Assembly (NCBI RefSeq): GCF_008297975.1
Contig: NZ_VLNY01000023.1
Location: 1 to 50,031, forward strand
Direction: 5' to 3'
DNA: 50,031 bases
DNA from: Antrihabitans cavernicola
GTDB lineage: Bacteria; Actinomycetota; Actinomycetes; Mycobacteriales; Mycobacteriaceae
Both the position numbers and the translations under genes were made by a program. Below the pieces are notes generated by a model that saw nothing but the letters and a program-made list of their open reading frames with translations, was not told the DNA's origin and made no database searches. Shown here piece by piece: positions 1 through 50,031 of the stretch. The stretch's first letter is position 1, and every line of letters starts with the position of its first letter.

Positions 1-2
1 AT

Positions 3-227
3 GCACCGATTCCGGTACCGACACCCGAGGTGTCCGGCGGTCTGATCTGCTGCGACGACCCGGAGTTCGCCGAGAAATTCTGGAGCGGACAACTCGACCT
101 CACGTTGGCCGAGCAACAACAACACTTCTACGACGAAGTATTCGCAACACCGACACCGCCACGCCGACACAAACAACTAATTGCCGATGAGCCCGTCATC
201 GATCTGGACGAACTCGCACCCTTCTGA
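3..227 (+). CDS. 3' end of an unknown protein (5'-truncated by window edge)
   Basis: The frame is open from the first bases of the window to the TGA at 225-227, so this is probably the C-terminal part of a longer gene. A GTG at 30 could start a 65-residue protein, but no good ribosome site precedes it. The visible residues are acidic and end in IDLDELAPF; I do not recognise a family. It uses unusual CAA and ACA codon runs (three consecutive CAA codons near 115-123), unlike the GC-rich codon choice of its neighbours, which could mean recent transfer. It converges on the membrane-protein gene ending at 243. Confidence 0.5.
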   Translation, partial: APIPVPTPEVSGGLICCDDPEFAEKFWSGQLDLTLAEQQQHFYDEVFATPTPPRRHKQLIADEPVIDLDELAPF

Positions 228-242
228 TCATGGTCGCCAGGA

Positions 243-1247
243 TTACGCGGGCGGGTCGCAGACCTTCCAGCCCTGATCGCTGTTCTCCAGGTTCAGGGTT
301 CGCGCGGTCTTCTTAGACGGATCGGCCTCGGTGTAGGCGGTGACCTGGGCGATGGCTTTGTTACCCGTGATCTGCACGGCATCGATGCTGTCGACCACCG
401 GGACGTTGCGCTGCTGCTTGGAAACTTGGTAGACCTCGGCGAACTGGTCGTCGGGGATGGTGCGGTAGTAGTCGGCCAGCGGTCCGCAGGTGTGGGTGCG
501 CAGTGTCTGGATGTCGCCATCGGCAAGAGCGTTGACGAATGTCCCGATCGACTGCTTGATCTGGCCTTCCGGCGACGTCGTGTCCTGTTTGTTCATCAAG
601 TAGTAGGTCAGATACGCAACAGCTGCGACCGCGACCAGCGCCACTGCCACAGCCGCGAACCAACGGCCGTGCTTCTTTTTCGGGGCAGGTGCAGGTGCTG
701 GTTCTACGCGCTGCGGTTCAACACGCCTGGGTTCGACGCGCTGGGGCTTCTGGATAGGCAGAGCCTGGGTTGGGCCGTCCGCTGGTGACGGTGCTTTTCC
801 TACTACCGGTGTTTGCTTCTTCGCTGGTGCCGGCGCTGGCGCTGGCTTCGGTGCCGGCTTGGCGATTACTTCCGTCGGTGCCTCGGCTGCCTTCGGCGCC
901 GAAGGTTCGGGCTTTGCCGGGGCTGCGGCCTTGGGTTCGGGTTTCTTGATGACCTCTGTGGTTGCTTCGGCCGGTTTCGGCGCTTCCTTCGCGATAACTT
1001 CGGTCGCCGCCTCGGCGGGCTTCGGGGCCTCGGCCGTCTTCGGCGCCGAGGGCTTTGCCGGCGCCGCTGCCTTGGGCTCCGGTTTGCGGATCACTTCCGT
1101 CGGCGCTTCGGCCACAGCCTGCCTCGCTACGTTGGCCTTCTTGTTCTTCTTCTTCGCCGAGCGTGGCTGACGCGGCGGTTTCGCGGGCGCCCGCTTCACC
1201 GGAATGGCCTCGGTCGGAGCCTCGGCGTCGTCCTTCGGATCGGCCAC
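243..1247 (-). CDS. Rv0361-like membrane protein with Pro/Ala-rich cytoplasmic repeats
   Basis: This is a 334-residue single-pass membrane protein of unknown function. The N-terminal ~190 residues are a low-complexity Ala/Pro/Lys/Glu region in which a T-E-x-I type unit recurs about six times (TEAI, then four TEVI, then TQAL). A transmembrane helix follows at about 193-217. The last ~115 residues form an extracytoplasmic NTF2-like/DUF4878-type domain beginning GQIKQSIGTFVNALADGD and ending in GWKVCDPPA. Start is a GTG preceded by AGGGGG at suitable distance. Position next to the DUF3151 gene matches the Rv0361-Rv0360c pair of mycobacteria. The C-terminal domain resembles that of the protein at 35032-35445. 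The topology (cytoplasmic repeats, outer domain) is inferred. Confidence 0.8.
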   Translation of the reverse strand: MADPKDDAEAPTEAIPVKRAPAKPPRQPRSAKKKNKKANVARQAVAEAPTEVIRKPEPKAAAPAKPSAPKTAEAPKPAEAATEVIAKEAPKPAEATTEVIKKPEPKAAAPAKPEPSAPKAAEAPTEVIAKPAPKPAPAPAPAKKQTPVVGKAPSPADGPTQALPIQKPQRVEPRRVEPQRVEPAPAPAPKKKHGRWFAAVAVALVAVAAVAYLTYYLMNKQDTTSPEGQIKQSIGTFVNALADGDIQTLRTHTCGPLADYYRTIPDDQFAEVYQVSKQQRNVPVVDSIDAVQITGNKAIAQVTAYTEADPSKKTARTLNLENSDQGWKVCDPPA

Positions 1248-1330
1248 GCGTTCCCCCTGGCACAGTCGGCGAATCGAATCTGGTGTGGGCAGCCTATCGA
1301 CCGTTCACCGAGGCGGGCACAATGTAGGCC

Positions 1331-1747
1331 ATGACGTCCTTCGGTGATTTGCTCGGACCGCAACCGACTCTCTTGCCCGGAGACGATGACGCGGAGTCGG
1401 AACTGCTCAACCACGCTGACCCCGCGAAGGTGGCGGCCGACCACCCCACCGCATCGATCGCGTGGGCCTACCTGGCCGAAGCGGCGCTGAAGGACGGCGC
1501 CACCATCACTGCCTATGCGTACGCCCGCACCGGCTATCACCGCGGCCTCGACCAGCTCCGACGCAACGGATGGAAGGGCTTCGGCCCCGTCCCGTACAGC
1601 CACGAACCCAACCGCGGCTTCCTCCGCTGCGTCGCCGTGCTGGCTCGCGCAGCGCAGGCGATCGGTGAGACCGACGAGTACGCGCGTTGCCTCGACCTGC
1701 TCGAAGACTGCGACCCGCGGGCCGCCGAAGCACTTGGCGTCGATTAA
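1331..1747 (+). CDS. DUF3151 family protein (Rv0360c-like)
   Basis: A 138-residue soluble protein of the DUF3151 family, conserved in mycolate actinobacteria and of unknown function. Diagnostic stretches are DLLGPQPTLLPGD near the N-terminus and AYARTGYHRGLDQLRRNGWKG in the middle, followed by VPYSHEPNRGFLR. It lies head to head with the Rv0361-like gene, as in mycobacteria. In the mycobacterial order its other neighbour is the Rv0359 metalloprotease, but here about 10.4 kb of other genes separates the two. Its stop codon lies inside the start of the following transporter gene. Confidence 0.9.
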   Translation: MTSFGDLLGPQPTLLPGDDDAESELLNHADPAKVAADHPTASIAWAYLAEAALKDGATITAYAYARTGYHRGLDQLRRNGWKGFGPVPYSHEPNRGFLRCVAVLARAAQAIGETDEYARCLDLLEDCDPRAAEALGVD

Positions 1748-2879
1748 GCGCTTCGTTCCTGCGGCGCTGCGAAGCTATCCGCGCGCCCGCGCCTCGTATC
1801 AGCGCCTTCGCGTTTCGGCGCTGCCCATCGTGCAGTGCGCTCTTGCCGCGGGATTCGCCTGGTGGGTCGCATCCGACCTGCTCGGTCACCCGCACCCGTT
1901 CTTCGCACCGATCGCGGCTGTGGTGTCCCTGGGCGTTTCGCTCGGTTCACGCCTGCGTCGTTCGGTGGAGTTGGTCGCAGGTGTCACCGTCGGAATCGGC
2001 GTCGGTGATCTGCTGATTTCCGCGATCGGCACCGGGCCGTGGCAAATCTGCTTGGTCGTCGCACTTGCCATGATCACCGCCGTCGTACTCGACGGCGGGC
2101 CGGTCATCGCGATGCAAGCCGCAAGCTCGGCGGTGTTGGTGGCAACGCTCATTCCGCCCGGAAACAGCGCCGGCTATCAGCGGATGATCGACGCGCTGGT
2201 CGGCGGATTGATGGGCGTTGCGGTCGTCGCGTTGGTGCCGACGCACCCGGTGCGGCGCGCCAGGCGTGAGGCCGCCGACATCCTCGGCGTGGTCAAAGAC
2301 GTGCTGCGCAAGTGTGCCGACGGGCTGATCGAGCAGGATCCCGAACCCATCGTCGCCGCGCTGAAGACCGCGCGTCAGACGCAGGGCCAGATCGATGCGT
2401 TCCGCTCGAACCTCAAGGGCGGCAAAGAGATCAGCAAGATCTCTCCGCTGTACTGGAACTCGCAGAAACGGCTCGAGCGACTCTCCGCGACCGCCGACCC
2501 GCTCGACAACGCGGTCCGCAACATTCGAGTACTTGCGAGGCGCGCGCTGACGTTGGTGCGTGACGACGAGATCCTCGATCCTCGCCTCGTCGACGAGGTG
2601 GAGAAGCTCTCGCACGCCGTCGAGGTGCTACGAGCGATGATGCTCGCCGATCCCGGTGAACAACCGGACCAGGCCGAAGCCGCACGCGTCCTGCGATCGG
2701 TGGCCTCGGGTGCCCGGTTGGAGTTGGTCGACGGTGCCGGTCTGTCGGCGAACGTGATTCTGGCACAACTGCGTTCGACGATCGTAGACCTACTCCAGGT
2801 CGCCGGATTGCAACGCGTCTCCGCGTTGGCGATTCTGCCGGTGACAGTCGCGCATCCGGCCGTTCCCCCGGAAGACTAG
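1734..2879 (+). CDS. FUSC-family membrane protein (aromatic acid exporter type)
   Basis: The protein has an N-terminal block of membrane helices (about residues 25-175) and a long soluble helical C-terminus. The region PFFAPIAAVVSLGVSLGSRLRR followed by ELVAGVTVGIGVGD, each shortened here, is typical of the FUSC/aromatic acid exporter superfamily. A role in efflux of organic acids or in envelope transport is known only at family level. I chose the TTG at 1734, which gives 381 residues with a basic N-terminus (LASIKRFVPAALRSYPRAR); it overlaps the DUF3151 gene by 14 bp, suggesting translational coupling. The open frame extends further upstream, but only as a shadow of DUF3151. It converges with the lipase gene with a 4-bp overlap. 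Confidence 0.75.
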   Translation: MASIKRFVPAALRSYPRARASYQRLRVSALPIVQCALAAGFAWWVASDLLGHPHPFFAPIAAVVSLGVSLGSRLRRSVELVAGVTVGIGVGDLLISAIGTGPWQICLVVALAMITAVVLDGGPVIAMQAASSAVLVATLIPPGNSAGYQRMIDALVGGLMGVAVVALVPTHPVRRARREAADILGVVKDVLRKCADGLIEQDPEPIVAALKTARQTQGQIDAFRSNLKGGKEISKISPLYWNSQKRLERLSATADPLDNAVRNIRVLARRALTLVRDDEILDPRLVDEVEKLSHAVEVLRAMMLADPGEQPDQAEAARVLRSVASGARLELVDGAGLSANVILAQLRSTIVDLLQVAGLQRVSALAILPVTVAHPAVPPED

Positions 2880-4192
2880 AACGACCTACCCAGCGCCACT
2901 TTTGCTGCTACCCAACCCATTTCGAGCAAGCCGAGGACTGCTGACGGCGACAGCGTACTCGACAGGACCGTTGTGGTGGAATCCGCGGGCAGCGGTTTGC
3001 CTGCGAAGCGGTCGTCGAGCCATTTCAGGGTCACCGGGGTACTGATCGGGTGCATCGTGAGGTGCCCGCTGATGCGGTCGCGTATGTAGGTCACATGTGC
3101 GCCCGCTGCCTGATAGCGATTGACCTGGCCGTCGACGTCGTCGACGGAGATGATCTGGTCGTTGACCGACTGGACCACGAACAGCGGCGCCGCGGGTTTG
3201 ATCAATCCGACCTGAATGTCGTCGATGACGTGCACTACTTCGGGCAGAGCGAGCAGGTCCGCGAACGGAATGTCGATGAAGTCGCCCATGTCGTATTTAT
3301 CGAACTTACGAATGGCCTCGATGGTGGACATCGACTCGATCGCCTTCATCAGCGACTGCCCCGCCATGGAGCTGTGTTGGCGAATCACCCGATCGAGATC
3401 GGGATACACCCGGCGCAGGCCGGCGATGACGAGAGCAGGCAGACCGGCAAACGCGGTGCCGTTGAGCCGCAGGAACGTCGAGCCGGGGTCGCCGACCGGG
3501 GATCCGAGCGCCGCACCGACGATGTCGAGTTCAGGCGCATATTCGGGCGCCATTTCGGCCGCCCACGATGTCGCAAGCCCGCCGCCTGAGTAGCCCCAAA
3601 TGCCGACCTTGGTATCGCGGGCGAGACCGAGCGGCTCGAAGTCGAGTGCGGCGCGAATGCCGTCGAGCACCCGATAGCCGGGCTCACGCGGTGCGCCCCA
3701 GTGGCCCTCGGTGCCTTCGTGATCGGGAATGGAGACGGCCCACCCGCGGGCCAGCGCCCCCGCGATCAACAGGAACTCGAGCTGCGGGGCCGCGCCGACG
3801 AACTTGGCACCTCGCTGCAACGAGTGCGACGGCATCGCACGGCTGGTCACGGCGTCGATGGCGCACTGGTAGGAGAGCAGGTGCAGGGGCTTTGCGGGAT
3901 CGGCGCCCGCCGGAAGCATCACCGTGGTCACGGTGGCGTCCGGGGTGCCGTTGAGGTCGTTGGAGCGGTACAGCAGCTGCCACGCGGTGATCTTCTGCGG
4001 GACGAGGCCCATCGCGCCCAGCTTCACCTTGCGACTGCGCAACAGGGTGCCAGGGGCGGTGGCCGCGAAACCGGTAGGCGGCACGTAGAACGGATCGTTC
4101 TCGGGAAGGAGCGGGCGACCTGGACGATGGTGCTCGGTCCTGGTCGGCTCAGTCGCCCAACCGACGCCTTCGGCGGTTGCATCGAGGCTCAT
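2876..4192 (-). CDS. Secretory-type lipase (LIP family, alpha/beta hydrolase)
   Basis: This 438-residue protein looks like the LIP-type lipase family (PF03583). It has the N-terminal DPFYVPP signature, a nucleophile elbow GIWGYSGGG with Ser about 202, a downstream Asp in SVNDQIIS and a His in ISGHLTMHP, so a Ser-Asp-His triad is complete by eye. Family members hydrolyse triacylglycerols or long-chain esters. No convincing signal peptide is visible at the chosen ATG, so export is uncertain. The gene is divergent from the WYL-type regulator, and the shared 93-bp region carries repeats at 4204-4233, which makes control by that regulator plausible. Confidence 0.85.
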   Translation of the reverse strand: MSLDATAEGVGWATEPTRTEHHRPGRPLLPENDPFYVPPTGFAATAPGTLLRSRKVKLGAMGLVPQKITAWQLLYRSNDLNGTPDATVTTVMLPAGADPAKPLHLLSYQCAIDAVTSRAMPSHSLQRGAKFVGAAPQLEFLLIAGALARGWAVSIPDHEGTEGHWGAPREPGYRVLDGIRAALDFEPLGLARDTKVGIWGYSGGGLATSWAAEMAPEYAPELDIVGAALGSPVGDPGSTFLRLNGTAFAGLPALVIAGLRRVYPDLDRVIRQHSSMAGQSLMKAIESMSTIEAIRKFDKYDMGDFIDIPFADLLALPEVVHVIDDIQVGLIKPAAPLFVVQSVNDQIISVDDVDGQVNRYQAAGAHVTYIRDRISGHLTMHPISTPVTLKWLDDRFAGKPLPADSTTTVLSSTLSPSAVLGLLEMGWVAAKVALGRSF

Positions 4193-4203
4193 TGAAATCC
4201 GAT

Positions 4204-4233
4204 CTAGTCATCTGACACACGGGCTAGTCAGAT
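4204..4233. promoter_or_regulatory. Candidate operator between lipase and WYL-type regulator
   Basis: CTAGTCA occurs at 4204-4210 and again at 4224-4230, a 20-bp period close to two helical turns. Overlapping this is an inverted repeat ATCTGA (4210-4215) and TCAGAT (4228-4233). The position between two divergent genes suits binding by the adjacent regulator. No experimental support. Confidence 0.5.
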
Positions 4234-4285
4234 ACCGTAACCCATGGCTGATTGAACAGTGAAACAGCTCACAAAGTCTGCAGAG

Positions 4286-5272
4286 ATGCGGTCGAGTCGC
4301 TTGGTCGAAATCATGCTGCGATTGCAGGGCAGCAGGAGCGCCACAGCGGCCACGTTGGCCGATGAGCTGGGCGTATCGGTCCGAACGATATATCGGGACG
4401 TTTCCGCACTCTCTGCGGCGGGCGTGCCACTGTGGACCGACACCGGTCCCGGTGGTGGGATTCGACTGTTGGACGGATGGCAATCGAAGCTCAGCGGGCT
4501 GACCGGAACCGAGACGTCGGCGCTGATGCTGCTGGGGATTCCGTCGCTTGCCGAGGATCTTGGACTCGGCTCCGAGGCTGCGCGCGCCGAGTCGAAGCTG
4601 CTCGGCGCATTGCCGCTGCCGTTGCGTATCGGCGCGGAGGCATGGCGTCGGCGATTGCATGTGGATGCGCCGGGCTGGTTTGCGCGGCCCGTGGAAGTCG
4701 GTGAGCTGCCCACGATTGCCCAGGCGGTGCTCGGCGGGTGGCGGGTCCGTTTCGAGTATCGGCGTCGGCCGGATTCCGTCGAGCGCACCGTCGATCCGCT
4801 GGGGCTCGTCGCGAAAGCGTCCGTCTGGTACCTGGTCGCAAGGGTGGGCGGTCGAGTGCTGTCCTATCGCGTCGACCGGATCGAGTCGGCTGCGGTGCTC
4901 GACGAAACCTTCGATCGGCCAGACGATTTCGATCTAGCGGCCTGGTGGGAGCAATCGAATGCCGAGTTCGACAGATCGATTCGTCGATACGCCTGCACCG
5001 TGCGGCTGTCACCGTCCGCGCTGCGATTGTTGCCGCAGTACATCGGAGTCCAGGCCGCGCAGGTAGCGACTGGGGAGCCCGATTCGGCGGGATGGGTCAC
5101 GGTCGACCTGATGCTCGAGGCCGAGGTGGTCGCTCTGGGGCAACTGTGCGCTCTGGCCGGGTTCTCGCGAACTGGTGAGGGTGCGGTCGGTGTCGAGGTG
5201 ATGGCGCCGCCGGAGTTGCGAGAGGCGTTGCGGGCGTTGGGCGCTGGAATCGCTGGACGCAACGGAGCATAA
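4286..5272 (+). CDS. HTH/WYL-domain transcriptional regulator (YafY type)
   Basis: The N-terminus is a DeoR-like winged helix (RSSRLVEIMLRLQ... ADELGVSVRTIYRDVSALSAAGVP), and the middle holds a WYL-like domain (VRFEYRR, then WYLVARVGGRVLSYRVDRI). Such proteins are ligand-responsive regulators of adjacent genes. The ATG at 4286 gives 328 residues and puts the HTH at the family's usual distance from the N-terminus; a GTG at 4259 would add nine residues (MKQLTKSAE). It is divergent from the lipase gene, and the repeats at 4204-4233 are the likely binding site. The ligand is unknown. Confidence 0.87.
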   Translation: MRSSRLVEIMLRLQGSRSATAATLADELGVSVRTIYRDVSALSAAGVPLWTDTGPGGGIRLLDGWQSKLSGLTGTETSALMLLGIPSLAEDLGLGSEAARAESKLLGALPLPLRIGAEAWRRRLHVDAPGWFARPVEVGELPTIAQAVLGGWRVRFEYRRRPDSVERTVDPLGLVAKASVWYLVARVGGRVLSYRVDRIESAAVLDETFDRPDDFDLAAWWEQSNAEFDRSIRRYACTVRLSPSALRLLPQYIGVQAAQVATGEPDSAGWVTVDLMLEAEVVALGQLCALAGFSRTGEGAVGVEVMAPPELREALRALGAGIAGRNGA

Positions 5273-5303
5273 GCCCAGGTAGATCGCGTGAGCGCAGACA
5301 CAG

Positions 5304-5347
5304 GTAGTGAATTACTCGTGTCGGGTACTGGTCACCTGACCTAACGT
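5304..5347 (+). promoter_or_regulatory. GTAGT-palindrome promoter, site 1
   Basis: GTAGTGAATTAC (5304-5315) followed by TCG matches the 12-bp element seen at three other places in this window. A -10-like TAACGT lies at 5342-5347, 37 bp after the first T of TAGT, the same spacing as at the other sites. Predicted transcription starts near 5354, immediately before the hairpin at 5355. Confidence 0.6.
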
Positions 5348-5354
5348 CGCATCC

Positions 5355-5385
5355 GGGCTGCGGCTACGAGGGGTAGCCGCAGCCC
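5355..5385 (+). promoter_or_regulatory. Perfect 12-bp stem hairpin in a 5' leader
   Basis: GGGCTGCGGCTA (5355-5366) pairs perfectly with TAGCCGCAGCCC (5374-5385) around a 7-nt loop. No T-run follows, so an ordinary intrinsic terminator is unlikely. It would lie at the extreme 5' end of the transcript predicted from site 1 and ends 24 bp before the ATG at 5410. Confidence 0.65.
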
Positions 5386-5409
5386 AAGGACTTTCTGAGG
5401 GGTTGGCTG

Positions 5410-5934
5410 ATGCATCTGCCGTCATGCACCGATATGTTCGACCGCCGCCGGTTGGAGTCGGCCTTCGTCGCGCTGACCGAACGCGCGAGACATGACGCGG
5501 ATGCACTGGACACCGACGCATTGGACGCCGCGCAGCGCCTGCTCGATCTCGGCATCGGCCTCATGCCTGCCGCGCGCACGTCGGCAGGGCCGTTCCAGGT
5601 GCAACCGATGGCCTGTCGCGGCCACGACTTGCCAGCTCGCGCAACCCGATTGGCCGCCAGCCCCGATACGGTGCTCTTCAGTGTCGGCTATCCGCGAGAG
5701 TTGCCGACCGCGACCGAAACGCACGCACTCCACATCGTCTGGTTCAACCTCGACTCGCTCACCGGTGGCACCACGCTCATGACGAGCGGCGGCTGCGTAC
5801 GCGGGCCGGGAGCAGCGATGCGCGTCGCGATGGTGATGGCCGGACGCGGTGGCGTGGTCGCGGCGATCAGCTACGGCTCACCGGGGGCCGCGCAGGTCCA
5901 CGACGGTCGACCAGGATTCATCTATATGCATTGA
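5410..5934 (+). CDS. Hypothetical protein, orphan
   Basis: I do not recognise this 174-residue soluble protein. The N-terminal half is helical and charged (FDRRRLESAFVALTERARHDADALD). The C-terminal half is Gly-rich and beta-like (TTLMTSGGCVRGPGAAMRVAMVMAGRG... AAISYGSPGAAQ). There is no signal peptide or membrane helix. A TGAGGGG ribosome site at 5396-5402 supports the ATG at 5410. It sits behind promoter site 1 and the leader hairpin, and 44 bp before regulator 1, so it probably belongs to the same functional unit as that regulator. Confidence 0.65.
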   Translation: MHLPSCTDMFDRRRLESAFVALTERARHDADALDTDALDAAQRLLDLGIGLMPAARTSAGPFQVQPMACRGHDLPARATRLAASPDTVLFSVGYPRELPTATETHALHIVWFNLDSLTGGTTLMTSGGCVRGPGAAMRVAMVMAGRGGVVAAISYGSPGAAQVHDGRPGFIYMH

Positions 5935-5963
5935 CGATCTGCCCGGATCGACCTGGTCGTCCC

Positions 5964-5969
5964 TAGTAT
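5964..5969 (+). promoter_or_regulatory. -10 element of LuxR-family regulator 1 (probably leaderless)
   Basis: TAGTAT lies 9 bp before the ATG at 5979, which would place transcription start at or within a few bases of the start codon. No ribosome site precedes the ATG, consistent with leaderless translation common in actinobacteria. No clear -35 box was seen. Confidence 0.4.
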
Positions 5970-5978
5970 CGTCCAGGC

Positions 5979-8582
5979 ATGCCGACACAATGGCCGACCC
6001 TGGGGCGATCGGCACAACTCGGGGAGATCAGCCGCGCGCTCCAGACCCGCAACGGGTCGAACGGCGTTGTGGTGACCGGGCCTGCCGGCGTCGGCAAAAC
6101 CACCCTGGCACGAGATGCCGTGCGCGCGAGCGGACTGACGTCTCGGTGGATCGTGGGAACCGAATCGGCGAAGAAGGTGCCGCTCGGCGCGTTCTCGCAC
6201 CTGATCTCTATCGAGGGCCCGATCGAACCTGCGACGGTGTTGCGCGCTGCGCGAGCCGAATTGGTGGCTCCGGGTGGTCCGGCGATCATCGGTGTCGACG
6301 ACGCCCATCACCTCGACAACTTCTCTGCCACGCTGGTCCATCAGCTTGCGATCTCCGGCGCGGTTCGCCTCGTCGTCACCATCCGTGACGGCGAGCAGGC
6401 ACCGGATGCCATCACCGCGTTGTGGAAGGACGAGTGGCTCACCCGCGTCGAGTTGGGGGCGTTCACTCGTGAGCAAACCGTCGAACTTGCCGAAGCCGTC
6501 CTCGATGGACCGTTGGAGGGGCCGAGCGTCGATCGCATCTTCCGGGTCTCCGAGGGCAATCCGCTGTTCCTTCGTCATCTGATCGAAGCCGCGATCGCGG
6601 CGAACAGCCTACGGCAGACATCCGGTGTGTGGCAGCTGCGCGGCAAGGGTGCCGCGATCGGATCCAAGCTCGACGCGCTGGTCGAGACCCGGCTGGGTCG
6701 TCTCACCCAGGAAGAGCGACATGTTTTGGAGGTGCTGTCGTTCGCCGAGCCGATGGCACTCGATGCGCTGGCCGATCTGACGTCCGCCGCGGGAGTCGAA
6801 GGCGCAGAGCGCGAAGGCATGATCCGTGTGCTGGATCGGGACTCGGGAATCGTTGTGCGGCTGGGCCATCCACTCTACGGCGAGGTGTTGTCGCGCCGTA
6901 TTCCGGAGGCGGATGCTCGGTGCATCCGCAGTGAGATCGTCCGCAGGCTGTCGGATCCCAAGCCCGTGCACGTGGTCGATCAGATCCGACTGGCGGCGCT
7001 GGCGCTCGACAGCGATACACCCCCCGACCCGAACATGTTGGTCGACGCATCGCGAGATGCCTTGCGGCTCGGCGATATCGAACTCTGCGAACGACTGGCC
7101 GGTGGCGCGAAATCGGGCGGCGGCGGCTTCTTCGCATCGGTCTACCTGTGCCACGCACTGTCCTGGCTCGGTCGCGGCGAAGAGGTGGAAGCGGAACTCG
7201 CACAATATGATCCGGACACACTGAACGAATTCGAGTTGCTGCACTGGGGGCTCTCGCGCGCGGCGAACATGTTCTGGATGCTGAGCCGACCGGTCGATGC
7301 TCGAGCGCTACTCGACCTGCTGAACTCCCGCGCCTCCGAGCGGATGGTCTTCGACCTGGTCGCCGCGCTGGAATCGATGTTCCTGGTCTATGCCGACAAG
7401 CCGAACAAAGCCGTCGAGGTTGCGACGCGTGTGATGGAGTCTCCTGCCAGCCCGCCGCTGGCCCGAGCTTGGGCGGCGTCCGCCGCTGTGCTGGGACTCG
7501 CGGTGGTCGGCAGTTTCGACGGCATGGACGCGCTGGCAGACGAAGGTCTGGAGGCGGCCTACGCGGCGGAGACCGGTCTGCTCCGGTACACGATCGGCCT
7601 GGGTCTCGTTCTGGCACGGGCGGTTTCGGGTGATCTGGCGTCCGCTCGCGAGTTGGGCGTCGAGTATGTCGATTTCGCCGAGCTGCAGCAACCTGCTCGC
7701 TCGCTCGGCGGAATTCTGCTGGGCCGCGCGATGTTCGGCCAAGGCGATCTGGTGCTTGCCAGTGCGGAACTTCGGCAGGCTGCTGCCGCACTCGAAGGCA
7801 CCGGGCTGGCCTGGGAAATGCTGGCGCCCGCCTACCTCGCCCAGTCAGCGGCCGCACAGGGCTCGGTCAAGGACGCGCACAATGCGCTGGAGCGAGCCGA
7901 GCTCCTGTTCGGTGAGAAATGTGCCATGCACTATCCCGATCTGCTCCTGGCGCGAGCCTGGGTAGCGGCATCGGAAAAAGATGTCGACCGCGCCAGGAAA
8001 TTCGCGAGAGACGCCGCGACGGCTGCGGAAGGTTCGGGTCAGCTGGCGTCGGCGGCACTGGCGTTGCTGACGGCCGTGCAGTTCGGTGACGACACGCTTG
8101 CGGCCGAGCTCGATCGGTTCGAGCGCGCTGTCCCTACCCCGGTCACCGCTGCCGCCGCGCGGATGGCGCATGGGCTGGCCGATCGCAACGGCGAAGCACT
8201 CGAGGCCGTCGCACGCGACTTCGAGCGCATCGGGATGCGACTGGTCGCCGCCGACGCGTTCGCCTACGCCGCCGTGCATCACGCGAGTGCTGACCACAAG
8301 ACGGGCGAGGCCGCAGCGGGAGCGTCGGCACGGCGACTGGCGGCGGAATGCGGTGGCGCAGAGACACTTGCGCTGACAGCGACAGCCAAGGCGCTGCCGT
8401 TGACCACGCGCGAGCGCGAGGTCGCGACCATGGTGGCGAACGATATGTCCAACAAGGAGATCGCCGAGAAGTTGGTGGTGTCGATCCGCACCGTCGAGGG
8501 TCACATCTACCGCGCCTGCAGCAAGTTGCACGTTCCCGATCGCGCGGGGTTGGCCACCGTGATGCGCGCCGAACTCAGGTAG
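5979..8582 (+). CDS. LuxR-family ATPase transcriptional regulator 1
   Basis: A large 867-residue regulator of the MalT/LAL-like architecture. An AAA/STAND-type ATPase comes first, with Walker A GPAGVGKT at 34-41 and Walker B IIGVDDAH near 103-110. A long helical, TPR-like sensor region follows, and a C-terminal LuxR-type HTH occupies about 808-867 (LTTREREVATMVAND, SNKEIAEKL, VSIRTVEGHIYRACSKL). Such proteins use nucleotide-dependent oligomerisation to activate promoters in response to an inducer. It is paralogous to the proteins at 16081 and 18803 and shares their start register (Walker A at residue 34 in all three). Its stop codon lies within promoter site 2 for the downstream operon, a likely target. 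The inducer is unknown. Confidence 0.9.
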   Translation: MPTQWPTLGRSAQLGEISRALQTRNGSNGVVVTGPAGVGKTTLARDAVRASGLTSRWIVGTESAKKVPLGAFSHLISIEGPIEPATVLRAARAELVAPGGPAIIGVDDAHHLDNFSATLVHQLAISGAVRLVVTIRDGEQAPDAITALWKDEWLTRVELGAFTREQTVELAEAVLDGPLEGPSVDRIFRVSEGNPLFLRHLIEAAIAANSLRQTSGVWQLRGKGAAIGSKLDALVETRLGRLTQEERHVLEVLSFAEPMALDALADLTSAAGVEGAEREGMIRVLDRDSGIVVRLGHPLYGEVLSRRIPEADARCIRSEIVRRLSDPKPVHVVDQIRLAALALDSDTPPDPNMLVDASRDALRLGDIELCERLAGGAKSGGGGFFASVYLCHALSWLGRGEEVEAELAQYDPDTLNEFELLHWGLSRAANMFWMLSRPVDARALLDLLNSRASERMVFDLVAALESMFLVYADKPNKAVEVATRVMESPASPPLARAWAASAAVLGLAVVGSFDGMDALADEGLEAAYAAETGLLRYTIGLGLVLARAVSGDLASARELGVEYVDFAELQQPARSLGGILLGRAMFGQGDLVLASAELRQAAAALEGTGLAWEMLAPAYLAQSAAAQGSVKDAHNALERAELLFGEKCAMHYPDLLLARAWVAASEKDVDRARKFARDAATAAEGSGQLASAALALLTAVQFGDDTLAAELDRFERAVPTPVTAAAARMAHGLADRNGEALEAVARDFERIGMRLVAADAFAYAAVHHASADHKTGEAAAGASARRLAAECGGAETLALTATAKALPLTTREREVATMVANDMSNKEIAEKLVVSIRTVEGHIYRACSKLHVPDRAGLATVMRAELR

Positions 8583-8622
8583 TCGAGTACTCGATACATG
8601 GCATCCGCAGCAGGAACACACT
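8579..8622 (+). promoter_or_regulatory. GTAGT-palindrome promoter, site 2
   Basis: GTAGTCGAGTAC (8579-8590) followed by TCG; the TAG at 8580-8582 is also the stop codon of regulator 1. A -10-like CACACT sits at 8617-8622, 37 bp after the T of TAGT. Transcription would start at about the ATG at 8630, giving a leaderless message for the hydrolase-GMC operon. Confidence 0.6.
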
Positions 8623-8629
8623 GGCAACC

Positions 8630-9703
8630 ATGACCGAGACACAGGTGTGCGTTGCGCCTTCGCCGTACCAGGTCGAGCACGCGCAGTTCGAGACGATCTG
8701 GTTCACGGCTGCCGACGGTGTGCCGTTGAATTTCCGTCGACTTCGTCGGGCATCAGGGACCGAGGATCGTGGCCCGCTGCTGCTGTCCGCAGGCACCAGC
8801 GTGCGCGCCGACATCTTCTCGCCGCCCACCGCGGACACCCTCCCGCGCTATCTGTCCCGCGCAGGCTACGACGTGTGGGTGCTCAACTGGCGCGCCAGCA
8901 TCGACCTCGCGCCAACCACGTGCACCGTGGAAGATGCTGCGGTACTTGATTTTCCGAGTGCGGTCGACACGATCGTCGAGTACACGGGTGCGGATTCGAT
9001 CAAAGCGGTGGTGCATTGCCTCGGCTCGTGCGCCTTCATGCTGGCCATTTCCAACGGCATGCTGCCGAAGGTCTCCACGGTGGTGAGCAATGCGTCGGCG
9101 TTGCATCCGGAGGTTGCTCCGTTGATGTGGCTCAAGATGCCACCGGCGATCGGACTTCTTGCGAAAGTGCTACCCGACCTCAACCCGCAGTGGGGGGTGC
9201 ATGCGCCAGGCTTCTGGCCGAAGCTGGCTCGCACGCTGATGCGAATCGGTCACCACGAGTGCGACAACGAAGTGTGCAAGATGTCGAGCTTCTTCTACGG
9301 CGTCGGCTTCCCGGCACTGTGGCGGCACGAGAATCTGAACGACGACACCCACGACTGGTTGTCGGGCGAGATGGCTCAGGTGTCGACCAAGCTGCTGACC
9401 CACGTGAGCAAGAGCATCCGCACCGGCCATCTGATCGCGACCGGCAAGTACGACGAGTTGCCCACCGACTATATTCGCCGCGCTCCGGCGACCGACGCCC
9501 GCTTCGCGTTCATGACCGGCGACCACAACTCCACCTTCGTTCCGGTGAGCATGGCTCGCACCTTCGACCATTTCGACAAATATTCGCCAGGCAGACATGT
9601 CTTTCAGAAGATGCACGGCTACGGGCACCTCGACGTGTTCATCGGCGATCGCGCCGCCGAGGACGTCTTTCCGTTCATCCTCGACGAATTGAACAGGGAC
9701 TGA
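8630..9703 (+). CDS. Alpha/beta hydrolase, PhaC-like, with Cys in the nucleophile elbow
   Basis: A 357-residue alpha/beta-fold protein. The elbow reads VVHCLGSCAF, with Cys about 130 where lipases have Ser; this resembles the G-x-C-x-G box of polyhydroxyalkanoate synthases, although the first Gly is His here. A late Asp (MTGDHNSTF) and a His (HGYGHLDVFIGD) complete a plausible triad. The sequence YLSRAGYDVWVLNWRAS is typical of PhaC/PhaZ-like hydrolases. Substrate is unknown. The ATG at 8630 begins the recognisable domain and fits a leaderless promoter; the longer open frame upstream is a shadow of regulator 1. It is followed after 4 bp by the gene at 9708 and then the GMC oxidoreductase, so the three probably act on one lipid or sterol-like substrate (inference). 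Confidence 0.82.
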   Translation: MTETQVCVAPSPYQVEHAQFETIWFTAADGVPLNFRRLRRASGTEDRGPLLLSAGTSVRADIFSPPTADTLPRYLSRAGYDVWVLNWRASIDLAPTTCTVEDAAVLDFPSAVDTIVEYTGADSIKAVVHCLGSCAFMLAISNGMLPKVSTVVSNASALHPEVAPLMWLKMPPAIGLLAKVLPDLNPQWGVHAPGFWPKLARTLMRIGHHECDNEVCKMSSFFYGVGFPALWRHENLNDDTHDWLSGEMAQVSTKLLTHVSKSIRTGHLIATGKYDELPTDYIRRAPATDARFAFMTGDHNSTFVPVSMARTFDHFDKYSPGRHVFQKMHGYGHLDVFIGDRAAEDVFPFILDELNRD

Positions 9704-9707
9704 CGTC

Positions 9708-10271
9708 GTGTCCGCGGGACTGCGGTTTCGGGAGGTGATGACCGGTCAGGTCACCATGGGCGAGAAGGATCCGTGGGTGGGCTATCGGAGTCCGGCGTCG
9801 GCCGCCGTCACGTTCACGGCGCGGATCACGATCGAGGACATCGGCACGTTTCTCGCCGACCCCGACCACGCCGCGGCGCTGTCGGCGGACCTGGACGTGC
9901 CGAGGCTCGGCGGCCGGATCGCTTCGCGAGGAGGCGTTTTCGGCGTGTTCACGCCAACCGATGATGCCCGAACGACACACATCCGCTACGAGTTGCCGAT
10001 CACGATCGACGACCGCCCGCATTGGCTGCACGGCGTCAAGGTCGTGACGGTGGCCGCGCCGTGGCGACTGTGGCCGGCAACCACGACTCTGCTGACCTTC
10101 ATCCACGAGGGCGTCGACGACTCCGGTGCCATAGTCGGTGCCGGCGTGCTGAAGATGGGTGCGGGCAAGCTGATCAGGTCGGTGACCACGCTGCGCGGTG
10201 CCGTCGCGCAGTACCTGAGTTTCTTTGCGGGCGGGCTGATCTCGACGTATCTGCTGCGGCGCCGCGCATGA
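9708..10271 (+). CDS. Unknown protein between hydrolase and GMC oxidoreductase
   Basis: This 187-residue protein starts with GTG 4 bp after the hydrolase stop and overlaps the GMC start codon (ATGA), so it is tightly coupled to both. It has no motif I recognise. It looks like a beta-rich ligand-binding domain (AAVTFTARITIEDIGTFLADPDH..., then GGVFGVFTPTD, YELPITIDD) with a more hydrophobic C-terminus ending AQYLSFFAGGLISTYLLRRRA. Similar domains may occur fused to GMC oxidoreductases in other bacteria, but I could not check this. A role in substrate presentation is inference. Confidence 0.75.
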   Translation: MSAGLRFREVMTGQVTMGEKDPWVGYRSPASAAVTFTARITIEDIGTFLADPDHAAALSADLDVPRLGGRIASRGGVFGVFTPTDDARTTHIRYELPITIDDRPHWLHGVKVVTVAAPWRLWPATTTLLTFIHEGVDDSGAIVGAGVLKMGAGKLIRSVTTLRGAVAQYLSFFAGGLISTYLLRRRA

Positions 10272-11872
10272 GCGCCTACGACGTCGTAGTCATCGGAAGC
10301 GGATTCGGCGGTGCCGTCGCCGCCTGCCGACTTGCCGAGGCCGGGCGTCGAGTGTTGGTGCTCGAACGCGGGAGAGCGTGGGATCCCGAAAGCTATCCGC
10401 GCGGGCGGAACGGTGACTGGCTCTACAGCCCGCGGAATCCGCACCGCCACAACGGGTGGCTGGATGTGCGCATGGTCAGCACCAACATGGTGGTCGCCGC
10501 CGGTGCGGGCGTGGGCGGTGGTTCGCTGATCTACGCGAACGTGTCCATCGATGCCGGTCCCGACGTTTTTCGCTCCGGTTGGCCGTCCGCGATCGATGCG
10601 ACCGCGTTGGCGCCGTACTACAGCCGGGTCGGTGCCATGCTTGCGGCGAAGCCGATACCGGACGAGCAGAGTCCGGTGCGGTTGGAGCTGATGCGTCAGG
10701 CCGCCGGAAAGATCGGTGCCGGCGATCGCTTCGAAAAGCTAGATCTGGCAGTCACTTTCGATCGTGACTGGCAGCCGACCGAAGGCAAGCGCACGCCGAC
10801 CGAGTCGAAGCAGTGGACGAATCGGCACGGTATGAAACAGGGCACCTGTACGCATTGCGGGAACTGCGTGATCGGCTGCTCGTCACGGGCCAAGAACACG
10901 CTCGACCTCAATTATCTTGCGGTAGCGAAAAGTAACGGCGCGGTCATCAGACCGTTGTGTCAGGTGAGTCATCTGTCGCGGGTGGGGGCGCGGTGGCGGG
11001 TGCACTTCGACGATGTGTCGGGTGGAACGCGTGACGCCGAGACCGTCGAAGCCGAGCGGGTGATTCTGGCCGCCGGGTCGCTGGGCTCCACCGAGATACT
11101 AATGCGCTCGCAGTTCGAGTTCGCGACTCTGCCGAATCTGCCGCGGTCGTTGGGCAAGGGCTGGAGTTCCAACGGCGACTTCGTGACTCCGGAGTGGTTC
11201 ACCCGTCGCGAGGAGCCGGCGTCGCCGACCAAGGGGCCCACCATCACGTCGGCCATCGACTTTCTCGACGGTTCGTCAGGCGGCCGATATTTCGTCGAAG
11301 ACGGCGGTCTACCGAACATGATGGATGTGCTGTTCGACGCGGGGGAGAAGTCCAAGACGGGTGGAAAACTTCAGCGCCGCACGATGACTCGGCTGCACCG
11401 GATCGGCGCGATGGGGTCGGTGATGCCCTGGTTCGGCCAGGCGATCGACGGATCCGACGGCGACTTCTACCTGTCGCGATCGCCGATCGCGCCGTTGGCA
11501 CGCGGGGCAGGGCGTCGCGCCCTCAAGCTGGACTGGAATCCGTTGCGCTCCAAGACCGCGATCGACTCGATGGCCGCGACCCATCGCGCACTGTCTCGAG
11601 CCACCGGCGGACACCCGTTTCCACGGCTGGCCTGGTCCTGGTTCCGCGGGCTCGTCACCCCGCATCCGCTCGGCGGTTGCAACATGGCCGCGTCGCCCGC
11701 GGCGGGTGTGGTCGACCACGCGGGACGCGTCTTCGGCCATCCGGGCCTGTACGTGATGGACGGGTCGATCATTCCCCGCGCTGTCGGCCGCAATCCCTCG
11801 AAAACCATTGCTGCGGTGGCCGAGCGGGCGGTGGAACTGTTGATCGCCGAACCCTCGACTCGAGTCGAGTAG
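10268..11872 (+). CDS. GMC-family FAD oxidoreductase (cholesterol-oxidase-like)
   Basis: A 534-residue flavoenzyme. The N-terminal Rossmann motif is VVVIGSGFGGAVAACRLAEAG, followed by VLERG. A four-cysteine stretch CTHCGNCVIGC occurs near the middle, as in ChoD-like GMC proteins. The C-terminal signature TPHPLGGCNM and GLYVMDGSIIPRAVGRNPS complete the family pattern. Such enzymes oxidise sterol or other alcohols to ketones with O2 or another acceptor. No signal peptide is visible, so it is probably cytoplasmic. The ATG overlaps the preceding stop (ATGA). Its own TAG stop lies within promoter site 3. The physiological substrate is not deducible from sequence alone. Confidence 0.92.
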   Translation: MSAYDVVVIGSGFGGAVAACRLAEAGRRVLVLERGRAWDPESYPRGRNGDWLYSPRNPHRHNGWLDVRMVSTNMVVAAGAGVGGGSLIYANVSIDAGPDVFRSGWPSAIDATALAPYYSRVGAMLAAKPIPDEQSPVRLELMRQAAGKIGAGDRFEKLDLAVTFDRDWQPTEGKRTPTESKQWTNRHGMKQGTCTHCGNCVIGCSSRAKNTLDLNYLAVAKSNGAVIRPLCQVSHLSRVGARWRVHFDDVSGGTRDAETVEAERVILAAGSLGSTEILMRSQFEFATLPNLPRSLGKGWSSNGDFVTPEWFTRREEPASPTKGPTITSAIDFLDGSSGGRYFVEDGGLPNMMDVLFDAGEKSKTGGKLQRRTMTRLHRIGAMGSVMPWFGQAIDGSDGDFYLSRSPIAPLARGAGRRALKLDWNPLRSKTAIDSMAATHRALSRATGGHPFPRLAWSWFRGLVTPHPLGGCNMAASPAAGVVDHAGRVFGHPGLYVMDGSIIPRAVGRNPSKTIAAVAERAVELLIAEPSTRVE

Positions 11873-11911
11873 TGAACTACTCGTGCGCAGGTAATTGTCT
11901 CGACTTAGCGT
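11869..11911 (+). promoter_or_regulatory. GTAGT-palindrome promoter, site 3
   Basis: GTAGTGAACTAC (11869-11880) followed by TCGTG, identical to site 1 apart from one base across this stretch. The TAG at 11870-11872 is the stop codon of the GMC gene. A -10-like TAGCGT lies at 11906-11911, 36 bp after the T of TAGT and 6 bp before the ATG at 11918, predicting a leaderless transcript. Confidence 0.62.
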
Positions 11912-11917
11912 CTTTTC

Positions 11918-12205
11918 ATGACGTCGGTATGCGAGATCACCCGATTCGACGACGTTGCGGACACCGATGCGCTCCGCAACGAGATCGACTACCTCGACCA
12001 GCAGATTCTTGCGGCGGTGAAACGCAGATCGGAGTTGTCGCAGTTGGCAGGCAGGCGTCAACTCTCGACGACGTCGGCTCGGGCACAGCAGCGCCACGAG
12101 CTCGCCGTTCTGCAGCGTTTCCGCGAACTGGGCCCGGAGGGTCGTTCGCTGGGGATGGCGTTGCTGCGGCTCGGCCGTGGGCGGACTACCTCCAGAATTG
12201 GGTGA
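11918..12205 (+). CDS. Chorismate-mutase-like protein (AroQ-delta fold) with altered active site
   Basis: This 95-residue helical protein aligns without gaps to the intracellular chorismate mutase of mycobacteria (Rv0948c type): ALRNEIDYLDQQILAAVKRR, then the conserved ELGPEGRSLGMALLRLGRGR tail. Two active-site arginines are present (Arg20 and Arg37, equivalent to Arg18 and Arg35). The residues equivalent to Arg46 and Arg58 are Gln48 and His60, while the adjacent Glu (Glu61) is kept. Weak or absent mutase activity is therefore likely. The C-terminal RLGRGR segment, which in Rv0948c takes part in contact with DAHP synthase, is preserved, so a regulatory role is possible. The equivalences are from memory of the family. 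It is driven by promoter site 3 and overlaps the M50 gene by 20 bp, tail to tail. Confidence 0.8.
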   Translation: MTSVCEITRFDDVADTDALRNEIDYLDQQILAAVKRRSELSQLAGRRQLSTTSARAQQRHELAVLQRFRELGPEGRSLGMALLRLGRGRTTSRIG

Positions 12206-12950
12206 GGAACCCGCCGTTGCCCGCCCACCAATCGGGTACGCCGGAGAGCTCGAACACCCAGTAGATCGCGCCGAAGAACGCGGTGTTCAGAGCAGGGACG
12301 AACAGCAATGCCATGACGGCCAGCAGCCCGTAGGGCGCATATTGCTGGAGCTGATGACGCGTTTGCGGCGACAACGACGGTTCCAGTGCGCCGAAGCCGT
12401 CCAGCCCGGGAACCGGTAGCAGATTCAGCACCGTCGCGGTGATCTGCAGAAATGCCAAGAAACTCAGGCCGTACCAGAAGGCTTCGTGCTGAGTGTCGGA
12501 TCCGAAGTTGGCGATGACGGCGAGCAGGATCACGGCGCTCACCGCGTTGACCGCGGGGCCTGCCAGGCTGATCGTCCGCTGGGTGCGCGCATCGAACAGA
12601 TGTGAATGGACGTAGACCGCACCGCCGGGCAAACCGATCCCGCCGATCGCGATGAACAGGATCGGTAGGCCGATCGACAGCATCGGGTGGCTGTACTTCA
12701 GCGGATTCAACGTCAGATAGCCGCGGATCTCCACCTCGCGGTCACCCGCCCGCCAGGCTGTGTAGGCGTGCGCGAACTCGTGCAGGCACAGCGTGACGAT
12801 CCAGCCGAACACCACGAGGACGAACACCCCGACGTGGGCGAGCACCGAATGCAGGTCGGCGTTCCACGCGATCACCGACCCTGCGACCGCTAGTGCCACG
12901 ACGGCGAGGAAGACCGGACTCGGTCGCCTGTTCACCCCACGACCAGCCAT
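12186..12950 (-). CDS. Site-2 protease family (M50) membrane metalloprotease, Rv0359-like
   Basis: A 254-residue integral membrane protein with the zinc motif HEFAH at 57-61 inside a membrane helix and the second signature NLLPVPGLDGF around 176-186 supplying the Asp ligand. A GPAVN motif at 131-135 is also typical of this short M50 subgroup. Family members cleave transmembrane segments of substrates such as anti-sigma factors; the substrate here is unknown. The ATG overlaps the end of the Rv0358-like gene by 19 bp, indicating an operon, the same order as in mycobacteria next to purA. Confidence 0.92.
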   Translation of the reverse strand: MAGRGVNRRPSPVFLAVVALAVAGSVIAWNADLHSVLAHVGVFVLVVFGWIVTLCLHEFAHAYTAWRAGDREVEIRGYLTLNPLKYSHPMLSIGLPILFIAIGGIGLPGGAVYVHSHLFDARTQRTISLAGPAVNAVSAVILLAVIANFGSDTQHEAFWYGLSFLAFLQITATVLNLLPVPGLDGFGALEPSLSPQTRHQLQQYAPYGLLAVMALLFVPALNTAFFGAIYWVFELSGVPDWWAGNGGFLTQFWR

Positions 12951-13600
12951 GGATCGCTGTGCCGATAGAACGTGGAGCGCTTCACTGCCCGTGCAGTGGC
13001 AACGCCGTCTCTGGTCACGACCGCGGCAGGCGAACCCAGCTGTACGGCGCGACCGGCGGCCCAGCGGCGACGCGGGCGCAGCACCCGACCACGATCGGCG
13101 TACCCGCGCACTCCAGGCATGTCGGCGGTGGGTTCCAGATGGACAGCGGCGGCGGCTCCGGTGAAGAGCTTGGTGTCGTCGACGTAGGCCTCGCCGTCCA
13201 GTTGTCCACCTGCCGGTCCGGTGATCGTGGCACTTCCCACCAGCGCAGTTCCGGTGTCGTCGCGAATCAGCGGTGTCGGCGTGGCAGTCCCGGACAGCGC
13301 TTTCGCCGCCGCCGCCGCGCCGACTCCGGTGCGGTAGATCCTGGATGCCGCGGATTTCTGGGCTGGGACGTAGGCCACCTCGACATGCAGGCGTTCCGAT
13401 CGCATCAGCCGGGTCAGTACAGCAGCCAGCGCGGCGTCGTCGCCGAGGACGATCAGCCGTGGTTTCTCGTCGGCATCGAGCACCGCGAACAGTGCGTCGA
13501 CGTCGACCGCATCAGGGCTGGCGCTGGTGTTGGTGACCGGCAGCGACGTCAGTGAGATCGGGCTCGGCGCCTCGCCACAGCGAAGTACGAAGATGCTCAC
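12932..13600 (-). CDS. Conserved protein, Rv0358-like
   Basis: A protein of 222 residues from the GTG at 13600 (SIFVLRCGEAP); the open frame continues further upstream only as an antisense shadow of purA. It contains segments such as PRLIVLGDDAALAAVLTRLMRSERLHVEVAYVP and a C-terminal TFYRHSDPWLVVG. It resembles the uncharacterised Rv0358 protein between purA and the M50 protease. The first half looks like a Rossmann-like alpha/beta fold reminiscent of diacylglycerol-kinase-like N-termini, but I would not assign a function. It is divergent from purA and coupled to the M50 gene. Confidence 0.82.
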   Translation of the reverse strand: MSIFVLRCGEAPSPISLTSLPVTNTSASPDAVDVDALFAVLDADEKPRLIVLGDDAALAAVLTRLMRSERLHVEVAYVPAQKSAASRIYRTGVGAAAAAKALSGTATPTPLIRDDTGTALVGSATITGPAGGQLDGEAYVDDTKLFTGAAAAVHLEPTADMPGVRGYADRGRVLRPRRRWAAGRAVQLGSPAAVVTRDGVATARAVKRSTFYRHSDPWLVVG

Positions 13601-13728
13601 TGCTGCCACGATAGCCAATGCAGGCCCCGACAACGACAAGCAACGGTGGGCTCGGTGGGACTGTCCGTCCTCTCGACTAGACTGTCCTCCCGGCCACTGC
13701 CCGCGAACTGGCAGGACGCCGCAGCTAG

Positions 13729-15054
<1,326 letters not shown>

Positions 15055-15059
15055 CCCTA

Positions 15060-15116
15060 CGAGTGTGCGCTGATGGAGAGGTCTTCTCGACCTTTGCCGC
15101 AGTCATCGCACACTCG
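15060..15116. terminator. Long inverted repeat after purA
   Basis: CGAGTGTGCG (15060-15069) and CGCACACTCG (15107-15116) form a perfect 10-bp stem, and a shorter AGGTC/GACCT pair lies within the loop (about 15080-15094). It begins 5 bp after the purA stop, so a transcription terminator or mRNA-end structure is likely. No T-run follows. The GTGCG/CGCAC sequence recalls the hairpin at 38404-38450. Confidence 0.55.
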
Positions 15117-15172
15117 CGGGCCTGTGGATAACGGATTTCGGCTTCGGGCGGACTCGAGGCACGCTCGCAGCC

Positions 15173-16039
15173 ATGGGGGAGTTGGGCGACCCGTTTCCGG
15201 GCTCGTGGGCGGTAAAGGCTGGGACGGTCACGCAGTGGGAACTGCGCAAGGACTTTTGCCGGATTCATCCGGACGTGTACGTGCGCAAGGGGACCGAACT
15301 CGACGCGCGGATACGCGCTCTTGCCGCCGGACATTGGGCCAAGGGCGCCGGCGTGTTGGTCGGCCTGTCGGCGGCCGCGATGCTCGGCACGCGGTGGCTC
15401 GGCGACGAGCCCGCCGAACTGGTCAAGCCGGGCACTTCGCGTGCCCCCGCGGGAATCATCGTTCGCCGCGACGAGCTGCTCCGAGACGAAACCTGCTGTG
15501 TGGCAGGGTTCACCGTGACCACGCCTGCGCGGACCGCTTTCGACATAGGTAGGCGAGCACCCTTCGAGAAGGCTGTCGTAGTAGTCGACGCGCTGATGAA
15601 TGCGACGCGCACTACGCCGTCGCATATCGCAGACCTCGCAGCGCGCCACCCGGGCGCACGGGGTATTCGTCACCTGCTCCGCGTGCTCGACGTCGCCGAC
15701 GGTGGCGCCGAATCGCCGCGCGAAACGCTCACCCGATTGCTGCTGATCGAGGCCGGTCTCCCTCGTCCCGAGACCCAGCTCCGGATAGTCGGTCACGACG
15801 GGTTCGTTGTTGCTCGAGCAGATCTGGGTTGGCGAGAGTGGAACGTGATCGTCGAGTACGACGGTGCCCAGCATTGGAACGACCGCCGACAACGCTCGTG
15901 GGACATCGATCGAACCGCGATTCTCGAGTCGATGGGGTGGAAGGTGGTACGGGTGAGTGCCGAACTCCTCGACTCTCGACCGTGGGTGGTGATCGATCGG
16001 GTTCGCCGGGCGCTGGCCGCGGCAGGTGCGGACGTGTGA
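15173..16039 (+). CDS. AbiEi-like antitoxin-domain / DUF559-type nuclease-fold protein
   Basis: A 288-residue protein of a type common in actinobacteria. The N-terminal half resembles the winged-helix AbiEi antitoxin domain (FCRIHPDVYVRKGTELD, GLSAAAMLG, TPARTAFDIGRR). The C-terminal part has the restriction-endonuclease-like DUF559/Vsr fold: EYDGAQHW, then a run with DIDRTAILESMGWKVVRVSAE. No partner toxin gene lies beside it, so a toxin-antitoxin role is unsupported here; such solitary genes are of unknown function. No ribosome site is seen before the chosen ATG. Confidence 0.75.
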   Translation: MGELGDPFPGSWAVKAGTVTQWELRKDFCRIHPDVYVRKGTELDARIRALAAGHWAKGAGVLVGLSAAAMLGTRWLGDEPAELVKPGTSRAPAGIIVRRDELLRDETCCVAGFTVTTPARTAFDIGRRAPFEKAVVVVDALMNATRTTPSHIADLAARHPGARGIRHLLRVLDVADGGAESPRETLTRLLLIEAGLPRPETQLRIVGHDGFVVARADLGWREWNVIVEYDGAQHWNDRRQRSWDIDRTAILESMGWKVVRVSAELLDSRPWVVIDRVRRALAAAGADV

Positions 16040-16068
16040 TGCCTGCAGTGCACGATGCTTGCGGCACA

Positions 16069-16074
16069 TACACT
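16069..16074 (+). promoter_or_regulatory. -10 element of LuxR-family regulator 2 (probably leaderless)
   Basis: TACACT ends 6 bp before the ATG at 16081, predicting a leaderless transcript. No ribosome site and no convincing -35 box are present. Confidence 0.4.
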
Positions 16075-16080
16075 GCGAAC

Positions 16081-18675
16081 ATGCCGTCACGGTGGCCGAC
16101 TGTTCTGCGACAACGTCATCTCGAGACGATGTCGTCGGCTCTGCGCGCCAGCGGTGGTACGCGCGGTGTCGTTCTCACCGGTGGAGCAGGCGTCGGGAAG
16201 ACCACGTTGGCGCGGCACGCGATCAACGGCAACACCGGAACCACGCGCTGGCTGGCGGGTACCGAAACGGCGCGCGGCATTCCGCTCGGAGCCTTCGCGC
16301 ACCTGGTCGACGTCGCGGATCCCCGTGAGCCGCACTCGATTCTGCGTGCCGCTCGGCAGCACCTGCTCTCCGGTAGCTCCGATGTTCTGATCGGTGTCGA
16401 CGACGCGCACATGCTGGATCAGTTGTCCGCGACCGTCGTTCATCAGTTGGCGCTCGAGCATGCCGCCAACTTCGTGGTGACGGTGCGGACCGGGCAGGAA
16501 GCGCCGGACGCGATCACCGCGTTGTGGAAGGACGGGTTGCTCACCCGTGTCGATCTAGCACCGTTCAGCCGCCAGGAGCTGGTGGAACTGGTCGAGACGG
16601 TGTTGGAGGGCTCGCTGGAATCGGTGAGCGCCGACCGGTTGTATGCCATCTCCCAAGGCAATCCGCTGTTTCTGCGCCACCTGGTCGAGGGCGCGTTGGA
16701 GGCGGGCAACCTGCGACGCGTCGCCGGAGTCTGGCAGCTGCGCGGCGAGACCGTGATCAATCCGCACCTTTCGGCGCTGGTGGAATCACGGCTCGCGGAT
16801 CTGTCGCAACCCACCCTTGCCGTTGTGGAGCACTTGGCATTCGGCGGCAGCCTGGAAGCCGAGGTGGTGACGTCGCTGCACGATCACGAGGCCGTCGAAG
16901 CCGCCGAGCGTGCGGGTCTGACGCAGGTGAGCACCGAGAAGGACCGGCTGACAGTCGCGTTGACGCACCCGATCTACGGCGAAGTGGTTCGTGCGCGCAC
17001 CGGAGTGTTGAAGGCGCGCAGGATTCGTGGCGAACTTGTCGGCGCGCTCGCGACGGGTAGGCCACCGCACGTCAGCGATCGCATCAGGCTGGTGTCGCTG
17101 GCGTTGGACAGCGACCGACCGCCGGACCTCGGCGCGCTGATCGATACCGCCGGTGCTGCACTGACTCTCGGCGACGTGGTGCTGAGTGAGCGGTTCGCGC
17201 GGCGGGCAGGCGAGCTGGGCGGTGGGTTTCGGTCGTCGTTGGTGCTCGCGCAGGCGCTGGTGTGGCAAGGCCACAGCCAGGATTCCGAAAACGTCCTTGC
17301 CGCAATCGATCTGGACGCGCTGAACGAAATCGAGCTGCTCACCTGGGCAACCACGCGGGCCTCCACGCTGTTCTGGATGCTCAACGATCCAGTCAAGGCG
17401 ACCGCGGTGATCGATACCGCGCGCGCCCGATTGACCCTGCCGATCGGCGCCGGTTTTCTGGAGATGCTGCGTGCCACGTTCACCGATCAGCTTCCGGAAG
17501 CAGTGGAAGCCGCACGGGCCGTGCAGAAATCGCCGTACGTGACGCCGATCGTGTTGGCGTGGGCGACCTTCACGGAAGCGACGGCGTCGGTGCAGGTCGG
17601 GCATCTCGACGGCGTGGATGCGCTGGTGCAACGAGGCTTGGCAGGCCTCTCGCAATCGCCGTCCGGTCTGCTGCGCTTCAACCTCGGGCTCGCCGAGGTG
17701 CTCGCGGCGGTCGCTGCGGGCGACCTGGACGGCGCCGAGGCGGCGGCGCGGCGATTCGTCGGATTCGCGGTGGGGCAGCAGCCCGCGCGCGCGAAAGCCG
17801 GTGTACTGCTCGGTTATGTGCTGCTCCAGCGCGGCAAGCTGGCCGGCGCTCGGACCGAATTCGTCCAAGCCGTCGCGGCATTGCAGAACGTCGGGTACTC
17901 GTGGGAGTTCTTCGCCGCCGCGTATCTGTGCCAAACCTGTGCGGCGCTGGGCCTCGCAAGCGAAGGAGCCGATGCGCTGCGCCGTGCCGAAGGACTGGTC
18001 GGCGGGAACGTGGCAGTGCTGGGGTCCGAACTCGACGTGTCGCGAGCCTGGCAGGCCGGCGTCGAAGGTAGAACGTCCGCCGCCGTCGAACACACGCAGA
18101 GCGCCGCTGCAATCGCCGCGAAATCCGGCCGAGTGGCGATGCAGGCATCGGCACTGTTCACCGCGGTTCGCTTCGGCGATCGGGCCGCTGCAACCGAATT
18201 GATTGAATTTGCAACGGGTCTCGAAGGCGATCTCGCCGCCATGCAGGTCGCGCATGCCGAGGCGTTCGCTGCCGACGATGCCGCGAAACTGGCCGCTGTC
18301 GCCACCCGCTGGGAGGATGCGGGCTTCTTGGTTGCGGCGGCCGACGCTGCTGCGCAGTCCGCAATCGCGTTCACCAGAGCGGGCGATCGACGAGGCGAAC
18401 TCGCGTCGTCCGCGGTTGCGTTCCGGTTGTCGCAGGCGTGTGACGGCGCGAAAACGCCTGCGCTGGTTGTCGAGTCGAATCCGCTGCCGTTGACCGCACG
18501 CGAACGCGAAATCGCCTCACTCGTCGGAATGGGATTGTCCAACAAGGAGATTGCCGACCGCTTGACCGTTTCCGTGCGCACCGTCGAAGGTCACATCTAT
18601 CGCTCGTGCATCAAACTGGACGTGGCGGATCGCGACGGCCTCGCCGAAGCGGTGAAGCATGTTTTCCGACAGTAA
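16081..18675 (+). CDS. LuxR-family ATPase transcriptional regulator 2
   Basis: An 864-residue paralogue of the proteins at 5979 and 18803. Walker A GGAGVGKT falls at 34-41, Walker B LIGVDDAHMLD near 103-113, then a long helical sensor region, and a C-terminal LuxR HTH (LTAREREIASLVGMG, SNKEIADRLTVSVRTVEGHIYRSC). The start at 16081 gives the same N-terminal register as its paralogues (MPSRWPT versus MPTQWPT); the longer open frame back to 15829 is a shadow of the upstream gene. No GTAGT palindrome precedes it. Site 4, 21 bp after its stop, precedes regulator 3, so the two may form a regulatory cascade (inference). Confidence 0.9.
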   Translation: MPSRWPTVLRQRHLETMSSALRASGGTRGVVLTGGAGVGKTTLARHAINGNTGTTRWLAGTETARGIPLGAFAHLVDVADPREPHSILRAARQHLLSGSSDVLIGVDDAHMLDQLSATVVHQLALEHAANFVVTVRTGQEAPDAITALWKDGLLTRVDLAPFSRQELVELVETVLEGSLESVSADRLYAISQGNPLFLRHLVEGALEAGNLRRVAGVWQLRGETVINPHLSALVESRLADLSQPTLAVVEHLAFGGSLEAEVVTSLHDHEAVEAAERAGLTQVSTEKDRLTVALTHPIYGEVVRARTGVLKARRIRGELVGALATGRPPHVSDRIRLVSLALDSDRPPDLGALIDTAGAALTLGDVVLSERFARRAGELGGGFRSSLVLAQALVWQGHSQDSENVLAAIDLDALNEIELLTWATTRASTLFWMLNDPVKATAVIDTARARLTLPIGAGFLEMLRATFTDQLPEAVEAARAVQKSPYVTPIVLAWATFTEATASVQVGHLDGVDALVQRGLAGLSQSPSGLLRFNLGLAEVLAAVAAGDLDGAEAAARRFVGFAVGQQPARAKAGVLLGYVLLQRGKLAGARTEFVQAVAALQNVGYSWEFFAAAYLCQTCAALGLASEGADALRRAEGLVGGNVAVLGSELDVSRAWQAGVEGRTSAAVEHTQSAAAIAAKSGRVAMQASALFTAVRFGDRAAATELIEFATGLEGDLAAMQVAHAEAFAADDAAKLAAVATRWEDAGFLVAAADAAAQSAIAFTRAGDRRGELASSAVAFRLSQACDGAKTPALVVESNPLPLTAREREIASLVGMGLSNKEIADRLTVSVRTVEGHIYRSCIKLDVADRDGLAEAVKHVFRQ

Positions 18676-18695
18676 ATAAATGCCGGCATAGACAG

Positions 18696-18738
18696 GTAGT
18701 CGACTACGCGGTCGCTGGGTTCCGTTCGCGCTCATGCT
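18696..18738 (+). promoter_or_regulatory. GTAGT-palindrome promoter, site 4
   Basis: GTAGTCGACTAC (18696-18707) is a perfect 12-bp palindrome, the best of the four sites, followed by GCG. A -10-like CATGCT lies at 18733-18738, 36 bp after the T of TAGT. A second possible -10, GATAAT, is at 18756-18761. Either would serve regulator 3. Confidence 0.55.
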
Positions 18739-18802
18739 TTGTGTACAACCCCTTCGATAATTGGGCTGAAACATGAGGCAACCGACATTAACCTTGACAG
18801 AT

Positions 18803-21403
18803 ATGACTCGTAGCTGGCCGTTGGTCGAACGGCAGATCGAGTTCGACACCATTCGATCGGCTCTCACGGACGACAACGGCGGGTGCGGTGTCGTCCTTGT
18901 CGGCGATGCGGGCGTCGGCAAGACCACGCTGGCGCGGACAGCGACTAGCTCGCTGCCCGACGACGTGAAATGGGTTGCTGGAACGGAATCCGCACGCAGT
19001 ATTCCCCTGGGCGTCTTCGCTCACCTCGTCGGCGCATCCACCTCCCGCGACCCGGTGACGTTCCTCTCGGCGGCGCGGGAATCGTTGCTTGCCGACGGCC
19101 ACATCATCATCGGTGTCGACGACGCCCACCTGCTCGATCAGCTGTCCGCAACGCTGTTGCACCAGTTGGCGATCGATCGCGCGGTGCACATCGTCGCGAC
19201 CGTCCGCAGCGGTGAAACAGTGCCCGATGCCGTGACCTCCCTCTGGAAGGACGGTCATCTGAAGCTGCTCGACCTGTCGCCGTTCACCAAGGTTCAAAGC
19301 GTCGAGCTGATCGAGTCGGTGCTCGGCGGTCACCTCGAGGGCCTGAGTTCCGATCTCATCTGGGAAGCATCCGGCGGCAACGCACTGTTCCTCCGTCACC
19401 TGGTCGAGGGTGCGGTCGAATCCGGCGCGATGCGGCAGGTCAGCGGCGTGTGGCAACTACGTGGGCGGACAGCGATCACGTCTGAGTTGGCGTCGCTGTT
19501 GGAGGGACGCATCGACCAACTTCCCGATCCGGTGCTGCACGCCTTGAAGCTGCTCACGTTCTGCGAGCCGCTCGATCTCGATGCGCTGGAGGAGTTGGCG
19601 GGCGAAGAGGCGGTGGAGGAAGCCGAAGCACGCGGAGTGGTGAAGATCGAACAGGACGGCCATCGGCTGACCGTTCGGTACACGCACCCCATGCTCGGTG
19701 ATGTGATCCGTCGCAGGCTCGGATTGGCATCGGCCCGCCGGTTGCGTGGTCAGCTGGTCAAGGCGCTGCAGGTCCGCGACATCAGTTCGCCGTCGGAGAG
19801 GGTTCGGTTGGCCGAGCTGATCATGGACAGCGACCAGGAGGGCAACGAAGCACTGTTGTGCTCCGCGGCCAAGTACACAATCACTATGGGTAACCTCTCG
19901 CTCGGTGAGCGATTCGCCAGGGAGGCGCTCAACCGCGGTGGTGGGCTTGCCGCGGCGGATCTGCTCGCCCGATCGCTGCTGTGGCAGGGCAGGCCGCAGG
20001 AGGTGGAGCAGACGCTGCTGCCGTACGAACCCGCCGACCTCGACGAGGTTCAGCTGATCAACTGGGGCGGGACCAGAATCGCGAATTTCATCTTCTCGAT
20101 GGGGAATTCGCGTTTGGTGGCCGAGACCTTCGACTTGCTGCGGAAGCGTTTGACGGCGCCGCCGCTGGTGTTGCTCGTGGATGGGATCGCGTCGGCGCAT
20201 GCGCTGCACGAGAATCGGCTGACCGATGCGGTCGAGTTCGCCGAGCGGGTGTTGGCCGACCCGGACGCTTTGCCGTGGGCGGTGGAATGGGCGGTCTTCG
20301 GTGGCGAGCGCGCTCTCGCGCTGATGGGTCGAGGCGACCGTTGCGCGGCGCTGTCCGAGCGGGTCAACGCAATCGGTTCCAAGCTCGACGGACTGCTGCG
20401 GTATCCGGCGATGTTCGGTGAAATACATGCACTGGTGCTTGCTGGTGAACTGACGAAGGCTCGACAGTTGGCGGCGAAGTATTCCGAGTTCTCGTCGTCC
20501 GGCCAGTACATGGCGTGGGCGATGGCGAACACGCTGGTCGGCGTGGTGGAAGTCGGCCAGGGGCGCTTCCCGGCTGCGATCGAACGGTTGGAGCAAGCGG
20601 TGGCCGCGATGGCGTCGGATTCGGCAGCCGCGTGGAGCTTCCCGGCGAGAATTGCTGTTGCCCAGGCCTATTCGGCTCTCGGACGTAGCACCGACGCGCA
20701 ACGCGAAATTGCTGCGGCGCAGTCACGCGGCGGCAAGCATGTGGCCGTGTTCGGGCCGCAGCTCGAACTGGCTCGGGCGTGGGCGGCGGCGTCGGAGGGC
20801 ACCACCGGCCGCGCCGTGGATCTCGCGCGCGGATCGGCGGTGGCGGCCGCGGAATCCGGGCAGTTCGCGATCGAAGCAGAAGCACTCCACGCGGCAGCTC
20901 GCTTCGGCGACAAGACCGTCGCCGATCGGCTCGCCGAGGTTGCCGCACAGATCGACGGCCGCATGGTCGGCGTGCAAGCGCGGTACGCAGCGGCGTTCGC
21001 CACCGACGACGGGCTCGGATTGGACTCGGCCGCAGCGGAGTTCGAATCGCTGGGCGCTCTGCTCTACGCAGCCGATGCGGCGGCGCACGCGGCATCGGCA
21101 CACGATCGGGCAGGCAACCGGAGGCAGACGGTGGAGTCGGCAGCAACGGCCAGTCGCCTTGCCGCGCTGTGCGGCGGGGCATCGACACCGGCGCTGAGCG
21201 CTGCGGCGCAACCGTTGCCCTTGACCTCGCGTGAACGCGAAATCGCGAATCTGGTGGCGGCGCGATTGTCCAACAAGGAGATTGCCGACCGGTTGTTCGT
21301 GTCCGTGCGGACCGTCGAAGGCCACCTCTATCGGGCGTGCATCAAGCTCGATGTATCCGACCGCGACGCCCTCGGCGCGCTCATGCGTGGCGAGGGCGGC
21401 TAG
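18803..21403 (+). CDS. LuxR-family ATPase transcriptional regulator 3
   Basis: An 866-residue paralogue of regulators 1 and 2. Walker A GDAGVGKT at 34-41, Walker B IIGVDDAHLLD near 103-113, a helical middle, and a C-terminal LuxR HTH (LTSREREIANLVAARLSN, EIADRLFVSVRTVEGHLYRAC). The ATG at 18803 aligns the N-terminus with the paralogues (MTRSWPL); an ATG at 18773 would add ten residues and would be nearly leaderless from the GATAAT box. It is the only one of the three with a GTAGT palindrome upstream, so it is probably a regulon member itself. It overlaps ogt tail to tail by 4 bp. Confidence 0.9.
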   Translation: MTRSWPLVERQIEFDTIRSALTDDNGGCGVVLVGDAGVGKTTLARTATSSLPDDVKWVAGTESARSIPLGVFAHLVGASTSRDPVTFLSAARESLLADGHIIIGVDDAHLLDQLSATLLHQLAIDRAVHIVATVRSGETVPDAVTSLWKDGHLKLLDLSPFTKVQSVELIESVLGGHLEGLSSDLIWEASGGNALFLRHLVEGAVESGAMRQVSGVWQLRGRTAITSELASLLEGRIDQLPDPVLHALKLLTFCEPLDLDALEELAGEEAVEEAEARGVVKIEQDGHRLTVRYTHPMLGDVIRRRLGLASARRLRGQLVKALQVRDISSPSERVRLAELIMDSDQEGNEALLCSAAKYTITMGNLSLGERFAREALNRGGGLAAADLLARSLLWQGRPQEVEQTLLPYEPADLDEVQLINWGGTRIANFIFSMGNSRLVAETFDLLRKRLTAPPLVLLVDGIASAHALHENRLTDAVEFAERVLADPDALPWAVEWAVFGGERALALMGRGDRCAALSERVNAIGSKLDGLLRYPAMFGEIHALVLAGELTKARQLAAKYSEFSSSGQYMAWAMANTLVGVVEVGQGRFPAAIERLEQAVAAMASDSAAAWSFPARIAVAQAYSALGRSTDAQREIAAAQSRGGKHVAVFGPQLELARAWAAASEGTTGRAVDLARGSAVAAAESGQFAIEAEALHAAARFGDKTVADRLAEVAAQIDGRMVGVQARYAAAFATDDGLGLDSAAAEFESLGALLYAADAAAHAASAHDRAGNRRQTVESAATASRLAALCGGASTPALSAAAQPLPLTSREREIANLVAARLSNKEIADRLFVSVRTVEGHLYRACIKLDVSDRDALGALMRGEGG

Positions 21404-21960
21404 AACAACACCGGATCGTCGAAGCCTGGCGCGTGCTCGATCGCGAGCAGCCTGCGCTTGGTTCCGGTGCCGCCGGGGGCGGAGAAACCGCGAAGCTCGT
21501 TGCCCGCGGCGAGCACTCGGTGGCACGGGACGATCAACGGGATCGGATTGCGGCCGAGCGACTGACCGACTGCCTGCGCGGCACCGCGCAGCTCGAGTAG
21601 GTCGGCGACGTCGCCGTAGGTAAGCGTGCGGCCGGGGTCGATGTCGCGGGTGACGGCGTAGACGTTGCGGTCGAAATCGGTGACGCGGCGGAGGTCGAGC
21701 GGGATCCAGCGCAGGTCGTCGGCGGAGCCGTCGAGGTGGGCGACGATTGCCGAGATCGCGCGTTCGATCTCGGGCGTCGGCTGCTGCTGCGCGGCGCGGT
21801 GCACACGTCGTAGCCGGTCCTCGGTGTCCGCGGCCGTGGCTTCGGGAAGCTCGAAGGCGACAACTCCGACTCCCGACCACGCGATGCCGCACGTGCCGAT
21901 CGCGGTATCGAAGAGCGTGTAGCCGTTCACGTGGTCGAGTATGCCGGTGGGGTCCGACAA
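21400..21960 (-). CDS. ogt: Methylated-DNA--protein-cysteine S-methyltransferase
   Basis: Suicide repair protein that transfers alkyl groups from O6-alkylguanine to its own cysteine. The 186 residues contain the active-site box PCHRV with Cys146, the helix-turn-helix region TYGDVADLLELRGAAQAVGQSLGRNP including the arginine finger, and the following GFSAPGGTGTKRRLLAIE, where the family normally has G-Y-x-G-G. It converges with regulator 3. A short hairpin (21976-21997) separates it from the upstream small membrane gene on the same strand, so it is probably transcribed on its own. Confidence 0.93.
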   Translation of the reverse strand: MSDPTGILDHVNGYTLFDTAIGTCGIAWSGVGVVAFELPEATAADTEDRLRRVHRAAQQQPTPEIERAISAIVAHLDGSADDLRWIPLDLRRVTDFDRNVYAVTRDIDPGRTLTYGDVADLLELRGAAQAVGQSLGRNPIPLIVPCHRVLAAGNELRGFSAPGGTGTKRRLLAIEHAPGFDDPVLF

Positions 21961-21975
21961 GCCAGTGATCGAGCA

Positions 21976-21997
21976 GTCCAGTTCGACGCGACTGGAC
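21976..21997 (-). terminator. Short hairpin between the small membrane gene and ogt
   Basis: GTCCAGT (21976-21982) and ACTGGAC (21991-21997) form a 7-bp stem with an 8-nt loop just after the stop of the gene at 22000-22263. No T-run follows on the minus strand, so terminator function is weakly supported. Confidence 0.3.
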
Positions 21998-21999
21998 CG

Positions 22000-22263
22000 C
22001 TACGCCGCGAGCTGATCGGGAGTGTCGTCGACCTTGTGGACCGGCGCGGACGTTGGCTCCGGTGCATCCTGATGCGCGTACATCGCTGCGAGGTCGGCGT
22101 AGAGCCGCTCTTCTTCACGATTGCGCGGTAAGAAGCCTGCCAGCGGAGAAGTGGGTAGGAACTGGTGCAGATGGAAGAGTTCGCGACTGGTCCGGTTCGG
22201 CGTGTAGTGGTAGATGACGGCGGCGAAGGCGCCGATGGCGAGGAGAGTGAGGATTGAATACAT
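22000..22263 (-). CDS. Small membrane-anchored protein, unknown
   Basis: An 87-residue protein with one N-terminal membrane helix (SILTLLAIGAFAAVIYHY) and a polar tail (NRTSRELFHLHQFLP..., EERLYADLAAMYAHQ, ending VDDTPDQLAA). I do not recognise a family. The ATG at 22263 starts right before the helix; an in-frame ATG at 22305 would add fourteen residues but would run into the MocR promoter region. It is divergent from the MocR gene and may be its target, since MocR regulators often control a divergent neighbour (inference). Confidence 0.6.
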   Translation of the reverse strand: MYSILTLLAIGAFAAVIYHYTPNRTSRELFHLHQFLPTSPLAGFLPRNREEERLYADLAAMYAHQDAPEPTSAPVHKVDDTPDQLAA

Positions 22264-22288
22264 GAAGGAACTGTGCTCGCATCTGGCC

Positions 22289-22322
22289 TTGCAATAAAGT
22301 GCCAAGAGTTAAATACTGGACT
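22289..22322 (+). promoter_or_regulatory. Promoter and candidate operator of the MocR gene
   Basis: TTGCAA (22289-22294) and AATACT (22312-22317) are spaced by 17 bp and would start transcription at about the ATG at 22325. An imperfect inverted repeat, AGTGCCA (22298-22304) and TGGACT (22317-22322), overlaps it and is a possible autoregulatory site. Confidence 0.4.
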
Positions 22323-22324
22323 GC

Positions 22325-23806
22325 ATGGCTATGAGAGTGATCGGCGTGAGCAGCTTGACCCGCGACCTCGGCAACTGGCGTCAGGACGATGATTCCACCA
22401 GGCGGAAGTCCGCGCGACCCGCCTACCTCGCCCTCGCCGAGGGCATTCGGCTGTTGATTCACGACGGTCGTATTCCGCTCGGTGTCGCGCTGCCCAGCGA
22501 GCGCGATCTTGCCGGCGCACTCTCATTGAGCAGAACCACCATCACGTCCACGTACTCGGTGCTGCGCGACGACGGATACCTGATCAGTCGCCAGGGCTCG
22601 CGAAGCACGGTGGCGCTCCCGACGGGTGCGACGCCCAACGGTCTGATGTTTCACGCCACCGTGCCGAAGCCGGACGCACCGACGATCGATATGAGCTACG
22701 CCGCCATGTCTGCGCCCCCGGAGGTGGAGAGCGCATACGTCGCGGCGGTGCAGGCATTGCCCGCGTACCTGCCGTCGCACGGCATGGAGCCGATCGGGAT
22801 CGCCGTGCTGCGTGAGGCGATCGCCGCCCGCTTCCGCGCGCGCGGACTACCGACCGAGCCGGAGCAGATCATGGTGACTCTCGGCGCCCAGCATGCACTG
22901 CGATTGTTGCTCGGTGCGCTGACGTCGCCGGGGGAGCGGGTGCTGATCGAGCACCCCACCTACCCCAACGGCATCGAGGCGATTCGGAGCACCGGTGCTC
23001 GACCGGTTCCGGTTCCGCTGCGTCCCGACGCCGGCGGTGCGGGTTGGGATCTCGACGGAATCCGCAGCGCCGCTAGGCAAACCGCGGCTCGACTTGCGTA
23101 CCTCATCCCCGACTTCCACAATCCGACCGGCTTGACCATGGACGAGGCCGGTCGCATCGAACTCTGCCGCATCGCGCGCGAAACCCGGATGACGGTCGTG
23201 GTGGACGAGTCGATGGTCGACCTGAGTCTCGACCTGACGCCGCCGCCTCCGGTTGCGTCGTTCGCGCGCGGCGGCGAGATCGTGACGATCGGATCGTCGT
23301 CCAAGTCGTTCTGGGGTGGATTGCGCGTGGGCTGGATCCGCGCCAACGCGAACCTGATCACCCGTCTCGCCGGTGCCCGCTCCGCCGTCGACCTCGGCAC
23401 CCCGGTGATGGATCAATTGGCGACTGCGCATCTGCTGTCCACCGACGCCGACAAGATCCTGGAGGTCCGTCGACACACGCTCCGGAATCAGCGTGCCGCG
23501 TTGCTCGGGGCGCTCGCGGAACAGCTACCCGATTGGCAACCGCTGCACGGCGGCGGTGGCATGTCGATGTGGGTGCAGCTGCCTGCGCCGGTGTCGACGG
23601 CACTGGCGGCGACGGCGCCGAACTACGGCGTGCTGCTTGCCGCCGGTCCGCGCTTCGGAGTGGAGGGCGCATTCGAGCGCTTCATTCGACTGCCGTTCGC
23701 GCGCAACGAGTGCGACCTTCGAGTGGCCGTCAGTGGAATCGCCGCGGCGTACGAGGTTCTTGCGCCGCGTTCCGAAGAATCCGACGCGACGCTGGTGTGC
23801 GTTTAG
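22325..23806 (+). CDS. MocR-type regulator (GntR HTH fused to PLP aminotransferase domain)
   Basis: A 493-residue protein with an N-terminal GntR winged helix (GVALPSERDLAGALSLSRTT at about 53-72) and a class I aminotransferase-like domain. The PLP lysine is in TIGSSSKSFWGG (Lys327), with HNPTG at 265-269. Such proteins are usually regulators that sense PLP or a PLP-bound amino compound rather than working enzymes. The usual tyrosine/alanine after the PLP-ring aspartate is replaced (VDESMVDL), as in YczR-like members, but this subtype call is tentative. It starts close to or at its predicted transcription start. It converges with the GGDEF-EAL gene with a 1-bp gap. Confidence 0.88.
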   Translation: MAMRVIGVSSLTRDLGNWRQDDDSTRRKSARPAYLALAEGIRLLIHDGRIPLGVALPSERDLAGALSLSRTTITSTYSVLRDDGYLISRQGSRSTVALPTGATPNGLMFHATVPKPDAPTIDMSYAAMSAPPEVESAYVAAVQALPAYLPSHGMEPIGIAVLREAIAARFRARGLPTEPEQIMVTLGAQHALRLLLGALTSPGERVLIEHPTYPNGIEAIRSTGARPVPVPLRPDAGGAGWDLDGIRSAARQTAARLAYLIPDFHNPTGLTMDEAGRIELCRIARETRMTVVVDESMVDLSLDLTPPPPVASFARGGEIVTIGSSSKSFWGGLRVGWIRANANLITRLAGARSAVDLGTPVMDQLATAHLLSTDADKILEVRRHTLRNQRAALLGALAEQLPDWQPLHGGGGMSMWVQLPAPVSTALAATAPNYGVLLAAGPRFGVEGAFERFIRLPFARNECDLRVAVSGIAAAYEVLAPRSEESDATLVCV

Positions 23807-23807
23807 G

Positions 23808-25589
23808 TCACGCGCTGGACGCCAGATTCGTGCGGAGTGAGAGTGCGATGTCGTCGGCGGATTGCGGCTTGCCGTAGTGAAATCCCTGCGCAAGGAGGTA
23901 GCCCAGCTCGGTAAGGACTTCCGCTTGATGAGGCGTCTCGACCCCTTCGGCGATGACGGGCAGTCCCAACGCGACGCTCAGGAGCGCGATCACCTCCAAC
24001 AGTGGTGGCGCACTGGCGTCCGGGGTGATCGCGGTGACGAACGAGTGGTCGAGTTTCAAGAAGTCGGCGGGCACGGTCTTGAGCCGACTCAGCGATGAAT
24101 AGCCGGTCCCGAAATCGTCGATCGCGATCCGAATTCCACGCGCGCGCAACGCACGCATGCTGTCGATGGCGGCCGGGGTATCGACGTCGAGCACGCTTTC
24201 GGTCACCTCGAGCACCAGCTGATGGGCTAGCCACCCGGTCGCCCGCAGGACCTCGTCGACGCGCGTGATGTAGTCGGCTTCGATCAGCTCGAGTCCGGAG
24301 ACGTTGACGGAGAGGACGAGCTGCCGGTCCGGTGCGCCCGCCTGAAGCACAGCGGCGTCGTGGCAGGCACGGTGCAGAACCAGCTGGTCGAGCTTGGTGA
24401 TCAGGTCGTGTTCCTCGGCGACTCTGATCACCTCTTCGGGGGTGACGCCGGGCTGCGTCTCCGACTGCCAGCGCACCAGGGCCTCGATGCCTACCGTGGT
24501 GCCACCGTCCTGCAGACTCACGATCGGCTGGTAATGCACATCCAAGGTTTCGCGCGCGATTGCCTCCAGCAGTTCCAGCGCCAACGGTGGGCGACGCGAC
24601 GATTCCAGAACTGTCCGGTTGCGGCCCGCTTGCTTCGCACGATACAAGCCGACGTCGGCGCGGCTGACCAGGAACGATGCCGATTCGCCCGGTTGCCACG
24701 AGGTGACGCCGGCAGAGCAGCCGGTGGAGCTGACCTCGCGCAATTTTTCGGTCATCTCCATTGCTTCGAGCTCGGACAGCTCGGGCAGCAGCAGCGCGAA
24801 CTCGTCGCCGCCGTAGCGAGCCAGTCGGTGGCGTGGGCCGATCAGGTTGCGCCACGTTTCCGCGGTGTTCTGCAGGACCACGTCGCCTGCGCGATAGCCG
24901 TGCTGCTCGTTGATGCTGCTGAATCGGTCGAGGTTGACCAGCACAAGGGCGGGTTGCAGGCCGGACCGCGATGCCTTTCCGATCTCGGCGTTGAGCGCAC
25001 GATCGAAGCCGCGTCTGTTCAGCAGCCCGGTCAACACGTCGATGTCCGCATCCGATGCCAGCCGACCGAGGACGCTGACCGCGGCCCCCACCGCCACGGT
25101 CGCGCCGGCCGGCACCACGGCACACCACCACGGCAGGTCGCCCCGGATGACGATGACGACTATGCAACATACGACGGCGAAGCCGCTCTGAAGTATCGAT
25201 CGCAGCCAGGTGAAGAAGAACGACGCGTCACATGCGATGAATACGTAGAAGCTCGCCAGCGACAATGCGGCAATCGCGCTCGTGGACTGATAGATCGCGA
25301 TGGAGATGAGGATCGTCGCGATCCCGACCAGCCCCTGGTGATAGCGCGGCGGCAACAGCTCGCCCCATATCAGCAGCACGATGCCGAACAGTATGGACGC
25401 GACCGCGGCTCCGTAGACCACCATGAGATTGCCGGGGCCCGCGGGCATTTGCGTCGTCACGACGAAACCGAGCAGTCCGCCCAACAGGAACAGGCCGCCC
25501 GTGGTGCGAGCCATCACGATGGATGTGGCCAGCGCTGAGCCAGCCCGGTCTCGGGCAACGCGATTCGATCGATCTTTGGGCTGCCCCAC
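23808..25589 (-). CDS. Membrane GGDEF-EAL cyclic-di-GMP enzyme
   Basis: A 593-residue signalling protein. Five or six membrane helices cover about residues 30-175, followed by a diguanylate cyclase domain with intact RYGGDEF (GGDEF at 260-264) and a phosphodiesterase domain with intact EAL at 369-371. Further EAL-domain residues are present: DDFGTGYSSLSRLK, EGVET and QGFHYGKP. Both activities are thus possible on sequence grounds, making or breaking c-di-GMP depending on the membrane sensor input. No known sensor domain was recognised in the membrane part. Start is a GTG. It converges with the MocR gene and is divergent from the CrtC-like gene. Confidence 0.92.
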   Translation of the reverse strand: MGQPKDRSNRVARDRAGSALATSIVMARTTGGLFLLGGLLGFVVTTQMPAGPGNLMVVYGAAVASILFGIVLLIWGELLPPRYHQGLVGIATILISIAIYQSTSAIAALSLASFYVFIACDASFFFTWLRSILQSGFAVVCCIVVIVIRGDLPWWCAVVPAGATVAVGAAVSVLGRLASDADIDVLTGLLNRRGFDRALNAEIGKASRSGLQPALVLVNLDRFSSINEQHGYRAGDVVLQNTAETWRNLIGPRHRLARYGGDEFALLLPELSELEAMEMTEKLREVSSTGCSAGVTSWQPGESASFLVSRADVGLYRAKQAGRNRTVLESSRRPPLALELLEAIARETLDVHYQPIVSLQDGGTTVGIEALVRWQSETQPGVTPEEVIRVAEEHDLITKLDQLVLHRACHDAAVLQAGAPDRQLVLSVNVSGLELIEADYITRVDEVLRATGWLAHQLVLEVTESVLDVDTPAAIDSMRALRARGIRIAIDDFGTGYSSLSRLKTVPADFLKLDHSFVTAITPDASAPPLLEVIALLSVALGLPVIAEGVETPHQAEVLTELGYLLAQGFHYGKPQSADDIALSLRTNLASSA

Positions 25590-25732
25590 CTGGATAGATT
25601 AGCGTGTCGTCACCGTGCGGCTCCCGGTTTATCTCCGGTAAACAGTCGTCAAGTTTGTAACGTATCGGGGCCGCCGGTTTCGGGTTAGGCTGCTGCATCA
25701 CTTCGAGATCGTTTTCCGTCGTCGTAGCCGCG

Positions 25733-26776
25733 GTGTGTGCACTCGCGGCTCTTGTCGTTTCCCCGGCCCTCGCCGCGCCGATCCCGTCCGGTACGCCGGT
25801 GGTGAGCAGCGACTTGACGCCGAACGCGACAGGCAAGGTCGCCGAGCCGTCGGACGACGTCGTTCACCCCGGTGTGACCACCGAGTGGTGGTACGCGAGC
25901 TTCATGGATCCGCACTCCAAGCGCCAGCTGATCGTCACGATCTTCACGGCGCCGGTTCCGATGGTGAACGCGGTGATGATGTACGGCGACACCACGAATC
26001 CACTCTCGCCCGCTCCGGGGACACCTGTGCCCGGCGGCTTTGCGCCGCACGGTGGAGCGGTGCTGGACGGACTTCCCGGAGTTCGGACGAATCAGGGCGA
26101 AATGAGCTACGACGTTGCCCGCAACGCCTACCACGTCCGTATCCACTCCACCTTCGACGTCGACGTGTGGCTCGATCGCGGCCAGCTTCCCGGTGCCACC
26201 GGGTTCATCGATCTGCACAACCATGGCCAGTGGATGGGCTGGACGTCTCCGGTTGCGACCAGCACCGTCACCGGATCGGTTCGGTTCGTCGGCGGAGCTC
26301 CCATCGACATCACCGGTTGGCGTGGCTATCACGATCACAACTGGGGCAACTTCACGATGGTCGATCAGGCGGCGGACGGCTGGGAATGGGGTATTTCCCA
26401 CGAACCGGACGGCGGCGCGTCGATCATCGGCGGTCTGGTGCGCCGGGGTGCACAGTGGACAGGGTCGGTGATCGACGTTCGACCGTCGGGCACCCGCGTC
26501 TGCACCAGTTCGCGCCTGCACCTCTCGGACTGGACGTCGGGTTCGACGCTGCTGAGCGGCGCGACCTACGCGCTGCCCGGCACCATCACCGCAACCTGCG
26601 GGCCGGACGAGAAGTATCGGTTCAGCAAGACCTTCCATCTGACCGAACCGGTGGTCGTCGACTTCGGCCCGTTGGCGGCCAGTCTGGAAGCGCCGTACAC
26701 GACGGTGAGCGGATCTTTCGGAATGTTCGAACACATTCGCAGTTTGGTTGCGCGGATCGAGCAGAGTCAGCGGTGA
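25733..26776 (+). CDS. Exported CrtC/AttH-like (hydroxyneurosporene-synthase-like) protein
   Basis: The mature part has the lipocalin-like CrtC/AttH signature: TEWWYASFMDP near the N-terminus and GYHDHNWGNF in the middle, with PHGGAVLDG between. Family members hydrate carotenoids or modify other isoprenoid or lipid compounds. The N-terminus is a signal peptide ending SPALAAP. The first canonical start is the GTG at 25733, but that gives an uncharged, short signal sequence with no ribosome site. In frame upstream, from an ATC at 25697, the protein would begin ITSRSFSVVVAAVCALAALV, a better signal peptide, so the true start is uncertain. It overlaps the following oxidoreductase by 4 bp (GTGA). 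No carotenoid synthesis genes lie nearby, so the substrate is open. Confidence 0.8.
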   Translation: MCALAALVVSPALAAPIPSGTPVVSSDLTPNATGKVAEPSDDVVHPGVTTEWWYASFMDPHSKRQLIVTIFTAPVPMVNAVMMYGDTTNPLSPAPGTPVPGGFAPHGGAVLDGLPGVRTNQGEMSYDVARNAYHVRIHSTFDVDVWLDRGQLPGATGFIDLHNHGQWMGWTSPVATSTVTGSVRFVGGAPIDITGWRGYHDHNWGNFTMVDQAADGWEWGISHEPDGGASIIGGLVRRGAQWTGSVIDVRPSGTRVCTSSRLHLSDWTSGSTLLSGATYALPGTITATCGPDEKYRFSKTFHLTEPVVVDFGPLAASLEAPYTTVSGSFGMFEHIRSLVARIEQSQR

Positions 26777-28575
26777 CGCTCTCGCGCCGCGCCTTCGTCG
26801 CCGGTGCCGCCGCCGTCGGCGCTGCCACGCTGCTGCCCGCCCGCGGGCGTGCGTCCGGTCGTAATCGGGTCGCGGTGTTCGGCGGCGGCATGTCGGGTCT
26901 GGTCGTCGCGCACGAGCTGATCGAGCGCGGCTTCGCGGTCGACATCTTCGACGCCCGGCCGGTCGCGGGCGGTAAGGCGCGCAGTTTCGGAGTGCCCGGT
27001 TCGGCGGTGGGCGGTCGTGCCGAACTGCCCGCCGAACACGGCTTCCGCTTCTTCCCAGGTTTCTATCGCAACGTCCCGGACTCGATGCGGCGAATTCCGT
27101 TTGCGGGCAACAGCAACGGCGTGCTGGACAATTTGCGCGACATCGCGAGTCTCAGTGACGACGACGGTTTCGGCGGGGCGGTCAGCCTCGGCCCCGGTGA
27201 ATCGGTCGCGGGATTTCTGCCGCTGAATCTGTCGACTGGTCGCCCGGTCGAGCTAGGTCGGCTCGCGGACCTGGACTACCTGTCGGCCGTCGTCGGCGAT
27301 GCCGCGACACAGCTGATGGGCATCCCTCGGGATCGTTTTCCTGGCGAGGTCGCCGATTTCGGGCGGTGCGTCGCCGCCTATCTGACGTCGAGTACGCAAC
27401 GACGCCAGACGCAGTGGGACGGCGTCAGCTGGTGGAACTTTCTGCGCGCAGAAACCAAGAGCAAGTACTTTCAGGATGCTGTTGCGAAGATGACCACGCT
27501 GGGCCTCGTGGCTGTGAAACCGCAAGTGTGCAGCGTCAATTCGGCGGGCAACATCATCGAGGCCTTCCTCTGGAACGTGCTGGTGCCGCGGCCTGGGCCC
27601 GACGATTCCTTCGTCGCGCGGTTTCTCGACGGCCCGACGTCGCAGGTGTGGATCGAGCCCTGGGTTGCCGAATTGCGGCGCCGCGGCGCGGCGTTCCACT
27701 TCGGTCAGGCACTTCGGGAAATCGAGGTCGGCGCCGGAATAGTCAGCGGCGCAACGGTGGTCGACGGGTCGGGTGCGGTCAGGGCGGTCGACGCCGACTT
27801 CTACGTCTCCGCCATCCCCGTCGATCAGGCGGTCGACCGGCTGCGCACGCCCTCGCTGCTGCGACTCGATCCCAGCCTCGATGCGATCCGCGACCTGCAC
27901 GTCGACTGGATGAACGGGTTGATGATCTACCTGCGTAAGCCGCTGGAGGCGGCGCGAGGATTGTTCGGCATCGTCGACCATCCCTGGACATTGAGTGCGA
28001 TTTCGCAGCGTCAGACCTGGAGTCGGGACATAGCAAGGGAATTCGGCGACGGAAGTGCCGGCGATATCATCTCCGTCGACATTTCGAACTGGGACGGTGT
28101 CGGCATCACCGCGATCCGCAAGACGGCGAAGCAGTGCACCCGCGAGGAGATCTTCACCGAGGTGTGGGCGACGTTGAAGGAGCGCTTCGGCCGTTTCGAC
28201 AGGTCGATCGTCGACGGCAACGTTCATTCCTGGTTCCTCGACCCCGCGATCACCTGGGCGGCCGACGGCACCGTTCACAATGCGGAGCCACTCACCGTGC
28301 AGACCGTGAACACCTGGGCCAAGCGGCCGAAGGGGCCGACGGCAATTCCGAACCTGTTCATCGCCGGCGACTGGATTCAGACCAACGCCAACGTGGTCAG
28401 CATGGAAGGGGCGAACCAGTCGGGTCGCGTTGTCGCGCAAGCCGTTCTGGACGCATCAGGCCGCAATGCCGAGCCGGTCGTCCGCTACGACTACTACGTT
28501 CCTCCAGAGTTGGAGCCGATCAAGGCGCTCGATGCACAACGATTTGCCGCCCACCAGCCCAACTTTTTCGAGTGA
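26773..28575 (+). CDS. Tat-exported FAD-dependent amine-oxidase/phytoene-desaturase-like oxidoreductase
   Basis: A 600-residue flavoprotein. It starts with a twin-arginine signal peptide (LSRRAFVAGAAAVGAATLLPARG), then the FAD-binding dinucleotide motif VAVFGGGMSGLVVAHELIERG and FDARPVAGGKARS, and ends with a C-terminal FAD motif NLFIAGDWIQTNANVVSMEGANQSG. The overall pattern is that of phytoene-desaturase/hydroxysqualene-dehydroxylase (HpnE)-like enzymes, which remove hydrogens or hydroxyls from isoprenoids. GTG at 26773 overlaps the CrtC-like stop, so the two are translationally coupled and both act outside the cytoplasmic membrane (inference). The native substrate is unknown; folded, cofactor-loaded export fits the Tat route. 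Confidence 0.87.
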   Translation: MTLSRRAFVAGAAAVGAATLLPARGRASGRNRVAVFGGGMSGLVVAHELIERGFAVDIFDARPVAGGKARSFGVPGSAVGGRAELPAEHGFRFFPGFYRNVPDSMRRIPFAGNSNGVLDNLRDIASLSDDDGFGGAVSLGPGESVAGFLPLNLSTGRPVELGRLADLDYLSAVVGDAATQLMGIPRDRFPGEVADFGRCVAAYLTSSTQRRQTQWDGVSWWNFLRAETKSKYFQDAVAKMTTLGLVAVKPQVCSVNSAGNIIEAFLWNVLVPRPGPDDSFVARFLDGPTSQVWIEPWVAELRRRGAAFHFGQALREIEVGAGIVSGATVVDGSGAVRAVDADFYVSAIPVDQAVDRLRTPSLLRLDPSLDAIRDLHVDWMNGLMIYLRKPLEAARGLFGIVDHPWTLSAISQRQTWSRDIAREFGDGSAGDIISVDISNWDGVGITAIRKTAKQCTREEIFTEVWATLKERFGRFDRSIVDGNVHSWFLDPAITWAADGTVHNAEPLTVQTVNTWAKRPKGPTAIPNLFIAGDWIQTNANVVSMEGANQSGRVVAQAVLDASGRNAEPVVRYDYYVPPELEPIKALDAQRFAAHQPNFFE

Positions 28576-28596
28576 GGGGTGGGCGGAGCGGCGACG

Positions 28597-29694
28597 TCAG
28601 CGCCAGATGGTCTCGGCATCTGTTGCAGTGTTCGGCGGTGGGGTCGGGACACCGCCTGGCGTTCGGGAGAACCGCGGTGCCGGTGCGTGCTGGGTGACGC
28701 CGTCGACGTCGATCAGCCCGCCGCGCGCCGCGATGTGAGCGTTCTCCGGCGCCTCGGCGAAGGTGAGCACCGGAGTTGTACAGGCGTCGGTACCGTCGAA
28801 GATCGCCGCCCACTCGTCGCGGGTCTTCGACTTGAACTTCTCGGTGAAGATCGCCTTCAGCTCGTCCTGACCTGCGGGATCGATCTGCAGAGGCAAGTTC
28901 GCCGGATCGAGTTCCAGACCCTTCAGCAGCTCGGCATAGAACTGCGGCTCGATCGCGCCGACGGCCATGTACTTGCCGTCGGACGTTTCGTAGGTGTCGT
29001 AGAACGCGAAGCCGGTATCGAGCAGGTTGACGCCCTGCTCGTCGGACCACATGCCACGGCCGCGGAAACCCCAGATCATGTGCGAGAGAGCAAGAGTGCC
29101 GTCGACCATCGCGTTGTCGATGACCTGCCCCTTGCCGGACGTCCCGCGCTCGACCAGTGCGGCGAGGATGCCGAACACCAGGAACATCGAGCCACCACCG
29201 AAGTCGCCGACCATGTTCAACGGCGGAACCGGTCGTTCACCCTTGCGCCCGATCGCGTGCAGCACGCCGGTCAGCGAGATGTAGTTGATGTCGTGGCCCG
29301 CGCGATCGGCGAGCGGGCCATCCTGGCCCCAGCCGGTCATGCGGGCGTAGACCAGACGCGGGTTGCGCGCCAGCGCGTCGTCGGGCCCCAGGCCCATGCG
29401 CTCGGTGACGCCGGGACGGAAGCCCTCGATCAGCACATCCGCGCGTTCGATCAAGCCGAGAACCTTCTCGACGTCCGCGGGATCCTTCAGATTGGCCTCG
29501 ACGATCGTCCGGCTACGCAACTGCTGATCGCCCGGGACGCCCACCGGCATCAATTGACCCGCACGTTGGACCCGGACGACGTCCGCGCCCAAGTCGGCAA
29601 GCAATAGTGCGGCGTGCGGTGCAGGTCCCAGACCGGCGAGTTCGACGACGCGGATTCCGGCGAGTGGACCCTGCTTGGCTGTGATCGTAGACAC
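28597..29694 (-). CDS. mcr: Alpha-methylacyl-CoA racemase
   Basis: A class III CoA-transferase-family enzyme that epimerises 2-methylacyl-CoA thioesters for beta-oxidation of methyl-branched chains and sterol side chains. Catalytic-region motifs are [12 protein letters not shown] (His), [13 protein letters not shown] (Asp) and [13 protein letters not shown] (Glu), as in the mycobacterial enzyme MCR. The GTG at 29694 ([20 protein letters not shown]) gives 365 residues, matching the family; an upstream start at 29748 would overlap the divergent gene. The proximity of the GMC oxidoreductase suggests general lipid/sterol metabolism but no direct operon link. Confidence 0.93.
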
Positions 29695-29747
29695 CCGCCG
29701 ACAATACCTGTGGGCCGAATCGGTAAGTGTGACTGGGAGTGCATGCA

Positions 29748-30230
29748 ATGAGTGGTGGAGCCGAAGTCCTGGTCGGCCTGGTGATCGTGATCGGCCTGAT
29801 CGGCGTTGTGCTGCCGTTGCTGCCTGGCGTGCTGTTGATATTCGGCGCCATCCTCGTGTGGGCGATCGTCGAATCGACGACCACCGGATGGGTGGTCCTC
29901 GCGATCTGCACCGCGTTGCTGCTGGTGTCCGGCGTGGTCAAGTACACCTGGCCCGGTCGCCGCATGCGCGACGCAGGCGTGCCGACGCGGTCGTTGATCG
30001 TCGGCGGGCTGGTGGGCGTCGTCGGCTTCTTCGTCATCCCCGTGGTGGGGTTGGTCGTCGGATTCATCGTCGGCACTTACCTGTCGGAGGTGCAGCGCGT
30101 CCGACGCAACGACATGGCCTGGCGCTCGACCGTGCACGCCACCAAGGCTGTCGGCCTCTCGATTCTCGTGGAGTTGCTCGGCGCGTTGATCGCCAGCGGG
30201 GTGTGGTTGATCGCGGCGATCGTGTCCTGA
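29748..30230 (+). CDS. DUF456 family membrane protein
   Basis: A 160-residue protein with about four membrane helices: [42 protein letters not shown], a Gly/Val-rich hairpin ([25 protein letters not shown]) here shortened, and a C-terminal helix. This is the pattern of DUF456, whose function is unknown. GGGAG at 29734-29738 supports the ATG at 29748 over the GTG at 29739. It is divergent from mcr and convergent with the lipoprotein gene, separated by a perfect palindrome. Confidence 0.82.
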
Positions 30231-30240
30231 CGGCAAAGAG

Positions 30241-30272
30241 ATGGTGGCAGACCCGATCGGGTCTGCCACCAT
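30241..30272. terminator. Bidirectional terminator: perfect 32-bp palindrome
   Basis: The 32 bases are fully self-complementary (arms begin ATGGTGGCAGACCC). The element sits between the convergent DUF456 gene (stop 30230) and lipoprotein gene (stop 30281), so it can form a strong hairpin in either transcript. On the minus strand a short CTCTTTG follows; no strong T-run on the plus strand. Confidence 0.8.
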
Positions 30273-30280
30273 GGCCGAAA

Positions 30281-30961
30281 TTACTTGGTGTTGATGGTGA
30301 TCGTTGCGACGCCGACCAACAGTCCGGCCTTCACAGCGTCGGTCTTGAAGGTCTGGTTCAGCAGACCCGCAGCATCGGCGGACATCTTCACCTGGGTGCC
30401 CTGCAGGATCGCAGTGTTGTTGGGGCCCATCGAGAGCGGCTTCAACGTGGAGCCATCGAGATCGAACAGCACAGCCTGCGGTGCGGCGACGGTGCCGTTG
30501 ACCTTGACGTCACCCATCAGCTTCGACGTTCCCGGGTCGATGTTGAAGTTGACCAATTCGACGGTGGTGCCGCCCGCGGAGAGCGAGAGACCGGCGCCGT
30601 CGTGATGGATGATGCCCTCGACGTAGGGGTGCTGGACAGTGCCCGGCGTCCAGTACTTCACGTTGCCACCGGTGATGGGGAAGGTGATCGATCCATCGGC
30701 CAGCGTGGCCGGTCCGACGACGCCCGGCGTCAGGCCGAGCGTGGTCAGCGCTCCGGTGAATCCCGGATCCAGCGCCACCGCGGTGCTGACGCCGGTGAGG
30801 CTGTCGACCTCCGCGGCCGGTGCGGGCTCCGAAGAACTTGCAGCGGCCGAGGTGGTGCCTGACGAACTACTCGACGAATCGTCGCTCGAGCATGCTGCCA
30901 GCGGTACGAGTGCCATTGCGCCGATTGCCGCAACAACAATTGATTTGCGAATTGTATTCAT
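30281..30961 (-). CDS. Secreted lipoprotein of unknown fold, downstream of sigK-rskA
   Basis: A 226-residue lipoprotein. The signal peptide MNTIRKSIVVAAIGAMALVP ends in lipobox LAAC (Cys24). A Ser-rich linker follows, then a beta-rich domain beginning SLTGVSTAVALDP, with ITGGNVKYWTPGTVQHPYVEG and GAGLSLSAGGTTVELVNF. It vaguely resembles HtaA-type beta domains but I cannot confirm a family. In-frame ATGs at 30976 and 31000 would lengthen the n-region; a weak GAGA precedes 30976. It lies 83 bp after rskA on the same strand and may belong to the SigK regulon, analogous to the MPT70/MPT83 (fasciclin) genes of mycobacteria, but it is not a fasciclin protein. Confidence 0.72.
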   Translation of the reverse strand: MNTIRKSIVVAAIGAMALVPLAACSSDDSSSSSSGTTSAAASSSEPAPAAEVDSLTGVSTAVALDPGFTGALTTLGLTPGVVGPATLADGSITFPITGGNVKYWTPGTVQHPYVEGIIHHDGAGLSLSAGGTTVELVNFNIDPGTSKLMGDVKVNGTVAAPQAVLFDLDGSTLKPLSMGPNNTAILQGTQVKMSADAAGLLNQTFKTDAVKAGLLVGVATITINTK

Positions 30962-31044
30962 ATCGATCGAGTCCATTCTGTCTCGGTGTTTTCGAGTCAT
31001 ATGGACTTCGTATCCCTCGGCGATGCGGTTTGGTTTTGTAGAAA

Positions 31045-31815
31045 TCAGGTCAAAGAAACAGTGGCGATGGGATTTCCGGTGGGCACGTTCGATCCGCCGG
31101 CCTGTTCGATCGTTACCGCGAATGCCGTTGCATTACCGATGTTTTCGACGACCCGGCGATTGTCGGCGGCAAGATCGGCCGCAGAGACGATGCCAGCAGA
31201 ATGAGCGGGCCCATCGAACAACCACATTTGATATGTCGTGCCGACTGCAGGGGCGGAAATCCCGTCGAACCGGACAACCGCCGCGTTCTGTTCGTGCGAA
31301 TACGTCACCGTCGCGGTGCCGCCGCCGATGAAATCCGAGGTAACGGTGTGGCTGTCTCTGGCAACCAACACCTGCTCGGTCTCACCGCCGCTGTCGGCGA
31401 TCTTGGGGATCGCACCGGCAACGCCGACGGCAACCGCCGCCACCGCTGCGGCCGCGGCAAAACGCCAGCGCAGCTTCTTGGCGGTTCGATGCTCAGCGAG
31501 TCGGGGCAGTTGGATGCCGTCGGCCGCCTCTTCGGTGCGGAAGTCGTGACATTCACGATCGACGGCATCGAGAATGCGCGGCCGCAGCGCGGCGGGCGGC
31601 GTCGTGGTCGCGGCCGATGCAGCGCGTGCCATGGTCTCGCGGACCTCGGCAACCGCTCGCTCGAATTCTTGCCGGGTCCGAGGGGGCGCTGCCTGCAATC
31701 GGGCCTCGATGTCGGTTCGCTCGACGTCACCGATCGCGTCCAACGCATAGGCGTACGCCAAGCTGAGCAATCCGCGGTCGGCGAGATCGATCGCCTTGTC
31801 CCTCTTGTCATTCAC
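31045..31815 (-). CDS. rskA: Anti-sigma-K factor RskA
   Basis: A 256-residue single-pass membrane protein. The N-terminal ~90 residues form the cytoplasmic anti-sigma domain (LLSLAYAYALDAIGDVERTDIEARL, here shortened), without a zinc motif. One membrane helix lies at about 117-137 (RWRFAAAAAVAAVAVGVAGA), followed by the extracytoplasmic RskA domain (VTYSHEQNAAVVRFDGI, GTTYQMWLFDG). It is expected to hold SigK inactive until cleaved by regulated proteolysis; the M50 protease at 12186 is a candidate S2P, though the link is inferred. Its start overlaps sigK by 8 bp. Confidence 0.93.
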   Translation of the reverse strand: MNDKRDKAIDLADRGLLSLAYAYALDAIGDVERTDIEARLQAAPPRTRQEFERAVAEVRETMARAASAATTTPPAALRPRILDAVDRECHDFRTEEAADGIQLPRLAEHRTAKKLRWRFAAAAAVAAVAVGVAGAIPKIADSGGETEQVLVARDSHTVTSDFIGGGTATVTYSHEQNAAVVRFDGISAPAVGTTYQMWLFDGPAHSAGIVSAADLAADNRRVVENIGNATAFAVTIEQAGGSNVPTGNPIATVSLT

Positions 31816-32440
31816 GTGACGTCACCTCCAAACATGTTCTGAGCCTGGACAATCCATCTCGTATGCGGGTCTTCACCGTGGAGAGCGGAGTCGAAAGCAA
31901 TTCCGCCACTTCGCGATAGGTGAGGCCATCGTAGTAGGCGAGTCGAACGGTCGAACGCTGCGTTTCGGTCAGGGTGTCGAGGCAGTGAACCACCGCATCG
32001 GACTCGAGCTGCTGGATCACCGATTCGACGACTTGGTCGTGATCGGTTTCTCTGTTGCGCGATCCGTAGAGCGCCTCGCGATCGGCTCCCGATTGCTCGG
32101 ACCGCACCCGATCGATTGCTCTGCGGTGTGCCAGCGTCATGATCCAGGCAAGCGCCGAACCTCGTTGCGGATCGAAGCTGTCGGCCGACCGCCAAATCTG
32201 TAGGTAGACCTCTTGTGTTGCTTCCTCGCTGATTGCGGGATTGCGAAGAACGCGAATCACCATGCCGTAGACGCGAGTGGACGTCGCGTCGTACAACTCG
32301 GCGAAAGCAGCCTTGTCACCTGCGGCGACGCGTTGCAGAAGATCCTGCAATCGGGCGGCTTCCCTCGCCTGTTCGGCGACCACCCGCTTGTCCGGCACAG
32401 GACAGGCAGGTGCCGACGAACCTCTCTCCAGCTCGATCAT
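31808..32440 (-). CDS. sigK: ECF RNA polymerase sigma factor, SigK type
   Basis: A 210-residue ECF sigma factor. Region 2 reads AFAELYDATSTRVYGMVIRV... SEEATQEVYLQIWR, and region 4 is LTETQRSTVRLAYYDGLTY... PLSTVKTRIRDGLSRLR. The adjacent, overlapping anti-sigma gene of RskA type supports assignment to the SigK group. It directs transcription of a small regulon, usually including its own operon and exported proteins. I found no convincing self-promoter by eye in the 100 bp upstream. Confidence 0.9.
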   Translation of the reverse strand: MIELERGSSAPACPVPDKRVVAEQAREAARLQDLLQRVAAGDKAAFAELYDATSTRVYGMVIRVLRNPAISEEATQEVYLQIWRSADSFDPQRGSALAWIMTLAHRRAIDRVRSEQSGADREALYGSRNRETDHDQVVESVIQQLESDAVVHCLDTLTETQRSTVRLAYYDGLTYREVAELLSTPLSTVKTRIRDGLSRLRTCLEVTSRE

Positions 32441-32539
32441 CGCAACAATGCCTCCAGCGATTTTCCGATGGTGGGATCACTGTGAAGCCGTTGTGACCTG
32501 TACAAGGCATTCGTCGCCGACGGCGTCTTGGACGAGTCG

Positions 32540-33391
32540 TCAGTCGACAGCGGGCATCGGCGTGGTTTCGCCGGACGGGACGGGCTTGGGTGCTAATCGG
32601 GGAAACGGCTTGGTCGGCGCGGTTCGGTCGACAGTCGTGGCGGTCGCGGGCAGGCGGTAGAAAGCACGAGCGTTGCGGGTCAGCACGTCTTCGAGGTCGG
32701 TACCGACGGCGCCGCCGATCAACTCGAGATCGCTGCGTTGGAACGTCCGGTCGGCGCGGGTGCCTGGCAGATCCGAGCCGAACATCAAGGCCTGGGGGTT
32801 GACCACATGGATGCGGCGCAACGCGTCTGCGATGTCCAGATCGATGCGGCCGAACCCGGTGGCCTTCACCCGCGCTCCGCGTTCGACCAGATTCAGCAGA
32901 TACGGCAGGGCATCGCCGGACATGCCGAGATGGTCGATGCTGACGGCGGGGAGCTTGGACAGCACCGGCTCCAACGATGCCAGCATCTTGCCGTCGACGT
33001 ACAGCTCGGCATGCCAGTTGACCAGGTCGTAGGCGCGCAGGGCTTGCGAGGTCAGTCGCTGGATGTCGATGGCGCCGCGCTTGAGGTTGAACCGGATGCC
33101 GCGGATGCCTGCCTTGTCCAGTTCGACGATGTCGTCGTCGGTCACGTCTGGATCGAGTTGGGTGACACCCACCCAGTCGTTGCCCAACTCGGCGAGCGCC
33201 GCGACCAGGTAACTCTGATCTGTGCCCTGGAACGACGCCGTCACGACTGCGCCACCGTGGACGTCGAATCCCGCCATGCGCTCGTGGTAATCGGCGACGG
33301 TGAAGGGGTCAGGCAGGTAGCCCTCGTTTTCGATCAGCGGAAACCGCGGATCGATGATGTGGAGATGGGCGTCGAACACACCTATCAGCAT
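32540..33391 (-). CDS. Amidohydrolase-family (TIM-barrel) hydrolase
   Basis: A 283-residue protein of the Amidohydro_2 group. The N-terminal metal site is FDAHLHIID; further conserved pieces are VTQLDPDVTDDD, GIRGIRFNLKRG, SIDHLGMSG and the late MFGSDLPGTR with the catalytic Asp. Relatives include 2-pyrone-4,6-dicarboxylate lactonase and other decarboxylases or lactonases; the substrate cannot be told from sequence. The ATG at 33391 is used; a GTG at 33403 would add four residues. It is on the same strand as, and 70-80 bp downstream of, fprA, but no functional link is obvious. Confidence 0.85.
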   Translation of the reverse strand: MLIGVFDAHLHIIDPRFPLIENEGYLPDPFTVADYHERMAGFDVHGGAVVTASFQGTDQSYLVAALAELGNDWVGVTQLDPDVTDDDIVELDKAGIRGIRFNLKRGAIDIQRLTSQALRAYDLVNWHAELYVDGKMLASLEPVLSKLPAVSIDHLGMSGDALPYLLNLVERGARVKATGFGRIDLDIADALRRIHVVNPQALMFGSDLPGTRADRTFQRSDLELIGGAVGTDLEDVLTRNARAFYRLPATATTVDRTAPTKPFPRLAPKPVPSGETTPMPAVD

Positions 33392-33473
33392 GCCTGACGA
33401 CACCCAACTGGTCGCGTGTTCAGGTGCCGATTGCGGCGAACGACACGTTTCGCTCCCGCGAAAGAGGGCCCGA

Positions 33474-34892
33474 TCAGGCTTTGTGCGGCTCGCTGGCGCG
33501 GAGCATGTCCTCGCGCTCGACCACCTTGATGCGCTCGCGACCCTCGGGCTCGCCCAGTGAGCGCTCGTGCGCGTCCAGGCGGTACCAGCCGTCCCAGGTG
33601 GTGAAGGGGATGGATTTGCTTTCGAGGAACGCCACGATCGCGTCTTCGCTCGGATCGGCCGCGCCTTCGAAGTTGACGCTGTCGTCGAGCAGGCAGGCGA
33701 CCGTCTCGTTGGCGTCGCCCTTGGTGTGGCCGATGAGGCCGACGGGGCCGCGCTTGATCCAGCCGGTGACGTACGTCGACGGGATGTGCTTGCCTGCGTC
33801 GTCCAGCACGCGACCGGCCTCGTTCGGCACGGTGCCGGCCTGATCGTCGAACGGCAGGGCAGAGATGTTCTGGCTGAGGTAGCCGACGGCGCGGTAGACG
33901 GCCTGGACGTCCCAATCGTTGTACTTGCCGGTGCCCTTGACGTTGCCGGTGCCGTCCAGCTCGGTGCGCTCGGTGCGCAGACCGACCACCTTGCCGTTCT
34001 CGCCGACGATCTCGGTGGGGGATTCGAAGAAGTGCAGGAACAGCTTGTGCGGGCGGTTGCCTGCGTCGCGGATCGCCCAGTCCTGCAAGGTGTTCGCGAC
34101 CATGTCGACCTGCTTGGAGTTGCGTCGTGCCTGCTCCGAGCCCTCGTCGTAGTCGATGTCCTCGGGAGCGACGATCACTTCGATGGTCGGCGAATGGTCG
34201 AGCTCGCGCAGTTCCAGCGGGGTGAACTTGGCCTGCGCCGGGCCGCGGCGACCGAAGACGTGCACCTCGACGGCCTTGTTGGCCTTGAGACCGTCGTAGA
34301 CGTTTGCCGGGATCTCGGTCGGCAGCAGCTCGTCGCCGGTCTTGGCCAGCACGCGTGCCACGTCGAGCGCCACGTTGCCGACGCCGAGGACGGCGACCTT
34401 CTCGGCGTCGAGCGGCCATTCGCGTGGCACGTCGGGGTGTCCGTCGTACCAGGACACGAAGTCGGCGGCGCCGTAGCTGCCGTCCAGTTCGACGCCGGGG
34501 ATCTCGAGTGCGCGGTCTGCGTTGGCGCCGGTGGAGAAGATGACGGCGTCGTAGAAACGACGCAGGTCGTCGAGGGTGATGTCGTTGCCGTAGTCGATGT
34601 TGCCGAGGAGCCGCACGTGCTCCTTGTCGAGCACCTTGTGCAGCGCGGTGATGATGCCCTTGATGCGCGGGTGGTCGGGTGCGACGCCGTACCTGATCAG
34701 GCCGAACGGTGCAGGCATTCGTTCGAAGAGGTCGATGCTCACGTCGGCATCGGATTTCATCAGCGCGTCGGCGGCATAAATGCCTGCCGGGCCTGCGCCG
34801 ATGATTGCCACGCGAATCGGGCGGGATTGGGCGGGCGATGTTTCAGCGCGATCCTGGGCGGGCGTCGAAACGGCCTGGGCCTGATCAGTCAT
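33474..34892 (-). CDS. fprA: NADPH-ferredoxin reductase FprA (adrenodoxin-reductase-like)
   Basis: A 472-residue flavoprotein that passes electrons from NADPH to ferredoxins, often serving cytochromes P450. It has the FAD motif VAIIGAGPAGIYAADALMKS, then MPAPFGLIRYGVAPDHPRIKGI, the NADP-binding VLGVGNVALDVARVLAK, and a C-terminal GWIKRGPVGLIGHTKGDANETV. Length and motifs match mycobacterial FprA. The ATG at 34892 is the best start; the longer frame upstream covers the opposite small gene's region. No ferredoxin or P450 gene is adjacent. Confidence 0.95.
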   Translation of the reverse strand: MTDQAQAVSTPAQDRAETSPAQSRPIRVAIIGAGPAGIYAADALMKSDADVSIDLFERMPAPFGLIRYGVAPDHPRIKGIITALHKVLDKEHVRLLGNIDYGNDITLDDLRRFYDAVIFSTGANADRALEIPGVELDGSYGAADFVSWYDGHPDVPREWPLDAEKVAVLGVGNVALDVARVLAKTGDELLPTEIPANVYDGLKANKAVEVHVFGRRGPAQAKFTPLELRELDHSPTIEVIVAPEDIDYDEGSEQARRNSKQVDMVANTLQDWAIRDAGNRPHKLFLHFFESPTEIVGENGKVVGLRTERTELDGTGNVKGTGKYNDWDVQAVYRAVGYLSQNISALPFDDQAGTVPNEAGRVLDDAGKHIPSTYVTGWIKRGPVGLIGHTKGDANETVACLLDDSVNFEGAADPSEDAIVAFLESKSIPFTTWDGWYRLDAHERSLGEPEGRERIKVVEREDMLRASEPHKA

Positions 34893-35031
34893 CTTCGGAC
34901 GTACACCTTTTCGATGAGTGGCCTCGCTGAGCACCACGGTTTGCCGTTCACGGCGTGGGAACGCCGAGTCTATCGCGTAGCTCCTGGCCCACCGTTCGCT
35001 GTGGGTCCGGGTTCGGGAATGATCGACGCTC

Positions 35032-35445
35032 ATGACCGCAGAACCACAGCCCGACGACGATCCGAGAACAGTATGGCCGTTCGTGATGGCTGTGGTGGTG
35101 ATCGGTTTGCTGGTGCTGGGGATCGTGATCGTGGGTCTCGTATCGCCTGCCGACAAGAACGTCACCGATGCCGATCGAATTCAGGTGGCGGTCAACAACT
35201 TTGTCGCCGCCTACAACAACAACGACGACGCTCAGAAGCGCGCGGCCGCCTGCTCGACTTTCAAGAAGGAGAAGTCGCCGCTGGTCGAGAAGACCGGGAA
35301 GGTGTCGGTCGACCGTGTCGAAGAGGCCGTGGTCGACGGCGATCGCGCGAAGGCAGCTGTGACGACCAAGCATGACGACGCGAAGGATCCCGTGGTCACC
35401 TGGAACTTCACCAGGACCGACGGCGAGTGGCTGGTCTGCGACTGA
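35032..35445 (+). CDS. Small single-pass membrane protein, DUF4878/Rv0361-like C-domain
   Basis: A 137-residue protein: a short acidic N-terminus, one membrane helix at about 15-37 (VWPFVMAVVVIGLLVLGIVI), and an outer NTF2-like domain (IQVAVNNFVAAYNNNDDAQ... VVTWNFTRTDGEWLVCD). The domain's end (GEWLVCD) parallels that of the protein at 243-1247 (GWKVCD), so they are probably distant paralogues. Function unknown. It is divergent from fprA and lies upstream of the riboswitch, transcribed toward it. Confidence 0.8.
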   Translation: MTAEPQPDDDPRTVWPFVMAVVVIGLLVLGIVIVGLVSPADKNVTDADRIQVAVNNFVAAYNNNDDAQKRAAACSTFKKEKSPLVEKTGKVSVDRVEEAVVDGDRAKAAVTTKHDDAKDPVVTWNFTRTDGEWLVCD

Positions 35446-35485
35446 GTCGATGCCGGTCGAGGCCGGGGTGTCCGGTTCGCCCGGT

Positions 35486-35514
35486 TTGACAACGCCGTGG
35501 TGGAACGGGAATTC
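35486..35514 (+). promoter_or_regulatory. Promoter of the riboswitch-rhodanese-metZ transcript
   Basis: TTGACA (35486-35491) is followed after 17 bp by GAATTC (35509-35514), a plausible -35/-10 pair. The predicted start near 35521 coincides with the first base of the riboswitch P1 stem. Confidence 0.6.
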
Positions 35515-35520
35515 TCAGAT

Positions 35521-35602
35521 CAGGTCATGAGTACCAGCGTTCAGCCCCGGCTTGCTGGTCGGCAACCCTCCTCCGCGGTGGGGTGCTCCGGGTGACGACC
35601 TG
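35521..35602 (+). promoter_or_regulatory. SAM-IV riboswitch (S-adenosylmethionine-sensing leader)
   Basis: CAGGTC (35521-35526) pairs with GACCTG (35597-35602) as the closing stem. In between lie GGTCATGAGTACCAGCG, AGCCCCGGCTTGCTGG, GGCAACCCTCC, and GCGGTGGGGTGCTCCGGGTGA, all typical of the SAM-IV class found in actinobacteria. A SAM-bound aptamer is expected to shut down the downstream sulphur-assimilation genes. The remaining ~50 nt before the ATG at 35653 may contain the expression platform and an extra 3' hairpin, so the functional end may reach about 35640. Confidence 0.9.
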
Positions 35603-35652
35603 GCCGTACTCCAATACCGGACTCGGCAAGCGCGTGAAAGGCTGACAAAAAC

Positions 35653-36060
35653 ATGACTTATGCAGGCGATATCTCTCCGCAGGCAGCCTGGGATCTGCTC
35701 CGCGACGACCCGAAGGCCGTCCTCGTCGATGTGCGTACCCAGGGCGAATGGAACGCGATCGGTATCCCCGACATCGCCGAGCTGGACCGCCCGGCCCACT
35801 ACATCGAATGGGTGGATTCGACAGGCACGCGGAACACGAAGTTCGTCGACGACCTGCGGGAAGCCGGCGTTTCGGGCGGCCCCGTCGTGTTCCTGTGCCG
35901 ATCGGGTCAACGCTCCGTGCACGCCGCGAATGCCGCGACGGCCGCCGGAATCGAACCGTCGTACAACGTGCTCGAGGGCTTCGAGGGTCCGGTCGGTCCG
36001 TCTGGGCAGCGCGACGTGAGCGGCTGGAAAGTCCTCGGCTTGCCCTGGCAGCAGTCATGA
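35653..36060 (+). CDS. Rhodanese-like sulfurtransferase (Rv0390-like)
   Basis: A 135-residue single rhodanese domain with the persulfide cysteine in LCRSGQRS (Cys82) and the N-terminal VLVDVRTQGEWNAIGIPD. It probably transfers sulfane sulphur, perhaps to or from the homocysteine pathway enzyme encoded next. It is the first gene behind the SAM-IV riboswitch and overlaps metZ by 4 bp (ATGA), the same pair as Rv0390-metZ in mycobacteria, so it is expected to be repressed when SAM is plentiful. Confidence 0.93.
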   Translation: MTYAGDISPQAAWDLLRDDPKAVLVDVRTQGEWNAIGIPDIAELDRPAHYIEWVDSTGTRNTKFVDDLREAGVSGGPVVFLCRSGQRSVHAANAATAAGIEPSYNVLEGFEGPVGPSGQRDVSGWKVLGLPWQQS

Positions 36061-37277
36061 GCATTCCGAAGGGTGGGGCGTTCGAGAAGAAGCTGCCCGA
36101 CGGCGTCGGTCCTGCGACGATCGGTGTGCGCGGCGGCATCCTGCGGTCCGGCTTCGAGGAGAACGCCGAAGCGCTGTATCTGACGTCGGGCTTCGTCTAC
36201 GAGAGCGCCGGTGCCGCAGAGGCCGCGTTCACCGGTGAGGTGGACCACTTCGTCTACTCCCGCTACGGCAATCCGACGGTCGCCATGTTCGAGGAGCGGA
36301 TGCGCCTGATCGACGGTGCCGAAGCCTGCTTCGCGACCGCGAGCGGCATGGCGGCGGTGTTCACCGCACTGGGTGCTCTGTTGAAGGCGGGCGATCGGCT
36401 GGTCGCGGCGCGCAGCCTCTTCGGATCCTGTTTCGTGGTCTGTAACGAGATTCTGCCGCGCTGGGGTATCGAAACTGTCTTCGTCGACGGCGAAGACAAC
36501 GATCAGTGGGAGCAGGCGCTGTCGGTACCCACCACAGCCGTCTTCTTCGAGACACCGTCGAATCCGATGCAGTCGCTGGTGGATGTGCCGAGAGTCGTCG
36601 AGCTGGCCCATTCCGCAGGCGCGAAAGTGGTGCTGGACAACGTCTTCGCGACGCCGCTGCTGCAACGTAGCTTCGAGCTCGGCGCCGACGTCGTCGTCTA
36701 TTCCGGTACCAAGCACATCGACGGCCAGGGCCGAGTGCTCGGCGGCGCCATTCTGGGCGAGCGGGACTACATCGACGGTCCGGTCAAGAATCTGATGCGC
36801 CATACCGGACCGGCGCTGAGTCCGTTCAATGCGTGGACCTTGCTCAAGGGGCTCGAGACGATGCCGCTGCGGGTCCAGCATTCGAATGCGTCCGCGTTGG
36901 CCATCGCGAAGTTCCTCGAGGGGCACCGGGCTATCAGTGCGGTGAAGTATCCGTACCTGGAATCGCACCCGCAGTACGAGCTCGCGCGCACCCAGATGAG
37001 CGGCGGCGGCACCGTCGTGACGTTCGAGCTGGATGCGCCCGCAGATCAGGCGAAGAAGCGGGCGTTCGAGGTGCTCGATGCCCTGCGCATCGTCGATATC
37101 TCCAACAACCTAGGCGATGCCAAGTCGTTGATCACTCACCCTGCCACCACGACCCACCGGGCGATGGGGCCGGAAGGTCGTGCGGCCATTGGCATTTCGG
37201 ATGGCATCGTGCGCATCTCGATTGGCCTCGAAGACGTGGAAGATCTGCTGGGCGATTTGGAGCAGGCGCTCGGCTGA
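36057..37277 (+). CDS. metZ: O-succinylhomoserine sulfhydrylase
   Basis: PLP enzyme that makes homocysteine from O-succinyl- or O-acetylhomoserine and sulphide in methionine synthesis. The 406 residues match the mycobacterial enzyme's length. The PLP lysine is in VVYSGTKHIDGQGR (Lys219). Other family features are SRYGNPTVAMFEERM, ASGMAAVFTAL, FFETPSNPMQ and the C-terminal ATTTHRAMGPEGRAAIGIS. It is translationally coupled to the rhodanese gene behind the riboswitch. The acyl-group preference cannot be told by eye. Confidence 0.96.
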   Translation: MSIPKGGAFEKKLPDGVGPATIGVRGGILRSGFEENAEALYLTSGFVYESAGAAEAAFTGEVDHFVYSRYGNPTVAMFEERMRLIDGAEACFATASGMAAVFTALGALLKAGDRLVAARSLFGSCFVVCNEILPRWGIETVFVDGEDNDQWEQALSVPTTAVFFETPSNPMQSLVDVPRVVELAHSAGAKVVLDNVFATPLLQRSFELGADVVVYSGTKHIDGQGRVLGGAILGERDYIDGPVKNLMRHTGPALSPFNAWTLLKGLETMPLRVQHSNASALAIAKFLEGHRAISAVKYPYLESHPQYELARTQMSGGGTVVTFELDAPADQAKKRAFEVLDALRIVDISNNLGDAKSLITHPATTTHRAMGPEGRAAIGISDGIVRISIGLEDVEDLLGDLEQALG

Positions 37278-37287
37278 CCTGTATGCG

Positions 37288-37319
37288 TTGACAACATGCT
37301 GTCAAAGTGACAGCATACT
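37288..37319 (+). promoter_or_regulatory. Promoter with perfect MarR-type operator
   Basis: ATGCTGTCA (37296-37304) and TGACAGCAT (37308-37316) form a perfect 9-bp inverted repeat with a 3-bp spacer. A TTGACA -35 box (37288-37293) precedes it and a CATACT -10-like box (37314-37319, 20-bp spacing, so imperfect) overlaps its end, just before the ATG at 37323. A bound repressor would block the promoter; the MarR protein encoded two genes on is the obvious candidate. Confidence 0.78.
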
Positions 37320-37322
37320 GTC

Positions 37323-37940
37323 ATGACTACGTTCGAAAAGGTTCACGTCGGTATCTACGACACCCTCGCGGATTGGGAAGTCGGTGCGGCCATCGCGCAC
37401 ATCAACAAGGACCAGTGGCAGAAGCAGCCGGGTCGGTATCGGGTGGTGACGGTCGGTTTGACCCCCGATCCGATCGTCACGATGGGTGGCATGCGAATCG
37501 TGCCGGATACGACGCTCGATCAGATCGATCCGGCCGACAGCGCGATGCTGATTCTGCCGGGCTCCGACACCTGGGACGCGGGCGACCAGGCTCCGTTCGC
37601 GAAGAAGGCGCGAGAGTTCCTCGACGCCGGTGTTCCGGTCGCTGCAATCTGTGGTGCCACAGGCGGATTGGCGAAGGAAGGCTTGCTGGACAACCGCGAT
37701 CACACCAGTGGCGCTGCGATGTATCTGGACGCGATCGGGTATGGCGGCGCTGCTCGGTACCAGGATGTTCCAGCAGTCACGGATCAGAATGTGATCACGG
37801 CCGGACCGCCGAGCCAGTTCGAGTTCGCTCGCGAGATCTTCGCTCGGCTCGATCTGTACACGCCCGAGGTGCTCGCAGCGTGGTACCAGCTGTTCGGGCA
37901 GAACGATCCAGCCGGCTACTACGTGCTGGCGCAGGCATGA
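37323..37940 (+). CDS. DJ-1/PfpI-family protein
   Basis: A 205-residue protein of the class I glutamine-amidotransferase-like/PfpI superfamily. The nucleophile elbow is VAAICGATGG with Cys110, preceded by LILPGSDTWD and followed by QNVITAGPPSQFEFA. Relatives act as glyoxalases, deglycases, proteases or chaperones, so the exact activity is undetermined. It is the first gene of a two-gene operon with marR and lies directly behind the palindromic operator, pointing to induction by a stress compound (inference). Confidence 0.87.
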   Translation: MTTFEKVHVGIYDTLADWEVGAAIAHINKDQWQKQPGRYRVVTVGLTPDPIVTMGGMRIVPDTTLDQIDPADSAMLILPGSDTWDAGDQAPFAKKAREFLDAGVPVAAICGATGGLAKEGLLDNRDHTSGAAMYLDAIGYGGAARYQDVPAVTDQNVITAGPPSQFEFAREIFARLDLYTPEVLAAWYQLFGQNDPAGYYVLAQA

Positions 37941-38374
37941 CCGAAGGCGAGCTGTTCAGCGCCGCCGCGATCACGTCGTTTCGGTTGAACGGGCAGTTCC
38001 TGGCTGTCGCCGAAGGTATGGCGAAACCGGTCGGATTGACGGCGTCGTGGTGGCAGGTACTGGGAGCTGTTCTGCACGAACCGCTTCCGGTATCCGGTAT
38101 CGCGCGGGAGATGGGCATCACCCGTCAGAGCGTGCAGCGGATCGCGGATCTGTTGGTGGACAAGGGGCTTGCCGAGTATCGGGACAATCCGGCGCATCGT
38201 CGGGCGAAGTTGGTTGCCGTGACGGCGGAGGGTCTTGCCGCGGTTCGACGCATTTCGCCGCAGCATGCGGTGCTGGCAAAGCAGCTTGCAGATAAGTTGG
38301 GCATCGATGAGCTGCAGCACGCAGTCGAAGCGCTGCAAGCACTTTCGGCAGTTCTCGAGGGTTGGCCTAGCTGA
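37937..38374 (+). CDS. MarR-family transcriptional regulator
   Basis: A 145-residue winged-helix regulator: VSGIAREMGITRQSVQRIADLLVDKGLAE holds the HTH, with the wing at NPAHRRAKLVAVTAEG. MarR proteins are usually dimeric repressors released by a ligand or oxidation; this one contains no cysteine in the HTH. It overlaps the PfpI stop codon (ATGA), so it is co-transcribed and probably autorepresses through the 37296-37316 operator. Confidence 0.92.
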   Translation: MTEGELFSAAAITSFRLNGQFLAVAEGMAKPVGLTASWWQVLGAVLHEPLPVSGIAREMGITRQSVQRIADLLVDKGLAEYRDNPAHRRAKLVAVTAEGLAAVRRISPQHAVLAKQLADKLGIDELQHAVEALQALSAVLEGWPS

Positions 38375-38403
38375 CTCCGTGGCCACTGGAGTGGGTGTCG
38401 AAA

Positions 38404-38450
38404 GCGCACTTATCGTCGCAAACGTCGAGAAGACGCGACGATATGTGCGC
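38404..38450. terminator. Bidirectional hairpin terminator between marR and the HAD gene
   Basis: A 16-base left arm (38404-38419, GCGCACTTATCGTCGC) pairs with 38435-38450 with a single mismatch around a 15-nt loop. The element sits between convergent genes (stops at 38374 and 38471). No T-run is present on either side. The arm end GTGCGCACTCG recalls the repeat after purA (15060-15116). Confidence 0.65.
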
Positions 38451-38470
38451 ACTCGACCGGCGAAGTCGCC

Positions 38471-39271
38471 TCAGCCGAATGGATTTGCCGTCTTTCCGAC
38501 CAAATCGGCCACTGAATCGATGACCAGCGTCGGACGGTACGGGAATTCCTCGACCGACTGCCGCGTCGAAATTCCCGTCAACACGAGGATGGTCCGCAGG
38601 CCGGCTTCCAGCCCGGCAACCACGTCGGTGTCCATCCGGTCGCCGATCATCAATGTGTTGGCGGAATGCGCATCGATCGAGCGCAACGCCGACCGCATCA
38701 TCAGCGCATTCGGTTTTCCCACGTAGTACGGCTCGCGGCCGGTCGCCCTGGTGATCAGCGCCGCCACCGAGCCGGTCGCAGGCAGCGACCCATCGCGCGA
38801 GGGGCCTGTCGCATCCGGATTCGTTGCTATGAATCGCGAACCACGTTCCACCAGACGGATCGCGGTGGTGATCGCTTCGAACGAGTAGGTGCGGGTTTCG
38901 CCGAGCACTACGTAGTCGGGATCGTTGTCGGTGAGGACGTACCCGATGTCGTGCAACGCCGTCGTCAGGCCCGACTCGCCGACCACGTAGGCGCTGCCGT
39001 TCGGTCGCTGATTCCCGAGGAAAGTTGCGGTCGCCAAGGCCGACGTCCAGATCGACTTCTCGGGTATGTCCAAGCCCGTGCGGCGCAGTCGCGCCTGCAG
39101 GTCACGGGGGGTTCGGATCGAGTTGTTGGTCAGCACCATGAACGGCGTGTCCTTGTTCTGCAGCTCCGTCAGGAACTCGTCGGCACCGGGAATCAGGTGC
39201 TCCTCGTGAACCAGTACGCCGTCCATGTCCATCAGGTACGAAAGCTCAGTGTTGTTCGTTTGCGTGGTCAC
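38471..39271 (-). CDS. HAD-superfamily phosphatase, NagD-like (class IIA)
   Basis: A 266-residue phosphatase. The nucleophile motif is YLMDMDGVLVHEEHLIPGADEF, motif II is VLTNNS, and the last motif is MIGDRMDTDVVAGLEAG, with the class IIA cap between (SALATATFLGNQ... GETRTYSFEAIT). Such enzymes dephosphorylate nucleotides or sugar phosphates; the substrate is not identified. It is divergent from the monooxygenase operon, sharing a ~94-bp upstream region. Confidence 0.93.
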   Translation of the reverse strand: MTTQTNNTELSYLMDMDGVLVHEEHLIPGADEFLTELQNKDTPFMVLTNNSIRTPRDLQARLRRTGLDIPEKSIWTSALATATFLGNQRPNGSAYVVGESGLTTALHDIGYVLTDNDPDYVVLGETRTYSFEAITTAIRLVERGSRFIATNPDATGPSRDGSLPATGSVAALITRATGREPYYVGKPNALMMRSALRSIDAHSANTLMIGDRMDTDVVAGLEAGLRTILVLTGISTRQSVEEFPYRPTLVIDSVADLVGKTANPFG

Positions 39272-39364
39272 CGGTTCAGTATGCGACTACCGCCCGAATA
39301 TTCCCTTGCGTTCCCACTGATCCAAAGCATGCCTAACGATGCGCTGAGCAGCGAGAGTCGTACC

Positions 39365-40417
39365 GTGAAGTTCCTTTTGATCAGCTTGATCACGCACCAC
39401 CCGGATCCGGTCACCGGTGAAAAGCTGAGCCCGGCGGCGCGATTGACCCAGGTCGTCGAGTCGGCCGTTCAAGCCGAGGAGTTGGGATTCGACGGATTCG
39501 CCGTGGGGGAGCGGCACGAGCGCCCTTTTCTGTCGTCCGCACCGCCGGTGGTGCTGAGCAATATCGCCGCACGTACGTCCACCATCGAGCTGTGGACCGG
39601 TGTCACCACGCTGAGCCTCCTCGATCCGGTGCGTGCGTTCGAGGACTACTCGACGCTGGACAACCTCTCCGGTGGCAGGTTGCAACTGATCATCGGAAAA
39701 GGCAACGGGACTGCTCAGGCGGAGCTCTTCCACGTCACACCGGACGACCAGTGGGAACGCAACCGCGAAGGCTACGAGCTGTTTCGTGAGCTATGGGAGA
39801 GCGAAAGCGTCACGTGGACAGGCAAATTCCGCCCGCCACTGACCGATGCCGTCGCATTGCCGCGGCCGCTGCAACCGAAACTTCGGATCTGGCACGGCAG
39901 CGCGACAAGCAAGGAGTCCGTGGAATTCGCTGCACAACATGGTGATCCGATCTTCTCCGCGAACGTCACCAATGCCATCGAGCCGTACGCGGAGCTGATC
40001 CGGCACTATCGCGAGCAATGGGCACACCACGGCCACGATCCCGCCGACGCTCGAGTCGGTGCGGGCACAGCCGGATTCCACGTCACCGAGAATTCGCAGG
40101 ATGCGCTCGACGCATGGCGGCCGAACTTCGAGTACCGACTCGAATTCGCTCGAAAGACCGGCCTGCCAGTCGTATTCGAAACCTATGACGACTTCGTGCA
40201 GCGCAGTTCCGCGTTGATCGGTAGCCCGGAACAGGTGATCGACAAGGTGCTGCGCTATCACGAGCAGTTCGGCCACCAGGTCATCCACCTCAGTGCCGAT
40301 CCCGACGGGGTGGGGTACAAGGCGCATCGCGACAGTCTCGAACTGTTCCAGTCGGAGGTCGCTCCTGTTCTCCGGGAGAAGATTCCGAATCTGTCCGCCC
40401 GCAACCATTCACTCTGA
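39365..40417 (+). CDS. Luciferase-like flavin monooxygenase 1
   Basis: A 350-residue (beta/alpha)8 protein of the bacterial luciferase-like monooxygenase (LLM) family: KFLLISLITHHPDPVTGEK, ELGFDGFAVGERH, TSTIELWTGVTTLSLLDPVR, NLSGGRLQLIIGKGNG and late IGSPEQVIDKVLRYHEQFG. These use reduced FMN or F420 and O2. The GTG at 39365 begins the conserved domain with GAGAG upstream; an ATG at 39329 would add 12 residues. It is the first gene of the operon continuing to 49914; the next gene's ribosome site overlaps its stop. Confidence 0.87.
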   Translation: MKFLLISLITHHPDPVTGEKLSPAARLTQVVESAVQAEELGFDGFAVGERHERPFLSSAPPVVLSNIAARTSTIELWTGVTTLSLLDPVRAFEDYSTLDNLSGGRLQLIIGKGNGTAQAELFHVTPDDQWERNREGYELFRELWESESVTWTGKFRPPLTDAVALPRPLQPKLRIWHGSATSKESVEFAAQHGDPIFSANVTNAIEPYAELIRHYREQWAHHGHDPADARVGAGTAGFHVTENSQDALDAWRPNFEYRLEFARKTGLPVVFETYDDFVQRSSALIGSPEQVIDKVLRYHEQFGHQVIHLSADPDGVGYKAHRDSLELFQSEVAPVLREKIPNLSARNHSL

Positions 40418-40427
40418 GGAGCTCTCG

Positions 40428-42053
40428 GTGTCGTCCTCCACACCCAGCCGACCACGCGTCGGCGTAGTCGCCGTACTTGCCGCGGTCAGCTCGATGCTTG
40501 TCGCATGCGGAGGCGCCGACGGCGACGCAGCGGCGGCAGGCCCGGCTCAGCCCGGCGGAACTCTTCGTTACGGACTCTCGGTCGCACCGACCTGCGCAGA
40601 TCCAGCCCAGTCGGGGACCAACCAAACCATCTATGTGACACGGCAGATCGTCGACTCACTCACCGATCAGGATCCGAAGACCGGCGAGATCAAGCCGTGG
40701 CTCGCGCAGAGTTGGCAAGTTGCACCGGATGCGAGCAGTTTCACGTTCACCTTGAAAGACGGGGTGACCTTCAGCGACGGCACGCCCGTCACCGCGGACT
40801 CGGTCAAGAAGAACTTCGACGCCGTGAAAGATCTCGGTCCCGACGGTGCTTTGGCGAAGAGCTATCTGAGCGGCTACACCGGGACAGACGTGATCGACGC
40901 TCACACCGCGCGAGTGAACTTTTCCGGTCCCAACGTTGCGTTCCTGCAAGCGTCGTCGACGCCGCAACTCGGTGTGCTGTCCGACGCAACCGTCGCGCAA
41001 CCTTGGGAGCAGCGCTGCCAGGGCAATGCGATCGGCTCCGGGCCGTTCGTCTACACCGACTGGCAGCAGGGTCGATCGGCGACTCTGAAGAAGCGTGCCG
41101 GATACGACTGGGGTTCAGCGGTTTTCGCACATCGTGGCGATGCGTACCTCGACGGCATCGACTTCACGGTAGTCCCGGAATCCGGTGTTCGTGCAGGCAG
41201 CGTGTCATCCGGCCAACTCGATGCCACCAGTGATGCCCTGCCCCAGGATGCTTCGCAGATTCAAGGTGCGGGTGGCCAGGTGCTGACGCGGCCGAACCCC
41301 GGCATCGTGTTCTTCTTCCAGCCGAACGTCACCAGAGGCGTCCTCGCGGATCAGGCTGTGCGCCAAGCGTTGATCCCGGCGATCGACCGCAAGGAGCTGA
41401 TCGATACGGTCCTCGACCCGACCTTCTTCGCGGCCACCGGGCCGCTCGCACATACCACTCCGCTGTACAAAGATCTGTCCAGCACAGTGAAGTACGACCC
41501 GGCCAAGGCGGGCAAGGACCTCGACGCCGCAGGATGGCGCACAGGCACGGACGGCATTCGCGAGAAGAACGGCCAACGGCTCAGTTTCGCCGTCAGCTTC
41601 ACCGCGGTGTTCGCGGGCAATCAGGCGGTGCTGGAACTCGTGCAGCAGCAACTGAAGAAGGTGGGCGTCGACCTGCAGCTGCAACTGTTGTCCAACGGCG
41701 ACTACAACGCCCGGACCGCCAGTGGCGACTACGACGCGTTGTACTACAACAGCACTCGCGCCGACCCCGACATTCTGCGTGCCACGTTCGCGACCGACGG
41801 CCGCAACTTCAACCGACGCGGACCTGATCCCGAGCTGGATCAAGCGCTGACGGGCCAACTTGCGAGTGCGGACGTGAATCAGCGCGGCGCACAGGTGAGC
41901 AAGGCACAGGAATTGATCATCGACCGTGGTCTGTCGATCCCCACGATCGAACTGTCGCAGGCGATCGGCGTGGCATCGACCGTGCAGGACTTGAAGTTCG
42001 AAGCGTCGTCGCGCCTGCAGTTCTACGATGCCTGGCTTTCGGGTAGATCGTAA
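40428..42053 (+). CDS. ABC transporter substrate-binding lipoprotein (SBP_bac_5, oligopeptide type)
   Basis: A 541-residue lipoprotein. The signal peptide ends in lipobox LVAC (Cys27), followed by family 5 binding-protein motifs: GGTLRYGLSV, LAQSWQVAPDASSFTFTLKDGVTFSDG and LRFYDAWL-like C-terminus (LQFYDAWLSG). It should bind peptides or another small ligand outside the cell and pass it to the permeases that follow. GTG start has a good AGGAG (40417-40421). Its stop overlaps the permease ATG (TAATG). Ligand unknown. Confidence 0.93.
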   Translation: MSSSTPSRPRVGVVAVLAAVSSMLVACGGADGDAAAAGPAQPGGTLRYGLSVAPTCADPAQSGTNQTIYVTRQIVDSLTDQDPKTGEIKPWLAQSWQVAPDASSFTFTLKDGVTFSDGTPVTADSVKKNFDAVKDLGPDGALAKSYLSGYTGTDVIDAHTARVNFSGPNVAFLQASSTPQLGVLSDATVAQPWEQRCQGNAIGSGPFVYTDWQQGRSATLKKRAGYDWGSAVFAHRGDAYLDGIDFTVVPESGVRAGSVSSGQLDATSDALPQDASQIQGAGGQVLTRPNPGIVFFFQPNVTRGVLADQAVRQALIPAIDRKELIDTVLDPTFFAATGPLAHTTPLYKDLSSTVKYDPAKAGKDLDAAGWRTGTDGIREKNGQRLSFAVSFTAVFAGNQAVLELVQQQLKKVGVDLQLQLLSNGDYNARTASGDYDALYYNSTRADPDILRATFATDGRNFNRRGPDPELDQALTGQLASADVNQRGAQVSKAQELIIDRGLSIPTIELSQAIGVASTVQDLKFEASSRLQFYDAWLSGRS

Positions 42054-43024
42054 TGGCTGGCTACCTGGGTCGACGCGTGTTGCAGGCGGCCGTCGTGTTG
42101 TGGGCGGCCTACACCATCTCGTTCGTGATCCTGTTCCTGCTACCGAGTGACCCGGTGAGCATGGCCGCAGACAACGCCGCCGCCGGAACGACCGTGGACA
42201 AGGCTGCGCTGGAACAACTCAGAGAACGGTACGGACTGGATCAGCCGCTGTTGCAGCAGTACTGGACATCGCTGAGCCATGCGGTGCGAGGAGATTTCGG
42301 TACCTCGATAGCGACTGGCCGGACGGTGACCGACTCGATCGCCTCCGCCGCACCCAGCACTCTCGCGTTGGCATCGACGGCGCTGCTTCTCGCGCTCGTC
42401 TTCGGCACCGCACTGGCGTTCGCGGCGAACTACACACGACGAGACTGGCTCCGCAACCTCTTGTCCTCGCTGCCTCCGCTCGGCGTTGCGGTGCCGACGT
42501 TCTGGGTGGGATTGATTCTGCTACAGATATTTTCGTTCGGCGTACACGCGCTGCCCGCTTTCGGAGACAAAGGGTGGCAGACGGTGATACTGCCTGCGGT
42601 GACGCTGGCCGTGCCGACAGGTGCTGTCATTGCACAGGTACTCGCGACCAGTCTCCGATCTACCTGGCGACAGCCCCATGTCGAGACTGCGTTGGCCAAG
42701 GGCGCGAGCCGGTGGCGAGTGCAGTGGCGACACGTCGTGCGCCTCGGCAGCATTCCCGCGTTCACCATCGCCGGTGTTCTGGTCGGCAATATGCTCGCGG
42801 GTTCGGTAGTGGTGGAGACCGTGTTCTCCCGCGCCGGAATCGGCAGGCTTACCCAGACATCCGTTCTTGCGCAGGACATTCCGGTGGTTCAGGGAATTGT
42901 GGTGTTCTCGGCCGCGATCTTCGTCCTTGTGAACCTTGCCGTAGATGTCGCGTATCCCTTCATCGATCCGCGCATCGCGCGATCGGTGAAAGCTGACGTC
43001 GAGCGTGAGGTGGCGCATGTCTGA
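42053..43024 (+). CDS. ABC transporter permease 1 (DppB type)
   Basis: A 323-residue integral membrane protein with six helices. Typical DppB/OppB features are MAGYLGRRVLQAAVVLWAAY, LRERYGLDQPLLQQYW, RGDFGTS, and the loop coupling to ATPase, ETALAKGASRWRVQWRHVVR. It forms half of the membrane channel of the importer. Start and stop overlap the neighbouring genes, showing a tight operon. Confidence 0.94.
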   Translation: MAGYLGRRVLQAAVVLWAAYTISFVILFLLPSDPVSMAADNAAAGTTVDKAALEQLRERYGLDQPLLQQYWTSLSHAVRGDFGTSIATGRTVTDSIASAAPSTLALASTALLLALVFGTALAFAANYTRRDWLRNLLSSLPPLGVAVPTFWVGLILLQIFSFGVHALPAFGDKGWQTVILPAVTLAVPTGAVIAQVLATSLRSTWRQPHVETALAKGASRWRVQWRHVVRLGSIPAFTIAGVLVGNMLAGSVVVETVFSRAGIGRLTQTSVLAQDIPVVQGIVVFSAAIFVLVNLAVDVAYPFIDPRIARSVKADVEREVAHV

Positions 43025-43895
43025 CACTGTGATCGACGCGGGTCTTCGTCGACCCGTTGCTGCAGGAGCTGGTGTCTCCGGTTCGGCTCTGCTCCGATTT
43101 GTCCGACGCTCACCTGGACTTGTTGCGGCAGCGGTTGTGCTGCTCATGGCGGTTGGATTTGCCTCGGCCCCCGGACTGTTCGCCCCCGGTGACCCATTGA
43201 GCGGCGTTCCGCGCGAGAAATTGCGGGGACCAAGCGTGACGCACTGGTTCGGTACCGACAATCTGGGCCGCGATGTCTTCACCCGCTTTGTACACGGCAC
43301 CGCATTGTCGCTGAGCGCTACTCTGCTCGCGGTCGGGATCGCGTTGGTGGTCGGGACGGTTCTCGGCCTGACAGCGGGATTCATCGGCGGTCTCGTCGAT
43401 GCGGTGTCGATGCGGGTGGTCGACGTGTTGCTGTCCATTCCGGCGTTGTTGCTGTCGTTGGCTTTGGTCACCGCTCTGGGATTCGGCACTGTCAACGTCG
43501 CGATCGCGGTCGGCGTCGCGATGGTGGCGAACTTTGCCCGGGTGATGCGCTCCGAGGTGCTTCGGGTCCGGTCGGCGTTGTATGTCGAGGCCGCGTTCGG
43601 ATCCGGTGTCGGCAGGTTCCACGTGGTCGCTCGACATGTCCTGCCCAACGCCTACGCGCCGGTGATCGCCTTGGCTGCAGTGGAGTTCGGTCAGGCGGTC
43701 TTGGCGGTCTCGGCGCTCAGCTTCCTCGGCTTCGGTGCGATTCCACCGACACCGGAGTGGGGATCGCTCGTCTCCGAAGGCCGCGGTTTCCTGGCGAACG
43801 CATGGTGGATGACGACGCTGCCAGGCCTCTGCATCGTCGCGGTCGTGCTTGCCGCGCACCGCGTGGGTCACGGCATCGAGGGCCGGAACCACTGA
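43017..43895 (+). CDS. ABC transporter permease 2 (DppC type)
   Basis: A 292-residue permease. Diagnostic pieces are [19 protein letters not shown], then [16 protein letters not shown] and the coupling loop [29 protein letters not shown]. With the DppB-type protein it makes the heterodimeric channel. The ATG at 43017 overlaps the preceding stop by 8 bp; its own stop overlaps the ATPase start (TGATG). Confidence 0.94.
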
Positions 43896-45517
43896 TGACG
43901 AAGTCGCTCCTGGAGATCACCGACCTGCGGGTACGGTACGAGACCGAGTCGCACTCCGTCGAAGCTCTGCGCGGCGTCGACCTCTCGGTCGGTGCGGGCG
44001 AAGTGGTCGCCGTGGTCGGTGAATCCGGCTCGGGGAAGTCGACACTGGCCCACGCGGTTCTTGGCCTGCTCCACGGTAACGGGCGCATCGTCGACGGGAC
44101 CGTGGAGTTCGACGGTTCTCGGATCGATGGGCTGTCCGATCGAGCGTGGCAGCGCGTGCGCGGCGCAAAGATCGGGTTGGTACCGCAAGATCCGTCGACC
44201 TCGTTGAATCCCGTTATGCGGGTTGGTGATCAGGTGGCGGAGGTGCTCCGTATCCACGGTCGTGCCGATCGCCGCAGCGCGGGCATCGCCGCTGTCGATC
44301 TGCTGGAACGGGCAGGTATCGACAGGCCCGCGATTCGAGCACGGCAGTACCCACACGAGCTGTCCGGCGGCATGCGGCAGCGCGTATCGATAGGCATTGC
44401 CTTGGCGGCCGGCCCGGCTTTGCTGATTGCCGACGAACCGACAAGCGCTCTCGACGTGACCGTGCAGCGACGGATCCTCGACCATCTTGCCGAACGCATC
44501 GCGGAGTCCGACACCGCAGTTCTGTTGATCACGCACGATCTGGGCGTGGCGGCAGATCGTGCCGATCGAATCGTGGTGATGCGCAGCGGTGGCGTCGTCG
44601 AATCCGGTTCGACACGAGAGATTCTCGACAATTCGACGCAGCCTTACACCCGCACGCTGTTGGCTGCAGCGCCCAGCCTGACCGCCACCCGAGAGAGGCG
44701 GCCTGCCGGCAATACCGATGCCGCTCCAATTCTGTTCCTACGTAACGTCGTCAAGAACTTCCGTATCGATCGGCGCAATTCGGTGCCCGCCGTCGACGAC
44801 GTATCGTTCGATGTGCCGCGGGGTTCGACGGTGTCCATCGTGGGCGAATCAGGTTCCGGGAAATCGACGACGGCGCGGATCGCGTTGGGCCTCGAGAAGC
44901 CGACAGCTGGCAGCGTCGTTTTCGACGGACAGCCGATCGATACCTTGCGCGGCAAGGAGTTGCGCGCATTTCGGCGACGCGCGCAGCTGGTCTACCAGAA
45001 CCCCTATTCCTCGCTCGATCCGAAGTTTCGGGTCGGTGCCATCGTCGCGGAACCGCTGCGCGCCTACGGTATTGCCGATACGCAGGGGCGCAGGGAACAC
45101 GCGATCGAGCTGCTGGATCGGGTGGCGCTCCCCGCCGAGTTTGCCCACCGTCGTCCTGCCGAGCTCTCGGGTGGGCAACGCCAGCGGGTGGCAATCGCTC
45201 GCGCCTTGGCATTGCAGCCCGACCTGGTGGTACTGGACGAGCCGGTGTCGGCCTTGGACGCGTCGGTGCAGGCACAGATCCTCGACTTGCTGGACGAGCT
45301 GCAGCGCGACCTCGGGCTGAGCTACCTGTTCATCTCACACGACCTCGCGGTCGTACGCAGGATCAGCGATCACGTTGCCGTGATGCGATGCGGTCGGATT
45401 ATCGAATTCGGTTCCGCAGAAGAAGTATTCGACAGCCCGCGGCACGACTACACGCGCGAGCTGCTCTCGGCGATTCCAGGGCGGGGCGCCGAACACGAAA
45501 GGACAGAGGTGCGATGA
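43895..45517 (+). CDS. ABC transporter ATPase with two fused nucleotide-binding domains (DppD-DppF type)
   Basis: A 540-residue fusion of two ATPase domains. The first has Walker [10 protein letters not shown], signature [13 protein letters not shown] and Walker [13 protein letters not shown]; the second has Walker [10 protein letters not shown], signature [13 protein letters not shown] and Walker [13 protein letters not shown]. Oligopeptide/nickel-type C-terminal extensions ([21 protein letters not shown]) follow each. One gene supplies both ATPase subunits, completing the importer. It overlaps both neighbours. Confidence 0.96.
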
Positions 45518-46635
45518 CGGAGGACCATTCGCTGCTGCTCGGCATCGAGGTGCGCGGTACCGGCCTGCATCCGGCGGCGTGGCGACGCCCGGACTCACGT
45601 GCCGAGGAGGTGTTCGACGCCGCGTACTGGGTGGACGCGGCGGTGGCTGCCGATGCCGCGGGGATCGACCTGCTGTTCCTCCCGGATTCGTTCGACGTCG
45701 CCGCGAGCACCGGCCGCGAGCGCGGGCAACTCGACGCCGTCGCGACCGCGGCGAGGGTGGTCACTGCCACCGACAGCATCGGCATCTTGCCCGAGGTGAC
45801 GGTCACTCACACCGAGCCGTTTCATACCTCCAAGGCCATCGCGAGCCTGGACTTCGCTTCGCAGGGCCGCGCGGGATGGACCGTGGGCCTGACCCGAGAT
45901 CGGGCGCAGGCCAGGCTGTTCGGGCGAAAGGACGTTCAGGACGATCGGTCGCTGTGGGACGAAGCGGCGGAATCGGTCGAGGTTGTTCGCGCATTGTGGG
46001 ACAGCTGGGAAGACGATGCGGAAATTCGCGACGCCGCGACCGGCCGGTTCATCGACCGCGACAAGCTGCACTACATCGACTTCGCCGGTGAGCACTTCTC
46101 GGTCAAGGGACCGTCGATCACGCCACGGCCCCCGCAAGGCCAGCCGCTGGTCACAGTGCGTGCCGACGGATCGGACGGGATCGAGGTCGCGGCACGGCAC
46201 GGCGATCTGATTCGCATTCAGGCCCCGGTGCTGGCGTCGGCGCGCGAGATCCGATCCGACATCCGTGCGCGCGTCGGCGAATTGGGCCGCGATCCGGATC
46301 GGATACGGGTGCTGCTGGACCTGGACGTCCATATCGATCGCACAGTTGCGGCCGCCGACCAGGCTGTGGCCGAACTGAATCGGTGGTCGGGCGAAGACCG
46401 CACAGCGTCGACCGAGCAGTACATCGGCGATCCGAACGGACTCACCGAGCTGCTGTCCTGGGTCGCCGAATCCGACATCGCTGACGGCGTCGTTCTGCGT
46501 CCGCTCGCGGTGCCCGCCGCACTCCCATGGCTCGACGACGTCGTTTCGCCGCTACGACGGCCCCGGACCGTGGCCAACCAGACGTTGCGTGGTCGGCTCG
46601 GGTTGCCCCGCCCGACAAATCGATTCGCTGCCTGA
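45514..46635 (+). CDS. Luciferase-like flavin monooxygenase 2 (NtaA/DszA-like group)
   Basis: A 373-residue LLM protein. Visible features are [63 protein letters not shown] and a basic C-terminal tail. The early insertion pattern resembles the NtaA/SnaA/DszA group, but it is shorter than usual (~440). It is coupled to the ATPase gene (ATGA). It presumably acts on the imported compound or a breakdown product (inference). Confidence 0.86.
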
Positions 46636-46646
46636 GGAGGACCGAC

Positions 46647-48011
46647 ATGACAGATGGCAAGCTACGCAAACAGATTCACCTGGGTGCTCATTTTCCGGGT
46701 GTCAACAACACCACAGTCTGGAGCGACCCGGCATCGAAGAGTCAGGTCGATTTCGAGTCGTTCCTCCACCTCGCGCGCAGTGCCGAGCGCGGACTGTTCG
46801 ACTTCTTCTTCCTTGCCGAGGGCCTGCGGCTTCGTGAGCATCGGGGCCGCATCCACGACCTCGACGTGGTCGGTCGACCGGACACCCTCACCGTGCTCAA
46901 TGCTCTCGCAGGTGCCACCACGCATCTGGGCCTTGCGGGCACGATCAACACCACATTCAACGAACCGTACGAGCTGGCAAAGCAATTCGCATCCCTGGAT
47001 CGCCTGTCGAACGGTCGGGCGGCCTGGAACATGGTGACCTCGTCCGACGCGTTCACCGGCGAGAACTTCCGGCGTGGCGGCTATCTCGAGCACAGCGATC
47101 GCTATCAGCGCGCCAGCGAGGTGGTCGATGTGGTGCGGGCACTGTGGGACAGCTGGCCCGACGACTCGCTGGTGGTCGACCGGGAGAACGGCGTGTTCGC
47201 GCGCGATGTTCCGACGGTTCGGCACAAGGGCAAGCAGTTCGACATCGAGGGCCGTTTCGCGCTGCCGCGCTCGCCGCAGGGACATCCAGTCCTGTTGCAG
47301 GCGGGCGACTCCGACGAGGGGCGCGAGTTCGGTGCAGCCAAGGCCGACGCCATCTTCACCGTGCACGGCACCCTGGAGGCAGGACAGAAGTTCTATTCGG
47401 ACATCAAGGGCCGGTTGGCGAAATACGGCCGCACGCACGACGATCTGAAAGTGCTCCCCGCCGCGACGTTCGTGTTGGGAACATCTGCCGCCGATGCCGA
47501 AGAGCGCGCACGGGCGATTCGCTACCAGCAGGTGAGCCCGCAGACGGCCATTGCGTTTCTGGAGCAGGTGTGGGGGCGCGAGCTGTCCGACTACGACCCG
47601 GACGGTCCATTGCCCGATGTCGAACCGACCGATGACGCCAGCATCACCCGCGGTCGTGTTCGGCACCTGAAGGATCCGCGGGAAGTCGCCGCGAACTGGC
47701 GAGCAAAGGCAGAGGCGGAGAAGCTGAGCATTCGCGAGCTGATCATCGATGTGACCGCACGTCAGCAGTTCGTGGGCACGCCCGCACAGGTGGCCGAAGG
47801 CATCGATCGCTACGTGCAGTCGAACGCGTGCGACGGGTTCATCCTCGTTCCGCACATCACGCCCGCCGGCCTCGACGAATTCATCGACAAGGTCGTTCCC
47901 GAATTGCAGGAGCGCGGCAGCTTCCGTACCGAGTACGCGGGTTCTACGCTGCGCAGCCATCTCGGGCTACGGCATCCACACCACGGCAACGAAGGAGTTC
48001 GAGCATCATGA
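46647..48011 (+). CDS. NtaA/SnaA/DszA-family FMN-dependent monooxygenase
   Basis: A 454-residue LLM protein with full family length. Diagnostic segments are LGAHFPGVNNTTVWSDP, DFFFLAEGLRLREHRG, TINTTFNEPYELAKQFASLD, NMVTSSDAFTGENF, SPQGHPVLLQAGDSDEGREFG and VGTPAQVAEGIDRYVQ. Relatives oxidise nitrilotriacetate, dibenzothiophene sulfone, pristinamycin precursors or S-succinocysteine-like thioethers using FMNH2 from a separate reductase. No flavin reductase gene is seen in the operon. GAGGAGG at 46634-46640 is a strong ribosome site; next gene overlaps by 4 bp. Confidence 0.93.
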   Translation: MTDGKLRKQIHLGAHFPGVNNTTVWSDPASKSQVDFESFLHLARSAERGLFDFFFLAEGLRLREHRGRIHDLDVVGRPDTLTVLNALAGATTHLGLAGTINTTFNEPYELAKQFASLDRLSNGRAAWNMVTSSDAFTGENFRRGGYLEHSDRYQRASEVVDVVRALWDSWPDDSLVVDRENGVFARDVPTVRHKGKQFDIEGRFALPRSPQGHPVLLQAGDSDEGREFGAAKADAIFTVHGTLEAGQKFYSDIKGRLAKYGRTHDDLKVLPAATFVLGTSAADAEERARAIRYQQVSPQTAIAFLEQVWGRELSDYDPDGPLPDVEPTDDASITRGRVRHLKDPREVAANWRAKAEAEKLSIRELIIDVTARQQFVGTPAQVAEGIDRYVQSNACDGFILVPHITPAGLDEFIDKVVPELQERGSFRTEYAGSTLRSHLGLRHPHHGNEGVRAS

Positions 48012-48781
48012 CCGCATCTGTCACAACCGAATTCGAACAGGCTTGGCAGCAGTGGCGGGCCGAGCGCGAGGAAGGTCTGCGGGCGCAGCACGGCTGGCTC
48101 AGTCTGACGGCGCTGCATTGGCTGACCGACGAGGCTGCGTCGTACCCGGAACTTCCGGGCACCTGGCGCGCCGATGGCGACGACGTGGTTGCCGACGGGG
48201 TCGACGGAATCTCCCGTCTGACACCGGTCGAAGGTGCACCGGGCATCGAGGTCCGTGACGGTGCGCGCATCGTCGAAGTCATCCGTCGCACCGGCAATTT
48301 CGCACTACGCGTGCACGATCCGGCAGCGAGTGAGCTCGCCGACTTCGACGGCGTGCCGACCTACGCCCCCGATCGGCGCTGGCAGATCGAAGGACAGTTC
48401 ACCGCGTTTGCGCAGCCGCGCACGATCACGACGGGAGCGGTGGTCGAAGGGCTGGAGCACCACCACAACGCCGTCGGCACAATCACATTCGAGATCGACG
48501 GTGTCGCAGAGCGGCTCGTCGCCTTCGGCGGTACGACCGGTGATCTGAAGGTGTTGTTCACCGACGCGACGAGCGGCAAAACTACGTATCCCGCGGCGAG
48601 GAACCTCGCCATCGAAGCACCCGCCGCAGGCGGACGTGTCGTGCTCGACTTCAACCGAGCCGCCAACCTGCCCTGCGCGTTCAGCGACTATGCGACGTGC
48701 CCCGTTGCACCGAAAGAGAATCGGTTGAGTGTTGCTATCGCGGCCGGCGAGCAGTCGCCACGTCGGAGTGGGCAGGCATGA
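48008..48781 (+). CDS. DUF1684 family protein
   Basis: A 257-residue soluble protein of the DUF1684 family, recognised by [21 protein letters not shown] at the N-terminus, [19 protein letters not shown] in the middle, and the C-terminal [22 protein letters not shown]...[13 protein letters not shown]. Its function is unknown. The placement between two LLM monooxygenases with 4-bp overlaps on both sides makes a catalytic or chaperone role in the same pathway likely (inference). Confidence 0.9.
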
Positions 48782-49914
48782 GTGTGCCGCTGTCGGTCCT
48801 CGACCTGTCTCCGATCAGCGAAGGGTCGACGGCTCGAGACGCATTGCGCAACACCTTGGATCTTGCGCAGCACACGGAAAGCTGGGGCTACAAACGCTTC
48901 TGGATAGCCGAGCACCATTTCGTGGCTACCGCGAGTTCGGCACCGGCAGTGTTGATCGGCCTGATCGCCGCCGCCACCAGCAGCATCCGCGTCGGGTCGG
49001 CGGCGGTGCAGGTCGGGCATCACACACCGGCCTCGATCGTCGAGTCGTTCGGAACCGTCGACGCGCTCTATCCGGGCCGGATCGATCTCGGCCTCGGCCG
49101 ATCGGGACAACGCCGAGCGGAAGCTCTCGCCGCCAAGAAATCGGCACCGCCACCGGAGACGACGCGTCCAACCGAGACGCGCGAGGGCGTCGTCATCCCG
49201 CCCGCGTTCTCGCCTGCGGGACTGCTGAGCTCGTCCCGGGTCGCGGCCGCGTACTCGGTCTTGCAGCAGCCGGGTGCCACCGCGCCCGACTTCGCCGTCG
49301 TCGTCGACGAGATCCGTTCCCTGCTCGCGGGAACCTACGAAACGGCGGACGGCGTTCCCCTCACCGCCGCCCCGGGCACGGGCGCCGACGTCGACCTGTG
49401 GCTGTTCGGTAGTAGCGGCGGGCAGAGCGCGCAGTTGGCGGGGGCGCTCGGCCTGCCGTTCGTGGCCAATTATCACGTGAGTCCCGGAACCACGATCGAG
49501 GCAGTGGAAAGCTATCGCAAGGCATTTCGGCCGTCGGCCGCCTACCCGCAGCCGTATCTGGTGGTCTCGGCAGATGTCGTGGTTGCCGACACCGACACCG
49601 AGGCTCGACGTCGCGCATCGACCTTCGGCCAGTGGGTCCACAGCATCCGTAGCGGCCACGGCGCGGTTGCCTACCCGAATCCCGACACGGCAACGCCGTT
49701 GACCGCCGAGCAGAAGCACCTCGTCGCGGATCGGCTGGACACTCAGTTCGTCGGCGCTCCGGACACCGTCGTCGAACGGCTCTCCGCGTTACAGCGACTG
49801 ACGGCCGCCGACGAACTGGTGATCACCAGCGTCACGCATCGGCACGAGGACAGGCTGGAATCGCACCGGCTACTGGCACGGGCCTGGGGGTTGGACGGTC
49901 TGCGGGCCGACTAG
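48778..49914 (+). CDS. Luciferase-like flavin monooxygenase 4 (YhbW-type, group 1)
   Basis: A 378-residue LLM protein: [75 protein letters not shown] and a central [27 protein letters not shown], here shortened. This is the MsnO8/YhbW-like group 1. It is the last gene of the operon. Its TAG stop lies in a CTAG that abuts an IS5-type element. Confidence 0.9.
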
Positions 49915-50031
49915 GGCGTGTCTCTCAATTGGTTGGCTCCGACGCGGGCGTGGATGACGGCGCAGGCCAGCAGGACACCACCGAGGTAGGTCAGGGCGTA
50001 TTTGTCGTAGCGGGTCGCGATACCGCGCCAC
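49911..50031 (-). CDS. IS5-family transposase, C-terminal fragment (runs off the window)
   Basis: Reading the minus strand from the edge gives [20 protein letters not shown], then a hydrophobic stretch and a short tail ending QLRDTP and TAG. The [10 protein letters not shown] box is the typical C-terminus of IS5/IS427-type DDE transposases. The stop codon is at 49911-49913 and overlaps the LLM 4 stop (49912-49914) on the other strand. Confidence 0.85.
49914..50031. mobile_element. IS5-type insertion sequence, one end
   Basis: The stretch GGGCGTGTCTCTCAATTGG from 49914 looks like the terminal inverted repeat of actinobacterial IS5/IS427-type elements. The element appears inserted at the CTAG (49911-49914) that contains the LLM 4 stop. 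The other end lies outside the window, so target duplication and length cannot be checked. Confidence 0.65.

Follow-up and report, generated by a model that had tools for sequence, protein, structure and literature searches.

A palindromic promoter box associated with LAL-type regulator genes in Antrihabitans cavernicola and its family

MalT and the LAL (MalT-like STAND-LuxR) regulators combine a Walker A/B NTPase, a helical repeat region and a C-terminal LuxR-type helix-turn-helix (HTH) domain, as do three regulators encoded on a 50,031-nucleotide stretch of contig NZ_VLNY01000023.1 of Antrihabitans cavernicola, referred to here as the window. Regulators of the LAL/STAND kind are common in these actinobacteria, and the LAL operators that we found described differ from one another. 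In class II activation of the DevR/NarL type a LuxR-type HTH binds a symmetric site immediately 5' of the -35. The sequence of the DevR/NarL site differs from that of the box described below, and the candidate binders in the window also differ from these regulators in that a profile search of the window regulators gave no match to a receiver domain.

The boxes of MalT are short and directional, GGA[TG]GA (PMC9628970), and are arranged in direct repeat (PMC6099782). The candidate box of the window regulators is instead single, symmetric, held at one fixed position and apparently common to several paralogues; judged from the element itself, it is one palindrome of another sequence rather than a set of MalT-type directional boxes. 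TpdR of Rhodococcus jostii TMP1 is a LAL activator from a related actinobacterium, and its proposed site is a 15-nt direct repeat, TnnAAnnGCGGAnTC, in the tpdABC promoter (PMC6099782), whereas the window box is palindromic and differs in sequence. SCO6993 of Streptomyces coelicolor is closer in that it is a LAL protein with palindromic sites, its own promoter among the sequences bound; however, it is a repressor, and its authors were unable to predict a consensus (PMC9628970), in contrast to the conserved box of the window. We recognised no description of this box in the open-access literature searched, a scope outside which most subscription papers fall.

The box and its promoters

The original prediction placed a 12-bp near-palindrome at four positions, and a scan of the window found exact matches to GTAGTSRANTAC on the + strand at each of them (5304, 8579, 11869 and 18696). 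The core is indeed symmetric, but the element extends beyond 12 bp: around the 12-mer core it reads A-n-TCGA-GTAGTSSACTAC-KCGyG, with CAG replacing CGA on the left side in three of the four window boxes. The symmetry is two-fold, and both outer arms are present in 38 of 96 unique sites.

Box 1 (5301..5318, + strand, core 5304-5315) forms part of the promoter of an orphan gene and the regulator-1 operon. It is followed by the -10-like hexamer TAACGT (5342..5347, +) and, 3' of the promoter, by a leader hairpin (5355..5385, +); the box 1 leaders of three species fold with z of -3.0, -3.2 and -4.2, and the stem aligns between them. The orphan gene (5410..5934, +; 174 aa, no Pfam match) is the first after the box, with regulator 1 (5979..8582, +; 867 aa) next. 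As predicted, two boxes overlap the end of the gene before them, whose TAG stop lies within GTAGT in each: regulator 1 ends at 8582 inside box 2 (8576..8593, +, core 8579-8590), and the GMC oxidoreductase gene ends at 11872 inside box 3 (11866..11883, +, core 11869-11880), where both arms are complete. Box 2, with the hexamer CACACT (8617..8622, +), is assigned to the promoter of a hydrolase operon that starts with an alpha/beta hydrolase (8630..9703, +; 357 aa, Abhydrolase_1 25.8 bits, at its cut-off) and probably includes a 187-aa protein without a Pfam match (9708..10271, +). The GMC gene (10268..11872, +) comes after it; its ORF opens at 10022, and the likely ATG at 10268, deduced from the translation, overlaps the preceding stop. 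Behind box 3 and its hexamer TAGCGT (11906..11911, +) lies a chorismate-mutase-like gene (11918..12205, +; 95 aa, CM_2 28.5 bits, cut-off 27), and another CM_2-like gene, which at 26.4 bits falls slightly short of the cut-off, stands behind a box at G000:C39. Box 4 (18693..18710, +, core 18696-18707) with CATGCT (18733..18738, +) forms the putative promoter of regulator 3 (18773..21403, +; 876 aa). A matrix scan upstream of regulator 2 (16081..18675, +; start approximate, ORF opening at 15829) gave no site.

Counted from the first G of boxes 1-4, the hexamers start after 38, 38, 37 and 37 nt, or 37, 37, 36 and 36 nt from the T, in agreement with the 36-37 bp first proposed. The same spacing recurs well beyond these four: YANNNT stands 37 or 38 nt past the first G in 57 of the 96 unique sites, where other adjacent offset pairs have a mean of approximately 3.7, in 49 of 84 sites outside this genome (other pairs mean 3.2, maximum 8) and in 15 of 26 sites of a later set (mean 1.3, maximum 5). 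The -10 is an ordinary YANNNT, its distance varies by one base, and no conserved -35 was found at the box promoters in the alignment of unique sites. Taking the hexamer start as -12, the centre of the box falls at about -43.5/-44.5. The suggestion that the motif overlaps the -35 therefore needs qualifying, since the core ends upstream of it and the KCGyG flank alone reaches that position. A candidate activator site that abuts or overlaps the -35 at a fixed distance from the -10 has the placement of class II activation, and the sequence data support the box as a genuine promoter element, apparently positioned as a class II activator site.

Across the whole 5.66-Mb genome the strict 12-mer occurs at 13 places, with four in this 13.4 kb, compared with 4 matches to a reversed control pattern; core plus TCG occurs at 7 places compared with none for the control. 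Allowing one mismatch and a looser core leaves a small excess over the whole genome (39 matches, control 22), and the 46 window matches at up to two mismatches (14.6 expected) were left out of the analysis where looser than the strict form. YANNNT at 37/38 nt, in one orientation, accompanies 8 of the 13 strict places, including all four window boxes, and four of the five places that lack it are inside a called gene. Several copies seem incidental, namely C1:100367, C12:116227, C23:92762 and C24:5119, which lie within called genes without a -10 at the spacing, C7:75281, which is outside called genes yet also lacks the -10, and C21:30931, which has a -10 but falls within an ANTAR-domain gene.

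Distribution and linkage to LAL genes

The four sites had been taken for a small regulon, a view that proved too narrow: further copies in this genome share the spacing, and the box occurs across many genera of the family, so restriction to this window or genus is rejected. Among the 301 genomes of the family, 85 carry core plus TCG, and the reversed control pattern matches in 16. Outside the family the box is at the chance level: of 243 genomes from the order's other families, 5 have a match, compared with 4 for the control. The original prediction was to be abandoned if the motif occurred at chance frequency without the -10 spacing or was not kept at orthologous promoters. It survives both tests, with the box exceeding the controls genome-wide and family-wide with the -10 at its spacing, and with conserved footprints at both orthologous promoters examined (boxes 1 and 2). 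Two other Antrihabitans species keep box 1 with TAACGT/TAGCGT and an orphan-gene homologue behind it, and have box 2 in the same position. Further afield, a relative of regulator 3 in L075 is likewise preceded by a box, and proteins like the window hydrolase come after one in L175, L156 and L193.

The LAL subfamily of the window regulators is encoded in 141 of the 301 family genomes, comprising 78 of the 85 genomes with a box and 63 of the 216 others (78/63/7/153; Fisher p 1e-24, which is overstated as related genomes are non-independent). Genomes free of LAL genes carry the box in 7 of 160 cases, approximately the control rate, and the strict box is absent from 63 of the 141 LAL genomes, among them every one of the 14 that belong to genus g10. 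Of 134 listed boxes, 19 lie no more than 10 kb from a listed LAL gene, where 0.77 would be expected; the other 115 have no listed LAL gene within that distance. At seven loci in four genera the box spans the stop codon of the LAL gene itself. A matrix partly trained on LAL-adjacent sites finds a site scoring at least 18 near 12 of the 30 best LAL homologue loci, and its reversed form finds none in 166 kb. Several LAL-adjacent boxes (L176 14658, L177, L178, L179, L191) lack YANNNT at 37/38, and in two Mycobacterium records the spacing is directed at a divergent gene, away from the LAL gene.

Candidate binders of the box

All three regulators have an N-terminal Walker A/B P-loop NTPase (G34, A36-T41 and D107-H110 are invariant in 8 aligned sequences), with AAA_16/AAA_22 above the curated cut-off in regulator 3 and below it in regulators 1 and 2, and a C-terminal LuxR/GerE HTH (GerE 53.0, 43.9 and 44.5 bits, cut-off 23.5). 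A MalT-like helical repeat region lies between the two, although sequence support for it is weak in regulators 2 and 3. In regulator 1 TPR_MalT scores 24.3 bits (cut-off 45), the model is helical from 298 to 790, and Foldseek places the STAND-TPR structure 6mfv first (long range, high rmsd) and 8bob_C third; the title of the latter concerns negative regulation of the maltose system, and we take the chain to be MalT. The original prediction took these for the only DNA-binding proteins of matching distribution; the window also encodes a WYL regulator (4259-5272). Their nomination as likely binders nevertheless stands, as co-distribution and linkage make them the best candidates.

We consider it probable, at roughly three chances in four, that the box is the operator of the LAL subfamily that includes the three window regulators, and that it serves class II activation. 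Binding and activation by LAL proteins are what we infer from the sequence, symmetry, spacing, conservation, co-distribution and linkage of the box. The ATPase/TPR part would sense a signal, upon which the C-terminal HTH dimer may be released or assembled. The dimer would bind the two-fold symmetric box, centred at about -43.5 to -44.5 relative to the start, and the bound LAL protein would bring RNA polymerase to promoters with a YANNNT -10 and no -35. The near-identity of their HTHs would let the paralogues share one site, and boxes 1 and 4 would give positive autoregulation.

Another transcription factor, either a NarL/DevR-type response regulator or a FadR/TetR-type dimer, might bind the box and count LAL genes among its targets. 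The box sequence alone does not give the identity of its binder, most listed boxes are distant from any listed LAL gene, and a single-domain LuxR gene is preceded by a box in L082, L083 and L089. However, LAL genes co-occur with and adjoin boxes far beyond chance, and the near-chance rate in LAL-free genomes also makes such a factor unlikely. The small single-domain LuxR protein is rejected as a general binder on its mismatched distribution: it is found in 179 of 301 genomes, including 29 of 29 g6 genomes, one of which has the box, and is undetected (E 1e-12) in G021 and G062, each with the box at three places.

The alternative sigma factor offered by the original prediction alongside a class II activator fares much worse. 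The fixed distance to the -10 and the missing separate -35 would suit a box recognised as a -35 by an ECF-type sigma factor, but this is very improbable because the element is two-fold symmetric, with both outer arms in 38 of 96 sites, and to our knowledge sigma -35 elements are not palindromic; the position of the core, the ordinary -10 and the one-base variation in spacing also speak against it. Equally improbable is a repressor operator, for although palindromic operators close to a promoter are common among repressors, one would expect such a site to work at other positions too and to leave the -35 functional, whereas the box is centred upstream of the -35 at a single fixed distance and has no -35 consensus.

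Predicted targets and their implications

The 72 oriented sites yielded 56 predicted targets, the remainder having no called gene of 80 aa or more that starts within 200 nt; gene starts and operons in the relatives were called by a crude method based on composition. Among the predicted targets are LAL genes, alpha/beta hydrolases, Tle1-like phospholipases, and TIR, patatin and peptidase proteins. Five of the 56 are Tle1-like and four TIR_2, neither of which is among the 25 listed of 119 families for control genes (55 of 97 candidates; single-member families left out), a comparison that is only suggestive of an enrichment in effector domains. With PADLOC, three of the nine scanned targets had partial hits (TIR, subtilase and repeat), and the hits for regulator 1 were weak.

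It is a speculative and rather doubtful proposal that several STAND-type sensor-activators share one operator across the family, such that varied signals would lead to common effectors and self-amplification. In Nocardiaceae and their relatives such a regulon would parallel, at the level of transcription, NLR-type immunity or conflict between bacteria. The effectors in such a scheme (Tle1-like phospholipases, patatins, TIR, SIR2-TIR, TIR-STAND, SLATT and subtilase proteins) would attack membrane lipid, NAD and protein. The effector-like enzymes among the predicted targets raise the testable possibility that STAND transcription factors are linked to conflict systems. With a sharply conserved box at fixed spacing, candidate targets of the whole LAL subfamily can be read from sequence, and the box would thereby provide a direct handle on what LAL sensors control and hint at where their signals may be sought.

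Copies and spacing of the box

The original prediction described near-palindromic 12-bp boxes at 5304, 8579, 11869 and 18696 of the forward strand, each followed by a -10-like YANNNT hexamer, and the window sequence holds all four boxes and hexamers at exactly these positions. As was also proposed, two of the boxes contain the TAG stop codon of the preceding gene, namely regulator 1 (5979..8582) and the GMC oxidase (10268..11872). The strict 12-mer is found at 13 places in the 5.66-Mb genome, 4 of them inside 13.4 kb of the window, while the reversed control gives 4 matches; extending the 12-mer by TCG leaves 7 places versus 0 in the control. In a looser search that allows one mismatch the excess is small (39 matches versus 22).

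The 57 hexamer-oriented sites give the consensus A-n-TCGA-GTAGTSSACTAC-KCGyG, in which the core letters, and for most loci TCG on one side, were fixed by the search patterns, and the A, the T and the second arm were not imposed. Of 96 unique sites, 38 carry both outer arms, 52 carry a single one and 6 carry neither. In 57 of the 96 a YANNNT hexamer starts 37 or 38 nt past the first G in at least one orientation; for other pairs of neighbouring offsets the mean count is about 3.7. The spacing holds at 49/84 sites when the window genome is left out (other pairs mean 3.2, maximum 8), at 8/12 sites inside it, and at 15 of 26 sites from later-fetched loci (mean 1.3, maximum 5). The site search patterns left the hexamer out, which makes it an independent feature. 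Box and hexamer have no -35 consensus between them, and a hexamer starting at -12 would put the centre of the box at -43.5 or -44.5.

Association with LAL regulators

The three window regulators (5979..8582, about 16081..18675 and 18773..21403) are LALs, with Walker motifs, helical repeats and a GerE HTH. The predicted structure of regulator 1 (pLDDT 86.5) best matches the STAND-TPR structure 6mfv, and its third match is 8bob_C, from the maltose system. Around the recognition helix the three paralogues have almost the same HTH sequence, so a single box may serve all of them. The matrix scan found no site upstream of regulator 2. A nuclease-like gene of the DUF559/MTES_1575 type (15173-16039) lies between purA and regulator 2.

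NCBI taxonomy places Antrihabitans in the Nocardiaceae, order Mycobacteriales. The core with TCG (GTAGTSNACTACTCG) occurs in 85 of 301 family genomes, compared with 18 matches in 16 genomes for the reversed pattern, and a further draw from one genus (g45) gave 75/178 versus 12/178. In 243 genomes from other families of the order it was found in 5 versus 4 for the control, which puts it there at chance level. The 40 fetched stretches contain 44 sites, of which 37 fall outside genes as called by a crude composition method.

Regulator 1 homologues (E <= 1e-60) are present in 141 of the 301 genomes; 78 genomes have box and regulator, 63 the regulator only, 7 the box only and 153 neither, with p-values that are too small because the genomes are related. 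The 7 of 160 regulator-free genomes with a box approximate the control rate. Among the boxes and regulator genes listed, 19 of 134 boxes, including two 119 bp apart and one in the window, lie within 10 kb of a regulator gene, versus 0.77 expected for 5.5-Mb genomes. A matrix site scoring at least 18 is nearby in 12 of the 30 best regulator homologue loci, and the reversed matrix finds none in 166 kb. At seven loci in four genera (three in g1, two in g21, one each in g16 and g46) the box spans the regulator stop codon; the gene that follows is Tle1-like in g16 and g46 and alpha/beta-hydrolase-like in g1 and g21, where some of these genes score under the Pfam cut-off or have no match. The regulator-near boxes of four loci (L177, L178, L179 and L191) lack the hexamer. 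The strict box is missing from 63 of the 141 regulator-bearing genomes, among them all 14 of genus g10, which retains a LAL of the regulator 1 subfamily (locus L189 in G012) and in which the LAL operator may have diverged.

A single-domain LuxR protein encoded behind three boxes is ruled out as the general binder by its genome distribution relative to the box. In genus g9 such a gene lies downstream of the box (L082, L083 and L089) and is perhaps the second tier of a cascade; at L083 and L089 the gene on the other side resembles, by eye, quinolinate synthase. The LAL regulators are the predicted binders of the box, and its effect on expression is likewise a prediction. The window box differs from the operators described in PMC9628970 and PMC6099782, namely MalT boxes, the TpdR repeat and the sites of SCO6993, and in the open-access literature searched for 12-mers and LAL operators we recognised no description of it.

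Orthologous promoters and predicted targets

Conservation at orthologous promoters, which the original prediction implied, was borne out in both Antrihabitans relatives for box 1 with its TAACGT/TAGCGT hexamer and for box 2 over the regulator 1 stop codon; the -10 at box 2 is present in one of the two. In two Mycobacterium records a box lies about 110 bp upstream of a regulator homologue, and the spacing there matches the divergent gene instead. Immediately downstream of the box 1 promoter is a strong leader hairpin (5355-5385), kept in three Antrihabitans species, with the loop GAGGG in the window copy and no long U-run after it; the hairpin may have a role in stability or attenuation. The alpha/beta hydrolase (8630) and the chorismate-mutase-like gene (11918) have their start codons 12-13 nt past the position where the -10 hexamer begins, so these messages may be leaderless or nearly so.

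Elsewhere in the window genome another box precedes a Tle1-like phospholipase gene (contig C12), and a second chorismate-mutase-like gene has a box upstream and LemA and DUF2207 genes downstream. The small chorismate-mutase-like (CM_2) genes at L067:8448-8741 and window 11918-12205 are a diverged pair, each with a box ahead; in genome G002 (L071) a box is followed by a short ORF whose N-terminus is similar, and then by LemA. In other genera (L181-L183, L188 and L192) the purA and M50 peptidase neighbourhood (13765-15054 and 12186-12950) is again found next to boxes or LAL genes. At L182 the box points away from a FUSC-type membrane gene whose end lies just upstream of it, and similar-looking genes occupy this place at L181, L183 and L188.

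The products of predicted first genes include LALs, alpha/beta hydrolases, Tle1-like phospholipases, TIR-nSTAND1 and SIR2-TIR proteins, WD40 proteins with a TIR-like N-terminus, patatins, a subtilase, peptidase S58, a haem peroxidase, LysM, CotH, SLATT and Emfourin proteins and small LuxR proteins; many other predicted targets have no Pfam match. Tle1-like domains were counted 5 times and TIR_2 4 times in 56 predicted targets, and neither is among the 25 of 119 families listed for 55 nearby control genes, a list that leaves out families with one member; this contrast is suggestive only.
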